64,000 nucleotides of DNA from assembly GCA_022414725.1 (NCBI GenBank), contig CM039466.1, forward strand, positions 17,324,786 through 17,388,785, in the 5' to 3' direction. Of the stretch, positions 1 through 64,000 are shown piece by piece. A program made the position numbers and the translations under genes. Below the pieces are notes generated by a model. That model searched no databases. It saw nothing but the letters and a program-made list of their open reading frames with translations, and was not told where the DNA came from. Source of the stretch: Microglena sp. YARC. Taxonomy: Eukaryota; Chlorophyta; Chlorophyceae; Chlamydomonadales; Chlamydomonadaceae. The first letter of the stretch is position 1; the number at the start of each line of letters is the position of its first letter.

Positions 1-92
1 GTGTTGAGTGTCTCCCCCCCCCCCCCACCCACCCCACCCCACCCCACCCCATCCCCCTTCATGCCAAGCCAACTCCCATTGCTCTTTTCCAG

Positions 93-348
93 GTACGTGC
101 GCCGGCTCCAGAAGCGATACTGTCCCAAGCCCCACCTGGACCCGGCTGATGACGGCCCTTCCATTGGCGACCTCATTGACACCTCAGACTTCCCTCCAGC
201 CGAGCTGCAAGAGGAGACCCAGGGGGGGGCAGCAGGGGGGGCTGCGGACGCATCGCTCAGTGTACCTGTTGTGTTTGTCAGCCTGCTAAGGAAGGGCACG
301 CCAGAGAAGGACCGCTCCGAAACCAAACTTGCAACGGCTTTCGACTTT
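93..348 (+). CDS. SAC9: SAC9 exon A (N-terminal SAC-domain segment)
   Basis: The acceptor is a pyrimidine tract ending TTTTCCAG, and the donor is GTAAGT at 349. The first base completes a codon begun in an upstream exon outside the window. The product begins YVRRLQKRYCP and contains VVFVSLLRKG and ETKLATAFDF, matching the QRL..RY and VNLLR segments of SAC-domain proteins. An acidic/Gly-Ala-rich insert (about residues 18-56) separates the two. The exon ends in phase 0. Confidence 0.82.
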
Positions 349-488
349 GTAAGTGCTGAAGTACATTATGCAATTTGGGACCCTGGGCAGCAGTACAGCT
401 CCTCCCCACACCCACACCCAAACCCAAACCCCCAAACTCACGCCTGCCCACTCAGATGCATAGGCTCACACCCTCTCTCTCACACTCA

Positions 489-533
<45 letters not shown>

Positions 534-3465
534 TCAAAGAAACACACACACACATGCATAGGCGCTGACCCTCTCACACAAGCACGCATACACTATCCTG
601 CCCATTCACCATCCTTGCTCTTGCACATGCACCCCCTCACTCACACACACACATATACATACACACACGCACACTCACACGCACACACACGCCCCCCCCT
701 CCCACACTTCCCGCACACACACACACACACACACTCACACACGCACACAACCCTTAACATGCACAACCCTGTAAATGCTCAGGCACAGGCACCTCACTCC
801 CTCACACACACACACACACACACCCCAGCAGCTAAACCCTTAACAGCACAACCCTGCAAGATGCTCACACACATGCTCCTCCCCCCCCCCCCCCCCCCCG
901 TGCTGACTGCAGGTTGTGGGTGCCCTACGTAAGCAGCACCGCCTCCCCCTCACATACATCGCCCTTGACTGGCACGAGATGGACAAGGTATTAGGGCACG
1001 ACGGGATCACTGAGGCCTTCTGGAGCTCCATTAGGGACATGCTGCCAGCACACGGCTTTGCCCTAGGTACCATGCAGAAAGTTGGGCCGGACCACCTTGA
1101 CATTGGGAACTCTTCAGGTGGGTGGTGGCGATGGTGGTGTGTGAGGATGGTGAGGGTGTCGGTCTGTGGTGTTGGGTGTGTCAGTGGAGTGGGTGGTGCG
1201 AGTGGGGCATGCTGCCAGCACACGGCTTTGCCCTAGGCACCATGCAGAAAGTTGGGCCGGACCACCTTGACATTGGGAACTCTTCAGGTGGGTGATATTG
1301 GCTGCTGGTTGCGATGGTGGTTTGTGAGGATGGTGGGGGTGTGAGTCAGTGGTGTGGGGTGTGACAGAGGCCTTCTGGAGCTCCATTAGGGACATGCTGC
1401 CAGCACACGGCTTTGCCCTAGGCACAATGCAGAAAGTGGGGCCGGACCACCTTGACATTGGGAACTCTTCAGGTGGGTGGTGGCACAGGGAGACCTAGTA
1501 GTGGTGATGGTGTTGGTCAGCGGTGTGGGGTGTGTCGGTTGAGTAGGTGGTGGGAGGGGGACATGCTGCCAGCACACGGCTTTGCCCGAGGCACCATGCA
1601 GAAAGTGGGGCTGGACCACCTCGACATAGGGAACTCTTCAGGTGGGTGGTAGTGGGCTGTGGTGGGTGGGTGGTGGTGGTGGAACTCATCAGGTAGGTGG
1701 TTGCACAGTTACATCTGGTGGGAGGTGGGGGTGCTGGAGTGGGTTGAGGGAGGAGGACATGCTTCCAGCACACAGCTTTGCCCTAGGCACCAGACAGAAA
1801 GCGGGGCCAGCCCAACTTAACATTGGGAACTCTTCAGGTGGGTGGTGGCACAGGTAGACCTGGTGGTGGTGGGTGAGGATGGTGAGTGTGTGGGTCAGTG
1901 GTGTTGGGTATGTCGGTGGAGTGGGTGGTGGTGGGGGGGAATGCTGCCAGGACATGGCTTTGCCCTAGGCATCATGCAGAAAGTGGGGCCGGACCACCTG
2001 GACATTGGAAACTCTTCAGGTGGGTGGTGGCACAGGTTGTGGGTGAGGGTGTGTGTCAGTGGTGTGGGGTGTGTCGGTGGAGTGGGTGGTGGGAGGTAGA
2101 CATGCTGCCAGCAGACCGCTTTGCCCTGGGAGCCATGCAGAAAGCGGGGCCAGCCCACCTTCACATGGACAAGTCTTCAGGTGGGAGGTGGCGCAGTTAC
2201 ACCTGGTGATGGCGTTGGTGGTTGGTGGGGGAGTTGTGGGTGGGTGGTTTGGATAGTGGGACGGGTAAATGCTGTCAGCACACAGCTTTCCCTGGGCACC
2301 ATGCAGAAATTGGGACCAGCCGACCTTGACATGGAGAAGGCTTCAAGTACGGAAAGGTACAATTTCCCGCCCCCATCCTCATCCTTATCCCCACCCAACC
2401 CATACCCCTCACACCCTCCCATACCCATACCCCCCCCAGGTGGTCTCCCCTCCCAGCAGCCACCGCCAGCCCCGCCCCATCCTCATCCTCACCTCCACCC
2501 AACCCATACCCCTCACCCCACCCCACCCATACCCATCATCCCCCCCAGGTGGCCTCCCCTCCCAGCAGCCACCGCCAGCCCCACCCCCATCCTCATCCTC
2601 ACCTCCACCCAACCCAGAACCCTCACCCCACCCCACCCATACCCCTCACCCACCCATACCCATCATCCCCCCCAGGTGGTCTCCCCTCCCAAGCAGCCAC
2701 CGCCAGCCCCGCCCCCCGAAGTGAACGCTGCATCAGTTCTGCAGGCGAGGGGTGGCAGGCCCGCTGGTTTCGCCAGCAGCGCGGTCTGATCCGATACAAC
2801 TGTGCTGACTCATTGGATCGCACCAACGTCAGCAGCTTCTTTGGTGCCATTCAAGTGTTTGTGGAGCAGTGCAGGGAGCTAGATATTGGTGTGGCACAGA
2901 CTCGCTCAAGTAAGTAGCTCATACGTGTATGTGTTCTTGTGTGGGTGTGTGGGGGAAAGTCCGTTTGTACTTGTGTGTATGAAGTGCGTGTGGGGGTAGT
3001 GGGTAATGTTTGTGGAGCAGTGCAGAGAGCTAGATGTTGGTGTGGCACAGACTCACTCAAATTAGTGGCGCATATATGTGTGTTTGTGTGTTGGGGTGAA
3101 CTGTGCCGCCTTATTAGACCGTACCAACGTCAGCAGCTTCTTTGGCGCCATTCAAGTGTTTGTGGAGCAGTGCAGGGAGCTGGATATTGGCTTGGCACAG
3201 ACACGCTCAAGTAAGTGGCTCGCTTGTGTGTTTGTGTAGTGTGTGTACCTGAGTGTGCGGGTGCGGGTGCATGCGAGTGCGTGTGTGAGTAGTTGGTAGT
3301 GTTTGCGGAGCAGTGCAGGGAGCTAAACATTGGTGTGGCACAGACATTCTCAAGTAAGTGGCTCTCATGTGTGTGTGTACTTGTGTGTTCAAGTGTGTGT
3401 GTCTGTGTCTCTGCCAACTGGGTGTCTGCCCGCCCATCACCCCCACACACATACGCATCAACCTG

Positions 3466-3525
<60 letters not shown>

Positions 3526-4109
3526 ACACCCTACCCCCCCACCCATCACCCCCCACACCCACCCCACCCACCCACCCATCAACCCACACACAGACACACC
3601 CTCCCCCCACCCATCAACCCCTCACCCAGGCGCACATAGCCTCCCTTCCATGGTACGCAGCGCCCCAGCTGGCAGCAGTCAGATCAATATCGGCAATGGA
3701 CTGGTAGCCTCCGCCAACTGGGCGTCTGCCCGCCCATCGACTCACCCACCCACCCATCCACACACCCCTCACCCACCCACCCATCAGCCCACCCTCCCCC
3801 CCCCCCCCCCCACACACACACCCTACCCCCCCACCCATCACCCCCCACACACACCCCACCCACCCACCCATTAACCCACACACAGACACACCCTCCCCCC
3901 ACCCATCAACCCCTCACCCAGGCGCACATAGCCTCCTTCCATGGTACGCAGCGCCCCAGCTGGCAGCAGTCAGATCAATATCAGCAATGGACTGGTAGCC
4001 TCCGCCAACTGGGCGTCTGCCCGCCCATCGACTCACCCCCCCACCCATCCACCCCCCCCTCACCCCCCCACCCATCAGCCCCCCCCTCCCCCCCCACACC
4101 CCACCCATC

Positions 4110-4154
<45 letters not shown>

Positions 4155-4394
4155 ATCATCTCACCCCACCCCCCACCCATCAACCCGACCCACCTCTCAC
4201 CCCCCAGGCACGCACAGCCTCCCCTCCATGGTACGCAGCGCCCCAGCTGGCAGCAGTCAGATCAATATCGGCAACGGGCTGGTAGCCTCCGCCAACTGGG
4301 CGTCTGCCCACCCATCGACCCACCCACCCACCCACCCAGCTACCCATCCACACACACCTCACCCCCCACCCACCCATCAACCCCCTCCCCCCCC

Positions 4395-4425
<31 letters not shown>

Positions 4426-6285
4426 CCCACACACACACCCCACCAATCAACCCAACCCCCACCCTCCACCCACACCCACCCACCCACCCATCAACCCACC
4501 CATCAACTCGACCCACCACCCCCCCATCAACCCACCCATCAACTCGACCCACCACCCCACCCCATCAACCCGACCCACCCACCCCCCACCCCCCAGGCAC
4601 ACACAGCCTCCCCTCCATGGTACGCAGCGCCCCAGCTGGCAGCAGTCAGATCAATATCGGCAACGGGCTGGTAGCCTCCGCCAACTGGGCGTCTGCCCGC
4701 CCATCGACCCACCAACCCACCCTCCCACCCATCAACACACGCCTCACCCACCCACCCACCCATCAACGCACCCCCCACCCATCAACACACCCTCCCCCCC
4801 ACACACCCACACCCCACCAATCAGCCCAACCCCCACCCTCCACCCACACACCCACCCATCAACCCACACCCACCCCACCCCATCAACCCTCCCCACCCCA
4901 CCCCCCACCCCCCAGGCACACACAGCCTCCCCTCCATGGTACGCAGCGCCCCAGCTGGCAGCAGTCAGATTATTATCGGCAACGGGCTGGTAGCCTCCGC
5001 CAACTGGGCGTCTGCCCGCCCATCGTCCACATTGTGCAATGACTTGGGTGGGGCAGGGGGCATGACTAATGGTTTCCTTCCAGAGGGGGCAGACCCCAGT
5101 CAGGCTTCCATGTCTGGCGCTGCAGGGACCAGCGGGGGGGCCAAGGCCAAGGGGGGCGGCTTCTCTGCCTTTGGGAATTTCGGGAAGGAGCTGAACAACA
5201 GCCTCAATATCATCATGCAGGTGGGAAGGTTGGTCTGTGGGAGGGGTGGTGGGCAAGGGGCGGCGGTGGTTGGGGTGCAGGGACCAGTGAGAAAGGCAAG
5301 GCAAGGCTAGAGGGGTGGGGTGGGGGGTGGGGTGGGGCGGCGGTGGTTGGGGTGCAGGGACCAGTGGGAAAGGCAAGGCAAGGCAAGGCTAGAGGGGTGG
5401 TGGGTGGGTGGGTGGGGGGGGGGGGGCTGTTTTGCCTTGGATAAGTTTGGGAAGGAGCTGAACAACAGCCTCAACATCATCATGCATGCAGGTGGGTGGG
5501 AGGGGGGGGGGGGGGGGGGGGGAGTAGGGCAAGAAGGGGCGGTGGTTGGGGTGTAGGAACCATTGGGGGGGCCAAGGCCAAGGGGGGGCGGCTTCTCTGC
5601 CCTGGAGAATTCCGGGAAGGAGCTGAACAACAGCCTCAACATCATCGTACAGGTGGGTGGGTAGGTGGGAGGGGGGGCAAGAAAATCATCATTCAAGTGT
5701 GTGTTTGTGTGTGGTAGTAGTGGTGTGTGGTAGAATAAGTGTGTGTGGTAGCGAAGGAAGGGTGTGGGGTAGTAGTGGCAGCAGGAGGGTTGTTGAGTGC
5801 TTGGATTCTTTAGGGTTGGGTGTGGGGTGAGGCAAGAAAACATATGAGGCCTTACAAGGATTGTAAGATTCTGGAATCACAGCTTTTCCTTCCAAACACC
5901 CCCCCACCCCCACACACCCACCGTGCAAACACACACACATACCCCCCCCCCCCCCCCACACACACACACGCACACACACACGCACACACACACACATACC
6001 TCCCCCACCCCCACCACATGCGCACACACACCCCACACACTACCCCAACAGGATTTCAAGGGCCCCAAGAGCTCGTCTGCCAACCTAGTGGAGTCCCAAT
6101 ACCGCAGCCGGTCCACAAACGCCCTCAGCTCATCTCAAGCACAACAGCAGCAGCAACAGCAGCAGCCTCAGCCTCAGCAACAACAACATCAACAGCAGCA
6201 ACAACAAAGCAGTGGTGCGAGTAGTAGCCAAACCCCTGGCCAGGACCCAACATCCCTTCCACAGGTAGGATATTATTATTATTAC

Positions 6286-6321
<36 letters not shown>

Positions 6322-9300
6322 TATTATTATTGTCATGTATCCTCACATCCTCATACATCCTTATTTACATCCTTATATCCACAACAACAACAACAACAAA
6401 AAAACAACAAAAACAGCAACAGCAACAACAACATAGCAGCGATGCAAGTTCCAGCCGATCCCCTAGCCACAACCCAACATCCCTTCTAAACCACTCACAC
6501 ACCCGTCAGGGTTGGGAGGCTAAGGTAGACAAGGCCACGCAGCGAATCTTCTACGTGGACCACAACACAAAGACCACGTCATGGGAGCGCCCCACCCTAC
6601 CAGAACCCCCACCCTCCCCGGCACCGCCGCAACAAGCCGGAAGCCAGCTAGTGCAAGCAAGTGGGCAGTCCGTTTTAGGGGGTTTTCGCCATTTTGGAAG
6701 TTTAACTGCAGGCGCTACTCCTGGGCAGAGCGATCGGAATCGGCTTGGGCCCGATTCAGCTGGAGACGAGGGCATTAGCCAGAGGTGAGTTCAGCTGTTG
6801 TTGTGTTGTTATTTTATTTTTCATTCTATTTTATCGTGTTGTGTTGAGCGGTGTTATGTTATGGTTGTGTTATGTTATGGTTATGCTTATGTGTTGTTAT
6901 TCTATTTGTTGTTTTATTGTCTTGTGTTATGTTATGGTTGTGTTATGTGATGGTTATGGTTATGTGTTGTTATTGTATTTGTTGTTTTATTGTCTTGTGT
7001 TATGTTATGGTTGTGTTGTCTCATGTTATGGTTATGTGTTGTTATTGTATTTGTTGTTTTATTGTCTTGTGTTATGTTATGGTTGTGTTGTCTCATGTTA
7101 TGGTTATGTGTTGTTATTGTATTTGTTGTTTTATTGTCTTGTGTTATGTTATGGTTGTGTTGTCTCATGTTATGGTTATGTGTTGTTATTGTATTTGTTG
7201 TTTTATTGTCTTGTGTTATGTTATGGTTGTGTTGTCTCATGTTATGGTTATGTGTTGTTATTGTATTTGTTGTTTTATTGTCTTGTGTTATGTTATGGTT
7301 GTGTTGTCTCATGTTATGGTTATGTGTTGTTACTTTAATTTTTATTGTGTTGTGCTATGGTTGGGAGATTTGCATGTATGTGAAACGCTTACCCTACCCC
7401 AACCAACCTAACCAACCATACCCCACCATCACACCTCATGTACACCACACCACACCACCCTACATCACTGTACACAACACAACACCACCCCTTACCTCAT
7501 CCTCAGCCCCCTACCAAACTTCTGTTGTTTTGTTTTTTTGTTTTAACCAACCATACCCCACCACCACACCTCATGTACACCACACCACCCTACATCACTG
7601 TACACAACACAACACCACCCCTTACCTCATCCTCAGCCCCCTACCAAACTTCTTTTGTTGTGTTTTTTGTTTTAACCAACCATACCTCACCACCACACCT
7701 CATGTACACCACACCACAAAACCCTACATCACCGTACACAACACAACACCACTCATTACCTCATCCTCAGCCCCCTACCAATTTTTTTTTGTTTTTTTGT
7801 TAACCAACCATATCCCACCATCACACCTCATGTACACCACACCACACCGCACCACACCACCCTATCTCACCCCACCCCACACAACAACACACCACACCAC
7901 ACCACACAACAACACCCCTAACCCCATCCTCAAGCCGCAGTGAAGCAGAGCGTGAGATGTGGGAGCCCCTCAGCCCATGGTGCATGATGGCAGCAGGGGT
8001 GTTCAAGTTTGACCACCCCATCTAACCTCACCTCGCACAACACAATACAACACAAAAACAAGCCCAAACCCACACCACCCCCACTCCCTCCCAGAAGCCG
8101 CAGTGAAGGGAGCCCCTGAGCCCATGGTGCATGGTTGGAGTAGAAGTGAAGAAGCTTCATCACCCCATGTAACCTCACCTCACACAACACAATACAACAC
8201 AAAAACAAGCCCAAACCCACACCACCCCCACTCCCTCCCAGAAGCCGCAGTGAAGGGAGCCCCTGAGCCCATGGTGCATGATTGGAGTAGAAGTGAAGAA
8301 GCTTCATCACCCCATGTAACCTCACCTCACACAACACAATACAACACAAAAACAAGCCCAAACCCATACCACCCCCACTCCCTCCCAGAAGCCGCAGTGA
8401 AGGGAGCCCCTGAGCCCATGGTGCATGATTGGAGTAGAAGTGAAGAAGCTTCATCACCCCATGTAACCTCACCTCACAAAACACAATACAACCCAAAAAC
8501 AAGCCCAAACCTACACCACCCCCACTCCCTCTCAGAAGCCGCAGTGAAGCAGAGCGTGAGATGTGGGAGCCCCTAAGCCCATGGTGCATGATGGCGGCAG
8601 GGGTGAAGAAGTTTGGGCGCCGTATTCATCCTGATGCGCTCTACTCCATGGCAGAGCTCAACCTCATCAACGGCGACATGAGTGCTTGGCTGTACACAGG
8701 TGGGTCTTCGATAGTGTCCGGTTGACTTTGACTTTGATTAACATACATGGTCTATCAGCCTCTTCAGGCTTCTGACTTTATGTGTCAACGGTGACATGAG
8801 TGCTTGGCTATGCACAGATGGGTCTTAGAGTGTGAGTTTGACATAGAGTTTGATTACCGTACATGGTCTATCAGCCTCTTCAGGCTTCTGACTTAATGTA
8901 TGAGTGTTTCAACGGCGACATGAGTGCTTGGCTATACACAGGTGGGTCTTAGAATTTATGGGTTAGGCTTTGAATTTGATTACCATACATGGTCTGTCAG
9001 CCTCCTCAGGCATCTGACTCTCTGACTCTGCGTGAGTGGCTCTTTATGGTGGAGCTCAACCTCATTAACGGCGACATGAGTGCTTGGCTGTACACAGGTG
9101 GGTCTTGGAGAGTGAATTTGACATCGAGTTTGATTACTGTATATGGTCTATCAGCCTCTTCAGGTTTCTGACTTGATGTATGAGTGTTTCTGAAAGGTTG
9201 TCGTCCACGAGCTTGTCCATGTTCTATTGTTCACCACCACCATCATCACCATCACCGCCATTACCACCACCATGTGCTGTGTGGCCATGGCGGAGCTCAA

Positions 9301-12300
9301 CCATCAACGGCGACATGGGTGCTTGGCATACACAGGTGGGTCATAGAGAGTGGGAGTTTGACTTTGAGTTTGATCACCGTACATAGTGTTCTTCTGACTC
9401 TCTGTGTGAGTAGGTCTTCATGACGGAGCTCAACCTCATCAGCAACACAGTGAGTGCTTGGCTGTACATAGGTTGGTCTTAGAGAGTGTGAGTTTGATTA
9501 CATGGTCAACAACATCTTTTTCAGGCTTCCGACTCTCAGGGTGAGTGGGTCTTCATGGCAGAGCTCAAGCTCATCAACTGGAACCTGAGTGCCTGCCTAA
9601 TCAGGTAGGAATTAAACAGTTTGAGTTGAGATTGAGTTTTTGGCGGAGCCCCCCCTTCTGGGGGGCGGGAGCCCCCATGTTTACCCATTTGTCCGTCCAT
9701 CCATCCATCCGTCTGACCGAGATGAAGCCCGACACGTCAGCCAACGGCCTCGTAACTAACTCGCTTCCGTTACCACCTGTCACTCCCTCGCGATCACTCT
9801 CCGCCATTTTTTAGCGTCGCAGGCGACGCTGCATAGAACTTGTATGACGTGGTCTTTCAGCTTCTACAGACTGCTCGCCGTCTGTATGTGTGGCTCTAGA
9901 AGGCTGTCGTCCATGTGTGCAAACATAAACGCTTGAGCACTACATTCTCAAAACTGAATTGCAGTACCAGCATGAGTAAATACATATATGCCAAATCATA
10001 TGCCAAACCAACTTGCAAAAAGCAACACACAAAACGAATACACCAGTTTTTGTGGTTGGCCCCAGTGCAAGCAAACGGGCTGGCCCCCTCAACCTCACGC
10101 TTCGTCATAAGGCGTGCTACTTTTTTTTTTTTTCACCGACCCAATGAACAAAACTGATCCACTCAACTAAAACGCACAAATCCAACTTGCTTTGTGTAAC
10201 GACATGGATTGTTACTAAACCATTTCAACATTCGCCAAAGGAGTTCTATATAGAGTCAGAGTACTGATTCCTTTAGTACATGTGTCGATCTATGCAGTTA
10301 CGCTTTGCACATACGTACCTGCAACTTCCCCAGCCAAGTTTACAGACATATACGCCTTGCACATACGTACCTGCAACTTCCCCAGCCAAGTTTACAGACA
10401 CATACGCTTTGCACATACGTACCTGCAACTTCCCCAGCCAAGTTTACAGACACATACGCTTTGCACATACGTACCTGCAACTTCCCCAGCCAAGTTTACA
10501 GACACATACGCTAACGCAATACATTCTCAATACTGAATTGCAGTACCAGCTTGAATACATTCATATATGCCAAATCATATGCCAAACCGTCTAGCAAAAA
10601 GCAACACGCAAAACAAATTCACCAGCCCAATGAAGCTAGCAAACCAATGAACACAACTGACCCACTAAACTAAAACGGAAATAAAATAACACAACATTAA
10701 ACACAATTCAATTAACTTAATTAAAATACATTGAATTAAGGATTTGAATCATTTCATTCGGGTCGCGCCTCCAGACGCCCTTAATGAACACAACTGACCC
10801 ACTAAACTAAAACGGAAAATTCCCACTCGCTTTGCACATGCATAGCTGCAGCTTCTCAATAAATACACAGCGAACCAATACACAAACGTTACAACCTGGT
10901 TACAAGCAAAACATGCTAACAAAGCTTAAAATTTACTAACCAAACTAAAACATAAAATTCTCACTTGCTTGGCTCGTATATAGGTTCCCAAGCCATGGAC
11001 AGCGAATCAATAAACAAACATAACAAGCAAAACATGCTAACCAAACTAGAACATAAAATTCTCATTCGCTTTACTCGTGTAGGTTGCCAAGGCATGCACA
11101 GCAAACCAGCAAACAATCTTTACAAGCAAAGCATGCTAACCAAACTAGAACATAAAATTCTCATTCGCTTTACTCATGTAGGTTGCCAAGGCATGCACAG
11201 TGAACCAACAAACAAACTTTACAAGCAAAACATGCTAACCAAACTAAAACATAAAATTCTCTTTCGCTTTACTCGTGTAGGTTGCCAATGCATGCACAGC
11301 TAACCAGCAAACAAACTTTACAAGCAAAGCATGCTAACCAAACTAGAACATAAACTTCTCATTCGCTTTACTCGTGTAGGTTGCCAAGGCATGCACAGCG
11401 AACCAGCAAACAAACTTTACAAGCAAAGCATGCTAACCAAACTAGAACATAAACTTCTCATTCGCTTTACTCGTGTAGGTTGCCAAGGCATGCACAGCGA
11501 ACCAACAAACAAACTTTACAAGCAAAACATGCTAACCAAACTAAAACATAAACTTCTCATTCACTTTACTCGTGTAGGTTGCCAAGGCATGCACAGCTAA
11601 CCAGCAAACAAACTTTACAAGCAAAGCATGCTAACCAAACTAGAACATAAAATTCTCATTCGCTTTACTCGTGTAGGTTGCCAAGGCATGCACAGCTAAC
11701 CAGCAAACAAACTTTACAAGCAAAGCATGCTAACCAAACTAGAACATAAACTTCTCATTCGCTTTACTTGTGTAGGTTGCCAAGGCATGCACAGCTAACC
11801 AGCAAACAAACTTTACAAGCAAAACATGCTAACCAAACTAGAACATAAACTTCTCATTCGCTTTACTCATGTAGGTTGCCAAGGCATGCACAGCGAACCA
11901 ACAAACAAACTTTACAAGCAAAACATGCTAACCAAACTAGAACATAAACTTCTCATTCGCTTTACTCATGTAGGTTGCCAAGGCATGCACAGCGAACCAA
12001 CAAACAAACTTTACAAGCAAAACATGCTAACCAAACTAGAACATAAACTTCTCATTCGCTTTACTCATGTAGGTTGCCAAGGCATGCACAGTGAACCAAC
12101 AAACAAACTTTACAAGCAAAACATGCTAACCAAACTAAAACATGATCTTCTCATTCGCTTTACTCGTGTAGGTTGCCAAGGCATGCACAGCTAACCAGCA
12201 AACAAATTTTACAAGCAAAACATGCTAACCAAACTAGAACATAAAAATCTCATTCGCTTTACTCGTGTAGGTTGCCAAGGCATGCACAGCTAACCAACAA

Positions 12301-15300
12301 ACAAACTTTACAAGCAAAACATGCTAACCAAACTAAAACATAAACTTCTCATTCGCTTTACTCGTGTAGGTTGCCAAGGCATGCACAGCTAACCAGCAAA
12401 CAAACTCTACAAGCAAAGCATGCTAACCAAACTAAAACATAAACTTCTCATTCGCTTTACTATGTAGGTTGCCAAGGCATGCACAGCGAACCAACAAACA
12501 AACTTTACAAGCAAAACATGCTAACCAAACTCGAACATAAAATTCTCATTCGCTTTACTCGTGTAGGTTGCCAAGGCATGCACAGCTAACCAGCAAACAA
12601 ACTTTACAAGCAAAGCATGCTAACCAAACTAGAACATAAAATTCTCATTCGCTTTACTCGTGTAGGTTGCCAAGGCATGCACAGCGAACCAACAAACAAA
12701 CCTTACAAGCAAAACATGCTAACCAAACTAGAACATAAAATTCTCATTTGCTTTACTCGTGTAGGTTGCCAAGGCATGCACAGCAAACCAACAAACAAAC
12801 TTTACAAGCAAAACATGCTAACCAAACTAGAACATAAAATTCTCATTCGCTTTACTCGTGTAGGTTGCCAAGGCATGCACAGCTAACCAGCAAACAAACT
12901 TTACAAGCAAAGCATGCTAACCAAACTAAAACATAAACTTCTCATTCGCTTTACTATGTAGGTTGCCAAGGCATGCACAGCGAACCAACAAACAAACTTT
13001 ACAAGCAAAACATGCTAACCAAACTAGAACATAAAATTCTCATTCGCTTTACTCGTGTAGGTTGCCAAGGCATGCACAGCGAACCAACAAACAAACTTTA
13101 CAAGCAAAGCATGCTAACCAAACTAGAACATAAAATTCTCATTCGCTTTACTCGTGTAGGTTGCCAAGGCATGCACAGCTAACCAGCAAACAAACTTTAC
13201 AATCAAAGCATGCTAACCAAACTAAAACATAAAATTCTCATTCGCTTTACTATGTAGGTTGCCAAGGCATGCACAGCGAACCAGCAAACAAACTTTACAA
13301 GCAAAACATGCTAACCAAACTAGAACATAAAATTCTCATTCGCTTTACTCGTGTAGGTTGCCAAGGCATGCACAGCTAACCAGCAAACAAACTTTACAAG
13401 CAAAACATGCTAACCAAACTAGAACATAAACTTCTCATTCGCTTTACTCGTGTAGGTTGCCAAGGCATGCACAGCTAACCAACAAACAAACTTTACAAGC
13501 AAAACATGCTAACCAAACTAAAACATAAAATTCTCATTCGCTTTACACGTGTAGGTTGCCAAGGCATGCACAGCTAACCAGCAAACAAACTTTACAAGCA
13601 AAGCATGCTAACCAAACTAAAACATAAACTTCTCATTCGCTTTACTATGTAGGTTGCCAAGGCATGCACAGCTAACCAGCAAACAAACTTTACAAGCAAA
13701 ACATGCTAACCAAACTAGAACATAAACTTCTCATTCGCTTTACTCGTGTAGGTTGCCAAGGCATGCACAGCTAACCAACAAACAAACTTTACAAGCAAAA
13801 CATGCTAACCAAACTAAAACATAAAATTCTCATTCGCTTTACTCGTGTAGGTTGCCAAGGCATGCACAGCTAACCAGCAAACAAACTTTACAAGCAAAGC
13901 ATGCTAACCAAACTAAAACATAAACTTCTCATTCGCTTTACTATGTAGGTTGCCAAGGCATGCACAGCGAACCAACAAACAAACTTTACAAGCAAAACAT
14001 GCTAACCAAACTAGAACATAAAATTCTCATTCGCTTACTCGTGTAGGTTGCCAAGCATGCACAGCTAACCAACAAAACAAACTTTACAAGCAAAGCATGC
14101 TAACCAAACTGAACAAAAACTTCTCATTCGCTTTACTCATGTAGGTTGCCAAGGCATGCACAGCTAACCAGCAAACAAACTTTACAAGCAAAGCATGCTA
14201 ACCAAACTAAAACATAAACTTCTCATTCGCTTTACTAGGTTGCCAAGGCATGCACAGCGAACCAACAAACAAACTTTACAAGCAAAACATGCTAACCAAA
14301 CTAGAACATAAAATTCTCATTCGCTTTACTCGTGTAGGTTGCCAAGGCATGCACAGCTAACCAGCAAACAAACTTTACAAGCAAAGCATGCTAACCAAAC
14401 TAAACATAAAACTTCTCATTCGCTTTACTCGTGTAGGTTGCCAAGGCATGCACAGCAACCAACAAACAAACTTTACAAGCAAAGCATGCTAACCAAACTA
14501 GAACATAAAACTTCTCATTCGCTTTACTCGTGTAGGTTGCCAAGGCATGCACAGCGAACCAACAAACAAACTTTACAAGCATGCTAACCAAACTAAAACA
14601 TAAAATTCTCATTCGCTTTACTCGTGTAGGTTTGCCAAGGCATGCACAGCGAACCAGCAAACAAACTTTACAAGCAAAGCATGCTAACCAAACTAGAACA
14701 TAAACTTCTCATTCGCTTTACTTGTACAAGGCATGCACAGCGAAACCAGCAAACAAACTTTACAAGCAAAGCATGCTAACCAAACTAGAACATAAACTTC
14801 TCATTCGCTTACTCGTGTAGGTTGCCAAGGCATGCACAGCTAAACCAACAAACAAACTTTACAAGCAAAACATGCTAACCAAACTAAAAACATAAAATTC
14901 TCATTCGCTTTACTCATGTAGGTTGCCAAGGCATGCACAGCTAACCAAAAACAACTTTACAAGCAAAGCATGCTAACCAAACTAAACATAAAACTTCTCA
15001 TTCGCTTTACTATGTAGGTTGCCAAGCATGCACAGCGAACCAACAAACAAACTTTACAAGCAAAGCATGCTTAGAACATAACTCATTCGCTTTACTCGTG
15101 TAGGTGCCAAGGCATGCACAGCGAACCAACAAACAAACCTTACAAGCAAAGCATGCTAACCAAACTAGAACATAAACTTCTCATTCGCTTTACTCGTGTA
15201 GGTTGCCAAGGCATGCACAGCTAACCAGCAAACAAACTTTACAAGCAAGCATGCTAACCAAACTAAAACATAAAATTCTCATTCGCTTTACTCATGTAGG

Positions 15301-18300
15301 TTGCCAAGCATGCACAGCGAACCAACAAACAAACTTTACAAGCAAAACATGCTAACCAAACTAAACATAAACTTCTCATTCGCTTTACTCATGTAGGTTG
15401 CCAAGGCATGCACAGCGAACCAACAAACAAACTTTACAAGCAAAGCATGCTAACCAAACTCGAACATAAACTTCTCATTCGCTTTACTCGTGTAGGTTGC
15501 CAAGGCATGCACAGCTAACCAGCAAACAAACTTTACAAGCAAAAGCATGCTAACCAAACTAGAACATAAAATTCTCATTCGCTTTACTCGTGTAGGTTGC
15601 CAAGGCATGCACAGCGAACCAACAAACAAACTTTACAAGCAAAACATGCTAACCAAACTAAACATAAAATTCTCATTCGCTTTACTTCGTGTAGGTTGCC
15701 AAGGCATGCACAGCTAACCAAGCAAACAAACTTTACAAGCAAAGCATGCTAACCAAACTAGAACATAAACATTCTCATTCGCTTTACTCATGTAGGTTGC
15801 CAAGGCATGCACAGCGAACCAACAAACAAACTTTACAAGCAAAACATGCTAACCAAACTAGAACATAAACTTCTCATTCGCTTTACTCGTGTAGGTTGCC
15901 AAGCATGCACAGCTAACCAGCAAACAAACTTTACAAGCAAAAGCATGCTAACCAAACTAGAACATAAACTTCTCATTCGCTTTACTCATGTAGGTTGCCA
16001 AGGCATGCACAGCGAACCAACAAACAAACTTTACAAGCAAAACATGCTAACCAAACTAGAACATAAAATTCTCATTCGCTTTACTCGTGTAGGTTGCCAA
16101 GGCATGCACAGCGAACCAACAAACAAACTTTACAAGCAAAGCATGCTAACCAAACTCGAACATAAAATTCTCATTCGCTTTACTCGTGTAGGTTGCCAAG
16201 GCATGCACAGCTAACCAGCAAACAAACTTTACAAGCAAAGCATGCTAACCAAACTAGAACATAAAATTCTCATTCGCTTTACTCATGTAGGTTGCCAAGG
16301 CATGCACAGCGAACCAACAAACAAACTTTACAAGCAAAACATGCTAACCAAACTAAAACATAAAATTCTCATTCGCTTTACTCGTGTAGGTTGCCAAGGC
16401 ATGCACAGCTAACCAGCAAACAAACTTTACAAGCAAAGCATGCTAACCAAACTAAAACATAAACTTCTCATTCGCTTTACTCATGTAGGTTGCCAAGGCA
16501 TGCACAGCGAACCAACAAACAAACTTTACAAGCAAAACATGCTAACCAAACTAAAACATAAAATTCTCATTCGCTTTACTCGTGTAGGTTGCCAAGGCAT
16601 GCACAGCGAACCAACAAACAAACTTTACAAGCAAAGCATGCTAACCAAACTCGAACATAAAATTCTCATTCGCTTTACTCGTGTAGGTTGCCAAGGCATG
16701 CACAGCTAACCAGCAAACAAACTTTACAAGCAAAGCATGCTAACCAAACTAAAACATAAACTTCTCATTCGCTTTACTATGTAGGTTGCCAAGGCATGCA
16801 CAGCGAACCAACAAACAAACTTTACAAGCAAAACATGCTAACCAAACTCGAACATAAAATTCTCATTCGCTTTACTCGTGTAGGTTGCCAAGGCATGCAC
16901 AGCTAACCAGCAAACAAACTTTACAAGCAAAGCATGCTAACCAAACTAGAACATAAAATTCTCATTCGCTTTACTCATGTAGGTTGCCAAGGCATGCACA
17001 GCGAACCAACAAACAAACTTTACAAGCAAAACATGCTAACCAAACTAAAACATAAAATTCTCATTCGCTTTACTCGTGTAGGTTGCCAAGGCATGCACAG
17101 CGAACCAACAAACAAACTTTACAAGCAAAGCATGCTAACCAAACTAGAACATAAAATTCTCATTCGCTTTACTCGTGTAGGTTGCCAAGGCATGCACAGC
17201 GAACCAACAAACAAACTTTACAAGCAAAGCATGCTAACCAAACTAGAACATAAAATTCTCATTCGCTTTACTCATGTAGGTTGCCAAGGCATGCACAGCT
17301 AACCAGCAAACAAACTTTACAAGCAAAAGCATGCTAACCAAACTAGAACATAAAATTCTCATTCGCTTTACTCGTGTAGGTTGCCAAGGCATGCACAGCG
17401 AACCAACAAACAAACTTTACAAGCAAAGCATGCTAACCAAACTAGAACATAAAAATTCTCATTCGCTTTACTCGTGTAGGTTGCCAAGGCATGCACAGCT
17501 AACCAGCAAACAAACTTTACAAGCAAAAGCATGCTAACCAAACTAAAACATAAAATTCTCATTCGCTTTACTCGTGTAGGTTGCCAAGGCATGCACAGCG
17601 AACCAGCAAACAAACTTTACAAGCAAAGCATGCTAACCAAACTAGAACATAAAATTCTCATTCGCTTTAATGTAGGTTGCCAAGGCATGCACAGCTAACC
17701 AGCAAACAAACTTTACAAGCAAAGCATGCTAACCAAAACTAAAACATAAAAATTCTCATTCGCTTTACTCGTGTAGGTTGCCAAGGCATGCACAGCTAAC
17801 CAACAAACAAACTTTACAAGCAAAGCATGCTAACCAAACTAGAACATAAAATTCTCATTCGCTTTACTCATGTAGGTTGCCAAGGCATGCACAGCTAACC
17901 AACAAACAAACTTTACAAGCAAAACATGCTAACCAAACTAAAACATAAAACTCTCATTCGCTTTACTCATGTAGGTTGCCAAGGCATGCACAGCTAACCA
18001 ACAAACAAACTTTACAAGCAAAGCATGCTAACCAAACTAAAACATAAAATTCTCATTCGCTTTACTCGTGTAGGTTGCCAAGGCATGCACAGCTAACCAG
18101 CAAACAAACTTTACAAGCAAAGCATGCTAACCAAACTAGAACATAAACTTCTCATTCGCTTTACTATGTAGGTTGCCAAGGCATGCACAGCGAACCAACA
18201 AACAAACCTTACAAGCAAAACATGCTAACCAAACTAGAACATAAAATTCTCATTCGCTTTACTCGTGTAGGTTGCCAAGGCATGCACAGCGAACCAACAA

Positions 18301-21300
18301 ACAAACTTTACAAGCAAAGCATGCTAACCAAACTCAAACATAAAATTCTCATTCGCTTTACTCGTGTAGGTTGCCAAGGCATGCACAGCTAACCAGCAAA
18401 CAAACTTTACAAGCAAAGCATGCTAACCAAACTAGAACATAAACTTCTCATTCGCTTTACTCATGTAGGTTGCCAAGGCATGCACAGCGAACCAACAAAC
18501 AAACTTTACAAGCAAAACATGCTAACCAAACTAAAACATAAAATTCTCATTCGCTTTACTCGTGTAGGTTGCCAAGGCATGCACAGCTAACCAGCAAACA
18601 AACTTTACAAGCAAAGCATGCTAACCAAACTAGAACATAAAATTCTCATTCGCTTTACTCGTGTAGGTTGCCAAGGCATGCACAGCGAACCAACAAACAA
18701 ACTTTACAAGCAAAACATGCTAACCAAACTAAAACATAAAATTCTCATTCGCTTTACTCGTGTAGGTTGCCAAGGCATGCACAGCTAACCAGCAAACAAA
18801 CTTTACAAGCAAAGCATGCTAACCAAACTAGAACATAAAATTCTCATTCGCTTTACGCATGTAGGTTGCCAAGGCATGCACAGCGAACCAACAAACAAAA
18901 TTTACAAGCAAAACATGCTAACCAAACTAAAACATAAAATTCTCATTCGCTTTACTCGTGTAGGTTGCCAAGGCATGCACAGCTAACCAACAAACAAACT
19001 TTACAAGCAAAGCATGCTAACCAAACTAGAACATAAACTTCTCATTCGCTTTACTCATGTAGGTTGCCAAGGCATGCACAGCTAACCAACAAACAAACTT
19101 TACAAGCAAAACATGCTAACCAAACTAAAACAAAAAACTCTCATTCGCTTTACTCATGTAGGTTGCCAAGGCATGCACAGCTAACCAACAAACAAACTTT
19201 ACAAGCAAAGCATGCTAACCAAACTAGAACATAAAATTCTCATTCGCTTTACTCGTGTAGGTTGCCAAGGCATGCACAGCGAACCAGCAAACAAACTTTA
19301 CAAGCAAAACATGCTAACCAAACTAAAACATAAAATTCTCATTCGCTTTACTCGTGTAGGTTGCCAAGGCATGCACAGCTAACCAACAAACAAACTTTAC
19401 AAGCAAAGCATGCTAACCAAACTAGAACATAAAATTCTCATTCGCTTTACTCATGTAGGTTGCCAAGGCATGCACAGCTAACCAACAAACAAACTTTACA
19501 AGCAAAGCATGCTAACCAAACTAAAACATAAAATTCTCATTCGCTTTACTCGTGTAGGTTGCCAAGGCATGCACAGCTAACCACAAACAAACTTTACAAG
19601 CAAAGCATGCTAACCAAACTAGAACATAAAATTCTCATTCGCTTTACTCGTGTAGGTTGCCAAGGCATGCACAGCGAACCAACAAACAAACTTTACAAGC
19701 AAAACATGCTAACCAAACTAGAACATAAAATTCTCATTCGCTTTACTCGTGTAGGTTGCCAAGGCATGCACAGCTAACCAGCAAACAAACTTTACAAGCA
19801 AAGCATGCTAACCAAACTAGAACATAAAATTCTCATTCGCTTTACTCATGTAGGTTGCCAAGGCATGCACAGCTAACCAACAAACAAACTTTACAAGCAA
19901 AACATGCTAACCAAACTAGAACATAAAATTCTCATTCGCTTTACTCGTGTAGGTTGCCAAGGCATGCACAGCTAACCACAAACAAACTTTACAAGCAAAA
20001 GCATGCTAACCAAACTAGAACATAAAATTCTCATTCGCTTTACTCGTGTAGGTTGCCAAGGCATGCACAGCTAACCAGCAAACAAACTTTACAAGCAAAA
20101 CATGCTAACCAAACTAAAACATAAAATTCTCATTCGCTTTACTCATGTAGGTTGCCAAGGCATGCACAGCGAACCAACAAACAAACTTTACAAGCAAAAC
20201 ATGCTAACCAAACTAGAACATAAAATTCTCATTCGCTTTACTCGTGTAGGTTGCCAAGGCATGCACAGCTAACCAGCAAACAAACTTTACAAGCAAAGCA
20301 TGCTAACCAAACTAAAACATAAACTTCTCATTCGCTTTACTATGTAGGTTGCCAAGGCATGCACAGCGAACCAACAAACAAACTTTACAAGCAAAACATG
20401 CTAACCAAACTAGAACATAAACTTCTCATTCGCTTTACTCGTGTAGGTTGCCAAGGCATGCACAGCTAACCAGCAAACAAACTTTACAAGCAAAGCATGC
20501 TAACCAAACTAGAACATAAAACTCTCATTCGCTTTACTCATGTAGGTTGCCAAGGCATGCACAGCGAACCAACAAACAAACTTTACAAGCACAACATGCT
20601 AACCAAACTAAAACATAAAATTCTCATTCGCTTTACTCGCGTAGGTTGCCAAGGCATGCACAGCTAACCAGCAAACAAACTTTACAAGCAAAGCATGCTA
20701 ACCAAACTAAAACATAAACTTCTCATTCGCTTTACTCATGTAGGTTGCCAAGGCATGCACAGCGAACCAACAAACAAACTTTACAAGCAAAACATGCTAA
20801 CCAAACTAGAACATAAACTTCTCATTCGCTTTACTCGTGTAGGTTGCCAAGGCATGCACAGCGAACCAACAAACAAAATTTACAAGCAAAACATGCTAAC
20901 CAAACTAGAACATAAAACTCTCATTCGCTTTACTCATGTAGGTTGCCAAGGCATGCACAGCGAACCAACAAACAAACTTTACAAGCACAACATGCTAACC
21001 AAACTAAAACATAAAATTCTCATTCGCTTTACTCGCGTAGGTTGCCAAGGCATGCACAGCTAACCAGCAAACAAACTTTACAAGCAAAGCATGCTAACCA
21101 AACTAAAACATAAACTTCTCATTCGCTTTACTCATGTAGGTTGCCAAGGCATGCACAGCGAACCAACAAACAAACTTTACAAGCAAAACATGCTAACCAA
21201 ACTAGAACATAAACTTCTCATTCGCTTTACTCGTGTAGGTTGCCAAGGCATGCACAGCTAACCAGCAAACAAACTTTACAAGCAAAACATGCTAACCAAA

Positions 21301-24300
21301 CTAAATCATGAACTTCTCATTTGTTTTACTCGTGTAGGTTGCCAAGGCATGCACAGCGAACCAACAAACAAACTTTACAAGCAAAACATGCTAACCAAAC
21401 TAGAACATAAACTTCTCATTCGCTTTACTCGTGTAGGTTGCCAAGGCATGCACAGCGAACCAACAAACAAACTTTACAAGCAAAACATGCTAACCAAACT
21501 AAAACATGAACTTCTCATTTGCTTTACTCGTGTAGGTTGCCAAGGCATGCACAGCGAACCAACAAACAAACTTTACAAGCAAAACATGCTAACCAAACTA
21601 AAACATAAAATTCTCTTTACTCGTGTAGGTTGCCAAGGCATGCACAGCAAACCAACAAACAAACTTTACAAGCAAAGCATGCTAACCAAACTAAAACATA
21701 AAATTCTCTTTACTCGTGTAGGCTGCCAAGGCATGCACAGCAAACCAACAAACAAACTTACAAGCAAAACATGCTAACCAAACTAAAACATAAAATTCTC
21801 ATTCGCTTTACTCGTGTAGGTTGCCAACGCATGCACAGCGAACCAACAAACAAACTTTACAAGCAAAGCATGCTAACCAAACTAGAACATAGACTTCTCA
21901 TTCGCTTTACTCGTGTAGGTTGCCAAGGCATGCACAGCGAACCAACAAACAAACTTTACAAGCAAAACATTCTTACGAAACTTAAACATCAAATTCTCAC
22001 TCGCTTTGCTCATGTAGGCTCCCAAGCCATGCACAGCGAACGGATTCTAATTTTTGAGCCTGAGACCTCAAAACTGCGTAAAGCTGGGGTAGGATCGTAC
22101 GGCAACATGCTGGTAAGTGAAAGTGTAAGAAATAGTGGAAGTAAAATATGCGGATAAGTGTAAGTGGAAGTAAAAGTGGAAGTAAAACACGCTGTGAAGT
22201 TAAAGTGTAAAATTGGAAGTAGAATATAGGAAGTAAGACATGCTGGTTAATATAAGTAGTATCTTAATATATGTATCTCTGCTACCATCATGTATGTATG
22301 TTATGTCACGTCTGCTGCCATCCTGTTTTACCGTGTATCCGATACCATTACTGATACCGGCACACAGCAACCAATACAACATGCCTACCCCCCTCACCTA
22401 CACCCCCACCCCTTCCCACTCCCATTGCCCACCCCCCATCCAACACCTCCATCCCCATCCCCTACCGCCACCTATCCCCATCCCCATTACCCACCCCCCA
22501 ACCCCAACCCCATCCCTATCCCCTTCCACCCCCACCCCCACCCCCACCCCATTACCCGCCCCCAATCTCCCACCTCCAACCCCATCCCTATCCCCCTTCC
22601 AACCCCATTCCCCACCCCCTGTCCTCCATCCCCCACCACCCCCATCCCCCATCCCCAGTGCCCACCCCCTTCCACCTCCAACCCCATCCATATCCCCCCT
22701 TCCACCCCAACCCCATCCATATCCCCCCTTCCACCCCAACCCCATCCATATCCCCCGTCCCCCCCTGTCCAGGTTGGCATCAAGCGTCGCTACAACAATG
22801 TGTTGCTTGACACACCAACACGCAGCAACTGACACAAAATGCCAAACCCCTTTCACCCCTATCCCCCGCCCCCACCCCCATTGCCTTACCTCTCCCCCCT
22901 GTCCATGTTGGCATCAAGCGCCGCTACAACAACGTGTTGGTTGATAACGACAAGCAGCAACATATCAAGATAGTCCTAACCCCTTTCACCCCATCCCCCA
23001 CCCCACCCATATTGCCCGCCCTCTACCCCCACCCCAATTGCCTAACCTCTCCCCCCCCTGTCCAGGTTGGCATCAAGCGTCGCTACAACTACGTCTTGGT
23101 TGAGACTGACAAGCAGCTACAGATTGAAATATGCCTAACCCCTCCCCCCCCCCCCCCCCCCCCCCCCCCCCATCCCTCACCGCCACCCATCCCCATTACC
23201 ATTACCCACCCCAATCCTCCACCTCCAACCCCATCCCTATCCCCCTTCCACCCTGCCCAGGTTGGCATCAAGCGTCGCTACAACAATGTGTTGGTTGACA
23301 CACCAACACGCAGCAACCAACACAACATGCCCAACCCCTTTCACCCCCATTCCCCACCCCCATTGCCTACCTTCCATCCCCCACCGCCACCCCCATTGCC
23401 TACCTTCCATCCCCCACCGCCACCCCCATTGCCGAACCTCTCCTCCCCTGTCCAGGTTGGCATCAAGCGTCGCTACAACAACGTGTTACCAATACCGTTA
23501 CTGATACCAACTCACAGCAACGAATACAACATACCTACCCCCCCCCCCCCCTCTGTCCAGGTTGGCATCAAGCGTCGCTACAACAACGTGTTACCAATAC
23601 CGTTACTGATACCAACTCACAGCAACGAATACAACATACCTACCCCCCCCCCCTCTGTCCAGGTTGGGATCAAACGTCGCTACAACAACGTGTTGGTTGA
23701 CACCGACAAGCAGCAACAGATTGAAATTTTCCTCGGCATGAAGCACATGGTGTACTTCTGTAATGCCTACCTGCCATACAAGGAGGAGCCCTCGATACCC
23801 CTCGACTTTCCCGAAACCGACGACGACGAAGATCCAGTGGGGCAGATAGATTACACGGCGAGTGTCCTGGCAGGGGCAGCCACAGCCACGAGACAGTGAG
23901 TGTGTGTGTGTAGGGCGGGGGGGGGGGGGGGGCATGTGTGTGTGTACATGTGTGTTTGGGGTTGGGGGGGAGGGGGGGAGGGGGGGGGGCATGTGTGTGT
24001 GTGAGTGCTTCAACACCAATGCCCTCATGGAAGAGTTCCACAATTTGTTCTCGTCCCTTGCGACGAGCTAGGGACTTGATGCTTGTGTATGTTTAAACAT
24101 GTGTACATACTCTCACCCTTACCTCTCCCCAACCACCTCTCTCGCAGGCCCCCTGACCGCAGCTTCAACACCAACGCCCTCATGGAGGAGTTCCACCGCT
24201 CCCAGACCACGCCGAACCTATCCTCCCAGAAAGGAGCCCCCCAAACCAGCAGTCCAGCAAGCACCCCCACTATGGGTGGGGGGGCCCACGGCTTGCCTAG

Positions 24301-24343
24301 GCCGGAGTCTCAGGGGACAGTGCTGCACGACCCTCTTTCATAG
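93..24343 (+). CDS. SAC9: SAC9-like phosphoinositide phosphatase, multi-exon, 5' partial
   Basis: Ten exons (93-348, 913-1117, 2676-2909, 4916-5220, 6052-6264, 6510-6784, 8536-8699, 22018-22112, 23663-23895, 24148-24343) join with matching phases at every junction and leave about 724 residues open. The order matches plant SAC9: SAC N-terminal parts, catalytic CX5R(T) loop NCADSLDRTN, WW domain, GDMSAWLYTG-SQAMHSERI, then RRYNNVLVDTDKQQQIEIFLG split around its middle. SAC phosphatases remove phosphates from membrane phosphoinositides; Arabidopsis SAC9 is linked to PI(4,5)P2 turnover. The start lies upstream of the window. Plant SAC9 is about 1,600 residues with a long C-terminal region that is not seen here, so this copy is either short or continues through a donor I did not find. 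Several exon edges are tandemly duplicated, and an 11-kb satellite sits inside one intron. Identification is firm; exact exon use is inferred. Confidence 0.88.
349..912 (+). repeat. Intron A-B: CA-rich low-complexity
   Basis: The intron runs from GTAAGT to ACTGCAG and is mostly (CA)n, CTCACAC and poly-C tracts, with an uninterrupted CA run near 487-530 and a C-run near 879-899. No exon or gene is seen in it. Confidence 0.8.
913..1117 (+). CDS. SAC9: SAC9 exon B (LDWHEMDK segment)
   Basis: Acceptor CTGCAG, donor GTGGGT. Phase 0 in, phase 1 out. The product contains LPLTYIALDWHEMDKVLG and FWSSIRDMLPAHGFALGT, matching the SAC9 region with the YDWH motif. The last ~80 bp and the donor are repeated seven more times downstream; this is the only copy with the full exon and an acceptor. 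Confidence 0.85.
1118..2360 (+). repeat. Donor-anchored array of exon B 3' end, about 8 copies
   Basis: Each unit carries the last ~80 bp of exon B (from ATGCTGCCAGCACAC to TCTTCAG), the donor GTGGGT and about 90 bp of G/T-rich intron. Donor GTs lie at 1118 (true exon), 1288, 1473, 1642, 1838, 2020 and 2181, so spacing is 161-196 bp. A final decayed copy near 2269-2350 reads TTCAAGTACG and has lost the donor. The third copy starts further upstream in the exon (about 1364). Copies lack the exon's acceptor, so they look like pseudo-exon ends. Confidence 0.9.
2361..2675 (+). repeat. Acceptor-anchored array of exon C 5' end, 3 copies
   Basis: Units of 109 and 127 bp contain CCATCCTCATCC, a C-rich tract, CCCCCCAG and exon start GTGGYCTCCCCTCCCA. 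Acceptors precede 2440, 2549 and 2676 (the last is the real exon). Confidence 0.85.
2676..2909 (+). CDS. SAC9: SAC9 exon C (catalytic loop)
   Basis: Phase 1 in, phase 1 out; donor GTAAGT at 2910. The product holds LIRYNCADSLDRTNVSSFFG and IQVFVEQCRELDIG. NCADSLDRT is the CX5RT phosphatase loop, with catalytic Cys and Arg present, in the SAC9 form (Ser where most SAC proteins have Cys). A second in-frame acceptor (CTGCAG before 2745) would give a shorter exon in the same phase. I prefer 2676 because the upstream acceptor array is built around that junction. Confidence 0.88.
2910..3408 (+). repeat. Donor-anchored array of exon C 3' end, 3 further copies
   Basis: Copies lie at about 3006-3062 (donor lost), 3103-3210 (donor GTAAGT at 3211) and 3300-3353 (donor at 3354). 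The middle copy extends back through the catalytic loop and reads NCAALLDRTN. None has a convincing acceptor immediately upstream. Confidence 0.85.
3409..4915 (+). repeat. Acceptor-anchored array of exon D 5' end, 4 decoys plus partial
   Basis: Copies start after CCCAG at 3630, 3922, 4208 and 4597, and the real exon starts at 4916 (spacing 286-389 bp). Each carries about 105 bp of exon (SLPSMVRSAPAGSSQI to NWASARPS) and then diverges into C-rich intron (CACCCACCCATC) instead of continuing. A tail-only fragment is at about 3409-3435. A C-run of about 40 lies near 3469-3510 and another near 4110-4154. Confidence 0.9.
4916..5220 (+). CDS. SAC9: SAC9 exon D (Gly/Ser-rich linker)
   Basis: This last array copy is the one that continues as coding sequence. 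Phase 1 in, phase 0 out; donor CAG|GTGGGA. The product has SLPSMVRSAPAGSSQI, a Gly/Ala/Lys-rich stretch (GGAKAKGGGFSAFGNFG) and KELNNSLNIIMQ. It has no recognisable domain and lies between the catalytic loop and the WW domain, where plant SAC9 also has a variable linker. Confidence 0.72.
5221..6051 (+). repeat. Donor-anchored array of exon D 3' end, then CA-rich intron
   Basis: Copies of the GKELNNSLNII end with donor lie at about 5430-5491 (GCATGCAG|GTGGGT) and 5556-5652 (GTACAG|GTGGGT). Shorter pieces of GGTTGGGGTGCAGGGACCAG are at 5267-5300 and 5340-5375. From about 5690 the intron is GT-rich, then CA-rich to the acceptor at 6051. Confidence 0.8.
6052..6264 (+). CDS. SAC9: SAC9 exon F (Ser/Gln-rich linker)
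   Basis: Acceptor CCAACAG, donor ACAG|GTAGGA, phase 0 on both sides. The product starts DFKGPKSSSANLVESQYRSR, followed by a Gln-rich low-complexity tract encoded by mixed CAA/CAG codons, then SSGASSSQTPGQDPTSLPQ. A diverged copy of the Gln-rich end without a donor lies at about 6381-6489. Confidence 0.72.
6265..6509 (+). repeat. Intron with ATT microsatellite and exon F tail copy
   Basis: A (TAT/ATT)n run spans about 6269-6331. A CAA-rich copy of the end of exon F follows at about 6381-6489. Confidence 0.75.
6510..6784 (+). CDS. SAC9: SAC9 exon G (WW domain)
   Basis: Acceptor CCGTCAG, donor GTGAGT at 6785; phase 0 in, phase 2 out. The first ~33 residues form a WW domain: GWEAKVD, FYVDHNTKTTSWERP, with both signature Trp residues and the closing Pro. 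WW domains bind proline-rich ligands. A Pro-rich tract (LPEPPPSPAPP) and a Ser/Gly-rich linker follow. A WW domain just after the SAC catalytic loop is diagnostic for SAC9. Confidence 0.88.
6860..7335 (+). repeat. 72-bp tandem repeat in intron G-H
   Basis: The motif TCATGTTATGGTTATGTG recurs at 7021, 7093, 7165, 7237 and 7309, exactly 72 bp apart, with degenerate copies upstream from about 6860. The period is a multiple of three, so long hydrophobic ORFs appear by chance. Confidence 0.92.
7390..7870 (+). repeat. 129-135-bp tandem repeat in intron G-H
   Basis: The motif ACCAACCATA begins near 7411, 7546, 7675 and 7804. Units hold CACACCTCATGTACACCACA, CATCCTCAGCCCC and a T-rich tract. Each CATCCTCAG resembles the acceptor context of the next exon. 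Confidence 0.85.
7925..8535 (+). repeat. Acceptor-anchored array of exon H 5' end, 147-bp period
   Basis: GAAGCCGCAGTGAAG occurs at 8094, 8241, 8388 and 8535, exactly 147 bp apart, and a first copy lies at about 7932 without the AGA of the junction. Middle copies carry CCCAG, a 15-bp-deleted exon start and then diverge at TGGAGTAGAAGTGAAG. The last copy is the true exon. Confidence 0.92.
8536..8699 (+). CDS. SAC9: SAC9 exon H (NLINGDMSAWLYTG)
   Basis: Acceptor CTCAG, donor ACACAG|GTGGGT; phase 2 in, phase 1 out. The product has SRSEAEREMWEPLSPW, VKKFGRRIHPDAL and AELNLINGDMSAWLYTG. The last segment aligns with the plant SAC9 stretch just before the GSKAMHS motif, which is supplied here by the exon at 22,018. 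Confidence 0.86.
8700..9610 (+). repeat. Donor-anchored array of exon H 3' end, 6 further copies
   Basis: Copies of GGCGACATGAGTGCTTGG...ACACAG|GTGGGTCTTAG end near 8818, 8941, 9098, 9333, 9471 and 9604. The copies ending at 9098-9604 also include the upstream GAGCTCAACCTCAT. Between them lies TCAGCCTCTTCAGGCTTCTG. Several donors are altered (ATGGGT at 8818, GTTGGT, GTAGG). Confidence 0.88.
9637..9833 (+). other. Cluster of GC-rich hairpins
   Basis: CCCCCC-CTTCT-GGGGGG near 9649-9665 and AGCGTCGC-AG-GCGACGCT near 9813-9830 are perfect inverted repeats. TGGCGGAG near 9641 and its complement CTCCGCCA near 9798 also pair. It could be a small foldback element; no clear target-site duplication was found. 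Confidence 0.5.
10048..10140 (+). repeat. Dispersed repeat ending in T-run, copy 1
   Basis: GGCCCCAGTGCAAGCAA, CCTCAACCTCACGCTTCGTC and ATAAGGCG followed by a T-run recur in reverse orientation at about 24,890-24,960. The T-run tail suggests a retroposed fragment; the family is not recognised. Confidence 0.6.
10303..10512 (+). repeat. 52-bp minisatellite, 4 copies
   Basis: TTGCACATACGTACCTGCAA starts at 10305, 10357, 10409 and 10461, exactly 52 bp apart, with a broken fifth copy. The unit (CGCTTTGCACATA...CTGCAACTTC...) resembles the degenerate leading monomer of the 99-bp satellite near 10,830-10,870. Confidence 0.92.
10680..10795 (-). repeat. AT-rich dispersed repeat with GGCGYCTGGAGGCGC foldback
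   Basis: The reverse complement reads AAGGGCGTCTGGAGGCGCG, GAATGAAATGATTC and CCTTAATTCAATGTATTTTA. It matches the + strand at 28,760-28,900 over more than 100 bp. Confidence 0.75.
10966..22017 (+). repeat. 99-bp satellite, roughly 110 copies, built on a 3' splice site
   Basis: Each monomer holds CATGCTAACC (CTAAC, a branch-point match), then TTCTCATTCGCTTTACTC, GTGTAG and GTTGCCAAGGCATGCACAGC. The array runs directly into the SAC9 exon at 22,018, whose acceptor context (TTCTCACTCGCTTTGCTC, ATGTAG, GCTCCCAAGCCATGCACAGC) is the same sequence. The branch adenosine sits about 42 nt before the AG. A leading unit at 10,984 reads GTTCCCAAGCCATGGACAGC, closer to the real exon than interior copies. 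Two classes alternate: GAA (open) and TAA (stop) after CACAGC. The 99-bp period keeps the frame, so ORFs up to about 160 codons appear; I do not treat them as genes. Confidence 0.95.
22018..22112 (+). CDS. SAC9: SAC9 exon I (GSQAMHSERI)
   Basis: Acceptor CATGTAG, donor CTG|GTAAGT; phase 1 in, phase 0 out, 95 bp. The product is (G)SQAMHSERILIFEPETS, then LRKAGVGSYGNML. Plant SAC9 has TGSKAMHSQIL at this place, directly after the GD...LYTG segment, so this supplies the otherwise missing link between exons H and J. Its 5' end is the parent of the 99-bp satellite. Confidence 0.85.
22113..22360 (+). other. Intron I-J, start: GTAAG/GGAAGT repeats
   Basis: A short purine-rich direct repeat (AAGTGTAAG, GTGGAAGTAAA) spans about 22,113-22,240. 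Nothing else is recognised before the C-rich array. Confidence 0.5.
22361..23662 (+). repeat. Acceptor-anchored array of exon J 5' end, 6 decoys
   Basis: GTTGGCATCAAGCGTCGCTA follows an acceptor at 22,773, 23,066, 23,261, 23,456 and 23,561, and the true exon starts at 23,663. Another copy near 22,906 has the acceptor mutated (CCATG). Spacing is about 102-195 bp. Decoys diverge after about 40-70 bp of exon into CAGCAAC..AACATGCC and C-rich tracts. A fragment at 22,342-22,390 matches the intronic part only. Confidence 0.92.
23663..23895 (+). CDS. SAC9: SAC9 exon J (RRYNNVLVD...FLG motif)
   Basis: Acceptor TGTCCAG, donor GACA|GTGAGT; phase 0 in, phase 2 out. VGIKRRYNNVLVDTDKQQ and IEIFLGMK match the RYY.N...D..RQ..I..FLG block that closes SAC domains (as in FIG4 and SAC9). 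YFCNAYLPYKEEPSIP and an acidic patch (FPETDDDEDP) follow. Confidence 0.88.
23896..24147 (+). repeat. Intron J-K with partial copy of exon K start
   Basis: GT-rich and G-rich tracts. At 24,008-24,050 CTTCAACACCAATGCCCTCA and GGAAGAGTTCCACA copy the start of exon K without its acceptor. Confidence 0.75.
24148..24343 (+). CDS. SAC9: SAC9 exon K, provisional last exon
   Basis: Acceptor TCTCGCAG; the phase fits exon J (CA|G). The product reads PPDRSFNTNALMEEFHRS, then a Ser/Thr/Pro/Gly-rich tail ending at TAG. The acceptor is well supported. The 3' limit is not: plant SAC9 continues for hundreds of residues, and the GAGTCTCAGGGGACAGTGCT segment here is itself in an array, which in this gene usually marks a splice junction. 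A donor at GGACA|GTGCTG is possible but weak. Confidence 0.55.
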
Positions 24344-24699
24344 ACAGCCCTTTTGTTTGTGTGTGTGTATATGTGTGTGTGGGGTGGGGTGGGGGGGTCA
24401 GCAGCTGCCAGGCAGTTGCTGGAGTCTCAGGGGAGAGTGCTGCACGACCCTCTATCATAGGCAGCCCTTTTGTGTGTGTGTGTATATTTGTGTGTGGGGT
24501 GGGGGGTGGGGGTGGGGGGGTCAGCAGCTGCCAGGTAGTTGCCGGAGTCTCAGGGGACAGTGCTGCACGACCCTCTAGCATAGACAGCCTTTTTTTTGTG
24601 TGTGTATATGTGTGTGTGGGTGTGGGTGTGGGTGTGTGGGGGGGGGGCATGTGTGTGCTCAAATACCAACCCCCTCACAGCCACGAGACAGTGAGTGTA

Positions 24700-24746
<47 letters not shown>

Positions 24747-24800
24747 CAGCTGCCGGGCAGTTGCCTGAGTCCAAGTGTACACTGCTGCACGACCCCGTAG
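24300..24800 (+). repeat. Array of exon K 3' segment, 4 copies, with 43-bp G-run
   Basis: GGAGTCTCAGGGGASAGTGC then TGCACGACCCTCT recurs at about 24,304, 24,421, 24,545 and (diverged, CCTGAGTCCAAGTGTACACT) 24,763. CAGCAGCTGCC and GT-rich spacers lie between. CAGCCACGAGACAGTGAGTG at 24,676 copies the end of exon J. A G-run of about 43 lies at 24,700-24,743. Confidence 0.85.
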
Positions 24801-24889
24801 TTTTGCTGTCATCGCGCAGAACCTGTTTTGGGCAGCGCGCGGAGTCTTGTACTGCCAGCAGACATAGTAACAAAATAAAAAAATAGTTT

Positions 24890-24965
24890 GCCTTATTACG
24901 AGGCGTGAGGTTGAGGATGCCAGCCTGTTGCTTTCACTGGGGCCAGCCACCAAGCATAGTAAACG
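24890..24965 (-). repeat. Dispersed repeat ending in T-run, copy 2
   Basis: The reverse complement (GGCCCCAGTGAAAGCAAC, CCTCAACCTCACGCCTCGTA, ATAAGGC, then T-rich) matches 10,048-10,140. Confidence 0.6.
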
Positions 24966-25049
24966 TAGTAGTACCGTCAGCAGACTTAGACAACATTAGA
25001 AGTACCGTCAACTGGCATAGTTAGCATTAAAAAAAAGGTTACAAGCTTC

Positions 25050-25210
25050 TATACGCCAGGTTTGGCGTCTAGCCGTCTGCACATGGCAGCGAACAATGGC
25101 CCCCCGTGCGAGAACCACGGAAACCAGGGATTTCTAGTGCACATGTCTCAATGCAGATTCAAACCGGGTACTCCTCCGGTACTAACCTGACACCACTAGA
25201 AAGCATTAAA
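25050..25210 (-). repeat. Possible tRNA-derived SINE
   Basis: On the minus strand TCTAGTGGTGTCAGGTTAG resembles a Pol III box A region. About 30 nt on, GGTTTGAATCTG resembles box B (two mismatches from GGTTCGANTCC). A GTACC-GGAGGA-GTACC hairpin-like stretch lies between. No second copy is in the window, so this is only suggestive. Confidence 0.3.
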
Positions 25211-25779
25211 AGTACAAGGTAATAGTTAGCATAAGAAGCACACGGTTGGGGTTGATTTCATGGCCTATCATCCTTCAGGCTGCATGCTCACCGTCTGGTT
25301 GAGCTAGTTGCAGAGTTGCTTTGTTAACTGTAGATCATATAAACTTATATTTTAGATTGTTGCATGGTTACCCGGGAATACAATTTTATATTTTAATTGT
25401 TACATGGTTTTTCAGCCAACTCTGGGGTGCTAGCCGTCTTCCAATTCCATGCCCCCCAGTGCGATACATGAACTTTATTACATAGCTTCATCCAGCCATT
25501 TCGCTCCTCGCTGTCTTCGGGATTGGAATGAGGAAGCGCACTAACCGGGATATACAGTTTAAAGACTTGTCCAGGAGTATGTAAACACTGCTACACCACA
25601 GTCTCGCGTACGTCATGCAATCATATAGGTTTGATAAACTGTAGAGATTTGTCCACTGTCAAAGTCCATTAATGAAATCGCGTAGGATAAGACATATTTT
25701 TTTCGGGGACTCCAAAATCTGAATCATGAGACGTAATCGGTTCCAAAATCTTTGTCCGACGCAGTGGACTTTCCCAAAC
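25211..25779. other. Spacer with decayed copies of a short motif
   Basis: No gene is seen. Diverged versions of CTGCTCGCCGTCTTCGGC occur near 25,285, 25,430 and 25,507. Confidence 0.5.
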
Positions 25780-25943
25780 TTGAACTTGAACTTGGTTCCA
25801 TAGCTTCAGACAGCAATTTGGCTGCTCGCCGTCTTCGGCAGTAAAAACATTACCGGTATTACAAGGAAAATGTAAACTCGAACAAAACACTTTTTCTTCT
25901 TCTTTTCCCCCTCTTCTGAACGAAAAAACAGAACACAAAAAAC
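25780..25943. repeat. Direct repeat flanking LINE remnant, left copy
   Basis: AACTTGAACTTGGTTCCATA then GGCTGCTCGCCGTCTTCGGC and AGTAAA recur in the same orientation at 27,045-27,120, followed in both by GAACAAAAC and a T-rich stretch. Confidence 0.75.
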
Positions 25944-27040
25944 TATTCATAATCTATCAAAACATACTTGATGTAGTCTCTTCATACATTCATGGATAAA
26001 GAAAGGAAGCTTCTCTCGCCCTTCAACTTCTGGATTGCACATCAGGTAATGCAGAGGAATCATTTTGCTCTCCGATTGGGAAATCAGGCTCTTATACTTT
26101 CTTCCCGAATTCAGCAAGGCTTCGTCAGTACATTCAAAAACCACATGGTGTTCATCTTGAACTGTTCCATAATCACCAAGGTGACACACTCGATTTTTCC
26201 GAGGAACAATAGGGCGATAGGGAGATAGGGATGTCTAGATGCCGATATAGCATCCGTGTGCCTGTAGTTCACCCGCTGACATGAGGTAGGTGTCGGATGA
26301 GATAATTGGGCATCTCAGGTTTCCCACTCTCATTCCATGAGGAGTACATCCAGGTCTAGTACACAGCATTCTTCCTTCCTTGTGATCATCAACTTTCATC
26401 TCTAGGGCGTGTATCTAAAGACTTGGTACTATAGTAAAAGAAAAGATGATTAGAGAATAGGACTTTTTTCACTTTGTTCCAGGTAACTGGTTTAAGTTTC
26501 AAAGGCCCCACACCTCCATGTAAATTGGTGGCCAAAGATTCATCTTGGGAATCTTCCAAAGAGTGCAACGTCGCTAGGGAATCAAACACATCCTTGCTCC
26601 AACAGTCTTTGCGTTCTCTGGCCATATATATTGAGATCGGCAAGGGCAACATCCCTCATCATACCAGAATTACTATCACAGTATTGCACAATGGAGTTCC
26701 AGAATTGAATCACTGACTTCAACCAGTAGTAGTGAATTGGGAATTGGCCTGTACCTTTAACGCAACGTGTTGAGGCACAGATCGCTTCACACCTCGGACT
26801 CGCTTTACAAAACCAGCATGCCTCATGTGAATATCAGTAGATGCTACTTTGTCTCTGCTGGTAGCACCAAGAAGATGTTGAATGAGACCAGTGCTCCAGA
26901 TTTTAGAGCTATACATTCCAGCAGAAAGGGCAAAAGACTGGAACAGCCAAAGCATGGCGTTTGGTCTATCCTTAACTGCATCCTCTTCACCAATATCTGT
27001 TACACGCTTGATCCCGGCACTCTCCCAAATCTATGTGCGC
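25944..27040 (-). pseudogene. Decayed LINE reverse transcriptase, C-terminal part
   Basis: Read on the minus strand across several frameshifts and stops, the pieces are RPNAMLWLFQSFALSAGMYS, HAGFVKRVRGVKRSVPQH, GQFPIHYYWLKSVIQFWNS, MRDVALADLN and CWSKDVFDSL, then CHLGDYGTVQDEHHVVFEC. This is the order of the segment after the polymerase core in algal non-LTR elements, with a terminal zinc-binding motif (C...VQDEHHVVFEC). Most of the element 5' of this is missing. It is too broken to be active. Confidence 0.75.
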
Positions 27041-27200
27041 TACGCAACTTAAACTTGAACTTGGTTACATTGCTCCAGCCAGCAATTAGGCTGCTCGCCG
27101 TCTTCGGCAGTAAAATAAATTATCAGGAAAAAAATAAAGTTGAACAAAACGATTATTTTCTACCTTTTTTGAAAATCAAAAACTAAGCATTCATATAAAA
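27041..27200. repeat. Direct repeat flanking LINE remnant, right copy
   Basis: Same sequence as the left copy, diverged by small indels. Confidence 0.75.
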
Positions 27201-27260
27201 ATACTTCGTCCAAAGTCGTCACGCAACAGTGCAACGCGCAGCTTGTATAACAACCCTGAT

Positions 27261-27548
27261 ATGGTATGTATGCATGTATGTATGTATGTATGTATGTATG
27301 TATGTATGTATGTATGTATGTATGTATGTATGTATGTATGTATGTATGTATGTATGTATGTATGTATGTATGTATGTATGTATGTATGTATGTATGTATG
27401 TATGTATGTATGCATGTATGTATGTATGTATGTATGTATGTATGTATGTATGTATGTATGTATGTATGTATGTATGTATGTATGTATGTATGTATGTATG
27501 TATGTATGTATGTATGTATGTATGCATTTATGTATGTATGTATGTTTG
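27261..27548 (+). repeat. TATG tetranucleotide microsatellite
   Basis: About 285 bp of almost perfect (TATG)n with rare GCATG interruptions near 27,269, 27,411 and 27,523. Long MYVC and HTYI ORFs on both strands are artefacts of the period. Confidence 0.97.
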
Positions 27549-27589
27549 CATGTTACAGTCCAGGCAGGAGTAAAACAAAACTGCAAACG

Positions 27590-28180
27590 TCGAGCCTACA
27601 AAACCTGAGGGGGGCTGACCCCCCCTCCCCCCTGCCCCTCCCCCCCCCCCTTTAAATATAGATCCTTATTTTTTACAACTTAGAGATGGACAGTATGGCG
27701 CACACAATGGCGTCCTCGGATTTGTAATGCAGGGATCGCACGATAGTAGGAAACAGTTCTGCACCTCCCAAGTTCTTAAGCCACCCTTTGCCGTCGTTGG
27801 AGGCGGCCAGAAAATATATAAAAACCAGACCCAGCACAGACAGTCAGACACTCTAAAACGCAATTAAAAAACAAAATGGTGCACATCAGGTGCACAAGGT
27901 CTGTTTTTTAATCAGCATCATCTTCCATACACAAAGAAGAAAGAAAGAAAGACAGAAAGGGAATGCCGAGAGGCGCGGACAAGGAAAGGAACAGAAGAAC
28001 GGCGGCGTTTCGATTCAGTTCGGTTGCTCTCCGTCTGTGTGTGTGTGGGCTGAGGGTTGGGGGGTTGGGGGGTTGGGGGGGGGGGGGGTACTTATTGCAC
28101 GAGGTCCAAAGTGGTTCCAATGGACTGCCCTTACCAAGGCCTACTCATGGGTGGTCTTATAATTGCATTTGGAATGGGCT
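27590..28180 (+). mobile_element. hAT-like nonautonomous element, copy 1 (decayed, interrupted)
   Basis: AACCTGAGGGGGGCTGACCC, then CTTAGAGATGGACAGTATGG and CGCACACAATGGC, and later TACTTATTGCACGAGGTCCA match the reverse complement of 51,251-51,818 in order. Relative to that copy there are about 240 extra bp near 27,770-28,070, and the right end is lost after 28,175. Confidence 0.65.
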
Positions 28181-28754
28181 GTGTGGGGTGGTGGGTTTGG
28201 GTTTGGGTTTGGGTTCGGGTTCGATTGAATCAACTTTTCGTGGAGGATGCTACCTCCTGGCCCAGATAGGCCAAATAGGCTAAAGGGACATGCCCAACCG
28301 TATAGGAAGGGTTTAAAAAGAATAAGCACTGATGAACTGAACCCCCACAAATCGTTTTACCTACCTTCCTTTTACTGCCAAAGCGCGCGAGATCAACCTG
28401 CGACATCAAACTTCGAAAGAACCCTCCGACATGCATCCATGCATCCATGCATGCGTATCTGATCCGGGCCTGCCGTTGGTTCCGGGGCCATCCTTAATCC
28501 CGCACCCAGACCCGGACCAAAATTCCCGTGAGAGGGTTCGGCCCACTGGAAGCTCACTCCGAAGCTCCCGGGCGTAACAGTTAAATATGCTTCCGACGGA
28601 ATTTAGTGAGTCGAGCCTCGTCGGGAACGAACTAAGGTGCATTTATGTATTCGCCGTTTGAGAAGAAAAGCAGCACGCCAAGTCGGTGTGAATTAAGGAA
28701 GTTGTGAAGGGCGCGTGAACTGCAGGGATGCAGGGCGCGTGAAGAGTGCTACAT
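28181..28754. other. Spacer without recognised gene
   Basis: It contains a short TTTGGG run (28,194-28,220), a CATGCATC run (28,428-28,452) and otherwise unique-looking sequence. Confidence 0.5.
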
Positions 28755-28935
28755 TACTGTATAAGGGCGCCTGGAGGCGCGTCCTGAATGAAATGATTCG
28801 GATCCTTAATTCAATGTATTTTAATTAATTAATTTAATTGCATTTAATGTTGTGTTATTTTAATTTGATTTATTCCTTTCCATTTAATTTAATTAACGTG
28901 ATTTGAATGCATGTAATTGTTTTAAATTGTATCAA
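28755..28935 (+). repeat. AT-rich dispersed repeat with GGCGCC foldback
   Basis: AAGGGCGCCTGGAGGCGCGT, GAATGAAATGATTC and CCTTAATTCAATGTATTTTA match 10,680-10,795 in inverse orientation. Confidence 0.75.
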
Positions 28936-28954
28936 TTCGAATAGGATTAAATTT

Positions 28955-29215
28955 GAAGGGCGCCTGGAGGCTTTAAATCAATTGAATTCCAATGAATCGA
29001 TTGATGATTTAGCATTGTTAACTATAAAGTGACGAAAAAGAGAGTTGTTGAAGGGTTGTTGATTTTTAAGCAGTATTGAACGTATCTGTAATGTAATGAA
29101 ATGCATGTATGTAGATTGACTTTTTTGTAAAGAATTTGATGCAAGAACAATGAGGCCAATCAGGTGTCTGGTTGATTTTACGGAATTTGTACAAGGTATT
29201 GCATGTTTCGGCCCA
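28955..29215 (+). repeat. Third, diverged copy of the AT-rich duplicated block
   Basis: GAATCGATTGATGATTTAGC, AAGCAGTATTGAACGT, TTGATGCAAGAACAATGAGG and CCAATCAGG align in order with 30,380-30,560 and 35,840-36,030. It starts just after another GGGCGCCTGGAGGC. Confidence 0.65.
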
Positions 29216-29224
29216 GCCCAGACA

Positions 29225-29400
29225 TAAACGGTCCCGTCCTCCTGAACGGGTTTTTGGCCAGCGGCAGGTGGCGTGGCTTGCCCCTGCCCCCGCCACTGCC
29301 CCCGCCCGGTGGCCCCCGGCCCCGCCCCCGCCCCTGCCCCTGCCCCCGCCCGGTGGCCCCCGCCCCTGCCCCACGCACGGCCCTGAGGTGGGGTCCGAGG
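29225..29400 (+). repeat. C-rich minisatellite
   Basis: Repeats of GCCCCTGCCCCCGCC and CCGGTGGCCCCCG. The homologous place in the second duplication copy (about 34,965-35,000) has only CACCCCACGCACCCGTCCC, so the tract expanded or contracted after duplication. The opposite strand is G-quadruplex-prone. Confidence 0.7.
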
Positions 29401-31000
29401 GCTAATTATAGCTGAGTGCCCCAGGGGATTGTTTCGTCCATTGTGATGCTTACATGTTTCGCCTCCAATTTTTGACGACAATTCTGCTCACAAACCTATG
29501 TATGCGCACATGTTTAAGTGGTTCAAATTTGAAATGTTACCTTAAAACACCCTCAAATCAAATTGTTAACCGTTAATTGTACTAATTTGGCCCAACCTGA
29601 GCTCCTTTTCGTGAATTGCGATGCTCACATGTGCCCTGGTCAGATTTTGTCCGGTATGAATAAGTCTTATAATTCATCAAAAATATAGAATGTTCAACTT
29701 TTTTGATGTTTTTCATAAAACCTGAAAAATTGGTTTGTGACACACGGACTAACGGACGGACATTTTAGTGGGGCTAATCCCTCTTCAAATAAAGGGCGCC
29801 TGGAGGCGCGTCCCGAATGAAAATGTCTGATATTTGGGATATCTTATATAATGTTTCGTTTTTTTGTGATTTGAAGTGAAACCTGAAAAAGTAGTTTGTG
29901 ACGGACGGACGGACACACACACACACACACAGTTTTGACAGGCTAATCCCTCAATCAAAAATAATTTTTTTCATTCGGGTATAAAGGGCGCCTGGAGGCG
30001 CGTCCCGAATGAAAATGTTTAAAATAATATGAATTACGTTTAACAAATTATTGTATGATTTTATTATTGTATAATTGTATAATTAATTAAATAAATTGTA
30101 TTAATTAATGAATTATATGATTAAACTGATTTGATCAAATTCTGTTAAATTTATTGATTAATTTAAAAGTATTAATAAATTAATAACATCATTAGTTAAA
30201 TTATATTAAATTAATTATCAATTTAATTAATTTCATTGTATTCATTAATTAATCAATTACTTCAACTGTATTTAATTAATTTTTTATATAATCTAAATTA
30301 TGTTGTATAGACTTGAATTTAATGCATTTAATTGATTTGAATTGTATGCATTTGAATTCAATAGATTTGGATTTAATTTAATTGAATCGATGGATGTAGC
30401 TTTGTTTACTACGAAGTAACGACAATTGACATTTTGTAGGGTTGTTAAATTTGAAGCAGTATTAAACGTGTCTGGACTGTCTTGTAGATGGGATTTATTT
30501 GCAAGCACTTGATGCACACGAAATGTTACCAATTAGAGGTATGGTTGAGTTTGTTCAGTCAGCCGCATACAAGCTTGATGTGGCTTCATTCCCCACATTT
30601 ATGGCAATTCATTCGGGACCCCTAGGACACAAGCCGCTTGTTGCCTAATACAATGTCGTATTACGAAATCGCAGTGTGATATGCGTTCTGACTCGTGTTT
30701 TGCCAATGAGGTTGTTGAGTCGGCTGGACGTGTCCCTGGCGTGCATAGGATTGAACACATAGTCTAGACAGCCTGGACACGTGGCATCTGAATTATGGTC
30801 AACCGATGGCATTCAAACCACTAAGCAACTAAACCCTGAACACATTAGAAGTCACGGGCAGGACATGGGGCAAATAGTCGAGAAATAGTTGATAAGCAGA
30901 ATGCGAGAAAGTGAGAGGAGGGAAGCTGGGAGTTTCAGAAGTAGTGGAGTAAGTAGGTACTCATAGCAGAATATGCTACAAAACATTTGACAACTATTGA
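29370..31000 (+). repeat. Segmental duplication, AT-rich block copy 1
   Basis: From CCACGCACGGCCCTGAGGTG to ACATTTGACAACTATTGAG, this aligns in order with 34,985-36,465: TTGTTTCGTCCATTGTGATG, CAGCCGCATACAAGCTTGAT, GACACAAGCCGCTTGTT and TCGAGAAAT are shared. GGGCGCCTGGAGGCGCGTCC occurs twice here (about 29,792 and 29,989). No coding capacity is recognised. Confidence 0.85.
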
Positions 31001-31189
31001 GAAGGATCATGACCGCTGCAAAGCTGATATCTTTAGTCAAGCGCACTCTAACTACGAGCCAAATGTTTGGGTGCAGAGTTTGCCGGTATCAGCAGCACAG
31101 ATGGAGAGAGACAAACTAATGTACAAAGAGACAGGTGGAACCCAAGAGGGGCATCAGAGGCCTAAGCATACATATTCTATACCACACCG

Positions 31190-34050
31190 CACATACACAC
31201 ACATGTGGCTATCCATGCACAGCCACTTAGCACTGTGCACGCACATTCACACACATATGGCTATCCATTCACTGCCACACAGCACTGTGCACGCACATAC
31301 ACACATAGCTGGCTATCCATGCACTGCCACACAGCACTGTGCATGCACATACACACACATGTGGCTATCCATGCACAGCAACACAGCACTGCGCACGCAC
31401 ATACACACACATCTGGCTATCAGTGCATTACCACACAGCACTATGCACGCACATACACACAAATCTGGCCATCCATGCACTACATCACAGCACTGTGCAC
31501 ACACATACACACACCTCTGGCTATCCATGCACTACAAGATAACCACATGCAAACACAAACACATTCAGCCAATCAAGCATGCACACACAAAACAACTGGC
31601 TACACATACATTGTCGCACAGCCATGTGCTAGTACATACACACACATCTGGCTATCCATGCACTACAAGACAACCCCATGCAAACATGAACACACTCAAA
31701 TACAAACACATGCACGCACAAAACAATTTGCTATCCAACCACTGCCACACAGCACTATGCACGCACATACACATACATCTGGCTATCCATGCACTGCCAC
31801 ACAACACTGTGCACGCGCATACACACACATAGCTGGCTACCCATGCACTACCACACAGCACCGCGCACGCACATACACACATGTGGCTTTCCATGCACTG
31901 CCACACAGCACTGCGCACGCATAAACGCACACATCTAGCTATCCATGCACTACAACACAACCCCATGCAAACACAAACACACTCAAATACACACGCACGC
32001 ATGCACGCACCAAACAAATTGCCATCCATGCACTGCAACACAGCACTGTGCACGCACATACACACACATCTGGCTATGCATGCACTGCAACACAGCACTG
32101 TGCATGCACATACACACACATCTAGCTATACATGCACTGCAACACAGCACTGTGCACGCACACACACACACATCTGGCTATCCATGCACCAGAAGACAAC
32201 CACATGCAAACACAAACACATTCAGCCACTCAAGCATGCACACACAAAACAACTGGCTACACATACATTGCCGCACGGCCATGTTTTTAGAACGTACACA
32301 CACATCTGGCTATCCATGCACTACAAGACAACCCCATGCAAACATAAACACACTCAAATACAAACACATGCACGCACAAAACAATTTGCTATCCATGCAT
32401 TGCCACACAGCACTGTGCACACACTTACACACACATGTGGCTATCCATGCACTGCCACACAACACTGTGCACGCACATACACACACATAGATGGCTATCC
32501 ATGCACTACCAAACAGCACTGCGCACGCACATACACACACATTTGGCTATCGATACACTGCCACACAGCACTGCGCACGCACATGCACACACATGTGGCT
32601 ATACATGCACTGCCACACAGCACCGCGTAAGTACTTACACACACATCTGGCTATCCATGCATTGCCACACAGCACTGTGCACGTACATACACACACATCT
32701 GGCAAACCATGCACTACAAGACAACCACTTGCAAACACAAACACATTCAGCCAATCAAGCATGCACACACAAAACAACTGGCTTCACATACACTGCCGCA
32801 CAGCCATGTGCTAGTACATTCGCACACATCTGGCTATCCATGCACTACACGACAGCCCCATGCAAACATGAACACACTCAAATACACACGCATGCACGCA
32901 CAAAACAAATTGCCATCCAACCACTGCCACACAGCACTGTGCACGCACATACACACACAACTGGCTATCCATGCACTGCAACACAGCACTGTGCACGCAC
33001 ATACACACACCTCTGGCTAAGCATGCACCACAAGACAACCACATGCAAACACAAACACATTCAGCCAATCAAGCATGCACACACAAAACAACTGGCTACA
33101 CAGACATTGTCGCACTGTTATGTGCTAGTACATACACACATCTGGCTGTCCATGCACTATAAGACAACCCCATGCAAACACAAACACACTCAAATACACG
33201 GATATGAAATACAAATTAATATCCATGCACTTCCAAACAGCATTGTGCACGCACATACACACACATCTGGCTATCCATGCACTACCACACAGCATTGTGC
33301 ACGCAGATACACAAACATCTGGCTATCCATGCACTGCAACACAGCACTGTGCATGCACAAATTACACATCTGGCTATCCATGCACTGCCACACAGCACTG
33401 TGCACGCACATATGCACACATCTGGCTATCCATGCAATACAAGACAAATCCATGCACACACAAACACACCCAGACACTCACGCATGCAAACACACAAACG
33501 AACAACTGGTTGCACATGCACTGCCAAACAGCACTGTTCATACCAAATACACACATCTGGCCATCCATGCACTATAAGACAACCCCAGGCACATGCACAC
33601 ACATCTGGCTACACATGCACTGCCACACAGACCTGTTTCTGTACACAGTTACACACACCTGGTCATCCATGCACTACAAGACAATCCATGGACAAACACA
33701 ACCCAATCAGACACTCACGCACACACACACCAGGCCATCCATGCAATACAAGACAACCTCATGCATACATTCACACATACCCAAACACTCACACACGCAC
33801 ACACAAGGGGCTACGCATGCACTGCCACACCGCCCTACTTACATAAACACACACCTCGCCATCCCCATGCACTAAAAGACAATCCTATTGACACAAACAA
33901 CACACTCAGGCACTCACCCACACACACTGGCTATCCATGCACTACACCATGCACTCACACACACTGGCTATCCATTCACTACCCCATGCACACACACAAA
34001 CACACTCAGACACACCTTGAACACACACATAACTGGCTATCCAACTGTAG
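31190..34050 (+). repeat. About 52-bp CA-rich satellite, array 1
   Basis: Over 50 imperfect copies of CTGGCTATCCATGCACTGCC, ACACAGCACTGTGCACGCAC, ATACACACACAT. A variant with ACAAGACAACCCCATGCAAA and CAAACACACTCAAATACA recurs, giving higher-order structure. Long ORFs rich in His and Thr are period artefacts. Confidence 0.93.
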
Positions 34051-34219
34051 CAAAACCCAAACACTACTGAAGCACGAATAAATATCACGCACTACAACAC
34101 CACATAACACGATCGCAATCATCTTCTCATTAACACCATCAGTACTAACAATCTCACCATGATCATTATCATCACTCCTACAATTAGAATCATCTATTTC
34201 ACAACCATCACTCCATACT

Positions 34220-34470
34220 ATACCAATATACCATGCATGTAGGTACACATCATACAATGCTATGCTACACCATGCCATGCCCCACTATTATACCATTGTA
34301 CTATGCATGTTGGTATAAACCATAACATGCAGTGCTATGCTGCACCAGGCCATACCATACTAATCTACCATTGTACCATGCATGTAGGTATAAACCATTC
34401 AATGTCATGCTATTCTGCACCATGCAGTACCATACCAAATTTACCATGCAGGTAGAGCAAGGGGTGGTAG
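34220..34470 (+). repeat. About 73-bp CATG-rich tandem repeat, array 1
   Basis: Units of ACCATGCATGTAGGTA, AACCAT and CTATGCTGCACCATGCC repeat about three to four times. The same repeat follows the second CA satellite. Confidence 0.8.
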
Positions 34471-34984
34471 CATGATCCTTCGCATGTTGTCTCAGCTGCA
34501 TGCGAAGCAGGGAACCGCGCGCGCTTAAATATGCGATGGGCGACTATCAGAGTTGAACTGAGGGTGGCATCAAGAATTGCGAAGAATTGGTTCAAAGACA
34601 AGTCCTAGGCGCGTGTCGAAAGCTAATAATTGAGAAACTTCAACTGAATAAGCCGTGAGGCGAGGAGGGGAAACGAGTGAAGAGCGGGTCCCTGGCGATC
34701 TTAGGCCGCCTGCCAGGGAGGGGCAGCGTATGGCGCGGTGGCGTGGTCCATTTCGCCTCGGCAATACAAATGGGGGCGGCTTGGCCCATGCGAATGATGG
34801 TACCTCCATAGTTTGCAACTCGAAAGTCGCTGGTGCTTAATTCCAAGCTCCGCAAGTGTGTGAGCTGGGTATGTTATCGTTGCGCATGTAATTGTTCATT
34901 GTGCAAGCTCGCGAGGCTGGAAACATGAACATTACGTGATTTAGAAGTACACAGTACATATCCGTAGGCCCACCCCACGCACCC
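34471..34984. other. Spacer without recognised gene
   Basis: Mixed-composition sequence. CGAAGCAGGGAACC near 34,504 recurs near 37,852 at the same place relative to the satellites. Overlapping short ORFs on both strands have no recognisable domain. Confidence 0.45.
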
Positions 34985-36465
34985 GTCCCACCCCACGCAC
35001 GGCCCTGCGGCTGAGTTGTGGGTGAAGTCCGTGCTAGTAATAGCTTAAGTGCCCTAGGGGAATGTTTCGTCCATTGTGATGCTTACATGTTTCGCCTCGA
35101 TTTTTTGACGACGATTCCATTCCCAAACCTATGTATGCGCACATGATTGGATGGTACGAATTTGGAATGGTGAAAAATGTTACCCAATAATTGTCGCTTT
35201 TGGCCCAAAAAGCACAAACCTTAGCTCCTTTTCTTGAATTGCGATGCTCATATGTGGTCTTGTGAGAAAATCTCCGGTATCAATAAGTCTTATATTTGGG
35301 ATATCTTATATAATGTTTCGTTTTTTTGTGATTTGAAGTGAAACCTGAAAAGTAGGTTGTGACGGACACACACACACACACACGGACATTTTTGACAGGC
35401 TAATCCCTCAATAAAGGGCGCCTGGAGGCGCGTCCCGAATGAAAATGTTTCAAATAATCATGAATTTAATTAAGAATTTAATTCGGATTTAATTCGGATT
35501 TAATTGCATAATTGTATTTATTATAATTGTATAAATGTTTGATTAATTAAATGAATTGAATTAATTCATTAACAACACGATTAAAATGAATGAATATTTT
35601 TTTGTTAAAGTCATTGATACTATTTAATTAATTACAGAATTAATTAAATTATATTTAATTAATTGTTACTTTAATTTAATTATATTAATTAAATTGTATT
35701 AATTCATGAATTCATTAATTAATATGTATTTAATTAATTTGGTAGAATCAAAATTGAATCGTTTGGACTTGAATTGAATGCATTTAATTGATTTGAGTTG
35801 TATTCATTTGAATTCAATATATTTGGATTTAATTGAATTGAATCGATGGATGTAGCTTTGTTTACTGTGAAGTAACGACAATTGACATTTTGTAGGGTTG
35901 TTACATTTGAAGTGGTATTAAAGGTGCCTGGACTGTCTTGTATATGGGCTTTATTTGCAAGCATCTGATGCACACAAAATGTAACCAATCAGAGGAATGG
36001 TTGATTTTGGGGAATTTGTTCGGTCAGCCGCATACAAGCTTGATGTGGCTTCATTCCAAAAATGTATGGCAATTAATTGGGGACCCCCATGACACAAGCC
36101 GCTTGTTACCTAATACAATATCGTATTACAAGATCGCAGTGTGATATGCGGTCTGAAATGTGTTTTGCCAATTAGGTTGTAGAGTCGGCTGGGCGTGTTC
36201 CTGGCGTGCGTAGGATTGAACACATAGTCTCGACAGCTTGGACACGTAGCATCTGAATTATGGTCAACCGGTGGCATTCAAACCACTAAGCAACTAAATC
36301 CTGAACACATAAGACGTCACGGGCAGGACATGGGGCAAATAGTCGAGAAATTGTTGATATGCAGAATGCGAGAAAGTGAGAGGAGAAAGGCTGGGAGTTT
36401 CAGAAGTAGTGGAGTAAGTAGGTACCCATAGCAGAATAAGCTACAAGACGTTTGACAACTTATGA
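34985..36465 (+). repeat. Segmental duplication, AT-rich block copy 2
   Basis: Aligns with 29,370-31,000, lacking the C-rich minisatellite and one GGCGCC foldback copy. It ends at GCTACAAGACGTTTGACAAC. Confidence 0.85.
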
Positions 36466-36470
36466 GCACG

Positions 36471-36512
36471 CGATGGGATGGGATGGGATGGGATGGGATG
36501 GGATGGGATGGG
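36471..36512 (+). repeat. GATGG pentanucleotide microsatellite
   Basis: Eight units of GGGAT at the junction of the AT-rich block and the CA satellite; absent from copy 1. Confidence 0.95.
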
Positions 36513-37850
36513 ATGCATACACAGACATCTAGCTATCCATGCACTGCCACACAGCACTACGCAGGCACATTCACACACACCTGGCTATCCATGCGCTGCG
36601 ACACAGCACTGTGCACGCACATACACACATAGCTGGCTATACATGCATTACCACACAGCACTTTGCATGAACATGCGCATGTGGCTACCTAGCACTGCCA
36701 CACAGCACAGCACTGCGCACGCACATACACACACATAGCTGGCTATCCATGCACTGCTACACAGCACTGTGCACGCACATACACACACATCTGGCTAACC
36801 ATGCAATACATTACCACATGAAAACACAAACACATTCAGCCACTCAAGCATGCACACACAAAACAACTGGCTACACATACTGTCGCACAGCCATGTGCAA
36901 CTGCATACTAACACATCTGGCTATCCATGCACTACATGACAACCCCATGCAAACACGAACACACTCAAATACGCATGCATACACACACAATACAAATTGC
37001 TATCCATGCACTGCCACACAGCACTGTGCACGCACATACACACACATCTGGCTATCCATGCACTTCCACACAGCACTGCGCAAGCACGTACACACACATC
37101 CGGCTACCTAGGACTGCCACACAGCACTGCACACGCACATTCACACACATAGCTGGATATACACGCACTTCCAAACAGCACTGTGCATGCACATACACAC
37201 ACATCTGGCTACCCTGCACTGCCGCGCAGCACTGTGCATGCACATACACACACATCTGGCTATTCTGGCACTGCCACACAGCACTGTGCACGCAAATTCA
37301 CGCACATATGGCTATCCATCCATGCACTACAAGACAACCCCATGCAAACACAAACACACTCAAATACACACGCATGCACACACAAAACAATTGGCTATAC
37401 ATGCACTGCCACACAGCACTGTGCACGCACATACGCACACATCTGGCTATCCAAGCACTACAAGACAACCCCATGCACACACAAACACACTCCGACACTC
37501 ACGCATGCAAACACACAAATGAACAACTGGCTGCACATGCACTGTCACACAGCATTGTTCATACCATATACACACACCTGGCCATCCATGCACTATAAGA
37601 CAACCCCAGGCACATGCACACACAAGTGGCTACACATGCACTGCCACAAAGATCTGTTTCCGTACATAGATACAGATACCTGGCCATCCATGCACTACAA
37701 GACAATCCCATCGACACACACAACCCAATCAGACACTCACCCTTACACACACCAGGCCATCCATGCACTACAAGACAACCTCATGCATACATTCACACAT
37801 ACCTAAACACTTACACACGCACACACAAGGGGCTACGCATGCACTGTCAC
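36513..37850 (+). repeat. About 52-bp CA-rich satellite, array 2
   Basis: About 25 copies of the same monomer as array 1. The end is also alike in order (CAATCAGACACTCAC, CACCAGGCCATCCATGCA, CACAAGGGGCTACGCATGCA). Confidence 0.92.
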
Positions 37851-37884
37851 CCGAAGCAGGGAACCCATCTGTCTTCCTTTCCAT

Positions 37885-38262
37885 TTAGAACGCTATGCTG
37901 CAACATGCCATACTATACCAATTTACCATGCATGTAGGTACACACCATACAATGCTATGTTACACCATTCCATACCACACCATTCTACCATTGTACAATG
38001 CATGTTGGTATAAACCATAACAAACCATGCTATGTTGCACCATGCCATACCATACTAATATACCATGCATGTATATACAAACCATACCATGCTACACCAT
38101 GCCATACCACACCATACTACCATTGTACAATTCATGCATGCATGGCATGTATAGACCATTACATGCCATGCTATGCTTCACCTTGCCATACTACACCAAT
38201 AAACCGTGCATGTAGGTACAAATCATACCATGCTGTGCTACACCATGGTCGCAAGTGTCCAA
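37885..38262 (+). repeat. CATG-rich tandem repeat, array 2
   Basis: Same monomer as 34,220-34,470 (ACCATGCATGTAGGTA, CTATGTTGCACCATGCCATA), about five copies. Confidence 0.8.
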
Positions 38263-38589
38263 TCCAACATGCTTACAACTGCACCTGGACATGTAGGTAT
38301 CAAGCCAGAGACCACAACGGTGTGGAAGGCTTTGAGCGAGGTAAGATACTGATTATAGGGAATATGTGTTGGCAAGTTGAAGTGTATATGTTGTTAATGG
38401 TTAAGCTTTCTTCACAGAGAATCACCATGGACCTTATGCTTTTTCTCTGCATCATTTTGCTTGTTTGTCCCATGCACCTTGAGCAAGCCCACAAGGTGTC
38501 CCACAATATGTCACAATACACCCACCCATACACCCCACTATGGTGCCACTAAACTGCCCTTGTCATTCACACAGCCATTCACCCACTCA
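38263..38589. other. Spacer; possible unassigned exon
   Basis: GGACATGTAG then 45 bp, then GAG|GTAAGA could be a small exon near 38,299-38,340, but no domain or phase partner was found. Confidence 0.25.
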
Positions 38590-39394
38590 TACCGTATGCG
38601 CAACATGTAATGGCAAGAATAAACATTGGCAAATGTGGTTTTTAACCTTATTTCATGGATCACAAATGTGTGGCAAAACTAATTTGGCAAAGGGTTTGGG
38701 TCTGGGACTTGCTTGGGTTTGACTTGGAAACATTTAGCAAAGCTCCAATTTGCTTTTTACATTTCCTTCTTCCATGTTTAAAAGTAGGTTGCTTGGGAAT
38801 GCTTCCGTTCCTCTTGTACATAGTCTGGAAAAGAAATGATCCAAATCAGGGCTCTGCCTAACTAACGACTGAGGAAATCTGATAACCTTGTTAGTAATGT
38901 TGGTGGTGTTTTTTGGGGGGTGTGGGGGGTGGAGGGGGGGAATGGTCCGTGCTTCACATCGTTTTTGTGAGATAGGTGTGGGTGTCCAGGATCCTCCATA
39001 TGTTGTAGTACAGGCTCGGGTCAGATCCTTGCAACGGAACGGTGGTGGGCGAATCACCCTTCGGGTCTGGGACATAGAAACGTGGCATCCGGCTAGCGTT
39101 CAAACCGCTGCCGTTCAAACCGCTGGGGGTCAAACCTGGCAGTGCGATAGGCACGACCAGCTTCGACAGGCGCGACCAGCTTCAATAGGCGCGACCAGCT
39201 CATTGTATCTCAAAATCAGTGCATGCAAGGAACGATCAAGGCGATCCGGACCAGTCGAACTGAGTTTGTTTGAATCGACTGTGTTGGACATACTTGGCAA
39301 ACGCCAGTGACCCGGGACGGGCTCACGTGCTGAAACGACGTTGGCAAATGTTCGTTTGCCAAATCATTTGCCATTACATGTTGCGCATACGGTA
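38590..39394. mobile_element. 805-bp terminal-inverted-repeat element (MITE-like)
   Basis: A perfect 27-bp inverted repeat bounds the element: it begins TACCGTATGCGCAACATG at 38,590 and ends as its exact complement at 39,394. If the outer TA is the target duplication, the termini are CCG...CGG, as in Tc1/mariner-type insertions. No longer target duplication is seen. TTGGCAAA or its complement occurs at least six times near the two ends, like subterminal transposase sites. No transposase ORF is present, so it is nonautonomous. Confidence 0.82.
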
Positions 39395-39414
39395 CTCTTT
39401 GACAGGACTGGGGT

Positions 39415-39685
39415 GGTAAGGGTTAAAAATTTATTGCACGAGGCCCAAAGTGGTGCCAATAGACTACCCTTCCCAAGGCCTACTCATGGGTGGTCTCAGA
39501 ATGTCATTTGGAGGTCTGAGTAAAAAGTTAGCAAAACACAAAATGAGGGCTCTCCCCCCCTAAACGAGGTACTCAGAATGACCTGAGAAGTAACTCAAAA
39601 TATCACCATGATACATGCCATCACAGCCCCATTCTCAGACCAAATCGATCGGCCTTACTGAAATCGTTGGGGTCTGGGCTACTCC
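39415..39685 (+). mobile_element. hAT-like nonautonomous element, copy 2 (partial)
   Basis: TTTATTGCACGAGGCCCAAA, CCAAGGCCTACTCATGGGTG, AGTAAAAAGTTAGCAAAA and AATCGATCGGCC match the reverse complement of 51,251-51,540. The right end reads GGGCTACTCCTG. Confidence 0.75.
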
Positions 39686-40139
39686 TGTATATATATATAT
39701 ATATATACAAATCAATATATGGTTTGATGGTGAGGGCATAGGCCCTGTGTCTTTATTGATTGTGAGGCCATAGGGAACCATACCACCTATATATATATCC
39801 TCCTATATATCACCTATACATATATATATATATATATATATCCTCCTATATATATATATAGGCCATAGGGAACCATACCATATATATATCCTCCTATATA
39901 TACCATATATACTATACCATATATATACCATATATACTATACCAATATCCAATACCATATACCAATACCATATACCAATATCCAATACCATATACCAATA
40001 CCAAATATACCATATACCAATACCATATATACTATACCAATATCCTCCTATATATACCATATATACTATACCCTATATATACCATATATACTATGCCATA
40101 TATATATCCTCCTATATACCACCTATATATATATATCCT

Positions 40140-40181
<42 letters not shown>

Positions 40182-40255
40182 AATCAATATATGGTTTGAT
40201 GGTGAGGGCATAGGCCCTGTATCTTTATTGATTGTGAGGCCATAGGGAACCATGT
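39686..40255 (+). repeat. TA-rich region bounded by a ~95-bp direct repeat
   Basis: ACAAATCAATATATGGTTTG then ATGGTGAGGGCATAGGCCCT occurs at about 39,708 and 40,179. Between the copies are (TA)n and ACCATATACCAATAYC repeats. Confidence 0.88.
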
Positions 40256-40472
40256 AATATGGCAGACCGCTTCCGAAGCAAGTAAGGGATCTTCTGATGT
40301 CTATCTGACGTAACTACATATATTCTAGATCTACCAAGTATGTATGTTTTTGGTGTACGTAGATCTATATAGATCTATATAGTCAGTCCAGGCATATATA
40401 TTTGCCGCAGTCTATATATGTGTGCTAGGTACGGCAAATAACAAGCATCAAAATACATGAATTCATATGTAG

Positions 40473-40757
40473 GAGAAGATGAAGGCAGCCAAGGAGGCAG
40501 AAGTCCGAGAGAGGGAGGAGAAGGAGAAGGCAGCCAAGGAGGCAGAAGTCCGAAAGAGGGAGGAGAAGGAGAAGGTAGCTAAGGAGAAGGCAGCAAAGGA
40601 GGCAGAAGTCCGAGAGAGGGAGGAGAAGGAGAAGGTAGCTAAGGAGAAGGCAGCCAAGGAGGCAGAAGTCCTAGAGAGGGAGGAGAAGGAGAAGGTAGCC
40701 AAGGAGGCGGAAGCTCGGGCAGTATTACGTGATACGCTGGAGGCTTCAACACCGGAG
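40473..40757 (+). CDS. Ankyrin gene exon 1: charged coiled coil
   Basis: Acceptor ATATGTAG, donor GAG|GTAGGG, 95 codons. Imperfect 20-25-residue repeats of EKAAKEAEVREREEKEKVAK make a highly charged helix (coiled coil or single alpha helix). The tail is AVLRDTLEASTPE. The repeats exist at DNA level too (AAGGAGGCAGAAGTCC), so copy number may vary. Confidence 0.75.
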
Positions 40758-43700
40758 GTAGGGAACTGTCAATATAGTTGGAAGAATTACAGAATATGTA
40801 CACATATAATGGATGGATGGATGTATACATGGATGGATGCATTTAAATAATAACTAACCAGGGATGTGATTTATAGACTGACCAAGTGAAGAATAATTTC
40901 TTATGTACCTCATATATATCATGTAGCAAGCACACACGCTTGAATTGAAAATCAAATCAAATTGTCCACTGGTATGCTTTGCATACATGGCTGTGCTTGG
41001 CATAAGTTGAACGCTTTCACCACGTTATTGTTATGCTAGCACCAAACGCATGAATCAAACAAACCATACATTTTCAAAATCTTACATAATTTACCCCTTG
41101 CATTGTGAGTTACTAAAATAACTGCAGGAGGAAACTCGTGATTGGACATCATATTACATGGATCAATGAATCGAATTTAAATCTCAGAGTTGCATTCAAA
41201 ACACAACCCTGAATCCCAACTATTTATTCCCTGTTTAGGAGGCTGCCTCACACAAAAAGTTGATGGACGCATCCATTGCTGGTGACACCGACGCAGTTGT
41301 TATGGTGCTCAAGTCCTGTGCCGCTATTGTCAACGTCAGAGACGAGGTGAGTTGTTGGCAATTATGTTATCATACTGGTTCTACGATGCTATGATAGCGC
41401 TTCTTTCCATCTGACACGACTGCAAGTATGTAACATGCTGGTGCTACTAATACATATAGAATGCAATGTTAATCACCCATCCATCTTTTTACAGTACTAT
41501 TAAATCTCTATTTTCCGCCCTCTTCCAACTCTGCCCAAATTGGTCCGAAGCCAGACTGCAACACTTGTATAACACCACATAGTGCACTAGTAAATATTTG
41601 TGTTGCAAACGCTAAATGTTACCATAGCATATTTCCGTCCATGTCATGAGTGAGTTCAAAGCATATGCCAGTGCACTCTTGTATATATTTAGCACTCATC
41701 TATCTATACATGCTCCTATCCGAGGATTTGATACTCATATACATTCCACACCCTATTTTCAACGCATGCGGCAGGAAGGCAAATCTGCTCTCCACAAGGC
41801 TGCTGAAAAGGGCAATGTGGAGTGCATGAAGACACTCATGGAGAACGGGGCTGAACTCGAGGCAAAGGACAACGTGAGTTGGGTTGGCCATTGTTTTTGG
41901 AACCATTTATATGCGCCATATATAAGAGCTCTGCCTCCTGAAGTCCTGATTCCTCCCCAATCTCCCAACCACCCAGCCATTATTCTGACTATACCCCATC
42001 CAACCATATTTATTGTGATAAAATACATGCCACCCATGCATTATTTGCGATAGCGTGGAGGTCACACTAAGTATGAGTCACACATATTTGAGTTATTTTA
42101 AAAAATGTTGGATTCATTTATTCTGGGAATTGTGTGTTATTGTTATGCTGATGATGATTGTATATGAGTGCTCTAGATGACAATGATGGCATGATGGAGA
42201 TACTTGTTTATTCTGGCCCATGATACATAAAGGCCCCAAAATACATATTGTTCATGAGTTTGGTAATGGCAATCAACAACACACAAACATGAACCCACTT
42301 ATTCATAACACAACCACTTTACACACCCTTACACACACATTCACATAACCCTACTCCATACCACCCTTATTCTCCCCAAAACGCAGACATGCGCACACTT
42401 GCACACACCCTTACACACATCGATTCATCTGAATACGCTCCTTTACCCGTCCCTCCCTCCCCGCCCCATGCACAAACACACAAGCAGACAAATACACACA
42501 TACTTACACCTATCCATGTACACCCATCCAACCACAAAAAACAACATACACACTCCCTCACAATCTTCCCACCACCACCACCACGCACGACAAAAAAACT
42601 CACACCTCCCCACATGCCTCCCACACAATTAACTACCGCATAAAAGCTCAAACGCATCCACATATTCGTCCCATTCACCCACCCCAAACATCCACACAAT
42701 GTTTCTCACTAAAGGCTGTGGTTGTTGCTTGTCTTGGCTCAACAATTATGGCCCAACTAAGACCAATATTTATTTCCCCTCCCTTTTTTTATTGCATATT
42801 AATTTATTTATTAATTGACCACGTCAACCAATTATTTGAGCAATTTTGGACGACTGGATGTTTCCGCTTCCAGATGCACCATGTAGCTGTTATTTTGACT
42901 GGATAGCAAGTTAGGGCAGTTGCATAGAAGTTGCTGCTCATGTCGTTTATACACAATATGCACATAACAAGTGCTTGCGTGGCAGCTGTAACTTTGGGGA
43001 CTGCGTTGCACTCCATTATTTTTGATGTCCGAGGAATATTACTGTTGGTGCCTACACACTCTTTGCTCCGCCCTCCTCTTCTAATGTCAAATGTAGTTAA
43101 AGGCCTTACCGTGCAACACATGTACATGTACCAGGATGTTGTCATGTTTGCATCAGTGTCATGCGCAGATGTATTGGTTACCAATGTATACTCTACAATT
43201 CTTAAGCTAGACGCTCCGCTCTTCACGCTGACACCAAATTGTTTGAAACTCGCTCACCTTTTGACACCCTTCATTATGATGCATTTCGTAGCGTGGCAGA
43301 ACTCCTCTCATTCATGCTGCTTTTGAGGGCCAATCGGAGAGTGTAAAGGCACTGCTGCAGGAGGGGGCTGATCCTAACTACAAGAGAAATGTGAGTAGGG
43401 TTGGTCACATTTGTTGTAACCATATGATGTGAGCAACGTATAGGAGCTTTGCCTAATGATCCCTCCCCCCCCCCCCCCCCCCCCCCCTATTCTGACCTAA
43501 GTCACCAAGCGCTCAACCCGCCGACATACACCAACGCCTTTATCAGCTATGGCCTAATGTCTTGCAATCATTGACCAAGTCCACATGCATGAATTTTTTT
43601 CTAACTTGAGTGCAGCTTATGGACTTGTTACTCGTAAGGATGTTTCAAATGCATGCCATCCATGCATTATTTGAAATGGAGCCCCACCCACATTCAGACC

Positions 43701-46700
43701 CACACCACACCACACCTCCTCACCCCACACACACAAACACTCTCAATTATGACCAAATGCCCTCGCTCTTATATATCCAAGTCGACACACCCTCACATAT
43801 TATTTATTATGCATACATCCCCACACCCACACAATGTTTCCTACTATGGACTTTGGTTGCGGCTTGTCTTGCCTCAACAATGATGGCCGAACCAAGACCA
43901 ATATTTCATTTCCCTTCAAATTCATAATTTGAATATTACAATATTACAATATTAATGAATGTATTCATTAGCCATGTGGACAAGTATTTTGAGTAATGTC
44001 AGATAGCTGGATGTCTTGACTTCCAGGTGCGTCATGTAGCTTTAGGTTCGCCTGTATCGTCAAGTTAGGGAAGCTGCATAAAAGTTGCTCCTCATCAGTG
44101 CTCGTAGTAATAAATAAACTATGTGTCAATCCAGTGCTTGCATGGGAATTGATAATTTGGGTGGCTGGGTGGCGCTCATGACCTCCATGATTAATTTTAG
44201 TATGAGTGATGAATATTACTTTGGGTGTCTACAAACTCTTTGTTTTGCCCTCTTTTGCTATTGACAAACGTATTCACATGCCTTATGGTGCAACACATGT
44301 ACTGTTGGGCTGGCATGAATTGGAAACCATATGGGGAAGTACTTATCCTAAATGCAAGGTTTACGGTCTTCAGGGCAAAACGTGGATTGATTGAAAGTTC
44401 CCTTCAAGGGTATCCTTTGATGACCAATTGTTAGACCAGAGCAATGCAAAACAATGACGTACAAGGATAGGTTTTTAAAATAACTTCATGATGCTGACAA
44501 CGTCCATTATGTTTTGTTTCATTATGTCCGTCCCTCAGCTATTTCTGTTATGAGACTGGCTATGTTTTCACGATGTAGTGACGAGATAGTGTGGTCACGC
44601 AAGTTGTTTTCTACCGCCAATAGGAGTATGTGCATCTCTATGCATTTGTTTTGTTTCTCCACAAATGTTTTGTCTTGAATGATCTTCAATTGTTTCAGTT
44701 CCCCGGTTTGTTCATGTTTAGTGGGTCAATCTATGGAGAACTTTGGGACGACTATTTTCCCCACTCATTCTACCAAATTAAATGAGCAGCACATTTTGGG
44801 GGCCTTGTTAAAAATGTAAATCCCCGTCCATCCACCACGACACTGTTTATTGGTTTATAGTATTATGTTGCATAAAATGAAACGTTGTCATGTTTGCGTT
44901 GTTGCCATGTGCACGTTGATCGGTTCGAATCCTTGACTAGAAACTCCCATCCAGTTGTTTGAAACTCACTCACATCTAGCACCCCTCATTTCAATGCACG
45001 TTGTAGGATGACGCCACTCCTCTCTATATGGCTGCTCAAAACGGACACTTGGCATGCCTAAAGGCACTGCTGGAGGTGGGGGCTGAAGCTAATGCCATGA
45101 TCAATGTGAGTGGGGTCTGTCACAGCTGTTGTAACCATATGATGTGAGCAATGTATAGGAGCTTTGCCTCATGATCCCTTCTCCCCTCCCCCCACCCCAC
45201 ACCCCACACCCCATTTATTCTGACCCTACGACACCAAGCCACTCAACCCACCGACATATATGCACCAACATCTAAATGAGCTATGACCCAATGTCTTGCA
45301 ATCGTTGACCAAGTCTACATGCATGAATTATTGCATACCTGAAATGCAGCTTCTGGACTTGGCAATCGTAAGAATGTTTTTAAATGCATGCTAGCCATGC
45401 AATATTTGCCATGGCGTGGAAGCCACACCAAGTTTCAATCACACCAAGTATGAGTGATTTTATAAATAAGTCGGATTAATTTATGTTGGGAATTGTGTGT
45501 TCTTGTCATTATGGGAATGGTTGCCTATGTGTGTTATAGATGATGATAATGGCATAATGGAGAGGCTTGTAAAGTCTACACCATGAGATGTGGAGGTTAC
45601 CCCAATCAACAACAAGACACATGCACCCACCCATTACCACACAACCAATGTACACATTCTTACACACACTTTTGTATTACCCTACTTCAGATCACCCTTA
45701 TACCACCCGTATATAGTCGGACACTCACACAAGCACGCACCCTCACATGCATCCACCCATCCGCACATGCTCTTCCACCCACCCAACCCACAAACACACA
45801 CAAATACCCACCCCCGCATCGACACAAATACCCACCCACAAAAACACATACACACAGATATAATCATCACATCCAGCCCCCCCCCTCCCCCCTCCAGCCC
45901 CCCCCCAGCAACCCCACCCCCCCCCCCCCCCACACACACACACAAAAACAACCCAAGCCAAACCACCTCCCAACCCAATCCACTGCACACGCAAACACAC
46001 ACACTCACACCCCACCTCCCCCCCCACGCAAATACGCAATTAATTTCGACCATAGGCCTCTACCCTTGCTCTTAATGTGTATGTGTATCTAAGTCTAGAC
46101 ACACGTATATGTTATTTATTATGCATACATCCACAAACCCATACAATGTTTACTATGGGCCGTGGTTGCGGCTTGTCTTGCCTCGACAATGATGGCCCAC
46201 CTAATACGAATATTTCATTTCCCTCCAAATTCGTAATTTAAATATTGCAATTCTAATGGATTTGTATTAACCATGTCGACCAATATTAATTTCGTATTTT
46301 CAGGCAAGTAATTTCGGGCAGCTGATGTCTTAGCTTATTGCTCATAAGCAGCTCAAAGTATAAAATAAAATAAATGTGCCAAGCAAGTGCTTGCATGTCA
46401 GTTGATAATTTTGGGGGCTGTGTTGCACTCATGACCTCCATGATTTTTGTTTGTATGTCAAATGCATATTGCTTAGGGTATCTACACGCTCTTTGTTCTG
46501 CCCTCTTTAGCTATCGTCAAAACTTAGTCACAGGCATTACCAATGCAACACATGTACCGTTGGGGATTGGAAACCATTTGGGGATGTATTCATCCCAAAT
46601 GCCGAGTTCAAGTCTTTAGGACAAAACATGGGGCGATCGGAGATCACGGCGATTACCAATTGTTTACGCCGTAGCAATGGGATGCATTGAAGTGCAAGCA

Positions 46701-49538
46701 TATGTTTTGAAATTAACTTGATGATGCTGACAATGCCCAACATGTTTTGTTTCATTATGTGCATCCCGCATCTGTTTTTGTTATGAGACGAAGTTGATGC
46801 TCATAGCGGCTCATACCAGCTCATAGTAACAAATATAAGATATATGCCAAACAAGTGCTTGCATGGCATTTAATTATTTTGGGGGGGCTGGGTTACACTC
46901 ATGACCTCCATGATTTTTGTTTGTATGTCTGATGCATGTTACTTTGGTCGTCTACACGCTCTTTGTTCTGCCCTCTTTTGATATCGTCAAACTTAGTCAC
47001 AGGCCTTACCAATGCAACACATGTACCAATGGGGATAGCTAACCATTTGGGGATGTATTTATCCCAAATGCCTGGATTACAGTCTTGGGGACAAAACATG
47101 GAGCGATCGGAGATCCCGGCGATCACCAATTGTTCAGGCCGTAGCAATGCGATGCATTGAAGTGCAAGAATATGTTTTGAAAATAACTTCATAACGCTAA
47201 CGATGCCCAAAATGTTTCGTTTCATTATGTTCATCCCCCAACTATGTTTTGTATGAGACTGGTTAAGTTGTCATGTTGAAGTGACGTGATAGTGATAGTG
47301 ATGCTGACAGTGCTCAAGCAAGTCATGTTTTCCCTGGTAATATAATCTGTGCCTCTTGCATATGTGCAATAAAGTTTGTTTCTCCTCAACTGTTTCTGCT
47401 TGCGTTACTTCTATTTGTTCAGTTCCCCAAATCATGTTAAGTGGGTCAAATTATGGAGCACTTTGGGGCAGCTGTTTTCCACACACATTACATTACATTA
47501 CATTACATTACATGTTAAAGTCTACTTGACACCGCGAGGGTGTATGAGACTCTGTGCTTTAAACAAAAAGAAAAAGCACCCACAAAGCAAAAAACCCCAT
47601 AACATCAGGGGTGTGTCGAGGACAAACAAACCAAACTCCCAACCACCGTTTTGGTGGCGTAGGTATTAAACCCCTTAGAGCCAGACCCAGATCTCAACCA
47701 CTTACAGTGGCGGAGGTAAGAAGCTAACAAATAAGAAGTCACAAGAAGAAGAAAAAAAGGGATGATAAATTACGGTGCCACTAAGCACTCCAGGGCTTCC
47801 TGTCTTGCTCTTCTACAAGTAGAAAGATAGTCGGCTAGGTTGCTCCAAAAAGACTTAGTGCCATTTCCATTCATAAAGGTTCTGAATGTGGAATCGCAGA
47901 ATTCCACATTCCATACGGTTAAGTTGGTATCCTCATGGACATGCCTATAAATATCTGTAAACAGCTTCTGGTAGCGGAGGCGAATATCATTATAAAAAAG
48001 GGCACTCAAACATATGCATTTCATCCTCAGGTTTTTGGAACCCACACATTTGACAGTGTCTCATTGAGCGAGGGATGTGTGCTCTATCCACCACCTCATT
48101 CTTTCTGTGTTCAGCCAATGGGAACCCATTCTAAAACTGTGCTATAGAACGAATCTGATCCTGCTTATGTAAGGCGGATGTAAAGGGAATCAAGCATTCT
48201 CATCATTGCTGTTGGCTGCGAACCATTTTGGTATCGGAGGCGTTTAAAGCCAACCCTTCTCTCATCAGGGATGTCTCTAACTGCATTGGTGTCACTTGGG
48301 TACTTAAACCTCCATGACTCAAAAAACTTCAGACATAATACCTTCGACATCGACAGCCTCCAAAATGTTGATGTTTTTACTGGATCCTAGCTTGTGGAGA
48401 GCACAACGCAAGTCATGAACCCAGCCAGTGTTGGAGTCAAAAGATTCCTCAAGAGCCATTCTAATGAGATCCTCAGGTTCTTTATGTATGGTCTTGTTCC
48501 AGAAGCGCAAAGCTTGTTTAAGCCAAGCAAAACACAACGGGGTTCTACCCAGCTCTTCCATGATAATATTATATGTAGTAGATTGGCAAACACCCAACAT
48601 TTGTTTAAGTATACCTCTATGCCATTTCTCACAAGCATGGTCATTTGAGATAAGTGTGTTGTTCAGAATAGAAGGAGCCCACACCTCACAGCCAAAATTC
48701 ATTGTACAAAATTCATTGTACAAAATTCATTGTACAAAATTCATTGTACAAAATTCATTGTACAAAATTAAACGTGCGGCACATTTAGGGGCTTTCCCAA
48801 AATGTAAATCCCTGTCCATCTGTGTCCCAACATTTTATGTACCACTACACTGTTCATCAGGAACTAGCATTGTGTTGCATGAACAAAAAGTCGGCATGTT
48901 TGCGTCCGTGTCGTGTGCACGTTCATTAGTTCCAAGCCTTGACTAGACGCTCCACTCATCATGCTCCCATCCAGTTGTTTGCAACTCACTCACATTCACC
49001 ACTACTGATTTTAATCCACGTTGTAGACTGGAGCCACTCCACTCTATATTGCTGCTCAAATCGGTCACTTGGACTGCTTAAAGGCTCTGCTGGAGGTGGG
49101 GGCTGATGCTAACTGCCCGAAAAAGGTGAGTAGGGTTTGTCACAGCTGTTGTAACCATATGATGAGAGCCATGTGTAGGCGCTTTGCCACATGATCCCTT
49201 CTCACGTACACACCTGCCCCTTATTCTGACCCTACGTCACCAAGCCGCTCAACCCATCGACATAAACCAACACCTTAATGAGCTATGACCCAATGCCTTG
49301 CAATCATTGAACAAGTCCACATGCATGAATTATTGAATAACTTGAATGCAGCTTGTGGACTTGGAAATCGTAAGGATGTTTTAAAATGCATGCCACCCAT
49401 GTATAATTTGAATGGCGTGGAGGCCACAATAAGTTTGAGCTAAGCAAATATGAGTAATTTAAAAAAATAGTTGGATTAACTTATGTTGGGAATTGTGTGT
49501 TAATGTCATTATGGGAATTATGTGTTATGTGTGATCTA

Positions 49539-49575
<37 letters not shown>

Positions 49576-52500
49576 GCATTATTGAGAGGCTTGTATAGTC
49601 TACTCCTTGAGATTTGGAGGTTGCCCCTATATACATATGTTGATTGGGTTTGCTGATGGCGATCAACACACATGCACCCACTCATTACCACACAACCAAC
49701 GTACACATCCTTACACACACATTCATATTACCCTACTACAGAGCACCCTTATCCCCCCCATAACCTGGCACTCACACAAGCACACACCCTCAAATGCATC
49801 CACCCATCCGCACATGCTCTTCCACCCACCACTTCCTCTCCACACAACTCACAAACACACACACAAATACACAACCTCCCATCCACACACAAATACCCAC
49901 CCACAATCACACAGACTCACAGACTCATCATGAAATCCCCCCCCCCCCCCCCCCATCCACACACACCCCTCCAGCCCCCCCCCCCCCCCCCCCCCCCCCC
50001 CCCCACACACACATACACACACACTCAAACCAAACCAAGCCAAACCACCTACCAACCCAATCCACTGCACACGCAAACACACACACTCCTACCCCACCTC
50101 TTCAACCCACACACAAACACACTCAATCGCAACAACAGGCATATACCCTCGCTCTTATGTATCTAAATCCACACACCTGTATATATTATTCATTATGCAT
50201 ACATCCACACACACAAACATTGTTAACTGAGCTGTGGTTGCTGCTTGTCTTGCATCAACAATGATGGCCCACCTGTTACCAATATTTCACTTCCCTCCAA
50301 TTTATAATTTCAATATTACAATATTGATGAGTTTATCCAGTAACCATGTCGACCAATAGTATGAGTAAATTTGGACAGATGGATGTCTCAGCTTCTGGGT
50401 GCACCATGTAGATTTAGGTTTGCCTGAGTGGCAAGTTAGGAAAGATGCATTGAAGTTGATGCTCATTGCAGCTCATAGTAAAAAAATATAATATATGTTC
50501 CAAACGAGTGCTTTCATGGCAATCGATTATTTTGGGGGCTGGGTTGCACTCATGACCTCCATGATTTTTGTTTGTATGTCAAATGCATACTACTTAGGGA
50601 GTCTATACGCTCTTTTCTATGCCCTCAATTGCTATCGCCAAACCTTATTCACAGCCCTTACCAATGCAACATATGTACCATTGTAGACTGTGGGGATATG
50701 AAACCATTTGGGGGTGTACTTATCCCAAATACATGGTTTTCTGTCTTCATGACAAAACATGGAGAGATCAAAGATCCCGGCGATTACCAATTGTTTGGGC
50801 CGTACACACGTATTGTTTGGGCCGTACACACACAAACACACTTAACTACCCATCCACACAAATACCCACCACAAAAACACATACACACAGATTCATCATC
50901 ACATCCAGCCCCCCCCCCCACCCCCCTCCAGCCCCACCCAACAAACCCACCCCTCGCACACACTCAAACCAACCCAAGCCAAACCACCTCCCAACCCACT
51001 CCACTCCACACACAAACACACTTAATTTTGACCATGGGCCTAAACCCTCGCTCTTATGCTTCCGAGTCTACACAACCTTATATATTATTTCTTAAGCATA
51101 CATCCACACACCCATACAATGTTTACTATGAGCTCTGGTTGTGGCTTGTCTTGCCTCAACAATGATGGCTCACCTATTACGAATATTTAATTTCCCCCAA
51201 ATTCAAAATTTAATTATTGCAATTTTAGTGGATTTTGTATTAACCATGTCAGGAGGTGCCAAGACCACAGAATTTTCAGTCAGGCCGATCGATTGTTTCT
51301 AAGAACGAGGCTGTAATGGCATGTAAGTAGGCGATGTTAAAAGTGACTTTTCAGGTCATTCTGAGCACCTCATTTAGGGGGGGGGGGGGGGGGGGAGGGG
51401 GGGGTCAGCCCTCATTTGGTTTTTTGCTAACTTTTTACTCAGACTCCAAATGAAATTCTGAGACCACCTATAAGTAGGCCTTGGTAAGGGTAGTCTATTG
51501 GCACCACTTTAGACCTCATGCAATAAGTATTTACCCCCCCCCCCCCCCCCCCCCCCCCCAAACACAAACCCAACCCCAACCCCAGCCCAGAGTATGAGAG
51601 GATATGGGTTGATAATATGGGTGGGTTTTGACTATCACACAATCCCTATGTGGGAATTCCGAGGGTGCCATTATGTGCGCCATACCGTAAACCCCAAAAT
51701 CCATATCTAAGTTTTTCAAAAAGGGGTCATTTCTATTTTTTGGGGGGGGGGGGGGGAGGGGTCAGCCCTCCCCAGGTTTTTTAGGCGTGGTGTGGCCTAT
51801 CTTTTTTTTTTACTCCCGACCATGTCGACCATTATTTTGAGTAATTTCAGACAGCAGGATGTCTCAGCTTCTGGATGCACCATGTAGCTTTAGGTTTGCC
51901 TGAATGGCAAGTTTGGAAAGATGCATTGAAGTTGATGCTCATAGCAGCTCATAGCAGCTCATAGTAAAAAATATAAGATATGTGCCAAACAAGTGCTTGC
52001 ATGGCATTCAATTATTTTGGGGGGGCTGGGTTACACTCATGACCTCCATGATTTTTGTTTGTATGTCTGATGCATGTTACTTTGGTCGTCTACACGCTCT
52101 TTGTTCTGCCCTCTTTTGATATCGTCAAACTTAGTCACAGGCCTTACCAATGCAACACATGTACCATTGGGGATAGGAAACCATTTTGGGATGTATTTAT
52201 CCCAAATGCCTGGATTACAGTCTTCGGGGCAAAACATAGAGGGATCGGAGATCCCGGCGATCACCAATTGTTCAGGCCGTAGCAATGCGATGCATTGAAG
52301 TGCAAGAATATGTTTTGAAAATAACTTCATAACGCTAACGATGCCCAAAATGTTTCGTTTCATTATGTTCATCCCCCAACTATGTTTTGTATGAGACTGG
52401 TTAAGTTGTCATGTTGAAGTGACGTGATAATGATAGTGATGCTGACAGTGCTCAAGCAAATCATGTTTTCCCTGGTAATATAATCTGTGCCTCTTGCATC

Positions 52501-55496
52501 TGTGCAATAAAGTTTGTTTCTCCTCAACTGTTTCTGCTTGCGTTACTTCCATTTGTTCAGTTCCCCAAATCATGTTAAGTGGGTCAATATATGGAGCACT
52601 TTGGGACAACTGTTTTCCACACACATTCTACACAATTTAATGTCAGGCACATTTAGGGGCTTTCCCAAAATTGAATCCCCGTCCATCTGTGCCCCAACAA
52701 TCTATGTACCACTACACTGTTCACTGGTAAATAGTAGTCTGTTGCATATACTAAATGTTATCATGTCTGTGTTTGTGCAATGTGCACGTTTATCGGTTCC
52801 AATCATTGACTAGACGCTCCACTCATCATGCTCCCATCCAGTTGCTTGCAACACACTCACATTCACCACTCCTGATTTTTATCCACGTTGTAGAATGGAG
52901 CCATTCCTCTCCATATTGCTGCTGAACAAGGTCATTTGGCATGCTTAAAGGCACTGTTGGAGGTGGGGGCTGATGCCAACTGCCCGTTCAAGGTGAGTTG
53001 GGACGGTCACAGTTGTTGTAACCATATGATGTGAGCCATGTATAGGAGCTTTGCCTCATGATCCCTTCTCACCCACATACCCACCCCTATTCTGACCCTA
53101 CGTCACCAAACCGCTCAACCCACCGACATAAACCAACACCTAAATGAGCTCTGACCCAATGCCTTGCAATCGTTGACCAAGTCCACATGCATGAATTATT
53201 GCATAACTTGAATGCAGCTTCTGGACTTGGAAATCGTAAGGATGTTTTAAATTGCATGCCATTCATGTATAATTTGAATGGCGTGGAGGCCACAATAAGT
53301 TTGAGCTAAAGAAAATATGAGGAATTAAAAAAATAGTTCGATTAATTGATGTTGGGAATTGTGTGTTAATGTCATAATGGGAATTATGTATTAAGTGTGT
53401 TCTAAATGATGATAATGGCATTATTGAGAGGCTTGTAAAGTCTACACCATGAAATGTGTAGGTTACCCCTATATACATTTGTTGATTGGGTTTGCTGATG
53501 GCGATCAACACACCTGCACCCACTCATTACCACACAACCAATGTACACATCCTTGCACACACATTCATATTACCCTACTACAGAGCACCCTTATCCACCC
53601 CCATAACCTGGCACTCACACAAGCACACACCCTCACATGCATCCACCCATCCGCACATGCTCTTCCACCCACCTCTTCCTCTCCACACAACCAATGTACA
53701 CACACACAAATACACAACCTCCCATCCACACACAAATACCCACCCACAATCACACAGACTCACAGACTCATCATTAAATCCCCCCCCCATCCACACACAC
53801 CCCTCCAGCCCCCCCCCCCCCCCCCCCCCTACACACACACTCAAACCAAGCCAAACCACCTACCAACCCAATCCACTGCACACGCAAACACACACACTCC
53901 CACCCCACCTCTTCACCCCACACACAAACACACTCAATCACAACAACAGGCATATACCCTCGCTCTTACGTATCTAAATCCACACACCTGTATATATTAT
54001 TCATTATGCATACATCCACACACACAAACATTGTTAACTGAGCTGTGGTTGCTGCTTGTCTTGCATCAACAATGATGGTCCACCTGTTACCAATATTTCA
54101 CTTCCCTCCAATTTATAATTTCAATATTACAATATTGATGAATTTAGTCAGTAACCATGTCGACCAATAGTATGAGTAATTTCAGACAGCAGGATGTCTC
54201 AGCTTCTGGGTGCACCATGTAGATTTAGGTTTGCCTGAATGGCAAGTTTGGAAAGATGCATTGAAGTTGATGCTCATTGCAGCTCATAGTAAAAAAATAT
54301 AATATATGTTCCAAACAAGTGCTTGCATGGCAATCGATTATTTTGGGGGCTGGGTTGCACTCATGACCTCCATGATGTTTGTATGTCCAATGCATATTAC
54401 TTAGGGAGTCTATACGCTCTTTGCTATGCCCTCAATTGCTATCGCCAAACCTTATTCACAGCCCTTACCAATGCAACACATGTACCATTGTAGACTGTGG
54501 GGATATGAAACCATTTGGGGGTGTACTTATCCCTAATGCATGGTTTTCTATCTTCATGACAAAACATGGAGAGATCAAAGATCCCGGCGATTACCAATTG
54601 TTTGGGCCGTACACACACAAACACACTTAACTACCCATCCTCACAAATACCCACCCACAAACACACATACACACAGATTCATCATCACATCCACCCCCAC
54701 CCCACCCCCCTCCAGCCCCACCCAACAAACCCACCCCTCGCACACACTCAAACCAACCCAAGCCAAACCACCTCCCAACCCACTCCACTCCACACACAAA
54801 CACAATTATTTTTGACCATGGGCCTAAACCCTCGCTCTTATGTTTCCGAGTCCACACAACCTTAAATATTATTTCTTATGCGTACATCCACACACCCATA
54901 CAATGTTTACTATGAGCTCTGGTTGTGGCTTGTCTTGCCTCAACAATGATGGCCCACCTATTACGAATATTTAATTTCCCTAAAAATTCAAAATTTAATT
55001 ATTGCAATTTAATGGATATTTTTATTAACCATGTCACGAGGTGCCAAGGCCACAGAATTTTCAGTCAAGCCGATCGATTTTTTCTAAGAACGAGGCTGTA
55101 ATGGCATGTAAGTAGGCGATATTAAAAGTGACTTTTCAGGTCATTCTGAGCACCTCATTTAAGGGGGGGGGGGGGGGGGGGTCAGCCCTCATTTGGTTTT
55201 TTGCTAACTTTTTACTCAGACCTCCAAATGATATTCTGAGACCACCTTTAAGTAGGCCTTGGTAAGGGTAGTCTATTGGAACCACTTTAGACCTCATGCA
55301 ATAAGTATTTGCCCCCCCCCAAACACAAACCCAAACCCAGCCCAGAGTATGAGAGGATATGGGTTGATAATATGGGTGGGTTTTGACTATCACACAATCC
55401 CTATGTGGGAATTCCGAGGGTGCCATTATGTGCGCCATACTGTGAACCCCCAGAATCCATATCTAAGTTTTTCAAAAAGGGGTCATTTAAATTTAA

Positions 55497-55527
<31 letters not shown>

Positions 55528-58500
55528 CAGCCCTCCCAGGTTTTTTAGGCGTGGTGTGGCCTATCTTTTGTTTTTTATACTCCCGACCATGTCGACCATT
55601 ATTTTGAGTAATTTCAGACAGCAGGATGTCTCAGATTCTGGATGCACCATGTAGCTTTAGGTTTGCCTGAATGGCAAGTTTGGAAAGATAAATTGAAGTT
55701 GATGCTCATAGCAGCTCATAGTACAAAATATAAGATATGTGCCAAACAAGTGCTTGCATGGCATTCAATTATTTTGGGGGGGCTGGGTTACACTCATGAC
55801 CTCCATGATTTTTGTTTATATGTCGGATGAATATTACTTTGGTCGTCTACACGCTCTTTGTTCTGCCCTCTTTTGATATCGTCAAACATAGTCACAGGCC
55901 TTACCAATGCAACACATGTACCAATGGGGATAGCTAACCATTTGGGGATGTATTTATCCCAAATGCCTGATTACAGTCTTGGGGACAAAACATAGAGGGA
56001 TCGGAGATCCCGGCGATCACCAATTGTTCAGGCCGTAGCAATGCGATGCATTGAAGTGCAAGAATATGTTTTGAAAATAACTTCATAACGCTAACGATGC
56101 CCAAAATGTTTCGTTTCATTATGTTCATCCCCCAACTATGTTTTGTATGAGACTGGTTAAGTTGTCATGTTGAAGTGACGTGAAAGTGATAGTGATGCTG
56201 ACAGTGCTCAAGCAAGTCATGTTTTCCCTGGTAATATAATCTGTGCCTCTTGCATCTGTGCAATAAAGTTTGTTTCTCCTCAACTGTTTCTGCTTGCGTT
56301 ACTTCTATTTGTTCAGTTCCCCAAATCATGTTAAGTGGGTCAAATTATGGAGCACTTTGGGGCAGCTGTTTTCCACACACATTGTACAAAATTAAACGTG
56401 TGGCACATTTAGGGGCTTTCCCAAAATGTAAATCCCTGTCCATTTTTGTCCCAACATTTGATGTACCACTACACTGTTCATCAGGAACTAGCATTGTGTT
56501 GCATGAACAAAAAGTCGGCATGTTTGCGTCCGTGTCTTGTGCACGTTCATTAGTTCCAAGCCTTGACTAGATGCTCCACTCATCATGCTCCCATCCAGTT
56601 GTTTGCAACTCACTCACATTCAACACTACTGATTTTAATCCACGTTGTAGACTGGAGCCACTCCTCTCTATATTGCTGCTGAGAAAAACCAGTTGGCATG
56701 CTTAAAGGCTCTGCTGGAGGTGGGGGCTGATGCTAACTGCCCGAACATGGTGAGTTGGGTTTGTCACAGCTGTTGTAACCATATGATGAGAGCCATGTGT
56801 AGGCGCTTTGCCTCATGATCCCTTCTCACGTGCACACCTGCCCCTTATTCTGACCCTACGTCACCAAGCCGCTCAACCCATCGACATAAACCAACACCTT
56901 AATGAGCTATGACCCAATGCCTTGCAATCATTGAACAAGTCCACATACATGCATGAATTATTGAATAACTTGAATGCAGCTTGTGGACTAATAAATCGCG
57001 AGGATGTTTTAAAATGCATGCCACCCATGTATAATTGGAATTTGGCGTGGAGGCCACAATAAGTTTGAGCTCAGCATATATGAGTCATTTTATAATTAGT
57101 TGGATTAACTTAATTTAACTGTTGGGAATTGTGTGTTAATGTATTTATGGGAATTATGTGTTATGTGTGATCTAGATGATGATAATGGCATTATGGAGAG
57201 GCTTGTTCAGTCTACACCTTGAGATGTGGAGGTTAAAACTGCATACATATGTTGATTGAGTTTGCTGATGGTAAACAACACACATGCACCCACTCATTAC
57301 CACCCAACCAATGTACACATCCTTGCACACACATTCATATTACCCTAATACAGAGCACCCTTATCCCCCCCATAACCTGGCACTCACACAAGCACACACC
57401 CTCAAATGCATCCACCCATCCGCACATGCTCTTCCTCCCACCTCTTCCTCTCCACACAACCAATGTACACACACACAAATACACAACCTCCCATCCACAC
57501 ACAAATACCCACCCACAATCACACAGACTCACAGACTCATCATGAAATCCCCCCCCCCCCCCCCATCCACACACACCCTCCAGACCCCCCCCCCCCCCCA
57601 CACACACACACACACACACAGACACACACACACTCAAACCAAACCAAGCCAAGCCAAACCACCTACCAACCCAATCCACTGCACACGCAAACACACACAC
57701 TCCCACCCCACCTCTTCAACCCACACACAAACACACTCAATCGCAACAACAGGCATATACCCTCGCTCTTATGTATCTAAATCCACACACCTGTACATAT
57801 TATTCATTATGCATACATCCACACACACAAACATTTTTAACTGAGCTGTGGTTGCTGCTTGTCTTGCATCAACAATGATGGCCCACCTGTTACCAATATT
57901 TCACTTCCCTCCAATTTATAATTTCAATATTGATAAGTTTATTCAGTAACCATGTCGACCAATAGTATATGCAAATTTGGACAGATGGATGTCGCAGCTT
58001 CTGGGTGCACCATGTAGATTTAGGTTTGCCTGAGTGGCAAGTTAGGAAAGATGTATTGAAGTTGATGCTCATTGCAGCTCATAGTAAAAAAATAAAATAT
58101 ATGTTCCAAACAAGTGCTTGCATGGCAATCGATTATTTTGGGGGCTGGGTTGCACTCATGACCTCCATGATTTTTGTTTGTATGTCAAATGCATACTACT
58201 TAGGGAGTCTATACGCTCTTTTCTATGCCCTCAATTGCTATCGCCAAACCTTATTCACAGCCCTTACCAATGCAACACATGTACCATTGTAGACTGTGGG
58301 GATATGAAACCATTTGGGGGTGTACTTATCCCAAATACATGGTTTACTGTCTTCATGACAAAACATGGAGAGATCAAAGATCCCGGCGATTACCAATTGT
58401 TTGGGCCGTACACACGTATTGTTTGGGCCGTACACACACAAACACACTTAACTACCCATCCTCACAAATACCCACCCACAAAAACACATACACACAGATT

Positions 58501-61500
58501 CATCATCACATCCAGCCCCCCCCCCACCCCCCTCCAGCCCCACCCAACAAACCCACCCCTCGCAAACACTCAAACCAACCCAAGCCAAACCACCTCCCAA
58601 CCCACTCCACTCCACCTGCAAACACACACACTCCCACCTCACCCCACACACAAACACAATTAATTTTGACCATGGGCCTAAACCCTCGCTCTTATGTTTC
58701 CGAGTCCACACAACCTTAAATATTATTTCTTTAGCATACATCCACACACCCATACAATGTTTACTATGAGCTCTGGTTGTGGCTTGTCTTGCCTCAACAA
58801 TGATGGCCCACCTATTACGAATATTTAATTTCCCTCAAAATGCATAATTTAATTATTGCAATTTTAATGGATTTTTTATTAACCATGTCGACCATTATTT
58901 TCACGCAGCAGGATGTCTCAGCTTCTGGATGCACCATGTAGCTTTAGGTTTGCCTGAATGGCAAGTTTGGAAAGATAAATTGAAGTTGATGCTCATAGCA
59001 GCTCATAGTACAAAATAGAAGATATGTTCCAAACAAGTGCTTGCATGGCATTCAATTAATTGGGGGGGGCTGGGTTAAAGTCATGACCTCCCTGATTTGT
59101 GTTTGTATGTCTGATGCATATTACTTTGGTCGTCTACACGCTCTTTGTTCTGCCCTCTTTTTCTATCGTCAAACATAGTCACAGGCCTTACCAATGCAAC
59201 ACATGTACCGTTGGGGATAGGAAACCATTTGGGGATGTATTTATCCCAAATGTCTGGATTACAGTCTTGGGGACAAAACATAGAGGGATCGGAGATCCCG
59301 GCGATCACCAATTGTTCAGGCCGTAGCAATGCGATGCATTGAAGTGCAAGAATATGTTTTGAAAATAACTTCATAACTCTAACGATGCCCAAAATGTTTC
59401 GTTTCATTATGTTCATCCCCCAACTATTTTTTTTATGAGACTGATCATGTTTTCATGTTACAGTGACGTGATAGTGATGCTGACAGTGCTCAATTTGTTT
59501 TGTTTTGCTAATAGAAGTCTGTGTATCTCTATGCAATTCATTTGATTACTCCACAACTATTTCCGCTTGTGTTACCTTCCATTTTTGTAAGTTACCCAGA
59601 CCGAGTACAATGGGTCGATTTATGGAGGACTTTGGGACAGCCCTTTTTACCAATCATTCTACCAAATTAAATGTGAGGCACATGTGGGGGCTTTTCCTAA
59701 CATATAAATTCCCATTCATCCGTGCCTTTTTGGTACATGTACCACAACACTGTTCGTTTTACTTAAACACACCTCCCCACTTGCCTCCCACACACATACA
59801 AAAGAACACTCATCCACTCATCCATCCCCCCATCCAACACCCACATCACACGCACCCTCACATGTATCCCCATCCATGCCGTACACCCACACACCCACAC
59901 ACCAAGCCAACCCAAACCCCCTCCCAACCCAACCCCAAACACAACCCCCCCCTCGCATGATAAGCCAACAGGATCCAACTCCCAACACACAAACACACAC
60001 ATGCACACGCTCCCACCCCACCTCATAACCCCACATGCCAACACACGAACACACACTTGATTACGACTATATGCATATGCCCTAGCTATTATTTTTTTAG
60101 TCCACACACCCTCACCCATTACTCACCATGCATACATCCAAACACCCACACAATTTCCCTCAGTATAGGCTATAATTTTGGCTTGTCTTTGCTCGACAAT
60201 GATGGCCCACATAAGACCAATCTAGATTTCCCCAATGTTCCATTCCAAAAGTAATTATCTTCAATACTATGCGGGATACTGTGATAATTTATTTATTTAT
60301 ATATTCACCATATTGGTGTTATATATGTGGTGTACGCCGAAGCTGACACATCTATTTATTTTAGCAATTTGGACAACTGGATGTGTCAGCTTTGGCGAAC
60401 ACCATGTAGCTTCATGTTCGATATATATCAGTAAGGGAAGCTGCATAGAAGGTGCAGCTTGTAGTCCTTAATAATGGTTATGTGCCGAGCAAGTGGTTGT
60501 AAGGCACTTGCTAACCTTCGTTGCTGGGTTGCACTCATAAGCTCTAGGAATGTTTTTGTTTCGATGATTAATACGTCATGTGTCGTAAGGCCCTTTGTTC
60601 CGCCCTCTTCCACTATTGCCGAACTTAGTCACAAGCATTACCGTGCAACACATGTACCACAATACTTTGCATTAGTGAATACTATTATGTTGCATAAACT
60701 CAATGTTGTCATGTTTGCATCCATGTCAATCCCATGTTAATTGTTTGCTGGTGCGTACGCTACAATCCTTTATATGTACACTTTGATCTTGACGCTCCCA
60801 TCCAATTGTTCGAAACTCTCTCACATTTTGACACCCCTGATAACAATGCATGTTGTAGACCGACGTCACTCCTCTCATCATGGCTGCCCAAAACGGCCAC
60901 GTGGAGTGCGTGAAGGCTCTGCTGGAGAAGGGAGGTGATGCCAACCACAAGGACGACGTGAGTTGGGACTGTCACAACTGTTTGTTACCATATGGTGTGA
61001 GCCATGTCTAGGAGGTCTACCTCCTGCTCCCTTCCTACCCTCCCACTCCTTATTCTGACTCTTTGCCATCCACCTGCTCAACCCACTGACATACACCAAC
61101 ACCATGATAAACTGTGACCCAATGTATTGGAAGTATTGACCAAGTCCACATGCATGATTTCTAGTCGAACTTCACTGCAATTTTTGACTTCATATTATAT
61201 GGATAACAAACAAATGCCACTCATGCATTATTTGCAAAAGCGTGAAGGCCACGCAAAGTATGAGCCATGCACACATGATTTGTGTATAACAAATGTTGGA
61301 TTCATTTACGATGAATATTACTTATATATTATTTATATATTAAATTGTGTCTGCACAATTTCATTAGCCTACAAGCCACCCTTACACACCTCACAGCCAC
61401 GAACTTCAAAAATGACACGCGAGCCCCAGGGCTGACCTCCATGGGACCCACCAGGGCACCCTACTATTGATTATATGTTCAATGAATATCACTGTAGGGT

Positions 61501-62001
61501 TTTACGCGCTCTTCTTTTTGTTCGACCCTCTTCCACTATTGTAAAATTCAATTACAGACCTTACCATGCAACACATGTACAGTAAGGGCGCATATGGATT
61601 GGATGTGTCAATTTATGGAGCACTTTGGGACAGCTGATTTCCCCAATCATCCTGCCAAATTAAATGTGTATCACATTTTGGGGCTGTTCCCAAAATATAA
61701 ATCCCCATTCATCCGTGCCCCACGACACTGTTCATTGGTAAATAGTAGTATGTTGCATAAACTAAATGTCCTCATCTTTGCGTCCTTATCATGGGTACGT
61801 GTATCAGTTCCGATCTGTCTAGACGCTCCGCTGATCATGCTCCCATCCCATTGTCTGCAACTCACTTACATTTTGCACCCCTCTTTACAATGCATGTCGT
61901 AGGATGGCGATACTCCTCTCAAAATGGCTGCTAAAAACGGCCACTCGGAGTGTGTTAAGGCACTGCTGGCAAAGGGTGCAGACGCAAACACCAAGAACAA
62001 T
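40473..62001 (+). CDS. Coiled-coil/ankyrin-repeat protein, multi-exon, 3' partial
   Basis: Ten exons (40473-40757, 41239-41346, 41775-41873, 43292-43390, 45007-45105, 49027-49125, 52894-52992, 56651-56749, 60859-60957, 61903-62001) all begin and end in phase 0. The first encodes a Lys/Glu-rich coiled coil, the second an ankyrin-like segment, and the other eight one 33-residue ankyrin repeat each. Ankyrin repeats bind other proteins; the partner is unknown and I assign no function. ATG at 40,479 in the first exon could be the start, but upstream exons are equally possible. The last 100 bp of the window repeat the sequence that precedes an exon by about 350 bp, so at least one more exon probably lies beyond the right edge. 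Confidence 0.82.
40758..41238 (+). other. Intron, no further feature
   Basis: AT-rich unique sequence with a short ATGG repeat near 40,811-40,840. Confidence 0.5.
41239..41346 (+). CDS. Ankyrin gene exon 2: divergent ankyrin-like segment
   Basis: Acceptor CTGTTTAG, donor GAG|GTGAGT, 36 codons. LMDASIAGDTDAVVMVLKSC then AAIVNVRDE has the helix-turn-helix spacing of an ankyrin repeat but lacks the TPLH motif, as capping repeats often do. Confidence 0.72.
41775..41873 (+). CDS. Ankyrin repeat exon 3
   Basis: 33 codons, EGKSALHKAAEKGNVECMKT to LEAKDN, acceptor GCGGCAG, donor GTGAGT. It is the closest to the ankyrin consensus in its second half (MENGAELEAKDN). Confidence 0.85.
41874..43291 (+). 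repeat. Intron 3 with first copy of the intronic module
   Basis: CA-rich block about 42,290-42,640, then AAAGGCTGTGGTTGTTGCTT, then the segment with CTTTGCTCCGCCCTC (about 43,061) that recurs through the gene. Confidence 0.7.
43292..43390 (+). CDS. Ankyrin repeat exon 4
   Basis: 33 codons, RGRTPLIHAAFEGQSESVKA to PNYKRN, acceptor TTTCGTAG, donor GTGAGT. Confidence 0.85.
43391..45006 (+). repeat. Intron 4 with intronic module copy
   Basis: C-run near 43,467-43,488, CA-rich block 43,680-43,840, GGCTTGTCTTGCCTCAACAA (about 43,862) and CTTTGTTTTGCCCTC (about 44,240). Confidence 0.7.
45007..45105 (+). CDS. Ankyrin repeat exon 5
   Basis: 33 codons, DDATPLYMAAQNGHLACLKA to ANAMIN, acceptor ACGTTGTAG, donor GTGAGT. 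Confidence 0.88.
45106..49026 (+). repeat. Tandem unit 1: intron after exon 5
   Basis: CA-rich block 45,600-46,025; two module copies with CTTTGTTCTGCCCTC (about 46,491 and 46,961); then a LINE insertion at 47,487-48,763; then the exon-proximal part. ACCATGTCGACC at 46,270 is uninterrupted. Confidence 0.8.
47487..48763 (-). mobile_element. 5'-truncated LINE insertion
   Basis: On the minus strand it encodes NFGCEVWAPSILNNTLISN, EKWHRGILKQMLGVCQSTTY, EELGRTPLC, then after frame breaks HCQMCGFQKPEDEMHMFEC: the RT C-terminal segment and zinc-binding motif of a non-LTR element. Its 3' end carries (TGTAA)n, read on the + strand as repeated CATTA at 47,487-47,513. At the truncated end AAAATTCATTGTAC is repeated five times (48,694-48,763). 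Sister units at about 52,615 and 56,380 keep the empty site (CACACATTGTACAAAATT at the latter). Confidence 0.85.
49027..49125 (+). CDS. Ankyrin repeat exon 6
   Basis: 33 codons, TGATPLYIAAQIGHLDCLKA to ANCPKK, acceptor ACGTTGTAG, donor GTGAGT. Confidence 0.88.
49126..52893 (+). repeat. Tandem unit 2: intron after exon 6
   Basis: Order: GAT trinucleotide run (49,540-49,573), CA-rich block 49,670-50,130 with two C-runs, module with CTTTTCTATGCCCTC (about 50,611), second CA-rich block 50,825-51,025, hAT-like element 51,251-51,818, second module (about 52,097), exon-proximal part. Nearly the same order as units 3 and 4. Confidence 0.85.
51251..51818 (-). mobile_element. hAT-like nonautonomous element, copy 3
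   Basis: 568 bp flanked by the exact 8-bp direct repeat ACCATGTC (51,243-51,250 and 51,819-51,826). The uninterrupted site ACCATGTCGACC exists at 58,882 in unit 4. Ends are AGGAGGTGCC and TTTACTCCCG; the inverted match is weak, but the 39,415 copy ends TACTCCTG, giving a CRGGAGTA-type terminus. An 8-bp duplication suits hAT elements. No transposase is present. Confidence 0.82.
52894..52992 (+). CDS. Ankyrin repeat exon 7
   Basis: 33 codons, NGAIPLHIAAEQGHLACLKA to ANCPFK, acceptor ACGTTGTAG, donor GTGAGT. Confidence 0.88.
52993..56650 (+). repeat. Tandem unit 3: intron after exon 7
   Basis: CA-rich blocks 53,510-53,950 and 54,612-54,812, modules at about 54,418 and 55,855, hAT-like element 55,036-55,585, and an unoccupied LINE site near 56,380. 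Confidence 0.85.
55036..55585 (-). mobile_element. hAT-like nonautonomous element, copy 4
   Basis: 550 bp, flanked by ACCATGTC at 55,028-55,035 and 55,586-55,593, at the same site as copy 3 in unit 2. The two were therefore duplicated with their units rather than inserted independently. G-runs of about 17 and 30 lie inside. Confidence 0.82.
56651..56749 (+). CDS. Ankyrin repeat exon 8
   Basis: 33 codons, TGATPLYIAAEKNQLACLKA to ANCPNM, acceptor ACGTTGTAG, donor GTGAGT. The usual GH pair in the loop is NQ here, a departure from the consensus. Confidence 0.87.
56750..60858 (+). repeat. Tandem unit 4: intron after exon 8
   Basis: CA-rich blocks 57,283-57,742, 58,430-58,660 and 59,765-60,060; modules at about 58,215, 59,143 and 60,591; empty hAT site at 58,882. 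From about 59,450 it diverges from units 1-3. Confidence 0.82.
60859..60957 (+). CDS. Ankyrin repeat exon 9
   Basis: 33 codons, TDVTPLIMAAQNGHVECVKA to ANHKDD, acceptor TGTTGTAG, donor GTGAGT. Confidence 0.88.
60958..61902 (+). repeat. Intron 9, single module copy
   Basis: One module with TTTTTGTTCGACCCTC (about 61,515) and no large CA block. It is the shortest intron among the 99-bp exons after intron 3. Confidence 0.65.
61903..62001 (+). CDS. Ankyrin repeat exon 10
   Basis: 33 codons, DGDTPLKMAAKNGHSECVKA to ANTKNN, acceptor TGTCGTAG, donor GTGAGT. Confidence 0.88.
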
Positions 62002-64000
62002 GTGAGTGGGTTCGGTCAAGACTGTTGTAAAACACGAAAAGGAACTATGTTTCATAATCCTTTTCCACCCACCCACCCACCCACCCCTTATTCTGACCCT
62101 ACATCATCCATCTGTTCAACCCACAAACAAACACAAACACCTTAATGAGCTATGGCCCAATGTCTTGCAGGTGTTGACTAAGTCAACATGACTGAATTAT
62201 GGTACAAGTTCAATGAAGCTTCTACACAAATTAAATGTGTGGACGAGGTGTGGAACACTTTTTTTTCTTCTTAAAATATAAATCCCCATTCATCCGTGCC
62301 CCTCCGTTTAATGTACTTATTACCACAGCAACTACTCTACACACACTAACATACACACTCATATGAAGGTTCCTACCAAATGTTCATATTTCATGGGGTT
62401 GTTGACGGCTATCAACAAAACACATATGTATGCAGGGGGGGGGCAGAAAGACAGATTTTGGACCGCACCTTCGATATGGTGTCCGATTCAGATGGGGGTT
62501 GGAATTGTGGACGTTTCATACAAAAAGAGGGGGAAAATAAAGTTGGCTAAAAGTTTTTTTACCCCCCCCACCCCACCCACCCCTCCTAAAACCCAATTAC
62601 CTCACCCTACCCCCCCTAAAATGGGGGTCATTCGAAAGATATTTTAAAGCCCATTTCAGTTATGCTCTTACATCTTTCATGGGGTTATCCAAACGTGATT
62701 TATCGCGATGTTAAGATTTTGGCCGCTTTGGTTGAAAAAAACTTTGGACCCCTCTAACGTTGGTACAACTTTATTTTTGGCTCAAAAAATAAAACCTTTT
62801 TTTTTAAATAGTTTGAGGATAGGCTCTATCCAAAGCGAAGGTGCACTACGGCAGCTTTTTTCTTGCCCCCCCCTCGTATGTATGCCTTTATTATCACAAC
62901 AACCATTTTACACACATTCATATTCACATAATATTTTGCGTAACACCTTTATCCTCCCAATACCCAAAACACACACATATACACATACCCGTGCTTGCAT
63001 CAAGCCATCCACACAAGCTCCGTTGACCCATTCCTGCCCACATTACACACAAGCATGCACACAAGCATGCACACACATCTTCACACACTCACTCACCCAG
63101 GCACAAACACTCACACCCTCTTACTCATCCACACATAAAAAACCCCCCCCCCCCCCCCCCCCCCCCCCCCGACACACACACACACACCTTCCACCTGCCT
63201 CCCACACACATAAACGAATACACTCACACTCATACACATATCCATCCATCCGCCCAACACCCCCATCACACGCACCCTCAACTGTATCTACCCATCCATG
63301 CCGCACACACCCACCCCCACACACAAATCGAACCCGAAGCCCCTCCCCCCCCCCCCCCTCCCCCTTCCCAAGCTAAGCCTATCGGATCCAACTCCCAACA
63401 CACAAACACACACATGCACAAGCTCCCACCCCACCTCATCACCCCACATGCCAACACACAAACACCCACTTGATTACGACTATATGCATATGCCCTAGCT
63501 ATTATCTGTTTAGTCCACACACCCTCACCCATTACTCACCATGCATACATCCAAACACCCACACAATGTTTCTCACTATAGGCTCTTGTTCTGGCTTGTT
63601 TTTGCTCGACAATGATGGCCCACATAAGACCAATATATATTTCCCCCATTTTTTCCTCCAAAAGTAATTATCTTCAATACTATGTGGGATACTGTGATTT
63701 TAATTCATGTATTTATTCACCATGTTGGTGTTATATATGTGGTGTTCGCCAAAGCTAACACATCCAGTTAGTTTACCATTTTTTGACAGTTTGACTAAAT
63801 ATCAAGTTATGGAAGTTGCATATAAGTTGCAGCTTGTAGTCTTAAAGAAATGTTATGTGTTAAACAATTGGTTGTATGGCAGTTGGTAACCCTTCGGTGC
63901 TGGGTTGCTCTCATCGGCTCTAGGATTGTTTTGATTATCAATGAATATTACTTCATGTGTCTTAACGCCCTTTGTTCCGCCCTCTTCCACTGTTGCCAAA
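62002..64000 (+). repeat. Start of next intron; module and CA-rich block
   Basis: Holds a small inserted element (62,434-62,876), a CA-rich block 62,895-63,470 with a C-run near 63,141-63,170, and a module copy whose CTTTGTTCCGCCCTC lies at about 63,970, 25 bp from the window end. Confidence 0.75.
62434..62876. mobile_element. 443-bp element with 9-bp flanking repeat
   Basis: TATGTATGC flanks it on both sides (62,425-62,433 and 62,877-62,885). It begins AGGGGGGGGGCAGAAAG and its other end, complemented, is CGAGGGGGGGGCAAGAAA, an imperfect inverted repeat. The flanks together resemble the GCTGATGG..ATCAACACACAT stretch of the other units. Non-coding; an 8-9-bp duplication fits hAT- or Mutator-type elements. 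Confidence 0.65.

Follow-up and report, generated by a model that had tools for sequence, protein, structure and literature searches.

The question raised by this locus, which lies in a window of 64,000 nucleotides (the whole stretch of DNA analysed) from the green alga Microglena sp. YARC, is how an intron can be removed correctly when its own 3' end is present in more than a hundred copies ahead of the true site, and from where these copies arose. An 11-kb satellite of about 110 copies of a 3' splice site had been proposed at 10966..22112; such an array does exist, although its copies span 10936-22041, where TRF finds a single tandem array with a period of 99, 112.7 copies and 94% matches. 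Wraparound alignment gives 113 junction starts from 10984 to 22018, the final one being that of the true exon G. In other words, the array comprises 112 decoy copies and the true site, inside a 13.3-kb intron. The features of this part of the gene are the following.

8536..8699, + strand: exon F, in frame in the nine-exon model; its donor CAG/gtgggt opens a 13,318-nt intron
10801..10880, + strand: one exon-G acceptor boundary copy, older and diverged, that precedes the array (local score 189)
10936..22041, + strand: array with a 99-bp unit, repeating the exon-G acceptor boundary 112 times
10984..11010, + strand: the first unit's exon portion, which has the true-exon bases at positions 4 and 10
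22018..22112, + strand: true exon G, acceptor catgtag/GC, donor CTG/gtaagt
23663..23895, + strand: exon H, in frame in the nine-exon model
24148..24343, + strand: exon I of the nine-exon model, with the stop codon, ending ...DPLS

The host is a SAC9-like phosphoinositide-phosphatase gene, so named from the domain order of its protein. The nine exons in the window form one open frame of 639 codons with a single terminal stop; the introns of the model carry GT and AG at their ends, the frame is intact and conserved motifs are kept. Indeed, the exon at 22018-22112, which the original prediction held to be needed by the gene, connects 8536-8699 with 23663-23895 in one open frame. The spliced protein contains the SAC catalytic motif RYNCADSLDRTN and aligns with homologs bearing Sac and WW domains, and a domain search with a rough hand-made concatenation of exons returned the WW domain (E 9.7e-12) and no match to the Sac domain itself, since the coding sequence for much of that region lies upstream of the window. 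The motif at the start of exon G, TGSQAMHS, is shared with homologs from algae and plants: in an alignment of 19 sequences, T, S, A, M, H and S each reach a conservation of 90% or more. For exon B, a start at 2745 (giving a protein of 616 aa) was rejected in favour of 2676, because homologs contain the ERC..GWQ stretch. The public gene model of the locus, P0006, has 93-100% identity to most of the exons that it covers, includes one decoy copy of exon B and terminates early; if P0006 is RNA-based, then decoys are used. No Rfam families at gathering score and no tRNAs were found in the window.

Each 99-bp unit spans the intron-exon boundary, with ~72 nt of intron end followed by 24-27 nt of exon start. 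The features originally ascribed to the monomer are borne out: CTAAC is found in 110 of the 112 monomers, the 22 nt preceding GTAG are 73% pyrimidine, AG is intact in 111 of the 112 decoys and, in the consensus unit, 42 nt separate the branch A from the end of AG. The array thus presents the true site with the run of about 110 intact-looking decoys that had been predicted. The further statement, that unit and true junction are one sequence, does not hold, as the true junction shares 84.8% identity with the array core, with CTTAC replacing CTAAC and AG/GC replacing AG/GT at the true site; AG/GT stands in 110/112 decoys and one decoy is likewise AG/GC. Allowing at most 3 mismatches, a 25-nt core pattern occurs 105 times, exclusively on the + strand and within 11078-22037, against a mean of 0.00 in 100 shuffles. 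The units are highly homogeneous, with a mean pairwise identity of 96.0% that stays at 95.6-96.6% across lags 1 to 39, while the edge units deviate from the consensus (91.9% identity for the first copy, 89.9% for the last). Any higher-order (dimer) structure is weak, with an autocorrelation of 0.24 at lag 2.

Conserved codons are altered in the array core at exon positions 4 and 10 but kept in the first array copy, as in the true exon. Since the unit contains the conserved exon start, and the first copy agrees with the exon at these two informative bases, the host exon is the source of the repeat; the proposal that the satellite arose from the host gene's own exon-G acceptor is therefore supported. 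When the entire exon portion is compared, this copy is slightly nearer to the core (85.2%) than to the true exon (81.5%). The diverged copy at 10801..10880 is well separated from shuffled sequences, which score 84.3 on average (sd 13.4). A 52-bp repeat at 10299-10512 was compared with the junction as a candidate earlier version of it and rejected (z 2.7, not significant).

Boundary duplication also extends beyond the single site of the original prediction. Copies were counted if they matched the junction on both sides and lay in the intron next to it, to the intron side of the true site. By this measure 13 of the 28 junctions tested in the gene carry copies (9/16 in the window and 4/12 further upstream), and the search over the 28 junctions gave 159 matches as against 8 and 3 in reverse-complement and reversed controls. 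In the window, both boundary types are copied, namely the donors of exons A, B, C and F and the acceptors of exons B, C, F, G and H; those other than exon G are listed here.

1118..2180, + strand: exon-A donor boundary, six copies
2366..2675, + strand: exon-B acceptor boundary, two copies (2440, 2549), ahead of the exon-B start at 2676
2910..3353, + strand: exon-B donor boundary, three copies, one without GT
3630..4915, + strand: exon-C acceptor boundary, four copies
5221..5652, + strand: exon-C donor boundary, two copies
7932..8535, + strand: exon-F acceptor boundary, four copies, the first without AG at the cut
8700..9610, + strand: exon-F donor boundary, 5 tandem copies ending at 8817, 8941, 9097, 9335 and 9471 (at most 6 edits, both sides)
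22773..23662, + strand: exon-H acceptor boundary, six copies

Beyond the exon-F donor copies there is an additional donor-like site at 9604. Of the eight window introns, the two that lack copies measure 245 and 252 nt and the other six 831-13,318 nt. Arrays spanning a junction number 10 of 15, as against 3.8-4.3 expected (0/4,000 simulations; P 0.001 when wholly exonic places are left out; 9/15 under the earlier exon-B model), an enrichment which is only a hint, because the array list was assembled by hand and the introns were shortened to their innermost decoys.

The true exon-G acceptor is not stronger than the decoys. With small weight matrices, built from just 7 or 8 sites, 108 of the 112 decoys equal or exceed its score (107 if exon B starts at 2745), and use of 110 of the 112 would lead to a premature stop, at a median of 56 nt downstream; splicing to the last two (21820 and 21919) would preserve the frame to the end. 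For the transcript to be spliced correctly, the outermost site therefore has to be chosen. At the other junctions 24 of 28 decoys would stop early, in a test that was restricted to copies retaining their GT or AG, left aside the 9604 site and took decoy 5490 one base short; 4 of the 5 exon-H decoys tested would remain in frame. Masking of the decoys by RNA structure was rejected, as the fold of a three-unit stretch is no more stable than that of shuffled sequence (z 0.22), such that the array RNA is not unusually structured.

The explanation that we favour, with a probability of about 0.68, is that of a giant 'mirage' minisatellite, derived from the exon-G boundary by duplication, expansion and homogenisation, whose decoys are ignored through exon definition. 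The array, the gene model, the source of the unit and the junction copies at other exons are its directly established parts. Beyond these, a segment across the intron-exon G boundary would have been tandemly duplicated and then, probably by unequal exchange, expanded and homogenised to ~112 copies, the true acceptor staying at the outermost copy because that copy alone keeps the protein. Other junctions of the gene would have undergone the same process more modestly, which would be why most of its introns are long. Exon definition is presumably the simplest mode by which the decoys are mostly ignored: if recognition occurs across the exon, then only the last acceptor lies near a good, correctly placed donor, that at 22112, 95 nt downstream. 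The decoys are not free of nearby donors, as the array itself contains donor-like sites (27 CAT/GTAGGT and 68 CGT/GTAGGT).

It might be supposed instead that a foreign satellite, abundant elsewhere, was inserted into the intron and resembles the exon start by chance. Long arrays are indeed common in this genome, with 7 of 20 spaced 10-kb samples containing one of >1 kb and period ≥40, but the unit carries 24-27 nt of conserved coding exon joined in register to its own intron end, an older copy of the same boundary sits upstream, and the other junctions show the same pattern, each with its own sequence. Moreover, none of the consensus 15-mers, which account for 6,404 occurrences in the window, turns up in a 240-kb sample of this genome, and in the window the core pattern occurs only in the array and at the true site. 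The array DNA had no match in the viral and prokaryote contig collections or in phage records, which are the wrong kinds of organism and weak evidence, and its peptide, compared with public proteins, gave 892 candidates and none at E ≤10. A foreign origin is accordingly very improbable. The peptide result also bears on a possible translation of the array, which would extend the protein by 33-residue repeats. The 99-nt unit is open in the exon-G frame and the decoys at 21820 and 21919 remain in frame to the end, yet 53 of the 112 copies have TAA in that frame and 27 of the 111 spacings are not multiples of three, making translation scarcely credible.

Stepwise removal of the intron by recursive, stochastic splicing, in which AG/GT decoys serve as 3' and then as 5' splice sites, or in which each unit is a nested intron of ~103 nt (GTAGGT...CTAAC...TAG), is unlikely. 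Splicing would then end at the true site because AG/GC is not reusable as a donor, and the distribution of AG/GT and AG/GC agrees with this, as do the scores of CAT/GTAGGT and CGT/GTAGGT, which lie in the best 0.9% and 5.1%, respectively, of 1,895 background GTs; according to PMC10809524, dual-specific sites are known in the human UBC tandem repeats. However, the donor regenerated by splicing exon F to a decoy, CAG/GTTGCC, is ordinary, with 20% of background GTs scoring as high, homogenisation by itself accounts for the near-universal AG/GT, and one decoy has AG/GC too. That ~110 dual-specific sites undergo many recursive or nested steps, with a single base signalling the stop, we consider improbable. 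It is likewise rather doubtful that splicing is simply poor, with frequent decoy use and degradation of most transcripts tolerated in a dispensable or decaying gene. The strength of the decoys, the premature stops that they cause and the decoy copy of exon B in P0006 would all agree with this; the intact 639-codon frame, the GT and AG intron ends and the retained motifs argue against it.

Given the mirage explanation, the gene offers a test of the rule of splice-site choice in a case where sequence strength cannot decide, as the true acceptor must beat 108 sites that score at least equally by a crude matrix. Donor and acceptor arrays in the same gene discriminate between models, in that a first-come rule would tolerate donor arrays but not acceptor arrays, whereas exon definition would tolerate both. 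The copies also suggest that introns lengthen as their ends are duplicated again and again; this would agree with the surplus of tandem repeats that PMC3887541 gives close to intron ends in Chlamydomonas and Volvox.

Several known systems offer comparison. In known intron gain by tandem duplication, the branch site, tract and acceptor are inherited from an existing intron-exon structure, as here, but one event gives a new intron, whereas in the algal gene many copies lengthen an existing one. Turri et al. 1995 reportedly found that a minisatellite of human IFI6 (6-16) yields several splice donors. According to PMC4526556, two downstream units of that minisatellite are said to act as splice donors; like the algal array, it is then an exon-boundary minisatellite with repeated splice sites, on the donor rather than the acceptor side. 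The human UBC and VCX3A dual-specific arrays have, according to PMC10809524, AG/GT at each tandem unit, and UBC also a unit length divisible by 3, but the UBC units are protein coding and their sites are used, whereas the algal units are intronic and about half contain a stop. The satellite-bearing giant introns of Drosophila Y genes (PMC6508621) likewise require removal of an intronic satellite, which is not known to derive, as the algal one does, from the gene's own junction. The closest likeness is to the mirages of amphioxus. These are described in PMC3087553, which cites Canestro et al. 2002, as minisatellite-like tandem copies of the intron-exon boundary, at 5' or 3' boundaries, in Adh3 and the globin genes BflGb6 and BflGb9. 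On that description the algal array would fit as a mirage-type minisatellite, a kind already known from amphioxus, since the unit spans the boundary, both 5' and 3' boundaries are involved, AG/GT stands in many units and a homogenised core is flanked by deviating edge units. The differences are in extent: units of 150-160 bp number 6 in one haplotype of BflGb6 and 3 in another (PMC3087553), counts far exceeded by the ~112 units of 99 bp in the alga, where copies also stand at 13 of the 28 tested junctions of a single green-algal gene. Regular splicing is reported in PMC3087553 to be undisturbed by the amphioxus mirages, and for the algal array this is predicted.

The nine window exons of the SAC9-like gene, bounded by homology and the GT/AG rules, give when spliced a reading frame of 1,920 nt with a single terminal stop.

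Window exons in order (C5:17324786-17388785, forward strand; assembly of 568 Mb in 2,390 contigs), with copies of their junctions in the window
Exon A, 913-1117; donor junction, 6 copies
Exon B, 2676-2909; acceptor, 2; donor, 3
Exon C, 4916-5220; acceptor, 4; donor, 2
Exon D, 6052-6264
Exon E, 6510-6784
Exon F, 8536-8699; acceptor, 4; donor, 5
Exon G, 22018-22112; acceptor, 113 (with the older copy)
Exon H, 23663-23895; acceptor, 6
Exon I, 24148-24343

A start of exon B at 2745 was rejected, as homologs place it earlier (2676), a 69-nt shift which leaves the frame unchanged. The 11.2 kb upstream contain more exons of the gene, along with a likely start codon. Of 8,000 candidates scored against a 616-aa version of the product (exon B from 2745), 54 proteins reach E ≤ 0.001. 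The top match has 48% identity at 93% coverage; a SacI-domain protein of Dunaliella salina is also among the 54, and many of the weaker matches are other WW-domain proteins. Pfam finds a WW domain, together with a FAM53 match under the cut-off, and from the domain order we take the product to be SAC9-like. The motif YTGSQAMHS straddles the joint of exons F and G. In an alignment of the window protein with 18 of the 54 matches, one of which lacks this region, T442, S444, A446, M447, H448 and S449 reach at least 90% conservation across sequences that include land plants. Judged by this conservation and the open frame, the exon at 22018 belongs to a conserved SAC9-like protein, as the original prediction had it.

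The intron before exon G carries the array, which exists much as first described, small corrections to the description apart. Tandem Repeats Finder places it at 10936-22041 (period 99, 112.7 copies, 94% matches), and when units are aligned to the consensus with wraparound, 113 junction starts appear between 10984 and 22018, of which the last is the true exon; the predicted ca 110 decoys are thus 112, a number that belongs to one assembly. Pairs of decoys are on average 96.0% identical, staying within 95.6%-96.6% at lags 1 to 39, with variants of intermediate frequency in six alignment columns. Of the 112, 111 have an intact AG; 110 of 112 monomers contain CTAAC, and 80 of the 111 spacings between neighbours measure exactly 99 nt. 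A 25-nt core pattern, at up to 3 mismatches, has 105 matches in the window, each of them inside the array or at the true junction; shuffled sequences give no match.

Each unit joins ca 72 nt of intron to 24-27 nt of exon, and therefore holds, in register, a coding motif common to algae and land plants. This is the main argument, from sequence, that the satellite arose from the host gene's own acceptor, in agreement with the original prediction, since a foreign satellite would not bring the motif with it. The true junction and the homogenised core share 84.8% identity and differ at 5 of 27 exon positions, two of which, 4 and 10, fall in codons for conserved residues that the core has changed (S to C, A to G). 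The first copy (10984) has the true exon's bases at these two positions and the core's at positions 2, 25 and 26, its whole exon part being 85.2% identical to the core versus 81.5% to the true exon. A more diverged junction copy lies at 10801-10880 (score 189 versus 84.3, sd 13.4, for shuffles). Unequal exchange typically leaves such a signature, a uniform core flanked by deviating edge units.

Abundance of the monomer at other loci was gauged on a sample. Consensus 15-mers number 6,404 in the window; the sample, 240 kb of this genome made up of twenty 10-kb stretches along contig C5 plus the 40 kb just upstream, has none, which speaks against a very abundant satellite and is compatible with a few other loci. 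A long array per se is not unusual in this genome, since 7 of the twenty stretches contain one above 1 kb with a period of at least 40; tandem repeats make up 31% of their sequence. Another long 99-bp array on the same contig (L006:1-9457) is without similarity to the exon-G monomer. Within the window, a related ca 52-bp satellite forms two arrays (31188-33436 and 36516-37319), each followed by related ca 75-bp repeats (34219-34447 and 37892-38234), a layout suggestive of duplication of a larger segment. Ankyrin-like coding segments occur at several places in 41772-62001, where units of ca 3.8 kb (48756, 52624, 56380) share 90-92% identity. A 'gggcgcctggaggcgcgtcccgaatga'-like element, recognised by eye, lies downstream of the gene (28770-30010) and inverted in the long intron (10755-10790), and GTAT is repeated 72 times at 27264-27553.

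Exon G is the extreme of a wider pattern. With queries of 24 exonic plus 16 intronic bases and up to 6 edits per side, 9 of the 16 window junctions recur in the neighbouring intron, their copies lying to the intron side of the true site; far-off extra matches, one each for donors A and E, look like chance. Among 12 further junctions placed upstream, four have copies in the neighbouring intron (2, 1, 5 and 3); for one acceptor the sole copy lies instead downstream of where its exon begins. These 28 junctions, those of the exons that could be placed and so a part of the gene's total, give 159 matches, as against 8 for reverse-complement and 3 for reversed controls. Exon-side-only controls are noisier (17 and 3 matches, respectively, for 18 queries), so the two-sided rule matters. 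Copies touch six of the eight window introns, those of 831 to 13,318 nt, leaving 259 to 1,512 nt between innermost copies; the other two (245 and 252 nt) have exon-only remnants, seen by eye. The last coding exon's end is also repeated in the 3' flank (24301-24700), where the donor end of exon H recurs too, as seen by eye.

Use of a decoy would mostly end translation early. For exon G, 110 of 112 products would stop prematurely, a median of 56 nt past the joint, and the last two decoys would add in-frame residues; of 28 other decoys, 24 would give an early stop and four, all of exon H, would keep frame. Necessarily, therefore, the outermost sites are used often enough to make protein. Among the exon-H decoy acceptors (22773-23662), four of five tested would keep the frame, adding 34, 69, 134 or 199 residues. 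Site strength does not explain the choice of the true acceptor: in a matrix built on the gene's other eight acceptors (matrices here rest on 7 or 8 sites) it ranks last of nine at -3.31, a score that, on this small matrix, 108 of 112 decoys equal or exceed. Nor does RNA structure explain it, with z 0.22 for three units. Were sites taken first come, donor arrays would be tolerable, since the true donor is transcribed first, and acceptor arrays would not, their true site being the last to be transcribed; recognition across the exon, with the donor CTG|GTAAGT 95 nt downstream, would tolerate both. As strength and structure fail and cross-exon recognition fits both array types, we favour exon definition as what picks the true site.

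It is improbable, in our estimate, that the array is instead ca 110 dual-specific sites, removed recursively or as nested introns, with AG|GC at the true site as the stop signal. AG|GT does stand at 110 of 112 decoys, as against AG|GC at the true site, and GTAGGT donors overlap the acceptors (68 CGT|GTAGGT and 27 CAT|GTAGGT, in the best 5.1% and 0.9%, respectively, of 1,895 background GTs), such that every unit might itself be excised as a nested intron of ca 103 nt. However, splicing of exon F to a decoy would regenerate a weak donor, AG|GC also occurs at one decoy, and homogenisation alone accounts for the agreement among copies.

In amphioxus, minisatellites termed mirages are tandem intron-exon boundary copies with AG/GT signals, homogenised inside and deviating at the edges; that of BflGb6 has 6 and 3 units in two haplotypes, and regular splicing is reportedly undisturbed (PMC3087553). 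Counting against exon definition here, the public gene model P0006 of this locus takes in an exon-B decoy copy (3118-3215) and ends early; either decoys misled the prediction or they are used. No boundary array this large, or in a green alga, was found in searches of open-licence literature. In its boundary-spanning units, AG/GT signals, homogenised interior and deviating edges the exon-G array agrees with mirages, differing in its very large size and green-algal host, and would thus be a mirage-type minisatellite. Zhao et al. report an excess of tandem repeats close to the ends of introns, above all in Chlamydomonas and Volvox (PMC3887541), which arrays of junction copies would fit.
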